NCBI GenBank assembly: GCA_900618425.1
Contig: UZAN01040004.1
Span: 10,739 to 74,738, forward strand
Direction of reading: 5' to 3'
From: Echinostoma caproni
Lineage: Eukaryota > Platyhelminthes > Trematoda > Plagiorchiida > Echinostomatidae
Length of the DNA stretch: 64,000 nt
The notes beneath the pieces are model-generated. The model was not told the DNA's origin and made no database searches. It saw only the letters and a list, made by a program, of their open reading frames with translations. This document shows positions 1-64,000 of this stretch, in pieces. Each line of letters starts with the position of its first letter. Position 1 is the first letter of the stretch. Position numbers and translations under genes: made by a program.

Positions 1-954
1 TTTTGTGACTATTTTTCTTCAAGCAATTTTCCCTTCAATGTTCCTCTTGAATATTTAAGAGAACTTATACTTATTTGTACAGAGAACATTCGTTTAAAGA
101 TTTGTCATTGTCCTGACTGAACTTTCATATGAATGTTTGTACGCAGCTGAAGACATAACATGAAACAGTTAAATTCAGCCATCTCTTGTGACAATTCATG
201 TTCAATTATTTGCCACGCCGATTGCCACAGTGTTGACAAATAACAAACATCATCGCATACAAGGCTGATGACGAAAAATTTTACTTGACTCAAATCATCT
301 CTAAGTATGCTGTGTCTCGCATCGAATTTTGTGACTCCCTATTCTGTTTTTTTGACTGCCTATTAGCAGGTTTGGATGCACAAAAAGAAGCCTGTTTGGC
401 ACATTTAACAACACTAAGTATTTCAGATCAAAAAAATCGCCCTATTGGAAATTCCATGCTATATTGTCCGCCCCTCTAGGCAATAACGCTGTAGAACTAA
501 TCAAGATGTTGCAACAAGAATCATGAGTTGGTCTTTGTTGTTAAGACAAAGGGGGTGTTTTTAAAAGTTGTGAGCTGTTTGCAATTTGACGATAACTGTA
601 ACGCAGCTTACGCATTGAAAACTGAAGTTAGATGAAGAAAGCGGTGTGCAGGTATTAACCAAACTCGTGCAACATCATGACTTTTCCCAAATCTATTTAT
701 CTCATTGCCAAACGTTTTGATCCTCACGCAAGGGAATGTGCATGGTATTACCCTAGGTCACTCGCAAAATTTTTATGATACTAATAAATTATATGGTTGC
801 TTCTTTTGGCCGAGCGCGTTAGAAAAGTACACTTTCTCCATTTCGACTATGGTTGCTGACGCATCGACTGTAAGATAACCGAACGTTTGTGGGGGGAAAT
901 GATAAAAGTTTATTCGTGAAAAGAACTTATATCAATTACACAGATTGAGGAGTT
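1..954. other. Downstream flank, no gene recognised
   Basis: I see no exon here. The only structure noted is a segment at about 130-225 that resembles 56170-56265 (shared pieces such as GAAACAGTT and a following AATTCA), listed separately as a dispersed repeat. Missing 3' exons of the dystroglycan-like gene would be expected at or below these coordinates, but no transmembrane segment or proline-rich tail is readable on the minus strand. Confidence 0.5.
130..225 (+). repeat. Dispersed repeat copy related to 56170-56265
   Basis: The order of short blocks GAATGT, CAGCTGA, GAAACAGTT, AATTCA and TGTGA is shared with the 56.2 kb segment at similar spacing, so both are diverged copies of one dispersed repeat. 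The 56.2 kb copy has a hammerhead-like core; here that core is broken (CTGAAGA followed by a non-pairing stem). The family is not otherwise identified. Confidence 0.4.
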
Positions 955-2030
955 TCATATTTTTAATAATCTGTGTCCTCCTTTATTTTGGAGCACTTGA
1001 GTCAGTCTTTTTGGCATGGAGTCCACCAACTTGGAAATTAGATCAATTTTGTAAGTTTCCTCCAGTATATGCCGCACCCTGGCCTCCAACGATCACTCTC
1101 GAGGAAGGTGACTCAGCTCTGTTTTCAACACAGAGAAAAAGTTTTCGATCACATTAAAATCCGGGCTGTTAGTTGGAAACTGAATGAATTCGATTTTTGA
1201 GGTAGCCATTTCAGATCGTGTCTAAGCATGAAAAAAACAATATATGCTTGAGTTTAAATGATTTTGTAACATACCTCACGTGAAACATGACATGGTGCAT
1301 TGTCCTGTAAGAGTATGGCTTTACCGAAGACATTCCGAGAGTTGTAGTCACTGAAAACTTCCTTGATCAGTGAGGTAAATTTTGCACTGTCCAGTGTACC
1401 ATGTACAGGAGCCCAACGACAAGATACTCCGTATTTAATCCCCACCCAGATCATTAGGCGAGAAGGATATTTGCATTTGGTAAGCGGAAGAATGGATTTC
1501 TTTGGAAAAATAGGTCCACAGATTACCTTTTTTCACCTAGTGTCTTGCTCGTCAACCACCAGACATTCATCAGTGAAATAAACTGAACGCCAGAAGGACA
1601 GGCGACGCGATTTGAATTCGTTGGCGAAATTAATACGTGCCTTCCTTTGTTTGGCGTTCAGTGGTGGCTTCACATCAGCTGATCTCAGCTGTAGGTCGAA
1701 TTTAGCCATCGTTTTCCTAACGATGGCATACGAAAATTCCGGTAAATCTGCTCGTACTATACTGGATATTGGTTTCTTGCAATTTCTTTTGAGCTGCAAC
1801 TTTATGTAGTTGTTGTCCTGCTTCGATGTGGTCGGTTTTCTTCCTCCACACGGACGTCTCAATGGAGAAATTCCGTGAGTTATACGAAAAATTGTGCTTC
1901 TGTTCACATTGAAGCATTTGCACAGATCAATAACGGAAACGCCGGATTCATACGCTGTTTTAATGCGTTCCCTCTATTCTTCACTTGTGTATCGGAAACT
2001 CTTGGATTTATCATGGACATGGTGACAACA
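955..2030 (-). pseudogene. Tc1-like DD34E transposase relic
   Basis: Decayed cut-and-paste DNA transposase of the Tc1/mariner superfamily. Minus-strand reading gives an N-terminal helix-turn-helix part (RERIKTAYESG, then VNRSTIFRI), a second DNA-binding part beginning GGRKPTTSK, and the catalytic core: first Asp in YFTDE, second Asp in LLQDNAPCH, and Glu in SPDFNVIEN. The C-terminus ends SMPKRLTQVLQNKGGHRLL before a natural stop at 955-957. In-frame stops at 1974-1976, 1533-1535 and 1093-1095 make it inactive. Between HVSRE and the third block lies a 53-base stretch with GAG|GTATGT and TTAG ends; removing it puts exactly 34 residues between the second Asp and the Glu. The frame near the expected start is unclear and I could not find convincing terminal inverted repeats. 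Confidence 0.85.
1222..1274 (-). other. Putative 53-nt intron inside the Tc1-like transposase
   Basis: On the minus strand the donor is GAG|GTATGT and the acceptor follows a T-rich tract ending CTTAG. The intervening sequence holds an in-frame TAA. Splicing is phase 0 and joins HVSRE to TRSEMATSK, giving the family-standard DD34E spacing. An insertion of 53 bases with splice-like ends by chance is possible but less likely. Confidence 0.55.
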
Positions 2031-3072
2031 CAAAAAGAATATTCGACATGCCACACAACCCAAGGTCATTGCTCGAAGGTTAAATTTCACGTTCCATGAA
2101 ATATTTTTTTACTTCCTTCTTGATGCGAGATTTTGCGGGTGCAGTTTGTAGCCACATATATTTTCGAATAAATTTTGATGATGTATCATAATTTACCTGT
2201 ATAACTACTTTGCATTGTATAGAAAAAGATATGCTACTTAAAGTACACGGATGGAGCAGAATAAACATCCTCATGGAACAATATTCATTGGTTAGAAAGA
2301 ATAGACGTCCGTGCGTCTCTGCACCAAACGGTTTCTGATTTTAAACAGTAACTTTCGAACTACTGCAATTTTTATCATGACAACCAAGGTCGCGCCAATT
2401 CAAATCGCGAAACGGGAGAGCTAAGAAAACTACAATGGAAAGTGAAGTTCGAAATAAATGTTTAATACCAATAGCTATTGATATATGGGCATGATATTTG
2501 AGGCTGAGAAATATTTCTCTTTTCAGAGTCATGTTGCACGAGTTCGATCAATACCTGTATTGTATGGAATGACTGCAGATCATTCAATGAATGATTGCGA
2601 CCTCTGATTTTGAAATATACAAATCCAAATTTCTAACCCAACAAAATAGTTCAGCTAATTTCATCCAACCGATGCCACTCTAGAATATTCAACTATATTG
2701 ACTACTTAGTACGCCTACCTGGTAAATAGCTATTATGACTCAGAGCGATCCTGTTGAACTCTAAACTGGTTTATCCATGTCAATCTTCCCTTTAATCCTT
2801 CACACAAATGAGCAGCCAAGAAACAAAACAGTTGCAATGAAGTGTATGGTTAAAGGTTTGCAAAACTGAGCTGAAAGGAACCAAACTCTGATCTTATCAG
2901 ATAACTAGCAGGTGCTTCGGCATGCGGGAATGCTGATGCACTGTACCACCGATGTACTTTCATATGTTCCTTGAAATCTATCGTATTCGAATGGGTCTAA
3001 CAAACTTTGTGATTACTTTCACAGAATTACATTATTAGAAAATACGATACATGAGATGTCAAATATATCCAC
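2031..3072. other. Intron or 3' flank of the dystroglycan-like gene
   Basis: No exon, repeat or RNA gene recognised. A hydrophobic minus-strand stretch near 2400-2470 was considered as a membrane exon, but it has no supporting splice sites or juxtamembrane basic motif that I can defend. Confidence 0.4.
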
Positions 3073-3539
3073 CTGGATATGACTGCCGCATGACAAGAGG
3101 TCACTGTCACCAGTTAAATTGAATCGTAAAGCAACTTCCGACAAAGAAGTCACGTGAAACAACTTACTTGTCTCACCTGAACCCCATGAAGTAAGCGATG
3201 AACCACCAGCCGAAGTTCTTCCTGTCAGCTGTCGCGCCTTGTGACACGCAGAGTTCTCCAATTCATGTTGTGTGACCTCGTCCAGTTTGAATGGTCTAAA
3301 CGATTCAGCTGTGGCCCGCAGAGCGGCCTCGGCCCCGTCCAGTGAAGCTGTTTTACAGAGCTTCAATAAATCCGGGAGTGTGATTAGTCCGGCTGGTCTA
3401 TCCAAGTAACTTGTTTGATGTCCGGTCAGCGTTCCAACCCGAGGGATTTTACGCAGTTGTTCCAAGTCCCCGAGCGGATCACGGTCTACATCAATTGGAA
3501 GACCTTTGGGCAAGAATACCCACTCTAATTCCAAACGAG
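3073..3539 (-). CDS. DAG1: Dystroglycan-like exon E8: C-terminal half of SEA-like region
   Basis: The acceptor is CCACAG at 3540-3541 and the donor is a good CAG|GTGGAT, exon end 3073. Phase is 1 in and 0 out, 467 bases. It reads LELEWVFLPKGLPID at the start, comparable with the beta-dystroglycan strand that follows the vertebrate cleavage site and ends EW. It ends ALRFNLTGDSDLLSCGSHIQ, comparable with the vertebrate block that has TG then a Cys just before the juxtamembrane region. In between is a longer, fluke-specific-looking segment rich in Ser, Thr and Leu. The next exon should encode the membrane segment but is not seen. The start is less certain than the end: GAG|TGG at about 3525 is an alternative acceptor in phase 0. 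Confidence 0.7.
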
Positions 3540-6500
3540 CTGTGGTTATTCAAGATTGAAATCGAATTATCTGTAATCGTGACCTTCGAATTTCAAAGTT
3601 CTACAACAGAAAACTAACAAAAAATAACATTACTTTTGGATTTCACCCAAATGCCTGGGTAGTTAAACTACAGACTAATAATACGCTTCTTTTAGATAGG
3701 GCGTTTGAATGTTTCGTCTCAATTTATTAGGTAGAAAAAACAAATGGAAACAGAGTCGAAGAAGTAGGAACTTTTGCAACAAAACAGGAAATACGGATTT
3801 CTCAATAATTCATTTAGAAATGTGTTTAAAAGTGCACCCTGAAGGAAAGATGATGAAAAAATGAGGAAAATCGTGAGAAAAAGATGAAAAACTGACCACT
3901 CAGCTCCAAGGCCCTTGAAGTCTTGCGGATCGTGTGAACTGGTTTAACTCTGAAATGGAAATATGCACTGGCATGTAGCGTTGTCGAGGTTCGGCTCCTG
4001 AATGCTATAGTCATAGAGCCTGAGCAGCAGTTTATAATGCTGCACTCATTCGGCTGCTTTGGGAAGTCTCAGCAAGTGGCCCATAATTTAAAGAACGGGA
4101 ATTCAATGTTCACTAATCTCCAACGGTTTGAATGCATGACACTCTGAACTCAAAAGCGAATCCTGTTTCCATGATTTACGTAATCATCAGTGTCCAACAT
4201 TTTTCTTTCATAATGATCAGTGTTTGTAAATGAGTGTTGTTTCCACCTGGTGATGAATTCTTATCTGGCGCCAATGGTTTGGTGTTTCATATTTCGTTCG
4301 CAGCAGACTGTTTCTGACAGTAGCTGACATGATTGCGGTAGCCCCACTACGATATACAAAATGGAATCAGTCTCACTGAATTATAAGTTTTCAGCCGTCG
4401 ACGTCTGTCCGCCTACTTCAATGTCTCTGTCTCAATTTAACTACTCGAATCGCAATCACGTTTTTCTCTACATAAATTTATAATAATTGAAAGTTTCTAT
4501 CTGTTACAATAGTTTTGNGAGTAATTTCACCATAAAATACAGTTAATTTAAGTTTTGATCATTTCAAATGATAAGGTGCTGTTGAGGAAATCCCATGTAC
4601 GTTATCAATTTACTTGCACAAATGCTAATGGATGATCTGTGAAGATATGGCTTGATAATACAACTGAGCTAGTTAAGGCAGACAAAATCATATTTTCTCC
4701 TTTCTAATACGGTGATCGTAGCAGACAGGAGTCAATTTATCGTGTGTTGCAATTAACCTTGACGATCATTGATTCGTTTCTGTGGTAGGTTGAAGGTTCT
4801 CTTCTGGGATAAAAGCATAGCGACAAAACATTAATTCTTAACGCATCTGTTATTCTTCTTCATTGGTCTGATGTTCTTATTAACCCGGGCTTTTTGTTTA
4901 CAGGACTGCAGGAGGCTCTTACTTAGGGTTTTACTATGGTTTCACGGTTTAATATGTTCTAGAGTGAGTTCACGATGTTTCAGCGCAGTAATCTGATAAC
5001 GGAAAAGCTGAATCTGACAACGGGATGTATTAAATTGAAAAATATTTCGCGTAGTTCTATGTTTTTTTGCATAAAATCTATTCATCTAATATAAGCGAGG
5101 ATTGTTATTTCACTCGAGAAATCTCCTAGGATGGAAGGCATTGATTGCGTTTAGCAACATCCCTTAAAGTTGGCTGTGGTCCTTGACACGAAGTAAACAC
5201 GTGTGGTCAAATGGTGTGCTATATTCACTCAACGAACCCCGCTGCAACTTTGAGTACGCATTAACCCACTGTAACCAAGGATCACCCGAAAATTGAATTG
5301 ATTTCAGTCTTGACAAAATAGAACAACGGTGTAGCTCAGGGGTAAGGGTTTGAAGTTCCAACCCGAACGTTCACGGTTGCAGTCCTGACAGGGACACAAA
5401 AGGTACGCACTACTGGTGAGTCCCAAACAAGACGAAACAGCTGGTCAGTGCACTTTGTTCGTTGTCACAAACATTTTTATCGCATGTAAATGAAATTGTG
5501 GGGAATCAATGATCGCCCAAGGAGTGAAACCCACACCCAAGAACATCAAAAGTGTCTGATGCCTCTTAACAAACGAATGGGCTAATCCAAGCTTGCTAAT
5601 CTAAAAAGCAGTATAGATACTCTTACTGACCACTTGCTAATCTTTCAATAACTGATCACTTAACTGAGAAAGATTATTGAGAAGAGCAGGTTCTGACATT
5701 ATCACTGTTTTAATTGCTATTTACCACGGACCGTGAACTCCGTTCAGCAGCTTCGTTGAAATCGGCTGCTAATTGCGGAGTGATCTACGGAACACCAATA
5801 GTGTTTTGACTGCAGCCCAGATAGGGTTAAACTGGTAAACTTGGCACCACGAAGTCTCTTTTTTTGGCTTCAACATTTGTAACTTTCGTGTTTCTCATTT
5901 ACTCCAGCTACTGGCATAAATCTTCGTTCTCATTCGTCTGACAGCGAGAACTGCAAGAATTTATTAGAAGGTCACAAACAACCAAACTGAGTGAATAATT
6001 GTTTGTATTACAGAGTTTGACTTGTGATAAATGTAAGTGATTTTGACGAGGAGTAAAAACATTTATTAGCGCCGTGGTTCATAATGGACCACATACATTG
6101 ACGCATTCTGTGTCATTCAACAACAAAAATCAGTTTCGTCCAACGCCAGTGGTGAACTGATGGTGATGAAAACTATCAGTTGAAAAGACAGCTCTCGGTG
6201 ATAAGGGCCTAACCACAACGCTGACGTAAATTTGTATACACAAATTCATGAAAACCACTTTCAATAGACGGGATCTTACACAGATACAATCTGCATTACT
6301 TAAATTGATTTGTAGATTGGCATCATCTCGTTTTCACAGGCTGAAGGGGGCGAATATTTGTTTTCAGCTACTTTCGATCATTATGTAAGGAAATAGTAAG
6401 GATGGTTGAAGATCAGTGCAGGTTTGGCAAACCGTGGACGGTGTGAGAGCGGGAGAGAGTGGTGTTTAGGGCTGATAATGAGAGCTTGTGTCTTAATGAG

Positions 6501-9500
6501 CTGCTAACTCAGCACTACCCAGCCCGATCATTGTTTTGATTTGGTCAGGATCTGTTAGACCTTGCTTGCTGTTCACACTTCTTCCAGGCAGTTGAAGTAT
6601 GTAAACTAAGCGTTTTTTACGGATAGTAAGATTTAATGAGTTGATAGCTATGACCTGAGCCATAACAGAACTTCCCAACTGAGCATCATTTGATCTACTG
6701 GCAGTAATTCGATACAACACAGAATGCACGACAGGAGATAATTGCGAATGAAACGTTATACGTTATATGTTCAGGTAGATAAAGTAAATGAAATCAAGGA
6801 AATGGGAGAAGAAAGCTCCGACACCAAGCCGTATGCCAGATTATGAATGTAATGGGGGATGCATGTTTTCTCTCAGCAATGCTGGCAAAGGTACTGTGAT
6901 GAACTCGGTAGGTTGTTGAGAGCATGTTTGAACCGGTAATAAGTTAAAAACGCTTTTACCAAAACGCAGAGGGTTAATTCATCCATTACTATACCAACAT
7001 TGTCATCAAAAAATGCTGAGATTTACGCGACTTCAGGTAACCTGACAGAGGTTTTTTATTTTCCTGTGTGTACGTTTGTCTAAGATTTCATACAATTCAA
7101 AGCCGTAAATTGAGCGAAATGCAAAAATGTACAGCAATATAGGAGTTGACTGTACAGAAAGGAGGCTTCACTACTCTTACATACTAATTTGTCTAGCGTA
7201 TTGAAATTGAATCGCAAACTATATGAAGACTAGTAATAATTGAAATGAACAACGAGTTAATCTGGGCAAGAATCTTGACAAGCATTATCTTCTGTTGTAA
7301 AAATTCTAAATGTCAATGAATAGTTGGTTGGTTTCAACTTAATTTTAAAGACAGACGAATCACAAATCGAAATCGCATGCTCGTGAAGTCGGAACAGAAT
7401 CGATGATGTCAAACTACCATAAAAGATCCAAACCCGTCAGAAGCGTTTTATTCTCACCGTTTGCTGCTTCAATTAATTTAATCACTAAAAAGAAACTAAA
7501 CAAATCAGTGATGAGAATTAACTCATACCACTGACATACGATTCGGGGCACAAACAGAAATGATCCAGTGGGACTAAAAACAAGATCGTTTCAGAAATCT
7601 CGAGTAATCACGACAGTCTGACTAGCTTTGCTTTGTTTTCCTATATGAAGACAATGCAATGCCATTTGTGTTCAGTTTCAACGGTAAACAAAAAAAACAT
7701 GTAAGGAAACAATAAAGCATATTTTCTCTATAATCAAGAACCATAAGCCTAATCTCCATGACGCTCCTCATCCCATCCCAAATAGCAACTACCCCGAAAC
7801 GTTTGGACGATTGAATGAAAAACAGTTTCATGTGGATTGATGTGTTCACATCTGGTTTCAGGGCAGAACGTGACACCGCCGGTCTACGATGCGTTTTTCG
7901 GTTCCATGTTTGAATATTGTCATAAACATTGGCGTGAATGATGTGATTTTGAATCACTCCAAATAAACTTCTGCAACATTCGTTACTTTATTCCCTAGCC
8001 CTTCAGTTGACTACTTTGATACAAAAGAAAACAATTTCACTTTACACGGGAGAAACAAACCAATGTGAAAAATATACTTTATCACATAAAACATTTGTTA
8101 CAATACTGATTAGGCACTCGCAGGAGCATTACTTTGTGAAAACTGATTCCCCAATTCACATGTGTTCCACAACCGCCACAGGAGATTCCAAAATAAAAAA
8201 ATAAATAAATGTCTTCTTACTTCGTTTTACTATTTATTGAATATACAAATGTACAGTCATCTTTCTAGAAGGGGGCTGCGGCCATACAAAGTCTGTCTGG
8301 GTAAAATACAGATATAGGGAAGACGGGTGGCAGTGAAGCACTTTGAACCGGGGGAACCCAGGTTACTATTTGGTGACCTAACCACTTGGCCACCACCGCC
8401 TAGTTTGTCGTTCAATGAAAACCTCAAAACATTGGAACTACCGTTTGATTTTATGAAAGTATTCTTTCAAATTGTATGTTCTATCTCGAACGCCTTATCA
8501 AATACATGGAATAATGTACTTGTAAGTCACGGTTATATCAAAGAATGAGATAATGAGTTGCACAAAACGAATATGTATTGCAACCATCATTAGAAATTAT
8601 CAGACAGAGCACTTCTGTATATCTTGAAAACACTGCCATAAGATGTTAACATAAATGAGATTTTCTAATTCAATTCTTCAATGTTAGATCCCATGGGGAA
8701 ACATTACTCATGGGGGCTAACATAGACAGAGTTGTCGCGGTCATTTGACTAGTTCGACCACTCGATGAATTCCAACTTAATCGCTATACACCCCGATTAA
8801 AATAAGTTAACCTGACGTTCGTGATGCTACTGGTGGAGCCATCCAGGGTAACAACAAGGCATTAAAATTGAGTGTGCATCGATTGAATTCCTTGACACTT
8901 ACTTTTATTTGTAATCGGAACCAAAATACGAACAGTGAGAAAAATGAAATAAAGAAATAGTACCTGAACTTGGAAAGATGGATTACCTGAAAACATTGAT
9001 CGAATTAATATGATTGTCATGCAACGTCAACCATGCTAATGCAATCGGTTGGTAAAGTGTAAGTGTATTTCTGATTATACACGGAAAAGCATTGCACGGG
9101 TTCTAACCCGCCTCTCAGCGGGTTTTTTGCTGTCTATTAATCGAAATTATTTAATAAAATCCAACTTGTTTGACCGAGGCAAATATTTTGCACAGAATTA
9201 GTTTAAATGTGTGTAGAATTGTTTATAAACAAACTACATCATTTTAGGCGATATTGAAAATTGCTGCTTAGTTCACGTGAACACATTCTATGTTTTGAAC
9301 AGCTCCGGAAAAAATCTAAAGGAGATTAGCGAAGGATAAATCTACACTGGACGGTCTATGAAACTAGACACATCTTCAGAATAGTCTCGTAGATGAAAAA
9401 TAGTCGCTTTTATGAAGCCTTCATCTTACCCGGTAGAGAGTTGTTTGCCGAGTTGAAAAAGTGGATGATCTGGAATCAGAGCAAAAAATGAAAAACACGT

Positions 9501-12500
9501 AGTTGTATCCAAAGAAAAAAAAGCTGGGAAGTAGACGTAGGTATGATTTGGTTGGAGAATTATGACGGCAAGTTACTATTGTAACAGCAACAAGAAAACT
9601 ACGTTTTGGGTAATACATAGCCGGGACCTGTTCATGATATGCATTAGAACTAGATGGCATTAATCCCAAATTTTGAATTCCATGGTTAAATTAATTTCTT
9701 TTTAACATGAAATAAACTAAGTGGCTGGAATTCCCTCAGGAACAAACCACGGAAAATTCTCTGTTTAAAACCAGAAACAAACAGTTGAAAAAGACGTAAA
9801 ACAAGACGTCACAGATTTGGCCTGTATATTTTCACAAAATCTATCTATACATGAGTTTAAATTACGACTCGTAAAGATGGAGGATTTTCATCACCTACTA
9901 AATCAAATTGTCGGTATCAGTTTCGTCAACGAACGGATTTTTGATTGGGCCCCACCTCCATCCTATAAGTCATTCTATCCGTATCTGCAAGATTTCATGC
10001 TTAATTTTAAGACGCACAAATGAATTACCATTGTGTAGGATTCTTACTAAAATCAAAATAACTTTGTGGTGTAGCTAATAATCTAGCGACAGAAAGTATT
10101 GAAATTCTGCAAGAAAAAATGATAATGTTCGTTTTTGTAAATGGCTTAAATCCAGCTCTGATGCACAACTGGACATGCATAATCCTTCCCTGTTCCTTTA
10201 AAAGCAGATTGATACGCTTGTGCAAAAAAATAAAGAAATACACAAATTGAAGCGAGTCGTTAAACGGGTAGGTGGAAAAAGGAGTGGTGTGATTTGGGTT
10301 TGGGGTTGAGGTCAAGGCAAATGACTGAATTCGATAACAGTTATGAAAGCTCCCTGATTGTGAGTGGATACGAAGGGGTATAGGAGAGAAAAGTGAATGT
10401 CACCCAGCGCGGTACAGTGACATTCGCTTGGAGGTTACCTTTACTATGGCAAGAACAGCTGTGCTACCAATATTTTTGAAAGTATTGTTTTGGGTTGTAG
10501 CACCGATTGATTACCGCTTCTGTAGAAGGTGTGTGACACAGAACAGTTTTAGTGTGTCCACTTGGTGACAGGAGTCTAGTAAATGCCGTCCACTTTCACC
10601 CGGTGATGGTTTTCCTCGTGAAGATCAAGGTGTATCGGGACATTGTTATGTCGCACACACTGGTTAACAGATGACGTCTGTCATTCTCATTTAATCTTGA
10701 CTTCAGGTAAATTACGGTGAATAGATGAAATTGGAGGTAAAAATAATGTCTACTCGATTCATATTATTGCACGCAATATAAGATAAACGTCCATAAGAAT
10801 TCGTTGTTCTAGCGGCATTGTACCTTCTTTCCACGGTATGTGTTTAACGTTGATATATTCTAGTTGCCGCTTCATCTCTTGTAAAAGGTAGTTCACTGCA
10901 GTCGTCTTTCTTCTTGACGATTAAGGAGTTAGGTTTGGAGTTGAGTGGATTGTTGTATTAATATTGTTGTTGTATTGCGAATGTTAGATAATAGCTCTTA
11001 ACCAGCACAGTATGGCTCAATCGGTCTGATTCATCTCCCCAGACCTTTGGGCTGTAAAATTGGTGAACCGTATGAAATCCAGACCACATTTCTTTTCCAT
11101 AGGGCAGAAACTCCTGAAGATTAGGTATTATGCTGTCCAAGTAGGCTTACGAAAAAGAGATATTCGAAGCTTCCCGTTTCTCAACCGGTTGACTAGTCAG
11201 TCAAGAAATCGAAGTGTGGACCCCAATCACGCAACTCACTTATCCATCATCTTGTGCTATTGACTCAATTCAAGACGTATGTTTCTTTATTTACCATGAT
11301 CACATAAATATGCGTTCACTGCTGAATGAGAGCACCTGAAATTCACGGCCGATATTAATTCTGCTCATTCACATTTTATCTTGTTAACTTAAAAACATAT
11401 CTTCGCCAGAAAGAATTTTACAATGAAACAATTCAAAGTACCCAATGGCCATAATCTAATCGCCTAAACTCATCTGCCAAGTATAGGCTGTTTTTTTGAT
11501 TGTCCATATTTTGACGTAAAATGAAATTCATCAAAAGCAGACAAAGTGAACAATAATTTGAAAGATGAAAAGCGATGGGCAGCTGGTTAAATCTCATCAT
11601 CTAGCAACAGCATTGCTGATGGATTGACTTCATGGAGAATCAAACCCACAATTCTATAACACTCCGCTTGACGGAGAAGTCCGTCTCACATGGGTCAATA
11701 AAAACCTTGTCGACCTCAAAACCACATTCTGTGGGCTTTGGAAGTCCGTTAATAGTATATCAAAATTGACTGAAAGTATATTATTTACATTGAGTTGAAC
11801 CACGAAAGATTAGTTGTCATTGGAAATGGGAAACCAAGCTGTCAGTAGCTGTCCAAGTTGAACCGAGAGATGAATACTTCTCAGCAGCTCTAACACTACT
11901 TCATCGAGATATAGAGTGACTTGAAAATATGGTTCCATAATCTATATGAATTAGTAAATCGCATACAAGACGTCATGCAAGAAGCCTTGAAAGCAGAGAG
12001 TCACATGAACTGAATATGTGTAGAGTTACCTTTACATTGGGGAATGTACGCAAGCAGGTTTTATTTCTGAGACTTGTGCTTCACAAACCTGTTAGCCACA
12101 GAACGCCACTGACTCGGCTAACCACTTTATCTTCCCCCAACGCATTAATACCTTACATATATTGCGCTACTAGTTTGGTTGCCATGACCATTTATGCACA
12201 CGAGCGAATCAGAGCGGTTGTTATAACTGTTCTACCGTATTTGACAAGTACATCTAAATGGCAAGCCCAGGAGTAAATTATTTATTGTGGCATTAGGCAT
12301 TATTATGTATCATGCTACCTCACGTCTGCATACAGCTGTTGATTTAATCAAAGCTGCTGCTCATTTTCCCAGGCATAAAGTACAGACAGTGAATAGAATT
12401 CAGCCCAATGCTAGGATCCAAGGTGCACATTTTCACCTACTTTTCTCGGCACAGTGCGCACAAAATAGTTAAACACAGAAGGATCCACAGAATTAAATCA

Positions 12501-15500
12501 CGTCTATTAATAATCATGAATTCCAAGCGAAATATGAACAAATTATCGGCAATTGCTGATTGTTGAGGAAATCGGCATTCCGATACCCTCCAGCAATTTT
12601 GTTTCTAATTCACCATATAAAAGTACTCGGAAGTCTGCAAAGAACAACAACCAAAATGGTCCAAGGGTTACAATCTAAAACCTACGGTGAAAGGCTACAA
12701 ATTCTCAGACTACCTACCTAAAAACCGTCGAATACGAGGAGGCATGATCTTCCTTTATCAAATACTACAGCGACCTCACCACCCGTGTGTACCCTACTAA
12801 CACTATCCAGAAATGATCATCCATTAAATCGTTTGTTCAAAGCTTTTTCGTGAGCCAACCAAGGACTCATTCAAGTCATGGCTGATAAAGCATTGAATTA
12901 CAAAATTGTACAGCGCCGTTGAGTGAATTTTATAATTTGCTGCTTAATTGTACTACTTACCGAACTCAGTGTATACTTATCCCATGGAATTCAATAAGCA
13001 TTAAATTTCTGATTAACCCACACAAAAATGAAATTGAATTTGATTTAAAAGTGCTGAACGAATTGTTATTTCACTCCTAGTGGAACCGGCCAGTAATGAA
13101 TATTATGTAATTCAATGAGGTTAGGCTCGATTTGTGTAGAATTGTCAATTTAATCATTAATCTAATCAAATCAGGTTCTATTTTATCTGACTGACAGGAA
13201 CCGAGCGGCAGAATAGTAATTTGATTAGATCACTCAGGCAAGTGCTTTGGACAAACAATGACCTTTGATAATTGAATGAAATTCTTTTTAAAATTCCGAA
13301 TCAGTCAGAAAACGTTCGCCAGCAGCCGGAGGAGAGACAGCGGTTTTGAAGTAATTTAATCACCAAGATCAACGCAAATGGATATTTTAAAAATCCATTT
13401 GCTTTACATTTGCACAGGCAATGCGAAATATTTGGTGAAGTAAAGAATTTTTGTTTTCCCATGTGACGCGCAGATTAGGCTCTTTCTTCATCTTATTGTC
13501 TGTCACAAAATAATGAAACCGCTCATAAAATAATCGGAACGGGTTCTGTCAACAATTCATTTCGTGATATGTAGGTATTTTTATTTGCATATTTGTATTG
13601 ATACAATGAACAAGTAACATATAGCATAAATGGGCGAGAACGTAGGTCACCTTTACCGGACCTTTGCAGTAGCTTACATCATAAATGAACAAATTGGGCG
13701 CGGTAACTTCCGGATTGACCCGAACACGAAGGGCCTGTGCCAAGGTTGCATTGAGTCGATTCAATTCTCGCAGCTGGTACGATTTCACACCTTTAGGCCA
13801 TTGAAGACTAAGTCGTAGACGTGAACTGGAGACAAGTCGCTGCACCGTTGGTACTTTTGCAGAGAGACGAAACTCAATTTCTACGCTCTGAGCAATGTGT
13901 GAGTTGCTGGCATGAAAACTGAATTGATATAATAAGAGCGAATCGGTGTGTAAGTGAGGAACATATTTATTTAGTACAAATTCTGTGCAACATTGTGCAT
14001 GAACTTTGATGACAACAATGTGGATTTGGGTTGACTATAACTAATTAAGGACAGTCAGTTCGAGTCTTTATAGGAGACCTTAATTAATGGGAGCCTATCG
14101 AATGGAGTTGGCTGATAATTAACTGACCTACAATGTTGATGTTGGGTCAAAATGAACTGACTCACCACAATGGCGAAAAACATGCGAACAAAATTAAATT
14201 GGCGATTCCCTCACCTGGAGGACGAGATCGCGATGGACCATTACCAAAAACAAGAGGGTAGATATGACCCATAAGTCCCATAACGTCAGTAAACCCTGGT
14301 TCTACAATTTTTCAAATTCATCCGGAACATTTATGAAATCAAATGAATTTGTTAACACATCAATAGAATATCCCATTAAGTCAAAGAAATCATACCAATC
14401 GTATTCTAGTTCAAACCCCACAAAATGATTCGTGCTTCATCCGTCACATGTCAACGATTGGATTCGGGCGGAATGAGTGAGTTACCGAGCCATAATGAAA
14501 GTTTCAGTACGGTGGGGTTGTTGCATAATTTCTCATCCCCGTCGTATCTTTTCACATGATCACATCTATTGAATCCTAATAGATCACTGAGAGAGAGAGA
14601 GTTGGTGATGAGAATAACGCATAGTTATATGTAATTCTGCAAACGATAGTTTATTTGTGCCGGGTGTTTCATGTGTACTAACTTGGGAATCAACAAGGAT
14701 AAGAAGCTACACGAGGAAACTGAATAACAACATGAGAGAAGCTTCATGTGTCACGTTGTTGCCATTGCCATTGCGGATAGAACACAATGGTCAATCCGTG
14801 AATCACAGAGAAAAATGTAATTTCTGTCAACTGGTGAATGAGTTCAAATTTAATCTTGCCATAAAGTAAAATATCGGTAATTCCATGAACATATCCTTGT
14901 GCCTTTCAATGCCAGAGATGCTCAGACAATTTCAGGCAATTCGGTTCAAAGCAAGTGGTGTTTGTCGAATGAACCTCGACCTCAATGGAATTTACACATT
15001 AGGCTATTGACGGCCGAGACTGAATCCATTCATGCAATGATTCATTCCATGTCTGAGCAATGTGCCCGACTTATCGATCCATCTTGACTTGATTCGCTTC
15101 CATACCCGGTCGACCGAGGTCAACTAACACCGTGTTCGTTCATTCTCGTCTAAAGCTCACTCGATCAACAATCAACGACATAAGGTTCCCAGGTGGTGGT
15201 GGTGTTAGTAGTTGTATGACGATCAGCCGACCCTACCCCACCGTACTGAAACTTTCATTATGGCTCGGTAACTCACTCAAAATGTACTTTTGTTGGTCCA
15301 TGGAGAAAATGGTTCATTCCGCCCGAATCCAGTCGTTGACATGTGACGGATGAAGCACGAATCATTTTGTGGGGTTTGAACTAGAATGACATCTGTTGGT
15401 TTCATTTCACGCTTTATAACGGATTCACTTTAGGTTGCAACCGTTTCGCTTGAAGTGGGAATTGTAGCACGTCCTCGCAAGAAGTCTGACTGGATTGAAT

Positions 15501-18500
15501 TCTCAAGTCCTAATATATATCACCAAATGTTTAAATAAGTTTACATACTGGTTTCTATGTCACCCAGCGGCTTATACCGGTGCTTATGGCATGACTTTGT
15601 GCAAAAAATGAAATGATTTAACGTGTTCCTATTTTCAGTGATCATCGGATGCTAAAAATACATTTTACATATATTTGCAGATCTTTCTGTTACAAACGCA
15701 TTCCGAAAAGTGGACTAGCCAACTGCAGACCATCGGGATTTACATTTTTTGCAACCTGTTAGTCTCAAATGGATTGGTCGCGAGGCAGAACAAAAACTGA
15801 TCAAAAATCAGACACATTTGGTATCTTGCCTTTTTAGATTGGAACCAATTAACATCTGGAGAAGTCAGTCAAATGCAAAACAGTCGATTGCTCATCTCGC
15901 CCCGCTTTCCCGCAAAACCCGTTCCTCCACGTGTGAGGTCCATTGGTTGAATACTGTCTTGGAGGAGGTTAGCGCAGAACCTCAAAGATTAGTTGAAACA
16001 ACTTTGTTCAGTTTACTGATTGACGTGAGCTGAATGTTTGAACTACTCTTGCTAAAACCCGGTTTATTATTTTGATGGTTTGGGTTTGAAAGTGTATTCT
16101 AGCGTACATTTGACTTTATTTTGAATAAGACGATTTTATTCCTAACTGAGAGGCAATGTCACTGACGATTTTTATTCAACTCGCCAGATTTTATGTAACG
16201 TTCCACATGGATAGTAAAAAACCAAAATGGGATTAAGAATGCTATAGCTTTTTATTTAAGTAAAATACTGTTCTATGTCTACATTCTTCCTCATTGAAAC
16301 TCGAAGTAAACGATAAGTGGAAAATGTAATCATATTTCAATGAAACACACCAAAGTGCAATACGCTGTAACACCTTGATAATTTTGACACATCTACCATG
16401 AAATGTAATAAGATATAATGGATAACCTGAAAACGCATATCTATTACCGAACAAAATTAACTGAAGTGCTGATTTAAGACCAAACAATTATCAAACGGCA
16501 GAAAATATCTTACAACAAGGTGATGATTTGCTCCACGCGAAGCACGGTCACGACACAAATTTCAGCGGACTGGACGTCCCAGGAGAACGGCGAATCTCCT
16601 TGTAAAAAACAAACAAAAAACAATTAGCGTAAAATCTGTGAATTGGAGGCGAGTGAGCACAAATCGATGCTTCTATCAGTCAGTGGAATAAGAGCATAGG
16701 GAATCTCATTTGGCAAATTACTTTTTGTTGTCACTTTTATGCAACTTCTTTTATTCACTTACCATTAACGCTTAGTTCCAAATTTTCAAATGATGTTGCC
16801 TTTAATTCTTCAAACCAATAAATCGGAATTCGGTAGCACCAATACATCCCTGAAATAAAATGACAAACCATTTGTAATGCATTTTAAAATTGGCTGTATG
16901 ACAATTACTTGCTAGCGTTTGACCCTGAAATAGTTCTTGTCGTATGTGGCTAATTGTGACTAGAAATGGGTGGAAGTCAGTTTTTGCGTATACCTGTCAA
17001 AGTCAACATAGTTTCAACAAAATTAGCCACACAAAATAGGAAGTTCGCCGGTTATTTTGCCATGCAACGTGTCTACAAAAAGAGTTCAAAGTGCTTATCT
17101 CGGTCTGGTCATTTGTGAGTTTAATCCGACCGTGTTTTTCTCAAATTGTTGTTTTTTCGCGATTCAGTTGGAAAACAATTCATACGTTATATTGCGTTTC
17201 TTGGCAATCCTACGATACTTCTCAGCAACCCTTTCAACAATCACCACTGAGTTGTACCTAATTCGATTGACATCTACGCCTTCCCTTGTAGAGACATAGG
17301 GGAGTGCATTAGCCAAACAAACAGAATACTTGAATATGTTTCAGAATGAGTGTGTGAAGCAATAACGCATTCAAACCCTTATATACCGACTCAATTAATT
17401 AGGTAAGCCTGAGTCACCGTTGACCTGTGTGATTATTACATGTCAACTTTACTAACGCATTGGTGAACAATTTGATATAGAACAAGGAAAAATCGAACTG
17501 TTCGAAATGGATGGAGATATTCAGGTTAACTTGGGGTTCTACAAACAGCTATATAGTTCAAGAACCCAAGTTTCCACACCCATATGTCAAAATCAGTGAG
17601 TACTAGCCCGGAGGTAAACTTGATCAGCGTTTCGGATTAACAAATATTCGTGATGTGGTTCGAATGCCAGCGGTTTGGGATTGTTTGCAGTGCTGATGGT
17701 TGCAACCAAGGATGAAAAGCTTAACAGTCCTTCTGACGCATTCAGTAGTTGGTCAATTTTCGAAATCTATATGCTAGATAAGGAACAATGTTACGTAGCT
17801 GGTCACAAAATCGGTGTTTATATACACTTATTTTCAAGTGAATCCGCCGTATCTGCAAGTGAATCTAAAAAAAAGTACACTCTACTGCAAACCCTACAAA
17901 GAGATTAATGCTTTGGGAGAAGCTCTAAGTGACAGATTGTTGTCATTGGCATTGAGTACAGAACACAATACTCAGTCCGCGAATTATAGAAAAAAATTAA
18001 TTTCTTATTGCTAGTGAATGAGTTCAAATTTAATTTTGCTATTCAGGTGAATCACTGTTATTGCTTTCTTTGCATCCTAGTACTGCTGATAACTATCTTG
18101 TCAATTGTACTTTTCAATGCCGGAACTATGTAAGCAGCAGCACTTTGTTCAAATAAATCTGTGTTCTTCGAGGAATGTTCAATACCAAGGGAATTACCTC
18201 ATTGGGTTAATGAGGGCCTAGACTTAATACGGTCACGTAATGGTTCATGTGTACATTTTTCACTTTTAGTGAAACTACTGTAACTTCAAGCGAATCCCAG
18301 CCAATCGTATTCCATAGGAACCCTACAGGAAAAGTGATGAGTCGGCGTCACCGATTGAAATGAACCCATTTTTCACACTTGTTTGTATTCATCACATTAC
18401 TGATCCAACTTGTCGTGGCACTGATTGAGGTCAATCATAGTCGGGTTGATTCATTCCCATCTTTGAAGCTCGCCCGATCAAAGGCAAATCGGAGAGGACA

Positions 18501-21500
18501 GACGAACGTAAGACCCCAACCATTTAAACTTTCATCCTAGCTGGGTAACTCACTCAAAAAGTACTTTAATTTGTCTATGGAGAAGTCAGTTCATTCCGCC
18601 TGGACGGGGTTTTGAAATACCAGGTCCAATCGTTGACATGTGATGGATGAAGCACCAAGCACTTTGGGGGGTTTGAAGTGGAATGCTATTGGTTGGGTTC
18701 ACTTGAACTCGCAGCGGATACATTTGAAGTTAAGGTGGTATAGAATGTATCTAGCCAACAAGTGTGACCGTTTCATCACATGTCACAAACGGATCAAAAA
18801 GCTCGTTTGATAACCTCTCAATCAGTGAAATTTATACTAATTTAAGCTTTAACAATATTCTTGTATTCTTTGGAAAACGGTTATTTTTTGTCTAATTTTC
18901 TCTGATTGCAGTTTGCTCATAATCAAACAAAATGCAGGTAGGACATATGCAAATGGATTTTTTCGGGAATCTTATAAATCAGGGTGCTCACAGATTCGAT
19001 GATTCCTTCTACTAGAAAATTTCTGTCAAAAGATGTTCTTCTTACCCATCGATCTAACTGAGCCGGTTACTCTAAGCAAACCTATTATTTAGACAGCTTT
19101 CTCAAAAGTCCGGCACTTGAATCAGTCGTTAAAATTAGTAAGGAACATTTTTGGTTGAGTTGTTTTTGGACGCAGATAGCTTTTCTGTAATGAACAAGAA
19201 GCAAAGTGCTCGATGGCCAAATCAAACACACTGCGAGCGATATACCAGCGATATACCACCAGCTGACTAAAATTCGTCAGTGTATCTCAACTTTTGATTA
19301 GTTACCTTCAGGTTAGGAAAGGAAAAAAGGCAAATAAAAAGGCTGGCTGAATGGATGCCGGAGTCGGTAACTGACAAATCCCAAGAGACATCAAGGACAA
19401 GTTGGCGGTGTGGCACTATGCGGGTTTGGTGCAGCTCAAAAGTAAGTTTACTTGATCGCGGCATTTGATCACTCCTAATCATGCATAAAATGTAGCCCAA
19501 GTTATTCATCAGAAGAAAACTATGATCCGACGGTAAACCCCCTTTACAGTGTTAACCATTATTGTTTCAGGCGTTGAAGAACAAAATAACCAAGAACGGA
19601 ATAAGCAAACAAGTCCGAGTGGTTTGACATTGTTCTCCCTTGTTGACACGATGCAAAATAACTGATGAATGAGAACCGTGACCTTAGTACTAATTGAAAC
19701 ATAATGGAAAATAGAAAACAACGGAGGTTACCTTTATTTTTTAATAGTAGATATGCCAGTGAGATATAGAGTAGGATAATGATCACAAATGGATTTTCCC
19801 TGCTTGTTTGTCTATATTCAACTGTCCAATTATTCCTGACCTCCGTGGGATTATAAGCAAACATTTAGCTAGCTAGTGCATCCTCTGTGATGAATAATGT
19901 GTGCATTTGTCATGGTTAGTCGTCGACTAGAGAAAAAAAACATGTGACCTGTGCAACACTTATTGTGCATTGCTAAGTTCAATCATTCGCCAATTTGGCG
20001 TTCAATCTACCGTGTCCATAGCAATAAAACAACGGGTAACATCTATGTTCATTTCGATGGTCGTTGATCAACGGGATAAGTTCGATCACGAAATCCACAA
20101 CAGATTTCTGGAGCGAAAAACAAAACAATTTATGTTCACATTCTTACCAAACTAGTTACAATACTGCACCGTCGGATTTAAAGTACGTACGCGTCTGATG
20201 AAAATTGCAGGAATAATCGCAGATATCTGAATTAAATGCTCTTTGTTCTTCTTTGTGACTAAAGTAAATTCAGAATTAAGCACCATATGTAATTTATTGC
20301 TTCGCAAAATCACTCTTTTAGTGATTTATCCAAGGTCAGTAGACCACGAGCTCATACGGACCCGATCCGAACATTAGGAGGGGAAAAACGGATAGAATGA
20401 CTATGGTCTTAATATGTCGGCCGTTAAACCTGTAGTTCATAGGCGAGAGGTTGGGTGCTCAGGCTGGTGAGTAGCGATTCGTGACCAGCAAAAGAGATAA
20501 TAGGCTGAGACATAAATATGAAAATAACTGTCAGCATTTACACACAACACTCAACAGTGGGAATATCAGGTTAAGCATTTCTCTCTCTCGGGAATGACTC
20601 TCTTGCAGATCAGCCGGCAGGAGTGAATTATTCCCCCTGATTGCCAAATAAGAGACTTGGATTATCTGATGCGTTTGTATAGGGCATTTCGTCGTGTGCA
20701 AAGAGCAAACGAAGCGTGAACTCAAGGGCACTGAACAGCTCCCTCGCCCTGGTAGGGTCACAAAATCAGAATGAATGCGTCGACTCAACCGGGTTTCGGA
20801 TCCCGGACCTCACCGGCGAAACGCAAGCACATGGCCAAATTGATCACCGGACAGTTGATCAGGCCGCCAATAATAATTTGATTTATTCATGATATCCATC
20901 TTTGCAATCCCAATGCATACAAACATTTCAAACGTGAGTACTTGTTACATGCCAGTAGTGGAGGATTGGATTTGATTATATGGTAGACGGATGATGACAC
21001 CCATCTAGATCAAAATCAGCTGTACAGCGCTTTATAGCTGCTCTCATAGTGCCTCATTTTCTCTATAGACCACGAACTTCACAACGTAATTAAAACACAT
21101 GCTCTAATGATCTCAAGTAACAGGTAGTCAGAATGGGAANNNNNNNNNNNNNNNNNNNNNNNNNNNNNTGACTTTTGTGGCTATTGCTGAAGCGAGTGCG
21201 TTTTGCTGTCCGCTACTAACTTTCAAAGTTGATTGATCCTATATCACTTCTGGACAAACGAAAAACGGTCATATCAGCTGGCCGTTACCAAGGTGAGTGG
21301 CAAGTATGCGTTTTACCCGTTAATTCCTCGGGTTTGATTTCAGTTGGGTTAGTAGATTAGCACTGCAGATATAATTCAGCCAGGTTGAAAGAACTTCACA
21401 AAACCTTGTTTTTTTTCAACCCACGATCTGTGTGCTCTTTACATTACTAAGCTTTCTATTTACCCATAACATTTATGAGATTGTGTGAGTTACGTCCTTT

Positions 21501-24500
21501 CGAACAATCCTGTATGTGGTGTTAATAGTGTTATAATTTCAAAAGGCGGTGCTCGGTCGAGGACAGTTGTTTAGTGAGGATCCCATATGGAACATCAGTA
21601 ATTTGGCATACCTAACACAGAAAATCTCATCAGAAGCATACCGTCGCAATACCTGGTCGCAGGACGGGTAATGCACGTAGGAATCGATAGTTATTCTCTG
21701 AGATACAGCAATTCGCACTTGGTGGTCTTCTTATTTTTTGATCGTTGAAAGTAATCACCAACTATGTCACCTACTACTCATAAGTGAGTAGTATCTGACA
21801 ACAATAGCACTGTGCATTCTGGCTGTCAGTCGCCGACAGATGATTTCACTGGTAAGCTCTATTCATTTCCCAAATCAACAGTTTGTGGGCAGAGTGTCGG
21901 ATGTAACAAAGAGGGAACAGTCACTGCTGCCACTGGAATACTAAGAAGCTATTCAATAATTGCTACACTCCAATCAATTTGTTTAGTAAAAGGATAGGAA
22001 CAAACGGAAGCTCCAGTAAGGTCTAAAAAAAAGCAAATGAAATTTATTAAGGAAAACAGTGATATTTGAAATGCGGAGCAAAATGATCAGCAGTCTAAGA
22101 ATCGCACACAGGTGAAAAATTATTGCGATAAATTGCTAAATAAACTCACCAGGTGGTATTCGAAGAATAAAGTTTTTCCTGAATGGTGCAGGTCGACGAA
22201 CGTTGACGTAGAATGGTTCTGTTAAAGGTAAACAATTCTTCGTTCTTAGTCGTTTGAGACTGGGGGCGATGAACATAATAATAATAATGACCATTATACA
22301 CATATACAAATATGTATATCAAAGTTGTATTAAAAATTTATGTGATTCACATCTCAAATATCTTGTATAAATACAGTCACTGATGCGTTGTGATATATTT
22401 GTCTTTAATCTGACAACCTGACCATCTCGTTGGCGGTGTTAATCAACCATTATAGGTGGCTCGTCATCTTATAGGTCGGTAGTATGAACGCTTCCCCTTA
22501 GCTGTACTTCTTTATTTATTGTTTCAATGATTTCAGTCCGTTCCATCCCAATTTCTGGATATCGTTCTGATCTTTTTGCGAATGACATGATTAGAAGTTA
22601 ATTATTACTAGTATGAAATTGTGACTGTTTCACGCTTACAACGTGTATTGATTTCGATACAGTTGAGACGCCATCCTAAAACAAACATGAGCGAAAGTGA
22701 CAATCCTTTCTGTTTACACATTAACCCGATCCCCATATCTGTTAACAATAATTTTAACAGCCATACTGGAACATTCAGGATTCTTTTTTTTCTACAAAAT
22801 AACGCTAGCCCTCACTAGGATTAGCGTGATGAAACAGTTCAGATGGTTTACATACCTTTTCTGCCGGAATGCCATTCTCTGTTCATAGGAAATAATTTGG
22901 CACCATGAACTCATTAATTGGGCTTCGAAGTAAGCTATTAAATCACTGCTCAGTGTGCTGAAATATATATATATATATAACTCCTGTAATAACATACTGT
23001 GTTCTTGCTTCGAAGGGAATAATCCACGGCTTCACATCTGACCCGAAATCGGGGTACTTCTAATGTTGGGTGCAGATGTTGTTGTAAGACATTGTAAAAA
23101 TTCCAACTACTCTCAAATCTAGCTGAGGTACTTCTGAGGGAGGCAAATCCAGAGCGAGGTAACCCAAATGATAGAATTCAGGTGCCGCTTAGACTGCTGT
23201 TACTTCTTTTATCCGCTGAAAGACTATGCTCTCCTAGCACACCAAAAACATAAAATATTATAAGGTCGTATTGTATCTTCAAACTTTAGTTTAGTAAATT
23301 GGACTGGATGACATAGGTCACCACAACATATCGAATTTGTCACGATGGATCAGGTTAAAAGATTGTTTCGAAAAAGAATTCACTACTACTTCCTCAAAAA
23401 CCGAATTGAAAAGACGAAGGTAAAAATACTGTGCTGTGCAATGATTTCGAAATGAGTTCAGAGAAGTAGATCAGAAAATTTGTATGCAAAACCTCACGCT
23501 ATGTATGACAGTTGTCCACCACTGATCTCAAATTATTTTAGGATCCCAAAGGCCAAGATGTAGATGTGATTATTTTCTTCATCGAATATTCTGGTTAAAC
23601 ACTGAAAATAGTTTTTGGATCTCATGCGGTCGGAAGGTTACGGAATAAACAGAATTGATGCCGTCGCTATATAAACCTGTTTTTCCGTAACTCATCAACA
23701 AACTATCCACTTTCCATGATCCACAGATCTCAGACCGAATCACGAACAACGTCAATCACATAAACTGAGTTTAACAAACGAACATCTGTTCACTTTTGTA
23801 ACAAGTAGTGAAACCCTTCTCAAAAACATTTACCTCAGACGTCAATCAATCACCCTCTAAACTGCATTTGAGGTTGTCTGTTTCCCGGTCCACTTATAAA
23901 ATGAGAAAAGAGATATCATATGCACTTTTTCTTTGTCTTTTCAGCACAAAATCATTGAAGAAATATGCAACCATTCTTGGAATAGTATGCACACAGATGT
24001 TCAACGCGGTCATTTCCTCTGGGAATACGCAAAAACAGAAGTTGTTCAAATTTATGCAATACTTGTATATTACCTTTAGTCACAGACATTGATTGAGCGA
24101 TAGTTTTGGTCCAACTGAATGCGAAAAGCTGACGATTTATTTACAGTAAGCTAATAATCCATTTCTAACTTTGTAAAATCTACTTCAGAAGCCATTTAAA
24201 ATTGATACATGTTTAAGAGTTATGTTCAAAGCAGTTTCAAGAAATCCAGCAGCGATGAGAAATCTTATCATCAACAATTGTAGTCAACAAACAGCTAAGT
24301 TTCAATCACTCAATCATTCATACACTGCAGGAGAGTCTGATGCAGGAACAGAAGAAAACTGTCGTTTACAATAACAGCATTTGAAACAAAAGCCCACTTA
24401 AAGGATGCTCAACCTCAATTCACGGTTAATTAGTAAATTGCATCCAATAATTCAACTGATTGACCTAAACATTAACTAGTTTATCAAGTCATGAAATCTG

Positions 24501-27500
24501 GAGACTTAAGTTACCTGTCTCGTTCAACCTAAGTAATAGATTAATGAAGAACGGAACTAAACTCTTATACGGCATTGCCTATAACACACTAATTTTGACT
24601 AAAGTTTTGTTAGGCGGCCACTTCAAACGCAGATATCTTCTCCGGACATCTGCAGTTGTTTCTTAAAAACAGTGAATGCAGAAAACAACGATATGCACTG
24701 AGACGGAGGAATTGAACCTTAAATTCTTTTGGTGAAAGCAACGTTAACACACTGTGATTAAACATTCATTTTTGCAAGGAAAGTCATCCACAATGGAAGC
24801 AACAGTGGCCTAGGCAGTGGTGTGGTTTGGCTCATGTATTAAATTACCCACATCTAACTTCGGACGTATATAAATCAATTGAACAATTGATCAGATCTCA
24901 AATCTGATTGCAAGTTCCTAATAACAATATCAAATGCGGTTGGATTCTGAAAAAAGTGATACTGCTATAAAATTCAGTAGATGTTCGCTATATCACCAAC
25001 ATGGTTGTTTAAGAAAATAGTTAAATTGGTGAAGTCCTAAATGTACAGGTTAAATGGATTGTTCATGAGACATTTATTAGTAATCCAACTCCCTCAGTTA
25101 CGCTAAGTTATAATGGTTAATTTCTGCAACGAGAATAATCTCGATATAAAACGAGCGTTTTGAAAACTTTCGCATACCGATGGTGTGATTAACCGCAGTC
25201 TACTATTTTGCACGCAGTCCAAATCGGAAGGATTTAAGTGGCGTTTCTTGGTTTTAACCGTACGTGACTGGAGGTCAACTGAGATGCATGCACCAACTTG
25301 AATAGAAGCTAAATGACCGCGGTTCACTAAAATCCGATCCACTCATTGTTTTGAAAAATACAGGTGCAAGTGTATGCGCTCACACATACACCTGCGAGAA
25401 CTGCTCTAGCAGATTTGAGTTCTCAATTTTTGGAAATAGTGGAACTTTTACTGCATGTATAAATAATGTGTTTTAATTAGAATCGGTTGATTTTCACTAG
25501 GATTTATGTTGATAACTACAGAAAACAGATACCACACGAGTTATACAATGACAATACTGCTCAAAGGAATCTAACTTGTGTCCGGGGGCTTCTATTCCAT
25601 ACGATCTGCAACTTTAGATGACGAAGTACAAATGTTCCAAAAGAGGACTACCCTAATTTTTAACACAGACCATCAATGTCAATAAGCCTTTACATTCTTA
25701 GTGATATTTTCCCTTCTCACCAGTTCACATCGTATAGGCCTACTCTTTCCTATTACATTTGATGTAAATGCGTACATAATGCTGGATACAAAACCGACAT
25801 CAGACTTACCACAGGCTCTTGGCCGATTTGGAGCGAGGGCACATAATATCATCTGATGATTGCCCACATGTTGCGGGAGTGGCCGTAATCGAACAATCTT
25901 ACTTTTTGGATCGAATGAAATCCACTCTCTCGTGTCCCGCGGAATCACGGCACCGAAGCGTTCCACGGGTGTATTTGGAGATCGAATTTCCAATTCACTC
26001 ACGTTACCTCGATCCGGCCGATAGAGTGTAACCACCAAATTGTTATTAATAACATCATCAAACTTCTCGAATGTTTTCGGTGGAAATTGCACGTTGGTGA
26101 TCTGATGCACCGTTATTTTGATCGGAGAAATTGGTTGAAGTCTTGGCGCAGTCTTGGTTAGCCCGTCAAATGGAGGATAAAATATGGGACTGGACGCGGG
26201 ACTGGAGAATCGATAATTCGGTAAAAGACCTGAACCTTCATCCAGTAGACCAGTCAATTCAGCTACAAGTGGATCTGGTTCACCAGTGGATTCTGAGGAT
26301 CGAGTCAATCTGGATGAGCGTTTTTTAACGGGTTCAGGTGTTACGAGATCACCAACGGTCCATTTGGTTATCTACAAACAATGTCCGATCATAAGTACCC
26401 ATCAAAAGAAAGTAGTTTGATTAAAAGATGGTTCATTTTTAAAGTAAAATTGCGGATTTTGCTGTCCACAAAAAGTTCCAGCTAAACAGATAAATGTCCC
26501 TCTTTTTGATTCAAAATGGGAACTGCTAAGTTAGCTGCTTATTTATTTTCCGTTCGTCAACATCGATTCACTTTGAGGGACTTCAAAGCTCAAATAATCA
26601 TAACCTCATCAACTTCTCAGAAAGCAGCCCTTGTTTTAATTGCTTTTAGGTTTACAAATCAAATAACACATTAGCAATGAAATTCGACTTCAAAATTTTT
26701 TTATGAAGAAAAAGGCAAAAAGTAAACAAATTTTTGTGTATGGTGTTTGAAATTCAACACTTCGATCGCAAAAGAAGGAAAATAGGCATTGCAATTTCGG
26801 CTGAGATCTCCTTTTTTACCCGAAGAAAGTGTGGTTTATTGAGTTATTATGGTAGAAATAGGTGTTTTTCAGGTTTGAAAGATGAACATCAATTCAAATG
26901 ACGGAACATTCCCGGAATCTCCACTCGGAGGACGGGGAGCGTTACTAAAAATAACGAAGCACATCATGCATACCAGAATAGAGTTCACTGTCTCATATTG
27001 GTTTCTGACCAGTTCAGCTGAGAGTGGTCCTTTTGACTGTTGTTTTTCTGCAAGAACTTATATACGCACCAAACCATTCTCAAACAAGTATCTGCATGCG
27101 TCTTTTTGTTCCATTGCAACAAATTTCACTGATTTCCATAGGGAATTACCATCCGGTATACATCTGAATGTAGCTGTTTGATAAGAATACTTGTTTCGTA
27201 GGTTATTTAATTCTGTTTCACCGGGATGTGCATGTTTCGCAGTGACCCAAGGCTATACATCGCGGGATTATCTTAAATATTATTTCAATCGGGGAAAAAT
27301 GCAGTTATAAGAAAATTTTTCAAATCTCGTTCCGTATGAAAATCAACTGATGGAAAAAAGATTGTCATTTATCACATAAGGGATTTCATGCTTACCTGAA
27401 AATTGTACAACAAGTGGCTGGAGGAAATAGTGACCACATCGCCAAGTCGAATAGGACCACTGGGGAAGCGCTTTTCTAGTAAAGCCAAAAATTGCAAAGC

Positions 27501-30500
27501 TTCTGGTGCAATGGATCCACATCCAATACGATACATTATCCCGAAATGATTCGTTCGGTTTTCTTGCGTGCATTGTGTGTTTTCCTTTGATTCTGCATTA
27601 GCCAGTACAACCAAACTCCTATGAAAAATGTATTACCGTAAACTTTGGTTAACACAAGATCAGATTTCCCACACCTGAAAAATATTTTGGTATATAAAGT
27701 TCATGATCATTTACACAAAACTGCACACTTGTATTGCGTTTCATTCGTGCTTGGTTCATTAAGGTAGAGATCCAGCCCTTGAATCGGGTGTATTTTAAGA
27801 GCACTGTGGGCAACCAGAGCTGTAGCAGAATGTGGTCGGCGTTGACACAACTCTGTGGTACACCCTGCAACACACGCTGCCGAGTCGTTCAATGTGTGCA
27901 TGTACTCCGGAATAAACCCGAATTGCTGGAGGGCTACTCAGCTAAGACCAATTTCCAAGAAGGTTTCTTCAAAGCACCTAAGCTCTGTTGAAATTCTTAC
28001 GAAGGGTGCTCTTGAACTGATTAACTACCCTCTCTGATGTTCTCNTGTTCTCAATCCTCTTAAGTTTGCTTATAAATAGTAACTTTCTTCTTTTCACGCC
28101 GTAACGTACTTTGTTCGTTGGGTGACTTTAGGTTTAGATAGAAACTGTTCGCTTTACTTTTCCTGATTATACCTGCATTTTTATTCGTTTGACCGTCGCA
28201 TTCTCATTCAACGTCTTGCTGACTGCGGCCTATGATCCGACGTGTTAAGCATTCTTGTCAACTACTTCTCTTTTAGGATGCAATTTATGTCATGCAATGG
28301 TAAAACTGTATTCCCTTCTTATGTNCTTATGTTAAATCCGGTGTCTCGCGCGGTGCCACTTTGTCTCCATTCCTTTTTCCCTTTACAAAAGCCACTTGCC
28401 AATCCATACCAAATTTGATTGCCTGTAAATATGCGGATGATGGGGTGAGTGGGTACCCGTCCAATAACGAGGTATCTTTCAACGAACTTTAACGCTGTAT
28501 GAACGACGTTTTTAGTTGGTATCTGCCTCGCTCGCTTATGCCTCATGTTACCAAGTATGTTTATGTTTCTTTGAACCTCAAATACGGCTCCCGTTATCAA
28601 ACTTATTGTAATAATTTACATGACCTTATTCTTAACAGTTAAGCATTCCCAACTCTGACTGCTGAACCCTCAGAGTCGTTCTACCCCACAATCTCCCACG
28701 GACCAGCCATGCAGAGAACATTTAAAATAAGGTTTTTCAGCTTTTCGTTTACGCTTTCAGGCTTAGGTGGCTTGCTGTTTCCCCAAATGTAATTTTCAAA
28801 TTCTTCATTACCCACACTGTTCCCCATTATATTTTACCTGTCTCTTTTCCTACCCGCTTTGAATGTACCGGACACCAATCATCACAGGTCTGGTGGAACC
28901 TCTCGTGAGTTAGTTGAGTTATTCATTTTTTTAACTACCACTATCGTCTCCGTGCTCGTAATGCGCTGCCGTTTATGTTTACCCTATTCGCACTCTTTTG
29001 CGTACACATCTCTCCCCACTTCCACTGTAGTCCCGTGAATATCGCTGAAAATTCACGATTCGGATGTATGAAGCTTAGTTTGACTTAAATTACGTTGTCA
29101 AAAACGCAAATGTCCTTCTGTTTTAGAACAACCGACCAGGCTTACCACGTTTCGCTATATGTTGGATAGCGGTGTTTGACTGTTTGAGGTCAACAAATAA
29201 CAACCTAGAATTCTCATCCGGCAACTGTCGCTCATCTTGCCCATTTCTGTATTTCCCCCAAGCAGGTTTTGTATGACCTCAACTCCCTTCCTGAAATTTG
29301 ATTGTACATTTTATACGCAACAAAATAAACGGATGTAAAAATATTTGTTTATTTATAATCTAAAAATAAATTTCGTCATATTAGTTGTTAAATTCATGCC
29401 ATTGAGAGCTCTTTTACAAAGAGAAACGACCAAAAGTAAATGTTTACAACCGTTTATAGCTAAAACCTGTATCTTAGGTGATAGTGACACAGAAGTGCAT
29501 GAACTAACCAGCACAAATTTTACCGCACCCGCTTATCTGAAAAATCTGGTAATTTCCTAGTTTTTATCGAACTCGTAGATTACAAAGAAAGGGAAAAGGA
29601 AGTGAAAAATGTCGAGTGAAAAAGCCAGCGGCAAACATTTTCTCGTTGATTATTAACGATTTTTATTGAAAAAACAGATCGATCACCTTTTCGCTTCTCC
29701 TCATCTATCTTTTTAAGTAGAAATGACTGACAAAACAGATTGCTTTGGCTGCCCTGTTCGACAGGGAAACTGTAGGATTTTATTTAGTTGCTCACGCACA
29801 AGTATTGTGTTAATCATTTGGTGCAATTATATTTGTTGCCATCCCTTTTGTAACACTTTTGGCAAGTGAATATTAAAGTTATCAGTCAGATCAGCTAAAC
29901 GCATTGCATGATAAAAATCTCTTTTCAAAGACTGTTCTGCGGCCTATAATTATTGAAACATTACCTTGCGACCCATGTGGTGGAATTTCAATGAGCGGAA
30001 ATGTTTGTGATAACTGACAAATGGCACTGGACAACTGTTTCATCCTGTTTGAGACTCGTCAGCAGTGCGTACCTTTTGTGTCCCTGTCACAAACAATTCA
30101 ACCACATTTAAAAATGCATTCAAATAGTGGGGAATTAACGATCTGAAAAGGAGTGAAACCCATGCTAAACTTCATCAACAATGCCTGGTGCCTGTAAAAA
30201 ACCGAATGGGCAGCGGTGGCCCGGTGGTGGCCCGGTGATAACGTCAACAAATTACCACCTCGGAGGACGAGTGTTCGAATTGCACCACCACCGCCAGAAT
30301 TTCCCCATTTGTGTATTGTATGGCAGCCCTTTGATTGCCGCTTCTTCCTTCCTAAAAATTTTATCATTGTGCATTCAATAAAATGAAGTAAAAATGAAAA
30401 AAATCACCATCGAAATTCATCGGGCTCTGAGAAAACATGTGCAAGAAATAAAGGAAATATCTGACTGGACGAATATCTTGTCCACTCATTGGACGCATTT

Positions 30501-33500
30501 GTGGAAGCTTTCAACACTAGAACTTTTGACTCCAAAATAATGAATGAAAAGAATATTAACCGTGCTTGTGCAATCATAACATTGTCTCAAATGCATTATT
30601 GTCATATAGATGCCAATCTGTTTCATGCCTGCAGTGAGACGAATTCAAAAACGTGTTTAGAATAGTTGGTTTGGACTGTGAAACACTGATTTTTGAGACG
30701 TAGTCATTGCTGATGAGCCTCAAAAAAATACTGCATTTACATAGGATTCACCATGAAATCGGTGGGCACGTACATTTCGTAAGCTATACTAATGACAGAA
30801 CAGTTTTACAGTACTCTTGACACTTAAAGTCAGCATCATGCATTCGCTTTTCAGAAATAATGCCGATCAATAACAACAATGGGAAGTAAATTTTATGTAT
30901 GCTCGATCTGTATGGTTTCCCATTCGCCACATGGGAATGGTAACCTCTTATTCAATTTCATATTTTACATATTTTTTATTATGTTCCCGTTTATTAGGTT
31001 CAACGCAATTAGAACAATCACAATATTTGACACATATATGCAACACAAAATAGCAAACCACACCAGAAGAATCATTCTCATTGTTGATTTGATAGAAACT
31101 AATCACTAAAAGCTAACTAGCTTAAAGGTAGATTTGAAAACTCTCAAGCGTAAACCATAAACTGAGAATATGCAGTCACGTAATATGTATTTCATATACA
31201 AATCTATCGTTTTTAAAGAATCCAACCAAAGAAAAGGAGACACACGATTCAGTTTGGACACGATAGAATGTGCCCTTCTTCTCAAACGTGTTTCGTCTTA
31301 CGTTCTGATGAACTCTCCATACACTGTGAAATGTGTGGCCTATGTAGGGAAAGACATTAAAATCCAGACATACAAAACATAACGGCTATTTGTTTGATAA
31401 AAAGTTCTTCAAGGATTAAAAAGATTCTGAAGATAAGTCCCTCAAAACTGTCATTTAATCAGAAATTCAAAATCTGAGCGAATTTGTCTGGAAAGTGTTG
31501 TTGAATTACCTTGGAGAATTATGACAATTATTTTTTCAAGAGTAACTCAAACTAATAAGTGTGATTCAATGCGTGCTCCGAACGCTCTGTGTTAAAGCAG
31601 CAGTCATTTCAGCAGTGGCCTGTGCACCATTCACCGAACTTCAAATTCACCTAAATTCAGTCTGAAAAAAGATGACCATTTTGATTTGCTCGACATGATT
31701 GCTTGAATACTCACACAGTAATGAATCGTATTTCGGTAAATAAATTTCCATTATTCCCTATCAAATATTACAGTGCAAGAAATACGCTAGAATATAGGCT
31801 ACAGAACAATGTTTTTCAAAAGGTTCATCACGTTTAGCTTAGTAAATAGCTAGTAGCTGATCATTGAAATCGTTCTTTCACTTGGGCTCCAAGCTTTCCT
31901 TCTGCGCGACCATTGCCACCTTTTAGAAGCAGCAACAACCAGATAATCTCATTTCTAACATCGAACTTCTTAAACAAGCACTTCACTATTCAGATTCCAT
32001 GAGTTATTTGTATCTGTCATTATTTATGCTACCTCTTAATTCATTATTGTATTTGTAATCCGAGGGATAGAAGTCGATCCCAGATAGGTCGAGTCCGTAT
32101 TTGGTTATTATGATACTTTAAGTTTGACTCACAGTTACTTGTGAGTAGTGGTGTGGGATAATTGGTTTTTATTTTTTTACTGTACCATTTTTGACTGATA
32201 CACACTGCCCCTTACATGTTCATCATTTTCCCTCATTCACCTCAACAGGTGAGGTGCATATGCTTTTGTTCACTCACAAAGGAAAATACTGACAAAATTG
32301 TTCTTTCACACTTCAGTTTGGGATGTAGTAGGCAGTACTAAACTCTATGAATTTGGTCTCTTGAACTGATTATTATCAACCTCAGTCCTGGCAGTTGAAC
32401 ATTGTGGGATCTATCATACATCCGAGTGGTGCCGTTGACTCACACCAAAACAGAGCTATCCACCAACAAAACAGGGTGAGTATGCTAGATTCTAAATTCT
32501 GCAATCTCCAAGCAACGTACTCAGGTAAATGAGAAACTGCGAGAGGCACAGATTTCAAACAAAGCTGAAGCAACTGTTAAAAATCCGAATGCAATTTCAT
32601 AGCAGTGCTTTTGACGCATATTAGGTAGGCCCTTTATCATGTGAGCCGCATTCATAAAACAAAGTTATCTCATGCTGTTGTCAAACGGATTTCCGAGCCG
32701 AACGCAACTTTTCGATACATGGATGAGTTGCGCTACACAACCTTAACCGTTAGTCTCATGATCTTTTAAATATTTCTGTTAAATCAGTAGCAAATTGCCA
32801 ACTACTCACTGGATAACTGAATCCGGATCCGTAAACATTCTGAATCCTCTTTCCAAGTAAACTCTACCGATACAGTATCCACCTTCGCTGAGTACTTCTG
32901 TAGATAAGGGTATAGCCACGGATTGGTTAGTCAGCAAAATGTCAGCCAGCCAGTTCCAAAATTTGCACCGATCCCTGTTGCTCAGCTGTACAAATCCGCC
33001 ATGAAAGCGTAAAACTGCCACAGTCGGTGCACGCTGATAGCACTTTAGGGGATCCGAATTTCTCGTCACATTAATAGTGTCCGATCCCAAACTGAAGTAC
33101 GAAGAACCGGGTTCGGGTAGTGTAATGGCAGTCTCCAGCTGTAACTGCAAAGTAACTCGAGTTTTGTGTATGCCCTGAGGTTTGACAACAAGGAGATTGA
33201 TCAAATCGGAACTGGTGCTGTTCCAGTGAAGCGATTGATTTTCCAGAAAATGATCAAAGTCCGTTCGGAGACAGAAACCTCTTAGATGCCATCGAAATTG
33301 TTCAAGGTTATTCTGATTGCCAAATTTTACAAGTAGCATGCATCGGGGTATCCGTGATCTGATCTGTAAGAGGGCCAAAATGAACAACCAAATGGAAGAC
33401 ATTATTTGATGACCAAATAAAATAATCGTGTATTATGTGTTCAAAATTTCTTCTCACTATTTTTCAACGAAACCTCCCTTGAATCTCTATTTATTTCAAT

Positions 33501-36500
33501 GACTATTATTTGTTTCTTAAATTTCCTTCACTCATTTTAACCACATGAAAAATGCATTGTGTGGCCACTCTGCATAATCAAAATATTAAACTATCTACGT
33601 TCATCAGAATAGTACAATTTTGAGAGGAAGGTTTTTAAGTAAATGACAACAGATACACCAATTATTTATCCAGCAATTCAATATTTTTGCCGTTACTTAA
33701 AAAATGATATATATATATATATCAAACAAGAAAACTTGATAATTCGTCCCAGAACCTGGCAACTATTCACGTAGTGTAAGAGAAATAAATGCTATCATGC
33801 ATTGTCTTACTTTATTGTTGTGTCTAAGCCTTGATCGGTCATATCAACAACAACAAAAAATGGCCGGTCAAGCGAATGCTGCAACTATTTTCTCACTCTA
33901 ATGTGAACGTTCAGATAAAAAATACGGGTTCGAAACGTTTGATCTGTTGCCAGCCTTTATCATTCGTAAACGAAAGCAGCGATAATGACCGCGACTGCGG
34001 AAAAAAATAACTTCGACATTGGAGGAAATCGATCATAGGCGTGCGCCAAAATACACGGCAATATTGGGAGTGGAGTCAGAATGAGCCACGACGGAAGCTA
34101 GTTTATGCGGGCACTGAGAGCGGCGCGGGCGAGGGACAGACGGTGGACAGCAAATAGGTTAGCTCATTTGACCAGTCAAAATAAACGTTTTATGAGCGCT
34201 CACCGAACGTTTTCCATTTCCCTGATAAGTGAGGCAATTGAAGCGAATATTATCATGACTACAGCCGTTATTATTGAGGGAAGGGGAATAAGCTTCTCTA
34301 TGATGATAATTTACTGCATACAACAACACTTTCGATTTGAACTATTACTTTCGCCGTAATGGTTGAATACGGACTACGTGTTTAACAGTAAACTGTCTCT
34401 TTACATATTAGGTATTTGGCTGTTATAAGCAGTAGCTTCGCAAAAACAATTCACTTGAAGAAATAAGAAAGATCTAATCCTTAATTAATCCACCCAATCT
34501 GTGAATACCTTAAACGTTCAACGAACTCAAGCATATTTTAAAAGATTTGCATTTTGGACTACTACGCTACGTTTACGCTTCAGAAGTATCCATTCCATTT
34601 CATTTTTCTTTTGTTTCATAGGCATTTATGCAAAACTTGTTTTATCACGTTGTTAATTATGATCTTGAACAATAAGATATAGTCAACTAAAAATCGACCA
34701 GTTAGCAGTAGTTATAGAAACCGAAATTTCAACCCCTATTGATGAAATCCCTTTGAACACTTCATGGATACAGTTGACATAAGTTAGAAACCAAAGGCTC
34801 TTCATTATTGCATTTCAGTGGGTTAAATATCTATCAAACTAATCGAGCCGCAAAATGACCGAATTTACCTAACAGTATGTATCTAGGTATGACTGCAGTT
34901 ATCATGTCTAGTCTTTTGAAAATAAAGTCCACTATGTTTGTGAGATAAATTTTCGCTTGTACGATGTTCTATTAAGTAACTGATTGTGGTATCCAAAGTC
35001 ATGGTAGCTCTAAGCCTGTTATCTTCTCTGTTTTCGGGACGCCTGAAGTTTATTTCCAACCACACTAAGATAGCGGCTGATAATCAAAACATATTACAAA
35101 CTCTTCATACCCGTTGATGTTTACCGGCAAGTACATACTATGACCAACAGTTAACAAATCTCTGAACAAAGAAATAACCTGGCGCAATTTTCTATAAAGT
35201 GATGATTTTTTTCTAAACAAGTGTTGAAGACTGGATCAGCAAAGCTCTCATCCTATGTGTTTCTATGAAACTAATCAGGATGCATTTTTATGAGTCCTAT
35301 GATAAAACTTGGAGAGGTTTCCCCAAATAACGCCAATCAAGAAAATCCTGTTATGTTTAATCAACAGTTACGAACCCTGGGGTGGCTATTGTGATAACCA
35401 TTTGTTCGGTTTTTTTTTTAATATACGTCTCAGTGAAATCGAGTGTGCACACTATGCATTCTTTTCCAACATGAATCCACATAAAAACATCCGATACCCT
35501 ATCTTGGGATATGGATCTGACGTACAGAATGCGTAAAATTCTGTTTGAACTAACTATTTTTTCTTTCTATTTCCCGAATTGGCAAACGTCTAATCAATAT
35601 TGTTCTTAATTTTTCTCAAAACGGTACACTTGATAATGTTTTAAATTACTTGCAAAAATTGGATAGAAAACGGGTGATTGCCAGAGAAATGTGAAACCAC
35701 TTGGGAACTCCTCTGGGTTTTTTTTGCATATAATGACCACCCTGCACACCCACTCCGTTCGCGAACTCACCCATACAGTCAAATTTGATCGTGCACAGTA
35801 CGACAAAGTAGCCCAAATGTTTTCATTCATTCATTTCACAATAGATGTTGTTACGACGTGTTCTCACATACATCAGTAATTGAATTAATTTGCTAACTTT
35901 TAGTTCTTTTTGGCTGCTCTGGATGCAGGTTACTCATATCAATAAGATAAACGTGCTCGGTAATGTATGTGCGTGTGTGCGAGCGGTCTTAGATACGTAC
36001 GCGTTTGTGTGCTTCTCTGTGTTAGTTGATGGCTGTTTGGGTGCACTGGGGAGAGTACACATCCACTCTGTGAGTTTTTGTTTTTATATAGAGTCCGAAA
36101 GCCAGGACAATCTGGCATAGTGAAGGCACCGGAAATGCAGGTGCCATAAATTTACTCTTTGAGAACGGTACATATTTTGTTGTCAAGACTGTGTAGCGTT
36201 CCAGTTATTGAATGGCTTCCAATCCGGCGGTTAGTGGTTTAATAATCAATAGAAACGATCCAACTTCTTTCATCGGCCTCAAACGAAAAAAACGTTTATA
36301 CAGGAAAGTCTCAGGTAAAAAAAGCTGAAGCATACAAATTTCAAAGAGAATTCTACTGAATTTTTACATATACTTCAGGCCAGTTCTCCATTGGTAAAAA
36401 TTGTTCTTTATTGGATATTAAGTATAAAAGTCAGAGGACTCTGTGAAAAGCAGTTTGTTGTGAATAAGTTTTGATTGATCCAAGAGCTGTTCCTCTCATT

Positions 36501-39500
36501 GTGCAATCATTAATTCTATTCTCAAAATAACTAAGTTGAACTTATTGTCAGTTGAATTCGAGTACAATTCAACCTCAATAATATCACCACTTACCCGTTC
36601 TGTGTAAATCATGTGAGGAAACCCTTTAAGATAAGCTTAGGAAATTCCTTGGTGTGTAGTATCTGATCTTAGGCACTGCTGTCTCTGCCCACTGGACCAC
36701 CATAGATGATATGGCAGCATTTGAATTGCTACCGACATCTTTTGGAAGCACTGAAGTCAGACTGATACAGTTTACCTTAGTGATAAACTGGCATTTTCAG
36801 TAGAACTGAACCGTATTACGAATAATAGTCTTCTGCACTAGGCGAAACGATTGCTGCGTTGTGTTATCGATTGATGGGCTTACATTTCTGCAAGGTAAAC
36901 GACGGTGGTTGCTGCTGGAGATTACCCTGTGAGTCTCCATGATTTCCTGTTTTTTTACCGATAGTTCTGTCCATATGAGTCCTGGTGATTACACACTTCT
37001 CTTCAACCAGATGCAGACTGACACCGGTTTGTGTTTAGCTCACTAGAGCAAATTTCGGTACAGAAACCAGGTTCTTATAATGTTGAGCAACGGAAAACGG
37101 ATGAGGAAATATGCTGTGGCGCAGTGGAAAGGGAAAATGAAAGGAGACTGGTTTGTTTGTTGTGCTTACGTCCAGTGCGGGTTATCACATATCACCAAAG
37201 ACACCCCACTGGTTTTTTTATTCAGTTGCTCAAACCACGGTTAATCACGACCAAGACATTTTTGTTGCAATTCTCGCATAATTCTAAATTGCTGAGAAAA
37301 CATAGCTATACTATCATATGGCAAAAATATATGATGCAGTTATAAAACTAACAGCAGTATAGGATTAAATTACAAGAACAGTTGGAGTGAATTTCAGAAC
37401 TTGGAAAATCTAAAGAAAACTATTGTGTTGGTTTTTATTGCGTAAGTGTCAAGGCGATACACACGCACATCGTCACAGGTGATACAAAACACGAAACAGT
37501 TAACAACTTCTGAGTAATAAAGATCAAAGAAATTAGCTTGCGTTTACCTATTGGAGTAATGCTCTCTCTCGATCGGTGTTAATAAGGACGCGTGCTAAAT
37601 GAGGAATTTCTGTAATTTTTTATGCAATATTGAATTTGTCGGAAAAGAGGACACGTGAATCAACGGGTAGGAAAACGTGTAAAAGGGTTTTCAGAGTTCG
37701 ACAGAATCATTTTCGGCAAAGTTGTCATGTGGTTCTCTGCGTGATGATGGAGTGTTGAGATCAAATCCTAAATTATTGAGGAAAATCAAAAGAAACGTTG
37801 GTGTAATATTTTCAAAGCAATTTAGTAGTGTAACACTGACCAACAAAATTACAAAAAAACGGTCGTACAGAGGGAAAGCTATCGAAGTTACAACAAGGGG
37901 CAGCCTGGCTTTCTGGTATGGATAGGGTTTGAGCTGACAAATGAAGTTCCTTGCTTTTATATCAAGCGATTTGAGAAAATCTCTTGTTTTTCACAACTGG
38001 TGTCCATGACTTCAGCTTTCGTATGAAAGAAATAGTGGTAAATATCCTGGGCACATAAGCTTGTGTTCAAACTCAGCAGATAACCGGTCGAACAAAAAGC
38101 TGTCCGAGGTGACTGATGGAGAGACCGGGGTTTGGGCTGATGAAACTAGGACATCTGGATGATTGGCAATTATCCCCTCCGTTCTAAATTTCCTCTTACT
38201 GAATAAAAACCAAACATTTGATAGACAGGGTCAGCGTAAGACTAGTTTGCATGGAAAATACTATACGTCGGAAAAGAGGTTAAAGGAAAATAGTCCGTTT
38301 CTCAACAACGAAATAGACATTAATTCTGGATAACTGAACTTGACAACCAGCAGAAATTCCAAGAAAGAAGTTCATTCGTATTCAGAACAATCTTGCTGCT
38401 ATCCTTTTCGGCAACCCTAATTCAAACTGGATATTGAAGACTTCAATTCCATTACCACCATTATGACTTTGCCTTCTATTCCAAACTCTCCCACTAATAA
38501 CAATAATCAATAATGGCCAACATGTAAAAGCAAACAAACAAATGACAGAATAATAACAACATTAATACAGACAAAATCGTTTTGGAAAAGGCAAACCTTC
38601 TAATGAAGAGTCTCCCAGAAAAGCAGATTTGGACTATAGATTTTTGAAATAGCGATGGAAATAACTAATGTGTACTCACATTAAGATTTCAAGACAAACA
38701 GTTACGTGATAAAACAGTCAACAAAATAAGTGTAACTCTTGCAAACTACGATATAAGTTCGGTGTACATTTAAGGTAAAATGAGCAAAAGATCTGGGACA
38801 TTGGTGAGGCTGAATCAACGAGGCATCTTTGAAAAAGTAATGAAACAACTCTGATGTGTTCTGCAGTTCAGTTTTTATTTCATTTGCCTGTTTCAAAACA
38901 TACGAAATGCATATCGAAGCACATGCTCATGCGACAAATGATATATGTAAAATAAAATCAAGTTAGTGTACAAATAAATTGGTGAAAATTGTTCCGTTGA
39001 TTAATGCATTGCTGGAACCAGTAGTTTACCGCCCAGGTTTTGTTTATGGGATAACCACTAGATACTTTCTCACTGTCTATATTTTGCATGATTCATATCA
39101 TTCTTAATTTGATTTGTGTGATTGATCTCTTATAATTACATCGCCTGAAGTGAATCACAAATAAATATCATTTTCTGCAAACTATTATTGCTAATTTTTA
39201 TTTCATAATTTTAACGAAGGTTTCAATCAGCGTGTCCTGATAGTCACAACTACTGGCATCTGTTCGATCTATGGTCTCTCACTTCCCTTGTGATTCTATT
39301 AAGACCTGTTACTAGCCGTCTGACCCACACCTGTGTTAATCGCTTACTTCTAACTTGGTAAATCAAGTCAGCATTCACTCAATGAAATATTCGTACTATT
39401 TATGTAATTTGGTAACCACCCTCCTTCTATTGATCAAAAGATTCTGGCTGAGGGCATCTTACAAGTAAAGGGGGCTTGAACCGTGGGACATCCTAAACTG

Positions 39501-42500
39501 TGTACATGAGTCCACCATCAGGGAGTTAAACCACTACCTTCGGACCGATGCGGTGTTAAGTAATGTTTAGCACACCACGTGTACTTGACCAGTAATAAAC
39601 CGTTCTCATTTACCATTATTTTTTTATCCAAGAAAAATATCAGTGTGTCACATGGAACAAGATTGCACAAATTTATTGGGGATACTATGAAAGTTTAAAA
39701 GTAGCATTGGTTTAGAAGACTGTAAGAGCAACAGTTTGCACTTCATTAGAACATGGTATCATCCAGGGTAGCTACTTGCTTACACCAGTGCGTTTTGAGC
39801 TTTTCTGCTCCAGAGTTTGTGTGGTTATTTGACTGTTTATCCACAAGGAGCCATTCATCCGATATTTGACCGGAAACAAATGGAATAAGGAAGTGTCAAT
39901 CATGTTTTGCTGAGTAGGTTCTACGCAAACAATTCAGTGAATAGGAACACAGAACTAAACTCCTTGCTTGTAGTCGTATAAATACTGTTATGAAATTCTT
40001 TAGTGATGAACATATTTTTTTGAGCGCCCACGTACACTCCTACACGCACACCCTCCAAAACGTGCATTTGATTGCTCGTATATCCGGTATCCTCATTGGT
40101 TTGACTGATCCAATCATGTGAAGAGATGAGTAAACAAATGTTTTAGGTGTGAACCTCCAAGAAAATCGATACTTCCGCCATGGAATTGGGTCGTTCGGCT
40201 GACATGTGTTTCTTGAGTCATTGCAGATACATTCGCTCTCCCTGCTTTTTGTTTTCTCTCTAATTTGTCCAGTTCAACTCAACTAATAGGTGTTGTGTTG
40301 CTGTGAATAATTTCATTACTCGTGTTTTGGGTCACACGAACAGTTCCAAAAAACCGAAATAATTTAATTTGTTCTTATTTTTCTTCATAAATAACTCAGT
40401 TCAATGCTCATCGAAATTGTATTCTAGTGCCCCAGTTTATGAATCTGTCAAATTTCACACCACATTATTGATGAATCAGCTAAACAAACTACGCAGAAAC
40501 GGTTGACATATTGAACTTTAACTCAATTATCGAGTAAATGTTGAGTGATAGTTTTCGATCTCTCATGAACGTTTTTTTCTCAAACAATACACTTTCTATT
40601 CACTCAATGTCCACTAACCCGGTTTAGAAATATTTGAAAGCAGCGTCATAGCCTAGCCAACGGAGTTTTGCATGCTTCAGCGCTTCCTGTCAGCCGGGTG
40701 CATTACGCTTTCTTGACAATCTACTTTCCGGTACGCTGCTGGTATTGTCAAACCCGCGCGAGGTAAGACCGACGGTGCGCTCGGTGTGTGTATGTGAATG
40801 CGTACTGGGATCAGTGAGTCTTAAGCATAAATTTGTTAAGTCGGATGAGAGGGACTTGTTGATAAGCGTTATATTGTGTTATTGCAGCGAAAATCTTACA
40901 CGAGAGGTCCAAACGTTTCAGCGGGTTTTTTAAGTTTGTCTCATACTTTAAATAAGAAAACTAGATTTTGCAGTTGCCAGTTTTGCTTCGGGACTAATAC
41001 ATACTTTGCAAGCAAATTAATTCGTTAGAATCAAGATTAGCTATAACACTGCATCCATGCAAATTAATCGATCGGATTCCATTGCAGTAAATCATCACTA
41101 TACTCACAGTAATCAAATTGATTTTAAGAAACACACGTGAGTTAACTAAATGCAGGAGATAAAAATGAACCGCATGCAAAATCGAATGTTTTGATTTAGA
41201 GGTTAAACTTGTCTGGATTTTATTGATATGAATAACCACACACCGAACTTTCCCACATTCAAAAGATTTTAAAATCCCAATGGGTTTGTAACAATAGTTT
41301 TAAGGAAAAAAACCATTTTTCTTGTATGACAAGATTTACGCCGTTCATAAAGTTCTTTGTTTTTTTTAATTTTTACTCATTGTAAGTACTCAATGGTTAC
41401 AATTTTCTCAGATATGTTTTTCTCATTTTCCAACTCTAGCTGACATTATAAGCTTTGTTGCCATCAGCGGAAATGACTTAGGAATCATCCAAAGTACGAT
41501 CAATAATCACTTGACGCCACAGGTTGTCGGAACCATATGGAGATTCCTACATCACATTGTAGATTCAAATAAAACAAAGTCTGACACAATCGCAAGTAAT
41601 GATGAACTAAGTCAAGTTAATCAACGACAATGATTACCGTCTATTGAATTAATTTAGCGTTTCATGGCATTTTAGAAGAATCAATGATTAGAATTAGACT
41701 GCTACTTATTTGAACAATTTCATTCACTATTGCACATCACCGAAAGGCCTTGGGGACCCTGCCCACCATTTTCACCCCACCCCACCTCCACATGAATTGT
41801 TCAAAACCGGACTGAGAATGTCCCATTTGGTTATTCAACAACGGAGGTCGAGGTCGGTTTAGCTCACATTAATGTTTTCCAATAAACCTTTGATGTACTG
41901 ATACGCTAATCAGTCACAAAACTCTCCAGAGGAAAATGTTCAGAGTTGCTCGGAGGCGATCACTGTGCTTTTTAAATCAGACAGCGATAGTGTGGATAAA
42001 ACTGAATCGCCGTATTAACGGCTGGATACCTAAAAGGGATATCAAAATAGACCATTCACATCCTCCTGTTTGGTAGTCAATAGGAATGATGAGAAAAATA
42101 ATAATGTTGCGGTTAAACAAATCTCCATCCAAACGTTTAGACCTTAACTGAATAGCTGTTGCTCACTTGATATAACGACTTCTCTCTGGTGAAATATTTA
42201 AACTAATTGCTAGCTGGCTCATTCTTTTTTGCGCTCGCATTCTGCTCTTTTGAAATGGACAGGTGATCTGAATCTAACTTCCAACCATTTACTATCCCAA
42301 ATTGTTTATTTGATCAGGTGAGTAAGTCAGATTGGCTTCTTACCAAACGCCCTATTCCAGTCCATACAGTTGCGTTTGGTGATTATCTAAATTGCGCCAA
42401 CAACCGGATGTCTCTCTTTGCTTTTTGTTTGACCAGAGGTGCTTTGCAACCGAATCGCATATGACTTTTGAGTAAGCGGCGACGAAGCAAAAAGGGGCCT

Positions 42501-45500
42501 TAATTGATTGTTACAAGTTTTCCTGGTGATTCGAGATCGTGTGTGAAACTCCATTTGTTAGCAGTTGGTCACTGTATTGCTGATAAAAGCTATCCATCCT
42601 TTGATGGTAGTTTGGAATAATACCTCTGTTATATCTACGAATATGAATACAAACGACGCCGTAATCTTCGATACGGTATAAGTAGTCAGTAGTAGTAGTA
42701 GTTAAACAACGTATGATGCTAGAAGAAGAAGAAGAAGAAGAAGAAGGTTACTTTTGTCTGCTTGCCTCATAGCTTGTGTAAACAGAGAATGGGGAATAAA
42801 TTTTTCGATTAGGGGTGAGATTAAAAAGGGCGAAAAACAATGAGAACCATTTATTATAATCACAGACTTTAGGTCAGATTCATCTGCAGCGAACTCGTAT
42901 CGAATTATTGTGCAATTCTTTGACCGCAGTATTCCGTGGTATTCCTGTTTTGTGACTGTCTCACAACTATTAGTATCTCACCGATCGAACCGATACGAAG
43001 CCACGACCGGATGATATCGTAACGTGATTTGTGCTCACAATGCATTTCTTTTTATAAATCTATTAAGAATCCTTGGAGTGATGATTTGCTAAAGCCTGTT
43101 GGAAAGCTCGCTGATGTGATGCACATTCCTAATGAAAAGGCTAATTCCGTCTATTGTGGGTTCATCTAATTTTACTCATTTTTTTAAATGGTTGCTTTTG
43201 GTTGTTTAAGCTTCCATTTTTGCGGGATTATTAGGAATAACTGAAATAATTCAAGTTTAGTTGGTGGGATAACGAAAACGAAAATAGACGAGTATATAAG
43301 CAGTGAATGAGAGCAATTTTCAAGGTTATACGAAACAAGTTCTTCATTGAACGGAGATGAAAGTGTTTGCTAAATTAATAGTAACCAAGAAATAGGTAAA
43401 TAGTACCAGTGCCCGGGTTCGCACGGATGTTCTTGAGCGATTAATTAACCAAGAGGACTTGTTTGTGATTTAATCAAGAATGTTTATTTTTGAGAGTTTA
43501 CCTTACCTATGATATTTTGTCTTGTATAAAAAAAGAATTTTTTAAACTATGGAGACTCAATTGGGAGCATAATTATTTAAAACCTCGTTCTCACTGAGCA
43601 CGATGTATTTTCAACTACAGAAAACTTGTACAATTGTTACCATGTCTCACGGAAACGTGATCTACATCACGAGGTTTCTACTACTGTTCATCCGGTCTGC
43701 AAACACATGATATAAGGTTAACCACCTCTTGATAATCATACAGTAACAGTTTATCTTTGAGCATCTGCTCTCAGTCAATTTAATCGATTTCATATCCAAT
43801 CGGAAAGTCTGGAAACCTGAGCACCGAAGAAGTTAGACGAAACAGCGCAACACGCATGCAAAACCACGGTTAGGATTTTCACTTTTTTGTCGCTCTGAAC
43901 AAATTGCAATTGGACAGAAATCAAATCCAAAATGACCACAGGTGGTCATCGATAAACCATTCGTCGGTTTCAGATGAACATTGAATCACTGGATTTTTGT
44001 TATCATCTACAGGAAAGAAGAAACGACTAGAGTTATTCTATGTTACTGGAAACCTCACGTGCATATTTTTCTCGACTAACTCGGTATAACCACCAAAACA
44101 CCTGCAAAGTAAATTACTCCACTGAATCTATCAATGATTGTGAAAGTAGTATTAGCGGAAAAAATACAAATACAATATTTTCTATTGCTATCAAGACCGA
44201 TGAACTCGTTTGGTCCTCATGTCCCCATTGAAGGTCTAGTTCCTGTGACCAGATGAAGGGGAATCTCTCCTTATTTCTTTCGGACCCCTGGCAAATGGCT
44301 AGTTGATATAACATTTTCAGCAAACTCCTAAACATTGCACCGTTCTGCACAGGTCAGCATTGGAATTCACTGCTTCTAAGAGCACATAAACCTCTTGGTA
44401 TTTATTGTTCCCCCGGGATATTTTGGTCAAATCCGCACGCGCTTGCAAAGTGTGCGCAAACACACGCGCATGCACAATGCGGACCGAATTCGAGTACGCG
44501 AGGCAGAGAGAGAGAGAAGAAAGACCTGCTGACCCCATGTGAGTTCATCCGAGATGGGATCATTGTTTAAACATGCAGGGTAGAAGAGAATTTTAGGAGA
44601 GACAAGGTTAAAACGAAGGCAGTTAGAAATGCGTTTAAAGAAAGTCGTCGATGGCGCAAAGGTTCGATTATCGAGTGGCAATTTAATTTTGGTGACAGAT
44701 GTTAAAGTATTGATGGGATATTAAGTCATGTGGTATGAGAATGTGTTCAAGAACTCTACTTGCACACGATTCAAACAAGCTAGATTCTCAAGCACATCAA
44801 CTCAGCCGGAGGGCTTTTAACTAGTTTCTAAATTAATTAAACTATTCCATAAACACAAATTCAATGACTACAAATGTTTGCTTTTCAATATTGTTCTGGT
44901 TCAGACAGACGTCGGAATTACCAGGTGGATAGGTTCTGGATTTTTGTAGCAACATCGAAGAGCTAGTGATCGAGAACATGAAAACCGGTAGCGTATTCTG
45001 GTGCAATCCTGGACATTTTACATAACCAACTTACCCCATGGGCCATTCCCCATCAGGACGGCTCCCCCTGAAGATCTATTCACATGTTTATTCTTTGAGT
45101 TCCTATCGCAGCACGTGTTTTGCGCTTAGTCCATGTCGTCCCACCCCCACTTCGAACTTGTTTTTAACAAGCTGTCCAACACAGTCTCCAAATTCACTGG
45201 TAATACATGACGAATATAGACTTACTAATCCTATGATAGGTTAGCGCAGACCTGTTCAACTGCCGAACAACATATATAAATGCCGAGTGTGAGACGTCCG
45301 AGAAAAATTGCTTCGTATCTAACGATTAGAGTATTTAATATTTGTTCGTTATTGATACCGTGTGCCCCTCACCCGTGAACCCCGTCATTACACAAGAGCA
45401 ATGGAGGATTTGGTTTGTTATTATGGTGAATTTCGTCGTGTCAAGAGCAAAGGAAACGTGAACTAAAAAGCTAGTAAGCAATGGATAGTTGTTTCAAACT

Positions 45501-48500
45501 GTTTGGATCCCATCAGCCTAAAGGCTAGTAGTGAGACGCGCAAGGTGCGATACTTGCTTTATGCTCGTAAAGATAGATTGTGCTACATCGTTTATGTAAA
45601 TCGTTTTATGTAAATTTAGAAACGGCTGCCTGGTGGTCAAGTAGGTAGTGTGCTTGTGTTCTGCGTGTGAGATCCCGTGTTCGATCCTCGGTTGGGTGTC
45701 ACTGCTGATGAGAAGCATTCAGGTTCAAACAGCTGTCCACTGCTTCATAGCTTTTCATTGAACGTCTCGTCTGCCCTTTACACGACGAAATTCACCAGTT
45801 AAACCCCGTCATTACTAGTCCTTAGCAGACAAACTTGATATACCTTTTGGATAATGGAGAGACAGATAGATGTCCCTGCGCTTATTAGAACGAGTTGCCC
45901 TCCTCAATGTTTGCCAGTGACAAAAAAAATTTGCTGGAAGTTAATCAATCTTCCATATGTGTACCGCAGTAATTTATCCCTACCGTCACTTCAACATAAC
46001 CTGAAATCGGAGAAAATCGATATCAGATCTTTTAAGTATCACTAGGTTAAAAATTCAGTTCAGTGGTTCATCCAATCAGCACCGGCTATTTTAAAATGTG
46101 GGAGCTTGCATGGAGTAAGTTCAGAATCTACTTCGTACTTAGCACTATGCACACGCCTTTTGGTTGTGGATCGTCTAGCTCAGAATTAATTGAGCTAACT
46201 AACAACTCGCAAGTTAGTGATTCGGATCGCACTTAGAACACAAAAGAGTATCGAGAAAGATGAGTAACCACGAGGAGGAATCAGTAGTCCAGTGCCATTG
46301 ATTAGAGTCAAAAGGGTATTAGTTAAACGATCACAGTAACGGATTTGTATATCTATCCGAAATCAGAGCGAAGAGAGCCGAATTGACTGGCATTTAGCTT
46401 TCTCCGCTTCAGGCATTCGGATGAAACTTCATTGCATTGGCAATGATCTGGAACACGGATACAGTAAATTCGAATTACTCCTACAACTTTTCGCTTCTCG
46501 GGGACAAAACGCATGCCTCACAAACCAAATAGCAGATCAGCTTGCTGTTCTGCATCCGATTTGGATTACACCTATCACGTATGTGAATTACATTAGTTAG
46601 CACAATAGTTGATGACCAACGAGCGCTCTAATCACCTGGTTTGTTGCAATAAATGTGTTAACTTCACTTTCCCATTAGCATAACACACACGCGTATACAT
46701 TATGTCCATACTGCCGTTGGACGCAATGTTTGATCTCTGCATCAAAGCTCCATATAACCGATCCTATTATAGACCCGGTTTGGGGTGGACAGAGTAGAGT
46801 AACAGGCCATTCACTGCCTATTATCCCGTCATCCTCCATCTTCTGCTCTCCATTGTACTCAAATAGCGGACATTCTGGCGACTTTACTCACCAACCCAAT
46901 TGGTTTGTCGTTTGTATAGCTGATAACTGTGCACTCTTTTGTTGTCATTTGTGTCAGCTGTGCAGTTAGTGTGGGGATTTCAGGTAGGGCAGCGGGTGCA
47001 ATAATGAAGCCAGTGGGGTGGATGAGATATCAGTTGCAGTTTTCCGCTCATTTAAATTGTTAAATGAAAAAATTATTCAACTGATGTATATCCTTTTGGA
47101 CTTCTACAATGAAACGGTAATTCATTTTCGATGGTAAATGTTTGGATTAGCCCATTCGGCTTTTCACAGGAACCAGGCACGTTTGGTGAAGTTTGCAGTG
47201 GGTTTCACTCATTGAGAGATCGTTAATCCTTTACTAATTGAATGCATTTAAGTGCAGTGAAAATGTTTGTGATAATCGACAAAGAGCACTGAACAGCTGT
47301 TTCGTCCTGTTTGGGACTTATCAGCAGTGTGAACGTTTTGTGTGCCTGTCAGGAGAATTAAAGATCTCCCAATGAGTGAAACTCACACCAAACTTCATCA
47401 ACAGTGCCTGGTGCCTGTGAAAAACCGAATGGGCTAATCCAAACATTCACCATATAAATTGATTAAGCCGTTCGCACAAAGTGATAACCGTTGACCGTGT
47501 AGCTAAGTCTCGACCCAATTGTTCGCGGTTCGAGTTCTGCTGGGGACGCAGAAAGTACGCACTGCTGAGGAGTCCCAAACAGGGCGAAACATTTGTCCAG
47601 TGCTCTTTGTCGATTATCACAAACACTTCCACCCTATTAAAACTGTTATTCACTTTAGTCACAAGAGATCCATGGACGGAACGGATCTCACTGAAAAACT
47701 TGGGCTTCGTGCTCATGATTATTGAGCAAATTGGCTTGTCTTTGTTTGAGATACCAATCAGTATATTATGTGTTAAAGCATGTTCAAATTTCCTAATAGT
47801 TTATTCACTAGAGATGTGAAGCAACGCAACATTCACATTCAACTACATTTACGTAAGCGGTCAGATTGAGCCAAATTTTCATTCATGTTTGATTGCAATC
47901 TTAACTGCTTGCTCTTGTGCAAGCACTTGGATCGCAATAGGACAGTCATTTTAGTGGAACAGAATAGAACACTTTGTGTGAACCCCCAAATCTGGCTTAC
48001 AAAGTGGTATAAACATTTTCGAATTTCCATGATCAACTTAAGGCTCAATGAACCAAACATTACAAAAAATATAAACGACATGGATTTCGAATGCATTGAC
48101 GTTAGGCAAGCGTAATCCGAAATTTATTACCATTGAATACTTGTACTGTCTTCAGGATATTCCCTTTTGTGAAATCAAAAGAAAAGTACTGTGCGTAGTA
48201 GAGCACTATTTGTCTGTAATTCTCTTGATCCAAAAGCGGTTTGGTACTTTCTTATAGAAAATTTATTGTTGATAATCATCATCAAAATAGCTTTTCTTAT
48301 TTGGAAGGACCACAAAAATGCAATAACGCACAATTTGCTACGCTCGGTAATGAAGATATAGTAACTCCACACGCGGTAAAATAGCAAAAAAGACTGCTTG
48401 GTACTCAAAAACTTTTCATACATCAGATTGTGATTTAACCAAATTGTTGGTCATTTGAGAAACATTGCTCTTATGTTGAGCAGATCCGTATATCAATCAA

Positions 48501-51500
48501 TAATCTCACTCCAAATGATTTATGCTTTTACTGTGGACCAAAAACTTGCTGTCTGAAAATGACAGCTGACGAAACAAACTTGTGTCAACTACGATCGGTT
48601 GTATTTACCATCGTGACTTGATTGTCTGCAGCAGCAGATCAACAGATATGGAGAAAGCCATAAATGGCTTAAAGTCGTATTCACACAGTACGGAATCCAA
48701 CAAGAATTTGCACACATAAATATGAGGTAAAACATGTGCAGACATTTTGTACTGTAAGCTGCTATTGATAAGTGTAATTGGCGACTTGCTCCCACTCCTT
48801 TACTTTGTACTTTACATTGTATTTGTTGATCTTTGGGAATGTCAACTTTTACTTCAAGTGAGCAGTGCAACTCTGAGTGACCGGCAATCACGGTGAACCA
48901 TGAGCAGGGATAATGTCTTTTAAACAATGACACTGAGCTATTAGACACAAAGACACTTGGTGTTTACTCTATACTTTCGGACTTTTGTCCCAGGTGATCG
49001 GATCGCCGACGAATAAGATGATAGCCCATCATGGCGTTTTTGCTTTAGTGAATTTATTATGAGCCAGATAAAATAAATCAACGGATCAATGTTTACGTTT
49101 ATTCAAATATAAGTTCTGGGGGCTGTTTGAAATTTCGTCCATGCTTTGATTGCTGAGATTACAAAAATAGACCTAGAATGCAGAGCCAAGCAAATCTGCT
49201 TTGAAGGGGCAATTTTGTCCAGATGGATGTGAACATAGCCTTTGATGATGATATTTTACATTTTTTATAGGTCACGGATGTCGAATCATATTTTTTGATA
49301 TAATTAATAGAACAAATTAAAGAAAAATTGGCAGCATTCGGATACCTAAGGTGAAAATTGCTACCAGCCGCGGGTACAAAATTACTCACCATGCTATTGT
49401 TTTATAAAAAAGAGCCGCACTGAGTACTGTTTTATCGGTAAAGATAAAATGAGCTCATCGTGAACGGATTCCGTCTGATGATCTACTGTCTGGAATACAG
49501 TCCGGGGAACAGTGGTGTCCAGTTGCACGCATTTGGGACTTATCTTCGACGCGTCAGTATTTACGAGCTCCATGAATATTATTCGGTTATTCCCGCGGCA
49601 TGATGTCTCATCAAAATGTGTTTGAATACAAAACCGAAATTGTGCATTCACGAGTCAGAAGCCGAAGTTTTTGGAGCTCCTACAGCTTGATTATTGTGCC
49701 CCTAAACGCGTTCACAGCAACGGTCAATTGATTTTATCTACTACAATCACGATTAGCTTCAGTGAAATGAATAAAAACTGGAGTGAAAACGGAGCCGTCG
49801 AATCATTCTCACGTGTACTCCACCAACTGTCTTTTAAGCGGCACAAAACAGTGCATACTCGGAAAGATTAACCTCATCTAAATTTTGATTCGCATATTGA
49901 TATTTTGAAAGCCAATAAATTTCCACAGGCATAGGAAAATAACTGGAGATTAAAATGCAAGGCATGAAGGATAGGGCTCTCGTTTGCATTGTGACACTTT
50001 AGCAGGGTAAAGTGATTGTTCTAGCTGTAAAAATAAAAGTTGGTCTCTTGCTTCTAAAAAATAAAAGCTCATATATATTTCGCCACTACTAATACTAATA
50101 TCCCTACTGTTATAATCGTAAACGCTTTTCGAGAATTATTCAAAATTTTCCTGTCTACTCATTGTAGTTTTTCATAATTGGTAGGTGTTATAGCATCATT
50201 TTAGGTTATATTGCAACGTGGGAGAATTGTGGACAGAAGGTTACAAAAAAGTAAAGTAAGGATCCTATACATCGGTAATGGAGATTCATAAAAGGAACAA
50301 AATATGGGACAACTAAATCGTCTGCAACGGTAGACTTGGACTCAGGGACGCTTTCAAACGAAGTATGCATAGGAAGAATATTCTATGACTAAACGTACTT
50401 CGGGCACGGCAACCCCTATTTTAAACACGCGTTTTCCGTTCGTATTCATTTATTGGCTAATGGTGGTATATGCTATCCTCTCGTTCCGAGCCATACAGTT
50501 CAAGTCTTTAAATTGTTTCACTGTGTACTGTAGCGTTAGTCGGCCGTCTCCATTTTCTCACTGATTCACAATGTCATTTCTTACCGAACACGTCATGAGC
50601 AAAATTATTTTTTTTAAAATGGTTCAACCAAATATCTTCAAACATTTGGTTCTCTTAGTTTCCAGCTTCGAAGTGTTTGTGTCACTTTTCCAACAAGTGT
50701 TACTGGCTTTCGATTAAATCATTATAAATTTTGTCAATTTGCTGCCCGGTACGGTTAATTTAACAGTGTATTTTAATTATTTATACGAATAAAAAGTGCT
50801 AGTGAAAACCGCTTGGTTTGACTACACCAAATTGGGCACGGGAATGAGGTATTCAAGTGGTGATGGCCAAGAAGAAACAACTTGACAGAGTGGGGAAAGT
50901 AGGTACGATGATAGCTACTCCAACTCATTCAGGCAAAACTGAGAAGACACAAAACTGATGTACCGAAAAATGTCAAATAAGGAATGTTTACCAGCGGGAA
51001 CATTTTTATCGCACAAATGAGACTAGAGAACAGTTTCCGATGACAATGCAGAAATGGCCTAGTAGCATTCAAGTTTGACAAAGTTCTCATGTGTATTGGG
51101 CTTGGAACTAATCGAATCGAATAATCCTAAATTTTTCTTTAAACTCAACGGACACTTACAAAACAATAGCTACAACAGAATAGTTTGATGGCTAACAAAA
51201 CATCTGGTAGGACAAAATGATGCCTATAGAAGCCATATATTTATTTTACACTTTACCTCTGTTGATTTTGGCATCTGAAGTCCGTTGAACAATCAGAAAT
51301 AACTAAAAACTAATGTACAGCTCTATGAAAACACCGTTGTTCGGTGCTCTTTTTGGATGACATTTCAATCAGTCTATCATGAGTCTTCTCTATACAGGAA
51401 ACCGAACGGTATGATTGCATAACGGAATTACAAATTGGCGCACTACTTGCCACGACAGCGGTTTCAAAAGCTGTTTGCTTCGAGATTTATTGTGATCAAA

Positions 51501-54449
51501 AACACATTTTGTGACAAAAAAGCAATGGGTTTTGATAATGCGTTTTTCACGTTGCTACGTTGATCTACCGTTTTCTGTTCAGGTAAATATTTGACTGTTA
51601 TCAGTAGGAAAGGTTCAGAGCATATATTTATAGTATCATAACGAAATACTTTGAAACTATGAGTCACTTGTTCAGCCTAAAGAATCATTCTACCCACAAA
51701 TATAGAGAGCCATATTTCACAGTACTAAACTTCACATATCAACAGAGTAAATCAGATTGATTTGTGATCACTTACGCATTCTATAACTTACAAAGGATTT
51801 AGTGACACGTTCTCATTCTGATAATTATTCTTCTTACAATTCAAAGACTTATCCGAAAACCCAATTGTACTCGAACAGTGTAACTCAGGTAATACTATAC
51901 CGTTACAAATGTTGTACGCGATAAGTCGTTGCAAGAAAATCTTCCGTGGCTATTTTGTATTGTGTTAATGAAACCCGTGTCACAGCAATCACAATGCAGT
52001 TTTAGGCCGTTCTTTAAATGACCATGTACTGATCGGCAAAAATAAATTACAAGAGGCATTTCGCCACATGGTACCTCGTAGATAGCACATGGTATCATTT
52101 TTGTGGGTGCCATCTATACCCGCATTTTTCAGCTTTTTCTTGTTACCGTTCTCATACTTTTCACATCTATCCTCCTTGTCGGACCAAATGAGTGAGTGAA
52201 GCACAATAACCAGAAACAACAACCCTAGATGAGCAAGGGCATTGCTTATGTAAAGTGAAATAAACTGAATAAGAGATGAGGAATTCAGCAGGTAGAGAAA
52301 GGTAAAATTTTCAATCGCACCCCATGACTAGTGCAATGTTTTTTGAGCTCAGAATTCAAACAAGAGTGCTCTTGACAGCGATCTAATGGTAACCCGATTT
52401 TATTCACTTAATAATTCCCTGACAGTGAGTGTGTTTTGGTCCACCTCCACCAGTTCCCCTAAATATACAATGTTTCCGGTAAAATAGACAGTCACATTCA
52501 GTTGGACACTTTCTAGCATCATCGCAAAATAGACATCGGAGATGAAGCGCTCACCACCATCAAAAACCATCAAATAACCGGACACATGCCAGTTCCACTG
52601 GATTTTATGCTCTATCAAGGAACGAAATGGGTTCACTTGAAACTGCTTCACCCAGCCATCAGACAACAATAATTCAAAGTGTTGCAGAATGGAAACAAGT
52701 GTTTTAACAACGTGCTCCAGAGCAGCTATAAAACCACTCAAGTGAACAACAACAGCCACGCACGTTTTGTAAAGCATGATTTCGTTTCCTCCGAGGTCCT
52801 GATATTTGAGGCACCGGCAAACCACTGGTCACGATCGCATCATATGCAAAACTGGCCTCGCCCAGTCATTAAATTGGGAAGACTCTGACTGATAATTCTC
52901 CGGAAATAGAAATACAAACAAGAAACATGGCCATGTTCACAATTTCTCTTTTAAAGTTTAGTTTTCTAATGGTTGAAACGTTTGTTAATACAAAACTTAT
53001 CTAAGCTACAATTTGGTTACACAACGACAGAATCTGTGACAATCACTCTGGACCAGATCACAGCATGCATTCATTGGTATTAATTCATTTTGCAAGATAA
53101 AGGATAATAGAATTTGCCAATTATATACCCCTTTTCCTTCAGCGCATCTTACAGCAGAGAAACACATTTCGAACACTATTGGAATCAGAATGCCAACAGA
53201 TTGCGATAAATTCGCTCAAGGGTTATTCTGTCACGAAATGGACGATGTGCATGGGAGGGTGTTGTGACCCTGTTTATAATTCAGAAAAGAATTGAATCGA
53301 TCGATTTTCAGAACAATGAAACTCTCCGAATGGGAAAATTATTCCACCTTCTCAGCAGCCCTGATCACGCACGTTAAGTGAACGGTTTTCTTCAGCATGT
53401 CACTCACACAAATTGTGACCAGCAGCAAAATAGTGAACAATATGTCAGATGCAGCGCGATATTCATTTCATTTGAGACAAAACAAAAAAATATTCAGACA
53501 ATTGAAATGGTCACTATGCTTGATTGCCTCATCCAGACTCTCCTGCAGAATAAACCCGCTCTCTATATGAGGAGAACGCTTGTGCTTTCATTGCAAGTGA
53601 GATACGCAGGTTGGGAGAAGTTGCAGATCCCATGAATCTGATTTGACTCGAATTGGAAGTGGGTTTCAATGGTCCGATCCATATAGAAACGGGCAGTACA
53701 ACAATGAAATCTCGACAAAGAAGCAGGAATATATTTAAATGAGTATGTTCAGTCTATGTTGTCCATGAGATGCACATCAATATTAGATACGCTGTTGCAT
53801 TTTTTCGAACAGTAGTAATGATATACAGGAAAATCAATTAAACAATGAAGAGTAAGTGGTATGTTTTGTTTAGCCTCTCGATCTTGATATTAACTGTAAA
53901 TACTCCATCGAACAATACGTATGGCTAGTTATTTTCAATAACTGTTGTGTAAACGGCGACCGCCAGGAAAAAGACCGCTCGTTATTCTGGTCGAATTCTG
54001 GTGAAACATAAAGAGCATTCGTAAAAAACTTTACTGGAAGTTGATTAACAATCTGAAGGAGAAGACGTTTCAGTTACCATAACTGTATGCATTTCAATTT
54101 GTTTTATCCCTTGAATGATTCAAATATGTAGACACACCAAACTTCTTTGAATGACGTTGTGTATTTTCACAGATTCAGCGAAAACGCACATTATCCTTAG
54201 TTTATTTAACTGTTTGTATGAGTCCATACAAAGCGGTATTTCGTCTGGTGTACTTACTTCATATTGTTCAGGTAATGCAATATCAAATGGCACCCCACTG
54301 ATAATAGTGTAGTGAATGAGTTCCTCTTCCATGTAGGCATGTTGCGCTTCAACCCGTAGGTTGATTATAATGATAATGGAAATTGTCCAAAAGGTGTAAC
54401 GCCTCCATGCACCAGCACTGCATACGATGCCACGTCCGGTGGACCGCAT
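3073..54449 (-). CDS. DAG1: Dystroglycan-like receptor gene, 3'-incomplete (whole span)
   Basis: Multi-exon gene spanning about 51 kb, with the cytoplasmic end missing. Dystroglycan is a secretory-pathway glycoprotein split in vertebrates into an extracellular laminin-binding alpha part and a transmembrane beta part that binds dystrophin. The exons add to about 896 codons of extracellular sequence if the optional exon is included. Visible order: signal peptide, CADG-like, S6-like twice, dibasic site, short Ser/Thr/Pro linker, CADG, SEA-like. Potential N-glycosylation sites occur in most exons (for example NQS, NST, NVT, NTS, NRT, NVS, NAT, NLT), which fits an ectodomain. Phases agree at E4/E5 (1), E5/E6 (0) and E6/E7 (1); E1 and E3 are both phase 0. 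E3/E4 and E7/E8 need weak sites. The family call rests on remembered domain patterns, not a search. Sarcoglycan, which also has a CADG fold, is less likely because of the S6 and SEA parts. Confidence 0.7.
5325..5600 (+). repeat. tRNA-derived SINE, hammerhead family, full-length-like copy
   Basis: Short interspersed element. The head looks tRNA-derived: TGTAGCTCAGGGGTAAG resembles an A box and GGTTGCAGTCC (5375-5385) a B box of a pol III promoter. A decayed hammerhead motif follows (5407-5451), then a unique body with AGGAGTGAAACCCACAC and GAATGGGCTAATCCAAGC near its end. The same body recurs at 30.1 kb and twice at 47.2-47.4 kb, so its extent is supported by internal comparison. This copy is the only one here with head, ribozyme and tail all in one orientation. 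Confidence 0.75.
5407..5451 (+). ncRNA. Hammerhead ribozyme motif, degenerate
   Basis: The order is stem I GCACT/AGTGC, core CTGGTGA, stem II GTCC/AGAC, GAA, short stem III ACAG/CTGG, then GTC at the cleavage position. The conserved CTGANGA core has A changed to G, and stem II is damaged, so self-cleavage is not expected. Position and spacing match the intact copies at 30.0 and 47.6 kb. Confidence 0.65.
8327..8402 (-). repeat. tRNA-like SINE head
   Basis: The reverse complement starts GGCGGTGGTGGCCAAGTGG, resembling the 5' arm and A box of a tRNA, and contains GGTTCAAAGTGC (8337-8348) as a B-box-like block. A related head with the same CACCACCGCC end lies at 30.2-30.3 kb. It cannot be a functional tRNA gene: I see no consistent acceptor and anticodon arms. 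A pol III SINE is the best reading. Confidence 0.55.
9087..9131 (+). other. Bistable-looking GC-rich hairpin with T tract
   Basis: CGGGTT, AACCCGC and GCGGGTT lie within about 35 bases, so the middle block can pair with either neighbour; the second hairpin is followed by TTTTTT. It looks like a bacterial intrinsic terminator, but sits deep in a eukaryotic intron, where it could at most stop pol III or be chance. Confidence 0.3.
13662..14003 (-). CDS. DAG1: Dystroglycan-like exon E7: end of CADG and first half of SEA-like fold
   Basis: The acceptor is TCAAAG at 14004-14005, which fits the one-base phase left by E6. The exon continues the CADG fold with HAQCCTEFVLNKYV. It then runs through RLRLSLQWPKGVKSYQ, an amphipathic helix LRELNRLNATLAQALRVRV and a strand NLFIYDVSYCKG, the strand-helix-strand order of a SEA fold and of the vertebrate membrane-proximal region. 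Coding potential extends upstream of 13845 although no Met is present. Three donors are possible: after 13662 (AAAG|GTCCGG, the only one matching the E8 phase), 13657 (CCG|GTAAAG) or 13651 (AAG|GTGACC). One sequon, NAT, is present. Confidence 0.7.
14402..14519 (+). repeat. Left inverted arm
   Basis: Starts TATTCTAGTTCAAACCCCAC and ends near GGTGGGGTTG. Pairs with 15233-15388 and lacks that arm's internal block, roughly 15279-15313. Confidence 0.8.
14589..14601 (+). repeat. (GA)n microsatellite
   Basis: Short perfect GA run of about 13 bases just inside the left inverted arm. Confidence 0.6.
15233..15388 (-). repeat. Right inverted arm
   Basis: Reverse complement of the left arm with about 36 extra bases. 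The extra block is also present, diverged, at the matching position near 18.56 kb, so the left arm lost it rather than the right arm gaining it. Confidence 0.8.
17890..18725 (+). repeat. Diverged relative of the 14.7-15.4 kb repeat
   Basis: Shares collinear blocks with 14720-15400, including GTGAATGAGTTCAAATTTAA, GGTAACTCACTCAAAA, CGTTGACATGTGA and GGATGAAGCAC, separated by diverged sequence. It is in direct orientation and has no partner for the left inverted arm. Confidence 0.65.
20670..20880 (-). repeat. tRNA-related SINE, minus orientation
   Basis: The reverse complement contains GGGATCCGAAACCCGG, a B-box-like block, followed by a body with GTTCAGTGCCC and CACACGACGAAATGCCC. The body end matches the SINE at 45.6-45.8 kb (CACGACGAAATTC), so they are one family. 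Confidence 0.5.
21140..21168. other. Assembly gap (29 N)
   Basis: Run of N; no sequence information. Confidence 1.
22964..22980 (+). repeat. (TA)n microsatellite
   Basis: Perfect TA run of about 17 bases. Confidence 0.8.
25810..26371 (-). CDS. DAG1: Dystroglycan-like exon E6: dibasic site, linker and CADG domain
   Basis: The acceptor TTTGTAG at 26372-26373 and donor GTG|GTAAGT are both strong. Phase is 0 in and 1 out, 562 bases. It opens ITKWTVGDLVTPEPVKKRSS; the VKKR motif sits where vertebrate alpha-dystroglycan has its basic furin-type site, just after the S6 fold. A linker of roughly 70 residues with Ser, Thr and Pro follows, much shorter than the vertebrate mucin region. Then comes a CADG domain: KITVHQITNVQFPP, NNLVVTLY, and the signature REWISFDPKSKIVRLRPLP then HVGNHQMIL, which corresponds to the W-x-x-F-D/N and V-G-x-H pattern of dystroglycan and sarcoglycan CADG domains. 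One sequon, NVS. Confidence 0.78.
26372..27395 (-). other. Intron 5, about 1 kb
   Basis: No feature recognised. A plus-strand open frame at 26882-27181 has no identifiable motif. Confidence 0.5.
27396..27592 (-). CDS. DAG1: Dystroglycan-like exon E5: C-terminal half of S6-like fold
   Basis: The donor CAG|GTAAGC is a near-perfect match, phase 0. The acceptor TGCAG at 27593-27594 follows a pyrimidine-rich tract and matches the phase-1 end of E4. It reads SKENTQCTQENRTN then HFGIMYRIGCGS, resembling the vertebrate S6 strand that ends with LGCS, and a helix PEALQFLALLEKRF and strand IRLGDVVTISSS. One sequon, NRT. An upstream AG at 27619-27620 is a stronger-looking acceptor by position but gives the wrong phase. 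Confidence 0.72.
27593..27674 (-). other. Intron 4, 82 nt
   Basis: CAG|GTGTGG to TGCAG. It is the only short intron in a gene whose other introns run from about 1 to 20 kb, and it splits one structural domain. Confidence 0.55.
27675..27850 (-). CDS. DAG1: Dystroglycan-like exon E4: first half of S6-like fold
   Basis: Reads CVNADHILLQLWLPT, helix YTRFKGWISTLMNQARM, and strand SVQFCVNDHELYIPKYFS. This follows the vertebrate S6 pattern of Cys, short loop, hydrophobic strand, helix and strand. The donor is TTCAG|GTGTGG. The acceptor is uncertain: the AG at 27851-27852 matches the phase-2 end of E3 but has a poor tract, while the better TTGCAG acceptor (exon start 27864) is phase 0 and would need another exon between E3 and E4. 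One sequon, NTS. Confidence 0.65.
28255..29050 (+). pseudogene. Non-LTR retrotransposon reverse transcriptase fragment
   Basis: Plus-strand reading gives QFMSCNGKTVFPSYV, then SGVSRGATLSPFLF and IACKYADDGVSG (YADD at 28430-28441), then ELxRCMNDVFSWY. These are the RT palm blocks of LINE-type elements: the G-V-x-x-G-x-x-L-S-P-x-L-F block, the catalytic Y-A-D-D, and the following helix ending in W. An ambiguous base (28325), in-frame stops after the YADD block and loss of both ends show it is a dead fragment. Clade cannot be assigned by eye; CR1- or RTE-like elements are common in trematodes. Confidence 0.8.
29985..30215. repeat. Rearranged hammerhead SINE: reversed head joined to forward tail
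   Basis: 29985-30080 is the reverse complement of the head-end and ribozyme part of the SINE at 5.3 kb, while 30115-30215 is the forward tail of the same family (AGTGAAACCC, CTTCATCAACA, GCCTGGTGCCTG). The two halves are in opposite orientation, as produced by internal inversion during target-primed insertion or by two nested insertions. Confidence 0.65.
30024..30068 (-). ncRNA. Hammerhead ribozyme, type I, core intact
   Basis: Minus strand: stem I GCACTG/CAGTGC, core CTGACGA, stem II GTCT/GGAT around CAAACA, GAA, minimal stem III ACA/TGT, cleavage triplet GTC. All catalytic-core positions (CTGANGA, GAA, NUH) are present. Stem II relies on two G-U pairs, so folding may be weak. Confidence 0.72.
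30205..30310 (+). repeat. tRNA-like SINE head with CACCACCGCC end
   Basis: Contains GGTGGCCCGGTGG twice in tandem, an A-box-like block, and GTGTTCGAATTGC, a B-box-like block, before CACCACCACCGCC. Same family as the reversed head at 8327-8402. Confidence 0.5.
32810..33363 (-). CDS. DAG1: Dystroglycan-like exon E3: CADG-like half and S6-like fold
   Basis: The acceptor CTCTTACAG at 33364-33365 has an excellent pyrimidine tract, phase 0 in. The donor CCA|GTGAGT leaves phase 2, 554 bases. Apparent Met codons upstream of 33363 are intronic. The first half contains NQSLHWNSTSSDL and KPQGIHKTRVTLQL, matching the vertebrate N-terminal CADG pattern of LHW-D/N-S-x-S, then G-V/I-H and an alternating strand. 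The second half has Cys, APTVAVLRF, helix RDRCKFWNWLADILL and strand SVAIPLSTE, an S6/SEA-type strand-helix-strand. Sequons: NQS, NST, NVT, NQS. It may duplicate the fold encoded by E4 and E5. Confidence 0.7.
33706..33722 (+). repeat. (AT)n microsatellite
   Basis: AT dinucleotide run of about 17 bases. Confidence 0.8.
42681..42747 (+). repeat. Compound trinucleotide microsatellite (AGT)n and (AGA)n
   Basis: AGTAGTAGTAGT at about 42690-42702 followed, after 18 bases, by a perfect AGA run at 42721-42747. Purine-rich strand asymmetry. Confidence 0.85.
45420..45500 (-). repeat. SINE body fragment, inverted relative to the 45.6 kb copy
   Basis: The reverse complement of this stretch carries GCTGATGGGATCC and GAAACAACTATCC, a decayed hammerhead-like core. 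It ends in a CACGACGAAATTC block like that at 45780-45795, so the two copies face each other. Confidence 0.5.
45620..45805 (+). repeat. tRNA-derived SINE with decayed hammerhead
   Basis: The head carries TGGTGGTCAAGTAGGTAGTG (A-box-like) and GTGTTCGATCC (45677-45687, a close B-box match). The body then has CTGATGA, AAACAGCTGTCC and the end block ACACGACGAAATTC. The ribozyme core residue G of GAA is changed and stem I no longer pairs well, so cleavage is not expected. Its head differs from the 5.3 and 47.5 kb family, so it is a separate subfamily. Confidence 0.65.
47150..47345 (-). repeat. Hammerhead SINE copy, 5'-truncated, minus
   Basis: The reverse complement starts just after the tRNA-like head and runs through the ribozyme (47286-47330) to the tail ending GCCGAATGGGCTAATCC. 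Its own tRNA head is absent. Confidence 0.7.
47286..47330 (-). ncRNA. Hammerhead ribozyme motif, core mutated
   Basis: Stem II GTCC/GGAC and stem III ACAGCTGT are well kept. The core reads CTGATAA instead of CTGANGA, stem I has a mismatch and the cleavage triplet is GTT. Probably inactive. Confidence 0.65.
47356..47445 (+). repeat. Hammerhead SINE tail, plus
   Basis: Forward copy of the family tail: CCAATGAGTGAAACTCACAC, then CTTCATCAACAGTGCCTGG and GAATGGGCTAATCCAAAC. It is an inverted partner of 47150-47222. Confidence 0.7.
47485..47650 (+). repeat. Hammerhead SINE head, plus, tail missing
   Basis: tRNA-like head with CGTGTAGCTAAG and GGTTCGAGTTC (47527-47537, close to the B-box consensus), then the intact hammerhead, then the start of the body (TTTGTCGATTATCACAAAC). 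Confidence 0.75.
47559..47603 (+). ncRNA. Hammerhead ribozyme, type I, predicted active
   Basis: 45 bases: stem I GCACTG with CAGTGC (six perfect pairs), core CTGAGGA, stem II GTCC/GGGC closed by CAAACA, GAA, minimal stem III ACA/TGT, then GTC with the cleavage site before CAGTGC. Every conserved core residue is present. The layout, including the GTCCCAAA stem II loop strand, resembles the ribozyme known from schistosome SINEs. It lies 21 bases after a pol III B box, so it would be in the transcript. Confidence 0.82.
49394..49651 (-). CDS. Unidentified coding-like open frame, possible exon
   Basis: The minus-strand frame includes CRGNNRIIFMELVNTDA, ISPKCVQLDTTVPRT and TESVHDELILSLPIKQY. Its composition looks protein-like rather than translated intron. 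It is on the strand of, and between exons of, the dystroglycan-like gene, and an acceptor ending TTTTGATGAG could start it in phase 0 at the codon for Thr. I see no strong donor before the stop and do not recognise the sequence. It may be a skipped exon, a decayed exon or chance. Confidence 0.3.
   Translation of the reverse strand: MNAQFRFCIQTHFDETSCRGNNRIIFMELVNTDASKISPKCVQLDTTVPRTVFQTVDHQTESVHDELILSLPIKQYSVRLFFIKQ
52445..52642 (-). CDS. Candidate optional exon E2 of the dystroglycan-like gene
   Basis: Lies in a minus-strand frame open for about 140 codons. With acceptor GAAGCAG at 52643-52644 and donor GAG|GTGGAC it is exactly 66 codons, phase 0 at both ends, so it can be included or skipped between E1 and E3 without a frameshift. 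An acceptor at 52715-52716 would make it 90 codons. It reads FQVNPFRSLIEHKIQWNWH and later ERFISDVYFAMMLE and QLNVTVYFTG, alternating hydrophobic strands with one sequon (NVT), compatible with a beta-sandwich. Family assignment is not certain. Confidence 0.45.
54258..54449 (-). CDS. DAG1: Dystroglycan-like exon E1: signal peptide and start of CADG-like fold
   Basis: Starts at ATG 54449-54447; upstream in-frame sequence has only a TTG. 64 codons, ending in the strong donor GAA|GTAAGT, phase 0. Residues 1-35 form a signal peptide: WRR, hydrophobic FWTISIIIIINL, then VEA as a likely cleavage site before QHAY. Mature sequence continues MEEELIHYTIISG and VPFDIALPEQYE, comparable with the G-x-x-F-x-x-x-x-P strand pair that opens dystroglycan CADG domains. 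The A/T-rich hydrophobic stretch could in principle be an intron end, but the only AG there (TTGAAG) is a weak acceptor. Confidence 0.65.
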
Positions 54450-54837
54450 GATACTATTCCAAACTTTCCGATCCGTGTTTTCTAAACGAGGGGTCAAATC
54501 CCTCGAAGGTTGATGTTCACTGACCGGTAGATACAATGGGGTAGCTAATCAGGAAACCGCTGTAATTCATACTACGTGGCAGGCTTATTTTTGTTCAATA
54601 TGTTATTGTATCTGTATGGTATTTGTATGATATTGCACTGAGTCGAAGGATCGGACTGATGTTCAGACGGAAGAGAATAGTACACAGGCGAATGACATCA
54701 CAATGAGAGAAACGGGTAGAAGGCTAACCAGTGCAGAATACGGGAAGCAGAAGTCACAATGTTTGTACATTAATGCATACACTTGGATGCTGGAAAAGGT
54801 CCATTACTGTTGGTTGTCCGTATGTATGCGTAGGTGC

Positions 54838-55660
54838 ATGCGTGTGTGTGTGTATGTGGGTGTGGATGTGTGCTCGCACGAACTTGCGTACTAGGGCAAA
54901 TTACGAATCGGTCAACTTGCTCCACTATAAGCTCAACTGGCTCCCGGGGTTGATTCTATTCTCCAATCTTGGCACGTGCTCTTTTCTACTTGTAGAATAC
55001 ACAACATTCGCAGACTTGCGAGGGTATTTAGCCCCTCCCAAGAGCCTTTCCTTTGCGTGAGGTTTTGTCAAATGAAATTTGTTTGCCATGCAAATACAAA
55101 AAGAGCTCCCTACCCCGGGTATCCGCATTTGGATGTATTTGAGCACGCGTGTATATATGGTTGTGTGTGTGTGTGGAAGTGTGCATGTTTGCATATGCAA
55201 TCGCCCGTTGTGCGTGGGTGTGAGTAACACAACGGGTCAGAGTAGGTTAACGGGAGTTTGTATTTGTGTATATCAGTCATGACTTATGGACACTCCAAAG
55301 GAGTGCCATGAATGAGTGCGATAGTGCATGAATATATGAATCTATGAGTCGGACCTGTCCCTTGAATTCTCATGTAGGTTCCACGGTTTGTGTGTTCCCG
55401 TGCGTGACTTTTGGGAACCACTGAGTCGGTCTAATCATGATCATCTTTCGGGTATGTGACTAATGATACTAGAATACACTTACGCACAATAAATCACCCT
55501 CACACGCTTATAAACACAAGCACACACACGGGCGCGTTCATAGACAAACACGTTTGAACTCATGGGAATGGCCTCAGGCCGGGTGAGAGAGAGCAGGTTG
55601 CAGCTTGCATGGGAGCACGAGAGTGAATGTGTGTGTTTATGTGAGGTAGAGATAGATAGA
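54838..55660 (+). repeat. TG/CA-rich low-complexity tract
   Basis: Several interrupted alternating purine-pyrimidine runs (GTGTGTGTGT near 54841 and 55164, ACACACAC near 55519) and many GTG-rich words over about 0.8 kb. It gives spuriously long open frames on both strands. Confidence 0.7.
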
Positions 55661-56109
55661 GAATTAGCACGGGAAATACAGACATATGCGTGGGAAGTGG
55701 GAATTTCATTAAAGCGCGTTTAACCAGATCCGCCTGATGGGAAGTGCGAATCAGCTGACAAGAGTAAACTAGACAGATAATGGGACGGACAGTCTGGTGA
55801 TAGATTGTGAGCAAGACAGATCAGTCTTTAGTTCATTGAGTTCGAAGACGCTAAAACAGATATAAATATATACATACAAGTTTCTGGGACTCCCATAGAA
55901 TGAATCATCCGGATTAGTCTACACTTAATTAGTTCGTTGGACGCGAATAGACTTGCACATTGGATCACGGACCTATTTCGAGTAATTGCACGATGAATAA
56001 CATAAGAACGACTAAAGGAAATCGACAGGAAACCACAAAAAGCGCTCCACGGCTGTGACTATGACAGAACCATCACAACGGCTCGCCTACTTGGCATAAT
56101 ACTATAAAC

Positions 56110-56159
<50 letters not shown>
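56110..56159 (+). repeat. (AAT)n microsatellite
   Basis: Perfect AAT run, about 17 units; long and uninterrupted, so probably polymorphic. Confidence 0.95.
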
Positions 56160-56169
56160 GCTAAAGAGA

Positions 56170-56265
56170 GATCCGAATGTATTTACACAGCTGACGAGAT
56201 TACCACGAAACAGTTGAATTCAACGCATCCTGTGATCATGATGCTTCTTCTTGCTCTCATGAAAT
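56170..56265 (+). repeat. Dispersed repeat with hammerhead-like core
   Basis: Related to 130-225. It carries CACAG, CTGACGA, CGAAAC and CTGTG in hammerhead order (56186-56234), but stems II and III pair poorly. It directly follows the AAT microsatellite, as the tail of an element might. Confidence 0.4.
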
Positions 56266-56682
56266 TGTTAAAGGGAACTGGTTATATGAAATTCCTTTTA
56301 AGTTACTGAACAAAATATTGAACAGATAACTTTAACGAAAAATTTTTGGTCTGTAAAAAAATAGAAGTGAGAGAGAGAAGGATTACTGCCGAGATTCGCA
56401 CTTTTAACCTCCGGGCCGTTCTTGTGACGATATCACCCAGCGTAAAATCTAAACAAGTAATTTATCCAAAAACCAAAAATGGTAATGCTAACAATTCCTT
56501 AAGAGATTCATATCGCAAATGGAAGTATATCACTCACTTCATTTAATATCAGCGGATAAACATTTATGATAAGCGGCAACAATTCTGAAATCCGTATTGC
56601 TTTAACAGTCATCGCGAATTCGTGATGGCGAGTTTGGTGTTGTACACGTCTGCTGCGTTCAAATAGGCCTTCTTGCGCGTTC

Positions 56683-56701
56683 TTTCTCTCTCTCTCTCTC
56701 A
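56683..56701 (+). repeat. (TC)n microsatellite
   Basis: TC run of about 19 bases. Confidence 0.8.
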
Positions 56702-59700
56702 GTTTCTTCTCACTACCATCCACTTCTATTTTACTTTGTGAATTAGGCATACTTTTCTTTTCTTTCGTCCATACTTCTGTGCACTCGAACGATTGCAACC
56801 ATACCGTATCATCTGAGTCAAGTTTGCTCAGCCGCTGACTGCTGCGGTCTTAATGTCTCTTCTGCATCACCGTTCTGAACTTATTGATTACCGACCACTT
56901 GGTCTGTGTTCTTAGTAATTCTTTGCAAATATTCAGGACGGCTCGAGTGCATGTGCACAATAGACTTGGGCTTGGGCTGTTCCCCATGGCGGGTAACGGT
57001 GTATTCCCTAGATCAGAAATGGCCGCTAGTAACATGCTGCAATCCGTACCAAATTGAGTGGCAATCTTCGCCTTTTTGAATGCATATTCTGTTTTGCCGT
57101 TAAGCTGAGTGTGAAGAGAGCTGGTAACATGGTGTTCAAAATACTATACCTCACCAAAATACTGAAACCCGGTACTACCTGCAAAAGGTTAAGCGCACGA
57201 TTGTTTTCGTTGGCTGACAAATTTTGCATTCAGTTTATTCCTTGTCTTTCTTGGCATGAAAGGCGGGTCGAAGGATGTCTAAACATGAATTTACTTATCC
57301 GTTGACAAATGATGTGGGTGTGCTTCAAATGAAACTAATTTAATCAGTCCACAGTAGAGGGACTAAATAAAATCTTTGAACTTACTGAAGCTTACATCTA
57401 CCACCAGCTTTTATCTCTACCGTGTGATTATTAAACTGCAGTTACAACTATTTTATGTACAGTTCTGTATGCAGGAAGAAAAAGTGATCAATATAAAACG
57501 GAAGATGAAATCCTATGCGTATGGGACGGTTTATCCGAAGTGGAATACACTCTAGGTGCAGAACTGTTTTTCTAATCGATTTCATTTTACGATTTTATAC
57601 TTCGTTCGTAGTTGGGTGAAATCAGGGCAGAAACAAATTGCCGATCCAACCACCTCCCAACTGCTCCCGCTTCCTTCCTACACTTCTTATTTTCTGCCAC
57701 TTTGCGCACAACGGATAGCATTAAAGATTTCGGAATGATGTGGCTTGAATCTCAGTTACGTCTGACTGCATTCTATGCCATTCATCTAACAGAACTGAGT
57801 TTAACTTCACCCACAATTATAGGCTGCTACGCTCACTAAGAAAATCTCTCCGCTTCAGAGGAAGTCATTTCATCTTCCGCCACGTAATTTCCTTTTTTCA
57901 TCCCTTCTCTCCATATTACCCTCTAGCTGTAAGTTTGCATTTCCCAAAATAACCCAGTAGTAACTCCCACGGTGCTGTGTGAATAGGTGGCATTCTGGCG
58001 CCAAGGTCATTTATCATCCACCCAGACCGCAGATATTGTTCCCTGTAACGCTTATTCGTTTTATATCTCAATTTTATTTCACCAAGGAATTGGACATTCT
58101 CTGTTCAAGTATTGTGATTCTCCTGCATTTTACTATCCTCTGGCAGGCTTTTACTAACTGCTGCACACTGCCTATAATTAGCACCAAATTGTGCTCTGAA
58201 CTATACCAGGATACAAACGTCCCGATAGCCCCTACCACAAATCATTGGTTATGTGTGGATCGAGGATTTATCCACCGCTCTGTCGTGTTGCTCAAGTTCA
58301 AAGAAAACCCCTCGACTTTTTCAGCCACCCATTACTTTCAACTTGTGATCTGCGGTACCTTGCCTAGAGATCATGTCTTTGTCTCATATCTACCACTCCT
58401 GTTTGGTGCGATTTGAAACCTGTCTCTGCGGTCAACATTTCTTCTTTATGGGCTTGAGGCATAGCATTCCAGCAAACCATATCTCTTAGTCTCTTCTAGG
58501 CGCCGCACGTCTGGGTTGTAATCATTCATTTTCCCAAGAATTGCACACTCAACCAAGTTTGGATGTTGCCCCCGACCTATTGTATTCCGTTATTCAAAGG
58601 CCAGATCATGATATTTTTAATGAGAATATATGGCTTTTCTGCAGATAATGAGATCAGTTAATTTTCTCCTTATTTTTCTAATTATTGAAAAATTTGCTGA
58701 TCAGGGAGATAGCATTTTACGCCAACCTCGTTTGCAGGATCGGGCTTCACCCATTTGGTTAGTATGTTTTAGGTTAATTTGTTAGCCTATTTTCATTTAT
58801 GTCTGGCACGTGTACCTTTGGATCTGAAAGGAATATTCGGTGAGTAAGAGACTTTCTTGGAAAATATTCGAACAGTTCATTTTAATACAGCAAATATAGG
58901 TCGTTGCTCTTTCCTCATAAGACTAATAACAATTACAGGTTCGAAAAATAAATTATTATATTGCAATACATTTCACACAAATCGGAGTTCAAACTGGGTA
59001 CCGAACAAATCACGGTCCAATGCCTCCCCAAAAAGGGAATTGGTACCGGATTTCTTCTGGATGAAAAATGAAACCGGTGAATTTTCTGGGATAATTCCAA
59101 ACGGGTGCCTTCGGGCTGCTAACGTAGCGTAGCTTTAAAATGTCTAAAAACCGAAACTCATTTGAGGCCGATGTCCAGATCACACACTCATTGGACGAGG
59201 TCAAGCGTCCAAGGTGCCCAATACAGCTTACTGTTTAATCAGGTTGGTGACTACTGTCGCAGCTAGAAACGCGTGGGTGTGGTTCGTACGCCTGGTTCGA
59301 AATCAAGGTCCTTAGTCAACTTCCTTCGCTGAACTGCCAGTGACTCACCAACTCAGTTATGTCTTTTAGCTTTTCTTCCTCTCACATTGATGAGGGGAAC
59401 ACCTCCACCACGTGAAGAAAGAGAGTAGGAGTCCTTCAGAATCTATTTGAAAAGCTTGGCTCTATGGGCGCATTTCTCAAAATGCAAGGGATGGGCGACC
59501 AGTCACGACCCAAAACACTCGTCTTCGATCACATTGAGGATTTCCAGAAACCGGATGTATTTGATGTTGCAATAAAGACTTCGCCCAATTTGTGCATTCC
59601 GTGGGAAATACAGAAACGTATTTGCATCCTGGTGCCGGAGAGGGTTATGAAAGATTGAGCATCTTCACAAATCGATTTTGTGAAAATAAGGGTGACAGTT

Positions 59701-60427
59701 ATGTCAATAAATTCAGCTACCTTATACGTGTGGGCAGAACATTAGGTTTCCTCATATATGCTTTTCTCCTAGAGTGGATTATTTTATTGCTGATGTCAGG
59801 TAATGCGCTCAAATTTTCCCTTTTTCTTTACGCTCCCAACCTAAGCAGGATTCCTCTTTTAAGTTTCCACTACTGCTAACATCCCAATATAGTTATTATT
59901 CCAATACAATACATGCGCTTTTCACCTTGAGGTACTTAAGGACTTGTCGTACGAATGAAGGATTTTGTGCTTGGAACTTATGCTGCACTGTTTGGAGTGC
60001 TAATCAGTACTCTAAATTGCAAACATCGCCAAGGTTGAAAACATAATTTTCGGTTCACGAACCGCACTCTGTCATCTGACTCTCTCAGTTAGGTGACCGT
60101 ACCCATATTGATTGATCATGCTCGCCCTCTGTTCTGGAAGCTCCAGAATCTTTCTCTTTTGCTCCAATTAACAAGAGTTTTGAAGTTATTTCTTCTACAT
60201 CCTCGGAAGTTAAGGTTTAAAGCTATTGAGAATGATTGAGAAATTCAATTAGATGAGCTGCCTGTTTCCGATCAAAGATAGAGGAAGGGAGTGTTGTGTA
60301 GCAAAATCGGTAGACGGAGCATTCATTCACCTGTACTTCTTTTGCTAAGAATCCAAGTTCTCTTCACTTTCTCTCAACATGGTATGGATCGTTTGTCTTA
60401 TGCTTCAGTTGTGATGCATGCATTCCA

Positions 60428-61019
60428 NNNNNNNNNNNNNNNNNNNNNNNNNNNNNNNNNNNNNNNNNNNNNNNNNNNNNNNNNNNNNNNNNNNNNNNNN
60501 NNNNNNNNNNNNNNNNNNNNNNNNNNNNNNNNNNNNNNNNNNNNNNNNNNNNNNNNNNNNNNNNNNNNNNNNNNNNNNNNNNNNNNNNNNNNNNNNNNNN
60601 NNNNNNNNNNNNNNNNNNNNNNNNNNNNNNNNNNNNNNNNNNNNNNNNNNNNNNNNNNNNNNNNNNNNNNNNNNNNNNNNNNNNNNNNNNNNNNNNNNNN
60701 NNNNNNNNNNNNNNNNNNNNNNNNNNNNNNNNNNNNNNNNNNNNNNNNNNNNNNNNNNNNNNNNNNNNNNNNNNNNNNNNNNNNNNNNNNNNNNNNNNNN
60801 NNNNNNNNNNNNNNNNNNNNNNNNNNNNNNNNNNNNNNNNNNNNNNNNNNNNNNNNNNNNNNNNNNNNNNNNNNNNNNNNNNNNNNNNNNNNNNNNNNNN
60901 NNNNNNNNNNNNNNNNNNNNNNNNNNNNNNNNNNNNNNNNNNNNNNNNNNNNNNNNNNNNNNNNNNNNNNNNNNNNNNNNNNNNNNNNNNNNNNNNNNNN
61001 NNNNNNNNNNNNNNNNNNN
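60428..61019. other. Assembly gap (592 N)
   Basis: Run of N; apparent open frames across it are artefacts. The right edge begins with ATATATAT, so the gap may hide an AT repeat. Confidence 1.
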
Positions 61020-61264
61020 ATATATATCTGTGATAAACACAATGTATTGCAAAGAGATAAGCCCCAAAGTCAGAAAACTACTGTACATTGGAAATGAGGA
61101 ATCTTCATCCAAATTAGAACTTCTTGAACAGAAAATGTTTTGAAGCTAAATGAAAAACAGATTAAGGACAGTTTTTCCACAGTTCTGCGGGTCTTTGAAT
61201 AAAAACATGATTTGTACACTGCCATTTCACCAGCTTTGAAAGTCACGTGGTAAAGGCGACTTAC

Positions 61265-61327
61265 CTCATGAGCTTGAGTCATTCTGGTGAACAAAAATAG
61301 AAGGACAACGAAATTAACAAACTCCAT
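61265..61327 (-). CDS. Signal-peptide first exon of a secreted or membrane protein
   Basis: ATG at 61327-61325 gives 21 codons: hydrophobic VNFVVLLFLF, then TRMTQA as a likely cleavage region and HE. It ends in a perfect donor, GAG|GTAAGT, phase 0. E2 and E3 of the dystroglycan-like gene both accept phase 0, so this could be an alternative first exon of that gene, replacing E1. It could equally start a different minus-strand gene whose other exons I cannot see. It cannot join E1 directly because E1 has no good phase-0 acceptor. Confidence 0.5.
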
Positions 61328-64000
61328 AAAGCAAACTTTCTGATAGTAACAACAGAAAGGGGGCGAAGAGACAATCGCACGGTGATAGAAGTGATTGAAG
61401 ATGGGATGCTAGCGAAATATCAGGAACAAGGCTATGGGCGTCTTGTCCAAAAGTCTAACACGCTCTTTAGGCACAGAGAAGGAATCATGTCCCAAATATG
61501 ACTACAATACTCCATAGTTGGGCCTTGTACAGCGTTCAAAAGATTTGGAAACCTGCATTGTGTGGGAAGCGTAGAGGATGTTGTTGGTCAACACGATACG
61601 AGTTCAAGAATGTGAGACAAATTTGCAAACAAGAGAAATTAAAGGCCAAATACAACAGTAGGAGATGTGGAACGAACTGATTAGGAGATAAAATGCTAAA
61701 TCTCGGTAGAGAAACCACGCTTCCGAGATTCTTGTATGTATGTTTGATTCACTGAAAAAAGGCTTAACTCTAAATTTTCCAAATAGCGCAAACACACGTG
61801 TCTGAATTCAACAAAGAACGCACTGACAATCACTCGTGACTGCTGGTGATAGAAAGCATCCGTAAAGTGGTATGAGAAAGATGCCACCATATAATGGATA
61901 GAAATAATGAATAATTTGTGGGTAATGGGTCTCTGGTGACTAAAATAAAGTTAGTGAGAGATAAAACGCAATCTTGCAGGTATTCACTGAGAGAGTTCCT
62001 TAAACTAATCCCTCAAGCACGGACTGAGATTACACGTTCATCAAAATTCTTTCATCCAAGTTAGGAACCACTGTGACATTAGTAACTTGGAGCGTTTTGC
62101 CATGGACTCGTCATCGCCAAACTAGGTCAAACTCCTGGGAGATGTCAGAAAAGATTGTGTGTAACCCGTCTTGATGATCAGTAATAGAAAAAACGTTAAA
62201 ATAGTACAATAACAGGCCACCTTAATTTAGTGATTATTCTGACTTACTCGCCAACCCCTCTCATTTCAGATAAGAGGAATCTGCATTAATTTCACTCGAA
62301 TCCGTTAATGTGAAGACCTTTGTTCATCCATCTTTTCCACCTTATTATCCTCATCTGATCTGCAATTTTCTTCCTAGTTGGCTGAAGCCTGATTTGGTTG
62401 GCTAAGGCATTTCTCCAGAAGAAGAAGCCACATTTCCCCTATATCCTTCTCTGTTCTGTCGAGCCACGATTGTGACGGATGATAGATGCCTTATTTAAGT
62501 TTGAAAACAGCATTTTCATAGCACTTGAAAATGAAGAGCCACATAAACACAAATAAATTTCAGTTATTTAACCGTTTCAATCACCGATTAACTTCACTTC
62601 TTACAGTCATGTACTGAAGCTCTGCAATGTTTTAGCTAGTCTAGATAAAGTAGTAGTGATTGTCATATGATCAAACCATATCATCTGTTTCTCTCACTTA
62701 ACAGTTATTCCCGATATCTACAAACCTATGCAAGTTGATTGACTTCTTTGAAAAGTACACAATTTTGCTTGTTTGTTTTGCAGATTTGCATATCCACTTC
62801 TTCACAGTTCAAAGCCAATTAAAAACTTGTAAGAGCCTAATTGTGAATGTAAATGCAAACAAATTCTATAATGTTTTCTTTGGGCACTCCCGAATAGGGA
62901 TTTAATTTTAAGTTGGAGACGTTCTGCGTGTCGAATTTTAGGCAGATGCAAAGTTTTGTTAAAGTGATGTCATCCCAATATTAAACACCAATAGGATGCT
63001 GCACTATTCTTTACCCAGTTTGCAATGAAAATGATTGTAAGATAATTGTGAATACGAATCCAGTCGGATATCTCAGGACAATATTAATAGAAAAAATTCC
63101 AACGCCCAGTAAAGGAAAAACAATCTAATCAAATCGATGTTTATCGTCACGAGGAAGTAAACAAAACCTGTGGTTCTATTGTGCAGCATTCTGACAACTG
63201 TCGGTGGCGAGATTCTTTATTTGGTCAATTAAGAACTGGAGTGAACGTAGAGTGAATCTAATAGCTAATTATTGTTCTTCCACCAAAACGTCCCAATGGT
63301 TAGAAAGGAAGTCTTATCATTGTGTGTTCTTTTGATTGAGTATTTACTTATACAATTTTCAGGAAGGAGAAAGCGGCCAATCAACGGAATGCAACGGAAT
63401 ACAAAACAGAATTTAGAAATTCGGGTGAGAGTCAGGGGGGTTGGAACTCACGAACTCCAGATCGGTATTTTGGCAACCCTTACCTCTCGACCAACATCAA
63501 TCACTCATTAGCAAACAAATAATATTGAAGAACACGGTTAAATAGACGAAAAACTAAAAATCAATATAAACAAACCACCAAAAACGGAACATCAGAAATG
63601 AGTTAGCCTTTTGATATTGAAATACTACGCTTCATTTTCAATTTCAGTGAATATTTCTTAAATCAGTAATTGTAAAAGGCTTAAGTTGGGCAATTCTGTA
63701 AAATGCTTTTCCTTACAGTAATTATGTCAAACAGCGTAGTATATTGAAAACAGAACTTGCGTAATTGAGGAGACCAGAGAGAAGGGCGAGAAGATTGCAC
63801 GATTTTATTTGACAGAAACAATAACTGAAATGGTTCATTCAAGCTTAAACTGGTTATTTCACATACCACATCCAGTTGGCTGTTGTATGCAAGAATTGGT
63901 TGCACATGCGTGTATAGAAAACAACGATCTATACTCGGTTTTCATTTCCATAAAATAAATCCTTCCGTCTAGTTCAAACGAAGCCTAGAAAACTGTCCAA
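61328..64000. other. Right flank, no gene recognised
   Basis: Only short unrecognised frames on both strands. A SINE head at 63437-63500 is the one feature noted. Confidence 0.45.
63437..63500 (-). repeat. tRNA-like SINE head
   Basis: The reverse complement contains TTGGTCGAGAGGTAAGGG (A-box-like) and AGTTCGTGAGTTCC (B-box-like) about 30 bases apart. No downstream body shared with the other SINEs was seen. Confidence 0.45.

Follow-up and report, generated by a model that had tools for sequence, protein, structure and literature searches.

Hammerhead-bearing tRNA-like SINEs are already known from Sm-alpha; what is new here is their inverted-pair architecture. As reported previously, Sm-alpha and Sj-alpha are SINE-like elements with hammerheads, and about 38,500 blastn candidates were given for Schistosoma mansoni (PMC2770079). 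For animal retrozymes, Penelope-like elements (PLEs) have been named as the likely movers on the basis of shared ribozymes and co-existence (PMC7229834, PMC7761336). Among PLEs, the lizard enzyme cleaves and extends both target strands, with internal starts at two sites (PMC11167929). In rotifers, PLEs form head-to-head inverted pLTRs with a tail on one of them and target-site duplications (TSDs) of 8-10 bp, and trans-mobilization of a host gene was described (PMC3846280). Here and below, statements from the literature refer to passages of the papers cited.

In this study, a 64-kb stretch of Echinostoma caproni DNA (64,000 nucleotides, "the window") was analyzed. The original prediction had placed a type I hammerhead with a complete core, a six-pair stem I and a minimal stem III at 47559..47603, to be checked by Infernal with the Rfam type I model. 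When this search was run, the position proved exact, and RF00163 matched 47559-47603(+) over its full length (model 1-45) with 50.0 bits, where the gathering score is 34; the E-value for the window was 5.4e-10. The hammerhead fold comprises a conserved core of CUGANGA, GAAA and NUH plus three stems. The covariance-model (CM) alignment gave a complete core (CTGAGGA...GAAA...GTC), six pairs in stem I, four in stem II and three in stem III with a UU loop, in agreement with the predicted architecture; the innermost model pair of stem III was flagged as nonstandard. By sequence and covariance model, 47559-47603 is a genuine type I hammerhead.

This copy is half of an inverted composite at about 47125-47642 whose two arms meet head to head. 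A second hammerhead lies in the other arm on the opposite strand, and the 5' ends of the two face each other, 229 bases apart. The features of this composite and of the other copies in the window are as follows.

47112..47128, plus strand: left half of a putative imperfect target-site duplication, from flank comparison
47125..47354, minus strand: B-arm, consisting of the tRNA-like 3' part, hammerhead (HHR), tail and X; 3' end at site B
47286..47330, minus strand: type I hammerhead of the B-arm, the second in the composite (RF00163, 40.0 bits, E 1.2e-06)
47352..47642, plus strand: A-arm, consisting of X, tRNA-like head, hammerhead and tail; phases 216 to 202; 3' end at site A
47527..47537, plus strand: B box GGTTCGAGTTC of the tRNA-like head, from the consensus alignment and the sequence
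47559..47603, plus strand: type I hammerhead of the A-arm (RF00163), with predicted cleavage at 47597/47598, between GTC and CAGTGC
47640..47656, plus strand: right half of the putative target-site duplication, from flank comparison
29985..30089, minus strand: A-arm of a second composite, carrying a hammerhead at 30068-30024(-) (RF00163, 46.5 bits, the third in the window); 3' end at site A
30087..30211, plus strand: B-arm of the second composite, mostly X; its alignment ends 3' at phase 298, which was assigned to site B
5326..5606, plus strand: third copy, consisting of a 5'-truncated head, decayed hammerhead, tail and X; 3' end at site B

Identity to the family consensus was 80% for the A-arm (307 positions) and 83% for the B-arm (212 positions); the B-arm was aligned to 47142, and its subfamily-2 terminus was placed at about 47125 by eye. 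The two halves of the putative TSD were identical at 14 of 17 positions. At the second composite (29985..30211), GTGGTGG was present in both flanks, which makes it a weak TSD candidate. The third copy was 87% identical to the consensus; its hammerhead fell below the Rfam cut-off, and a search for an inverted arm at this copy found none. Sub-threshold Rfam miRNA families at the composites (MIR8562 and others) scored far under their cut-offs, are explained by the inverted repeat and were discarded.

A pol III-type tRNA head had also been predicted. Its B box was recovered, whereas most of the A box has been deleted: compared with the family consensus, which has an A box TAGCTCAGGGG and a B box GGTTCGAGTCC, 16 bases are absent from the window copy, and the A-B interval is shorter. 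ARAGORN found no tRNA in the window or in the family consensus, and Rfam listed none within 47000-48200 at E up to 10; when 8 better copies were searched, no tRNA came up at E up to 1 either. Among the 84 hammerheads of 74 loci, a strict B-box pattern occurred upstream of 30, and both A and B patterns upstream of 13. The predicted Sm-alpha design, a type I hammerhead within a short, dispersed, tRNA-like element, was supported, and these three traits are likewise shared with Sj-alpha and the schistosome W-element (PMC2770079, PMC8490949). The head of Sm-alpha is tRNA-Gln-TTG, whereas the Echinostoma head has no tRNA score and no recognizable isotype, and the two are likened by design only (PMC2770079).

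Across the genome, the element is a noncoding unit of about 320 nt with a tRNA-like head, hammerhead and tail. Hammerhead sites, X-module words and TSDs identify it as a short, dispersed, TSD-flanked repeat. Outside the window, at least 74 RF00163 matches were found, each above the cut-off; this count is a lower bound, since scoring covered 74 of the 66,429 candidates from the first look, and none of these 74 lies on the contig of the window. The X-module word had 1,115 exact genome matches, compared with 0 for a reversed-pattern control. Covariation within the ribozyme was weak, with 2 of 18 pairs clearly above shuffles in 100 pieces; these had been picked by a motif that fixes most core bases, so the full core in 97 of the 100 is no evidence.

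In the 74 hammerhead-selected loci plus the window, 52 adjacent pieces lay at most 120 nt apart, of which 50 were minus-then-plus, 2 minus-minus and none plus-then-minus. All 50 opposite-strand neighbors were joined 5'-to-5', and 47 of the 74 hammerhead loci were inverted. The outward 3' ends recurred at two sites, A and B; A lies about 40 nt past the predicted point of cleavage, and B about 120 nt beyond A. With site windows that were fixed only after the data had been seen, 36 of the 50 pairs were A/B, 14 had at least one unclassified end, and none was A/A or B/B. When 20 loci were taken from the X-module word without use of the ribozyme, 15 were inverted, all 15 of them minus-then-plus (12 of 17 inverted when three loci taken as visible pairs are left aside; the sample was hand-picked among 100 listed places). 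Nine of these 15 were A/B, 1 was B/B and 5 were unclassified, and 8 of the 20 loci had a hammerhead above the cut-off. The X-word sample is conditioned on the B region and the hammerhead sample on the ribozyme. The B/B locus, L098, is part of a larger palindrome that extends into flanking DNA.

TSDs were scored for 49 of the 50 composites, one L029 pair at the fetch edge being left out. A score of at least 14 was reached by 27 of 49, compared with 6% of shuffled pairings, the remaining 22 lying under that line, and a score of at least 20 by 13 of 49, compared with 0.05%. The scoring windows reached as far as 6 nt into the aligned element end, as did the identical windows of the shuffled control; at L013 and L050, part of the repeat falls inside the aligned element end. 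For single pieces, an upstream match to the inverted B end was found in 7 of 30 (score of at least 25, compared with a control maximum of 24, the control for locus L016 being all N), and 23 of 30 had no convincing inverted arm.

The pieces also carry information on the template. Both arms cover the entire hammerhead in 16 of 50 pairs, so their source cannot be one linear RNA. Fifteen pieces exceeded 325 nt, and the predicted cleavage site was crossed by 98 of 137 pieces. Only 3 pieces started within 5 nt of the cleavage site, compared with 4.7 expected under uniformity, and neither this site nor the Pol III start showed a pile-up of 5' ends. At three long-piece loci that were rechecked (L006, L015 and L058), pieces longer than one unit held no two intact direct hammerheads. 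A tandem satellite, considered from L006 and other pieces longer than one unit, was dropped, as most sampled loci are inverted pairs.

The machinery for such insertions may be present in the same genome. Locus L082 contains a PLE with a reverse transcriptase (50 bits), a GIY-YIG domain (30.3 bits) and 108-bp inverted flanks. The 320-nt unit is too short for an open reading frame (ORF) with its own reverse transcriptase and GIY-YIG, which are found in separate resident PLEs; thus, it can be at most a trans-mobilized PLE partner and not an autonomous PLE. The B end has 11-17 nt in common with resident PLEs, some copies of which end there too, a likeness that is short, was spotted before it was tested and comes from a comparison that covered PLE ends. 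In the four comparisons, two matches were 11 nt, one was 16 nt with a mismatch and one was 17 nt. The scores of the first three were reached by 3-6 of 3,000 shuffles; SINE end B2 versus PLE type 2 scored 34, with a shuffled maximum of 25 in 3,000. The word GGCTAATCCAA occurred in both L082 flanks and at the left end of L080, which was found without that word as the query; 12 further PLE-like ends came from a pattern containing GGCTAATCCAA and are not independent support for the motif. The left end of L082 corresponds to B and its right end continues beyond B, while the right end of L080 lies just past a hammerhead-like GGGTCGAAA and that of L083 slightly later. This hammerhead-like stretch had no Rfam score at E up to 1, and no counterpart of site A was found at the PLE ends compared (L080, L082 and L083). 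Relatives of a resident PLE reverse transcriptase occurred in trematodes, including Echinostoma caproni (56% identity), Heterobilharzia americana and Paragonimus westermani; the best E-value belonged to a brittle star. For the different lineage that had been predicted, these relatives are the sole hint, and a weak one.

We favor, with a probability of roughly 0.64, a reading in which the hammerhead belongs to a nonautonomous, approximately 320-nt tRNA-like SINE/retrozyme that is inserted by resident PLE machinery. The fuller proposal, which falls just short of an even chance, is that this SINE/retrozyme depends on PLEs rather than LINEs and that double-ended priming at two sites of a multimeric or circular RNA yields the inverted pair as its normal product. 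In such a mechanism, the PLE endonuclease would open both strands of the target, and the two DNA 3' ends would act as primers for reverse transcription that starts inside the element RNA, at A from one end and at B from the other; the resulting cDNAs would then be linked through their 5' ends. The template would be a concatemer or a re-ligated circle and not a ribozyme-cut linear monomer. As has been suggested for metazoan retrozymes, the ribozyme may process multimeric transcripts to RNA circles or unit-length molecules.

Among PLEs, Adineta vaga Pen2a and Anolis PAc also have head-to-head inverted ends with an extension at one end (here 50 of 50 pairs, 36 of them A/B) and short TSDs, which here surround the whole inverted insert (27 of 49); internal start sites and a hammerhead motif are further common traits, and the PAc enzyme extends both target strands (PMC3846280, PMC11167929). 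In contrast to PLEs, the present element codes for nothing, combines a tRNA-like head with a hammerhead that includes stem III, and has an extension of about 120 nt instead of about 30-40 nt (PMC3846280, PMC11167929). The start sites of the lizard PLE are the same for top and bottom strands, whereas the ends here are A on one side and B on the other, so the lizard data give no support for one site per target end (PMC11167929). The distance from A to B, which exceeds the PLE tail of 30-40 nt, the absence of a counterpart of site A at the PLE ends compared, the B/B locus L098, the 23 single pieces with no convincing inverted arm and the self-priming put forward for the rotifer junctions (PMC3846280) sit poorly with PLE insertion. 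Metazoan non-LTR retrozymes resemble the element in having a type I hammerhead, a dispersed unit of 170-400 nt and a template longer than the unit; they differ in forming direct tandem repeats with demonstrated circular RNAs, whereas the copies sampled here, from DNA alone, are mostly inverted pairs (PMC7229834). The head-to-head A/B rule is not described for Sm-alpha or Sj-alpha in the passages of PMC2770079 and PMC8490949.

LINEs are the usual movers of SINEs, and twin priming, known for L1, also leaves both 5' ends together. An ordinary LINE-mobilized SINE with L1-like twin-primed inversions, whose likeness to PLE ends reflects chance or a shared recognition motif, would suit the TSDs of about 8-17 nt; the B end was compared with PLEs, which leaves room for a better partner among LINE families. 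This explanation is nevertheless unlikely, because it does not account for two recurrent outward 3' ends instead of one, a whole ribozyme in both arms, arms longer than the unit or the terminal motif common to the SINE and PLEs, and by eye the ends listed for the pairs showed no consistent poly(A) or simple tail. Far less probable is that the pairs arose from independent insertions, self-primed hairpins or inverted duplication at the DNA level. Self-priming on an antisense template was the explanation given for the rotifer head-to-head junctions (PMC3846280), site A lies within a short palindrome in the consensus, and the palindrome of L098 reaches into its flanks. However, a hairpin should have the same phase on both sides of the junction, and just 5 of 50 junctions had 5' phases that differed by 15 nt or less. 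Moreover, all 65 opposite-strand pairs from the two samples face the same way, TSDs surround the whole pair at many loci, and blastn found no self-complementarity in the first reference unit.

A local host role, with the ribozyme cutting an intron or a transcript here or giving rise to circular RNA, seems equally remote, despite the complete core and the 50-bit score. In S. mansoni, 3 of 5 W-element hammerheads were active in vitro, the two inactive ones having core or site defects (PMC8490949). The original prediction had assigned the ribozyme to an intron of another host gene, yet no host gene emerged: of 7 window ORFs scanned, none of the six non-transposase-like ones reached a Pfam cut-off, and neither one ORF searched against a large protein database nor two against PDB sequences gave anything significant. 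Circularization of transcripts, also suggested, is not expected, as the 47125-47642 composite has a single ribozyme on each strand and lacks a direct tandem, so that a circle would not be released by double cleavage. Furthermore, on either strand the ribozyme is preceded by an antisense arm, complementary at 84% over 90 nt, which would be transcribed first. Folding gave no clear sign that this arm traps the ribozyme, as the predicted minimum fold of the 532-nt composite has most paired ribozyme bases inside the 45-mer (18 inside and 10 outside on the plus strand, 16 and 8 on the minus strand); forcing stems I and II was predicted to cost 3.0-3.6 kcal/mol. With only about 80% identity to the consensus, the window copy is probably an old, inert insertion.

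Insertion by PLE machinery, the reading preferred here, bears on which enzyme moves animal hammerhead retrozymes. Head-to-head arms, an A end paired with a B end, TSDs and the terminal motif in common with PLEs make up a countable signature of the insertions, so any genome that has hammerhead repeats could serve to test the question, with Sm-alpha of S. mansoni first. Since a single genomic hammerhead may adjoin its own antisense copy, the motif alone says little about cleavage of host transcripts. If the PLE reading is true, it would tie hammerhead retrozymes to PLE machinery through the genomic record, beyond co-occurrence, and the inverted pair would be a regular product of transposition and no accident.

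The predicted hammerhead at 47559-47603 (plus strand) held up against the covariance model: the Rfam type I model matched it over its full length at 50.0 bits, where the gathering score is 34, with an E-value of 5.4e-10 over 64 kb. From the sequence, cleavage would be expected 3' of position 47597. In a genome-wide search (426.5 Mb, 12,689 contigs), at least 74 matches were obtained, every one above the cut-off; this count is a lower bound, with 74 of 66,429 first-look candidates scored and the window's own contig absent from the 74. The hammerhead is a member of a repeat family and not a chance motif. As originally noted, it is a new member of an already known kind, hammerheads of the schistosome SINE design; the accessible text of several reports describes hammerheads within tRNA-headed SINE-like repeats of schistosomes (PMC2770079; PMC8490949; PMC4918200). 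The other hammerheads of the window (Rfam) and the arms of its two composites, which are head-to-head inverted pairs of copies (mapping of the unit), are as follows.

30068-30024, minus strand: further type I hammerhead, 46.5 bits
47330-47286, minus strand: further type I hammerhead, 40.0 bits
47354 down to about 47125, minus strand: B-arm of the window composite
47352-47642, plus strand: A-arm of the window composite
29985-30089, minus strand: minus arm of the second window composite
30087-30211, plus strand: plus arm of the second window composite

All 74 hammerhead loci were retrieved, and a 320-nt consensus unit, whose positions are called phases, was derived from them.

Phases 1-118: tRNA-like head
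Phases 119-163: hammerhead
From after phase 163: tail, then the X segment, ending near phase 320

The head is tRNA-like but weaker than the original prediction had it, the window copy being without 16 bases that span most of the A box. ARAGORN recognized no tRNA in the window and none in the consensus at default settings (lax settings gave spurious-looking calls only), and Rfam found none at the locus or in 8 better copies. Across the loci, the single ARAGORN tRNA call among the matches listed (L025, 451-535) lay outside the element copy. Beyond the 45-mer, the flanks of stem I can pair once more, ACAAA with UUUGU, on the far side of an internal loop, each of these pairs being retained in 61 to 79 of 100 pieces; judged from sequence, this outer stem is a possible, poorly kept extension of stem I. 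Covariation was slight, with 2 of 18 pairs above shuffles, one in the outer stem and one in stem II, the latter with a compensating change in 4 of 100 copies. Such slight covariation fits neutral decay of the copies after insertion.

When the unit was mapped back onto the loci, 137 pieces were obtained, and neighbors no more than 120 nt apart were almost uniformly inverted: 50 of 52 ran minus-then-plus (2 of these 50 from the window), 2 ran minus-minus, and none ran plus-then-minus. The inverted arrangement was present in 47 of the 74 loci, and no self-complementarity able to fake an inversion was found in the first reference unit. The outward 3' ends recurred at two sites, A (phases 183 to 212) and B (phase ≥292 or ≤12), and with these limits, chosen after the pile-up of ends had been seen, 23 pairs were A/B, 13 were B/A, 14 had one or both ends unclassified, and none was A/A or B/B. 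In 7 of 30 single pieces (L001, L016, L032, L047, L060, L067, and L072), upstream sequence matched an inverted B end with a score of at least 25, against a highest control score of 24, the control for L016 being all N; no such match was found in the other 23, including L006, L025, L046, L054, L059, and L065.

A second sample consisted of 20 loci hand-picked among the first 100 listed places of a word from the X segment, none within the 74 loci. Fifteen were inverted, all minus-then-plus (9 A/B, 1 B/B, and 5 unclassified, with site A widened to 215), and there were 4 same-strand neighbors. Three (L089, L101, and L104) came from places where two facing X-words were already visible; without them, 12 of 17 were inverted (7 A/B, 1 B/B, and 4 unclassified). 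Hammerheads exceeded the cut-off at 8 of the 20 loci and were sub-threshold at 5 more. The B/B pair, at L098, lies within a longer palindrome in which the DNA to either side of the pair is inverted and repeated as well; no such larger palindrome was noticed among the other composites.

Direct repeats at the outward ends scored at least 14 in 27 of 49 composites versus 6% of shuffled left/right pairings, and at least 20 in 13 of 49 versus 0.05%; none scoring at least 14 was found in the remaining 22. Therefore, in many loci the whole pair is flanked by a target-site duplication (TSD). The repeats were perfect over 12 to 13 nt at L017, L020, and L064, and for the window composite the candidate repeat is 17 nt long and imperfect, with 14 positions identical.

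Fifteen pieces exceeded 325 nt; reverse transcription therefore ran beyond a single unit. The predicted cleavage site was crossed by more than 10 nt on each side in 98 pieces, while 3 pieces started within 5 nt of it versus 4.7 expected under uniform starts. The complete hammerhead was contained in each of the two arms in 16 of the 50 pairs, a configuration that requires either two RNA molecules or a multimer or circle. The long pieces, site-crossing pieces, and double-spanning pairs thus indicate that the template was not mainly a linear monomer cut by the ribozyme. Either a concatemer or a re-ligated circle is compatible with these data, which favor neither over the other. For the inverted junctions of rotifer Penelope-like elements (PLEs), the authors favor self-priming on an antisense template, according to the accessible text (PMC3846280). 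Here, the 5' phases at the junction fell within 15 nt of each other in only 5 of 50 pairs, and junctions joining different phases speak against self-primed hairpins.

In the window composite, the two hammerheads sit on opposite strands, and the 90-nt arms are 84% complementary. In a read-through transcript of either strand, the antisense arm precedes the ribozyme. The predicted minimum for the 532-nt composite had, on the plus strand, 18 ribozyme bases with partners inside the 45-mer and 10 with partners elsewhere; the corresponding numbers for the minus strand were 16 and 8. Forcing stems I and II to form cost 3.0 to 3.6 kcal/mol. The predicted fold thus shows neither a trapped ribozyme nor an active one. 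Circularized transcripts had been proposed, but no direct tandem is present, and double cleavage is therefore not expected to free a circle here. Placement in an intron of a host gene also went unsupported: the open reading frames (ORFs) searched had no significant match. Three long minus-strand ORFs (25679-26371, 32806-33432, and 54120-54548), without a significant match in any search tried, resemble by eye exons of one large extracellular/dystroglycan-like protein. A Tc1/mariner-type transposase fragment lies at 1533-1973 (minus strand; PF01498 marginally below cut-off). The window contains 624 N, with a run at about 60420-61040; ORFs reported across that stretch are artefacts. Elsewhere, L060 carries a nuclear RNase P RNA gene (2578-2856, minus strand; RF00009, 86.8 bits) about 1 kb from its hammerhead copy.

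PLEs reside in the same genome, with GIY-YIG matches at 5 places. The element at L082 has an RVT_1 reverse-transcriptase ORF (50 bits), a GIY-YIG ORF (30.3 bits), and 108-bp inverted flanks. Its reverse transcriptase had 91 relatives at E ≤0.001, several carrying PF26215; the best was from the brittle star Amphiura filiformis, and the named trematodes were Echinostoma caproni (56% identity), Heterobilharzia americana, and Paragonimus westermani. The motif GGCTAATCCAA is present in both L082 flanks and at the left end of the PLE at L080, two loci located through their endonuclease without use of the motif. The L082 left flank and the L080 left end depart from the family at about TCTAAT/TTTAAT, beyond which the L082 right flank continues; the L080 right end departs directly after the hammerhead-like GGGTCGAAA. 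A pattern joining the hammerhead-like stretch to GGCTAATCCAA occurred at 12 places and its reverse at none, which, as the pattern includes the motif, informs on spacing and context and not on motif frequency among PLE ends. In 11 of these places, compared over 81 bases of each end, GGATCTA was invariant (11/11); 7 ran on into ATACTATGAGC-like sequence, a possible ORF start, whose place in the other 4 (L108, L110, L112, and L115) was taken by departure from the family. At the SINE B ends, which fall into two subfamilies, the sequence is GGGCTAATCCAA...TCTAAA. Subfamily 2 has GGCTAATCCAAACATTC in common with PLE type 2, at a score of 34 against a maximum of 25 among 3000 shuffles. In the remaining three comparisons, 3 to 6 of 3000 shuffles attained the score.

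By eye, the hammerhead-like stretch of the PLE ends at L080, L082, and L083 has TTGANAA where the canonical core has CTGANGA, and it obtained no Rfam score at E up to 1. In the standard core numbering, C3 and G8 would both be changed (to U3 and A8), which would keep a 3-8 pair. About 240 nt past a PLE B motif in L082, head-to-head inverted tRNA genes or tRNA-derived repeats occur (5381-5657; RF00005, 48.8 and 46.1 bits), their arms being 90% complementary along 123 nt. They may represent another tRNA-headed element that likewise inserted as an inverted pair.

Arm geometry, TSDs, template length, a short common terminus, and resident PLEs are seen directly in the sequence, whereas the mobilizing enzyme, the order of events, and the role of ribozyme cleavage are inferred. 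We propose that a PLE protein would recognize the A/B region of the SINE RNA, that from the two target ends one cDNA would be primed at A and the other at B, and that the 5' ends of the two cDNAs would then be joined. In the accessible text on the Anolis PLE (PMC11167929), the enzyme cleaves and extends both target strands, and reverse transcription begins internally at two adjacent sites, alike on both strands; what lies between these sites is the genomic "tail." Ribozyme mutants had no effect on insertion in vitro there, and thus the insertion reaction itself may not need the ribozyme. Rotifer PLEs are described, in the text available, with head-to-head inverted pLTRs, an extension on one of them, TSDs of 8 to 10 bp, and an unrelated gene trans-mobilized through pLTR sequences (PMC3846280). 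Animal retrozymes and the hypothesis of their PLE-driven movement are already known from the accessible parts of earlier reports (PMC7229834; PMC7761336); in the literature covered, mostly openly accessible, SINE insertion that depends on PLEs was not found described, nor was a two-site inverted rule for hammerhead SINEs. Unlike the rotifer and Anolis elements, the present SINE is non-coding, yet it shares the PLE marks of inverted ends, end extension, and TSDs. The inverted two-ended insertion rule, together with the PLE link, is what sets this hammerhead SINE apart as a new variant.
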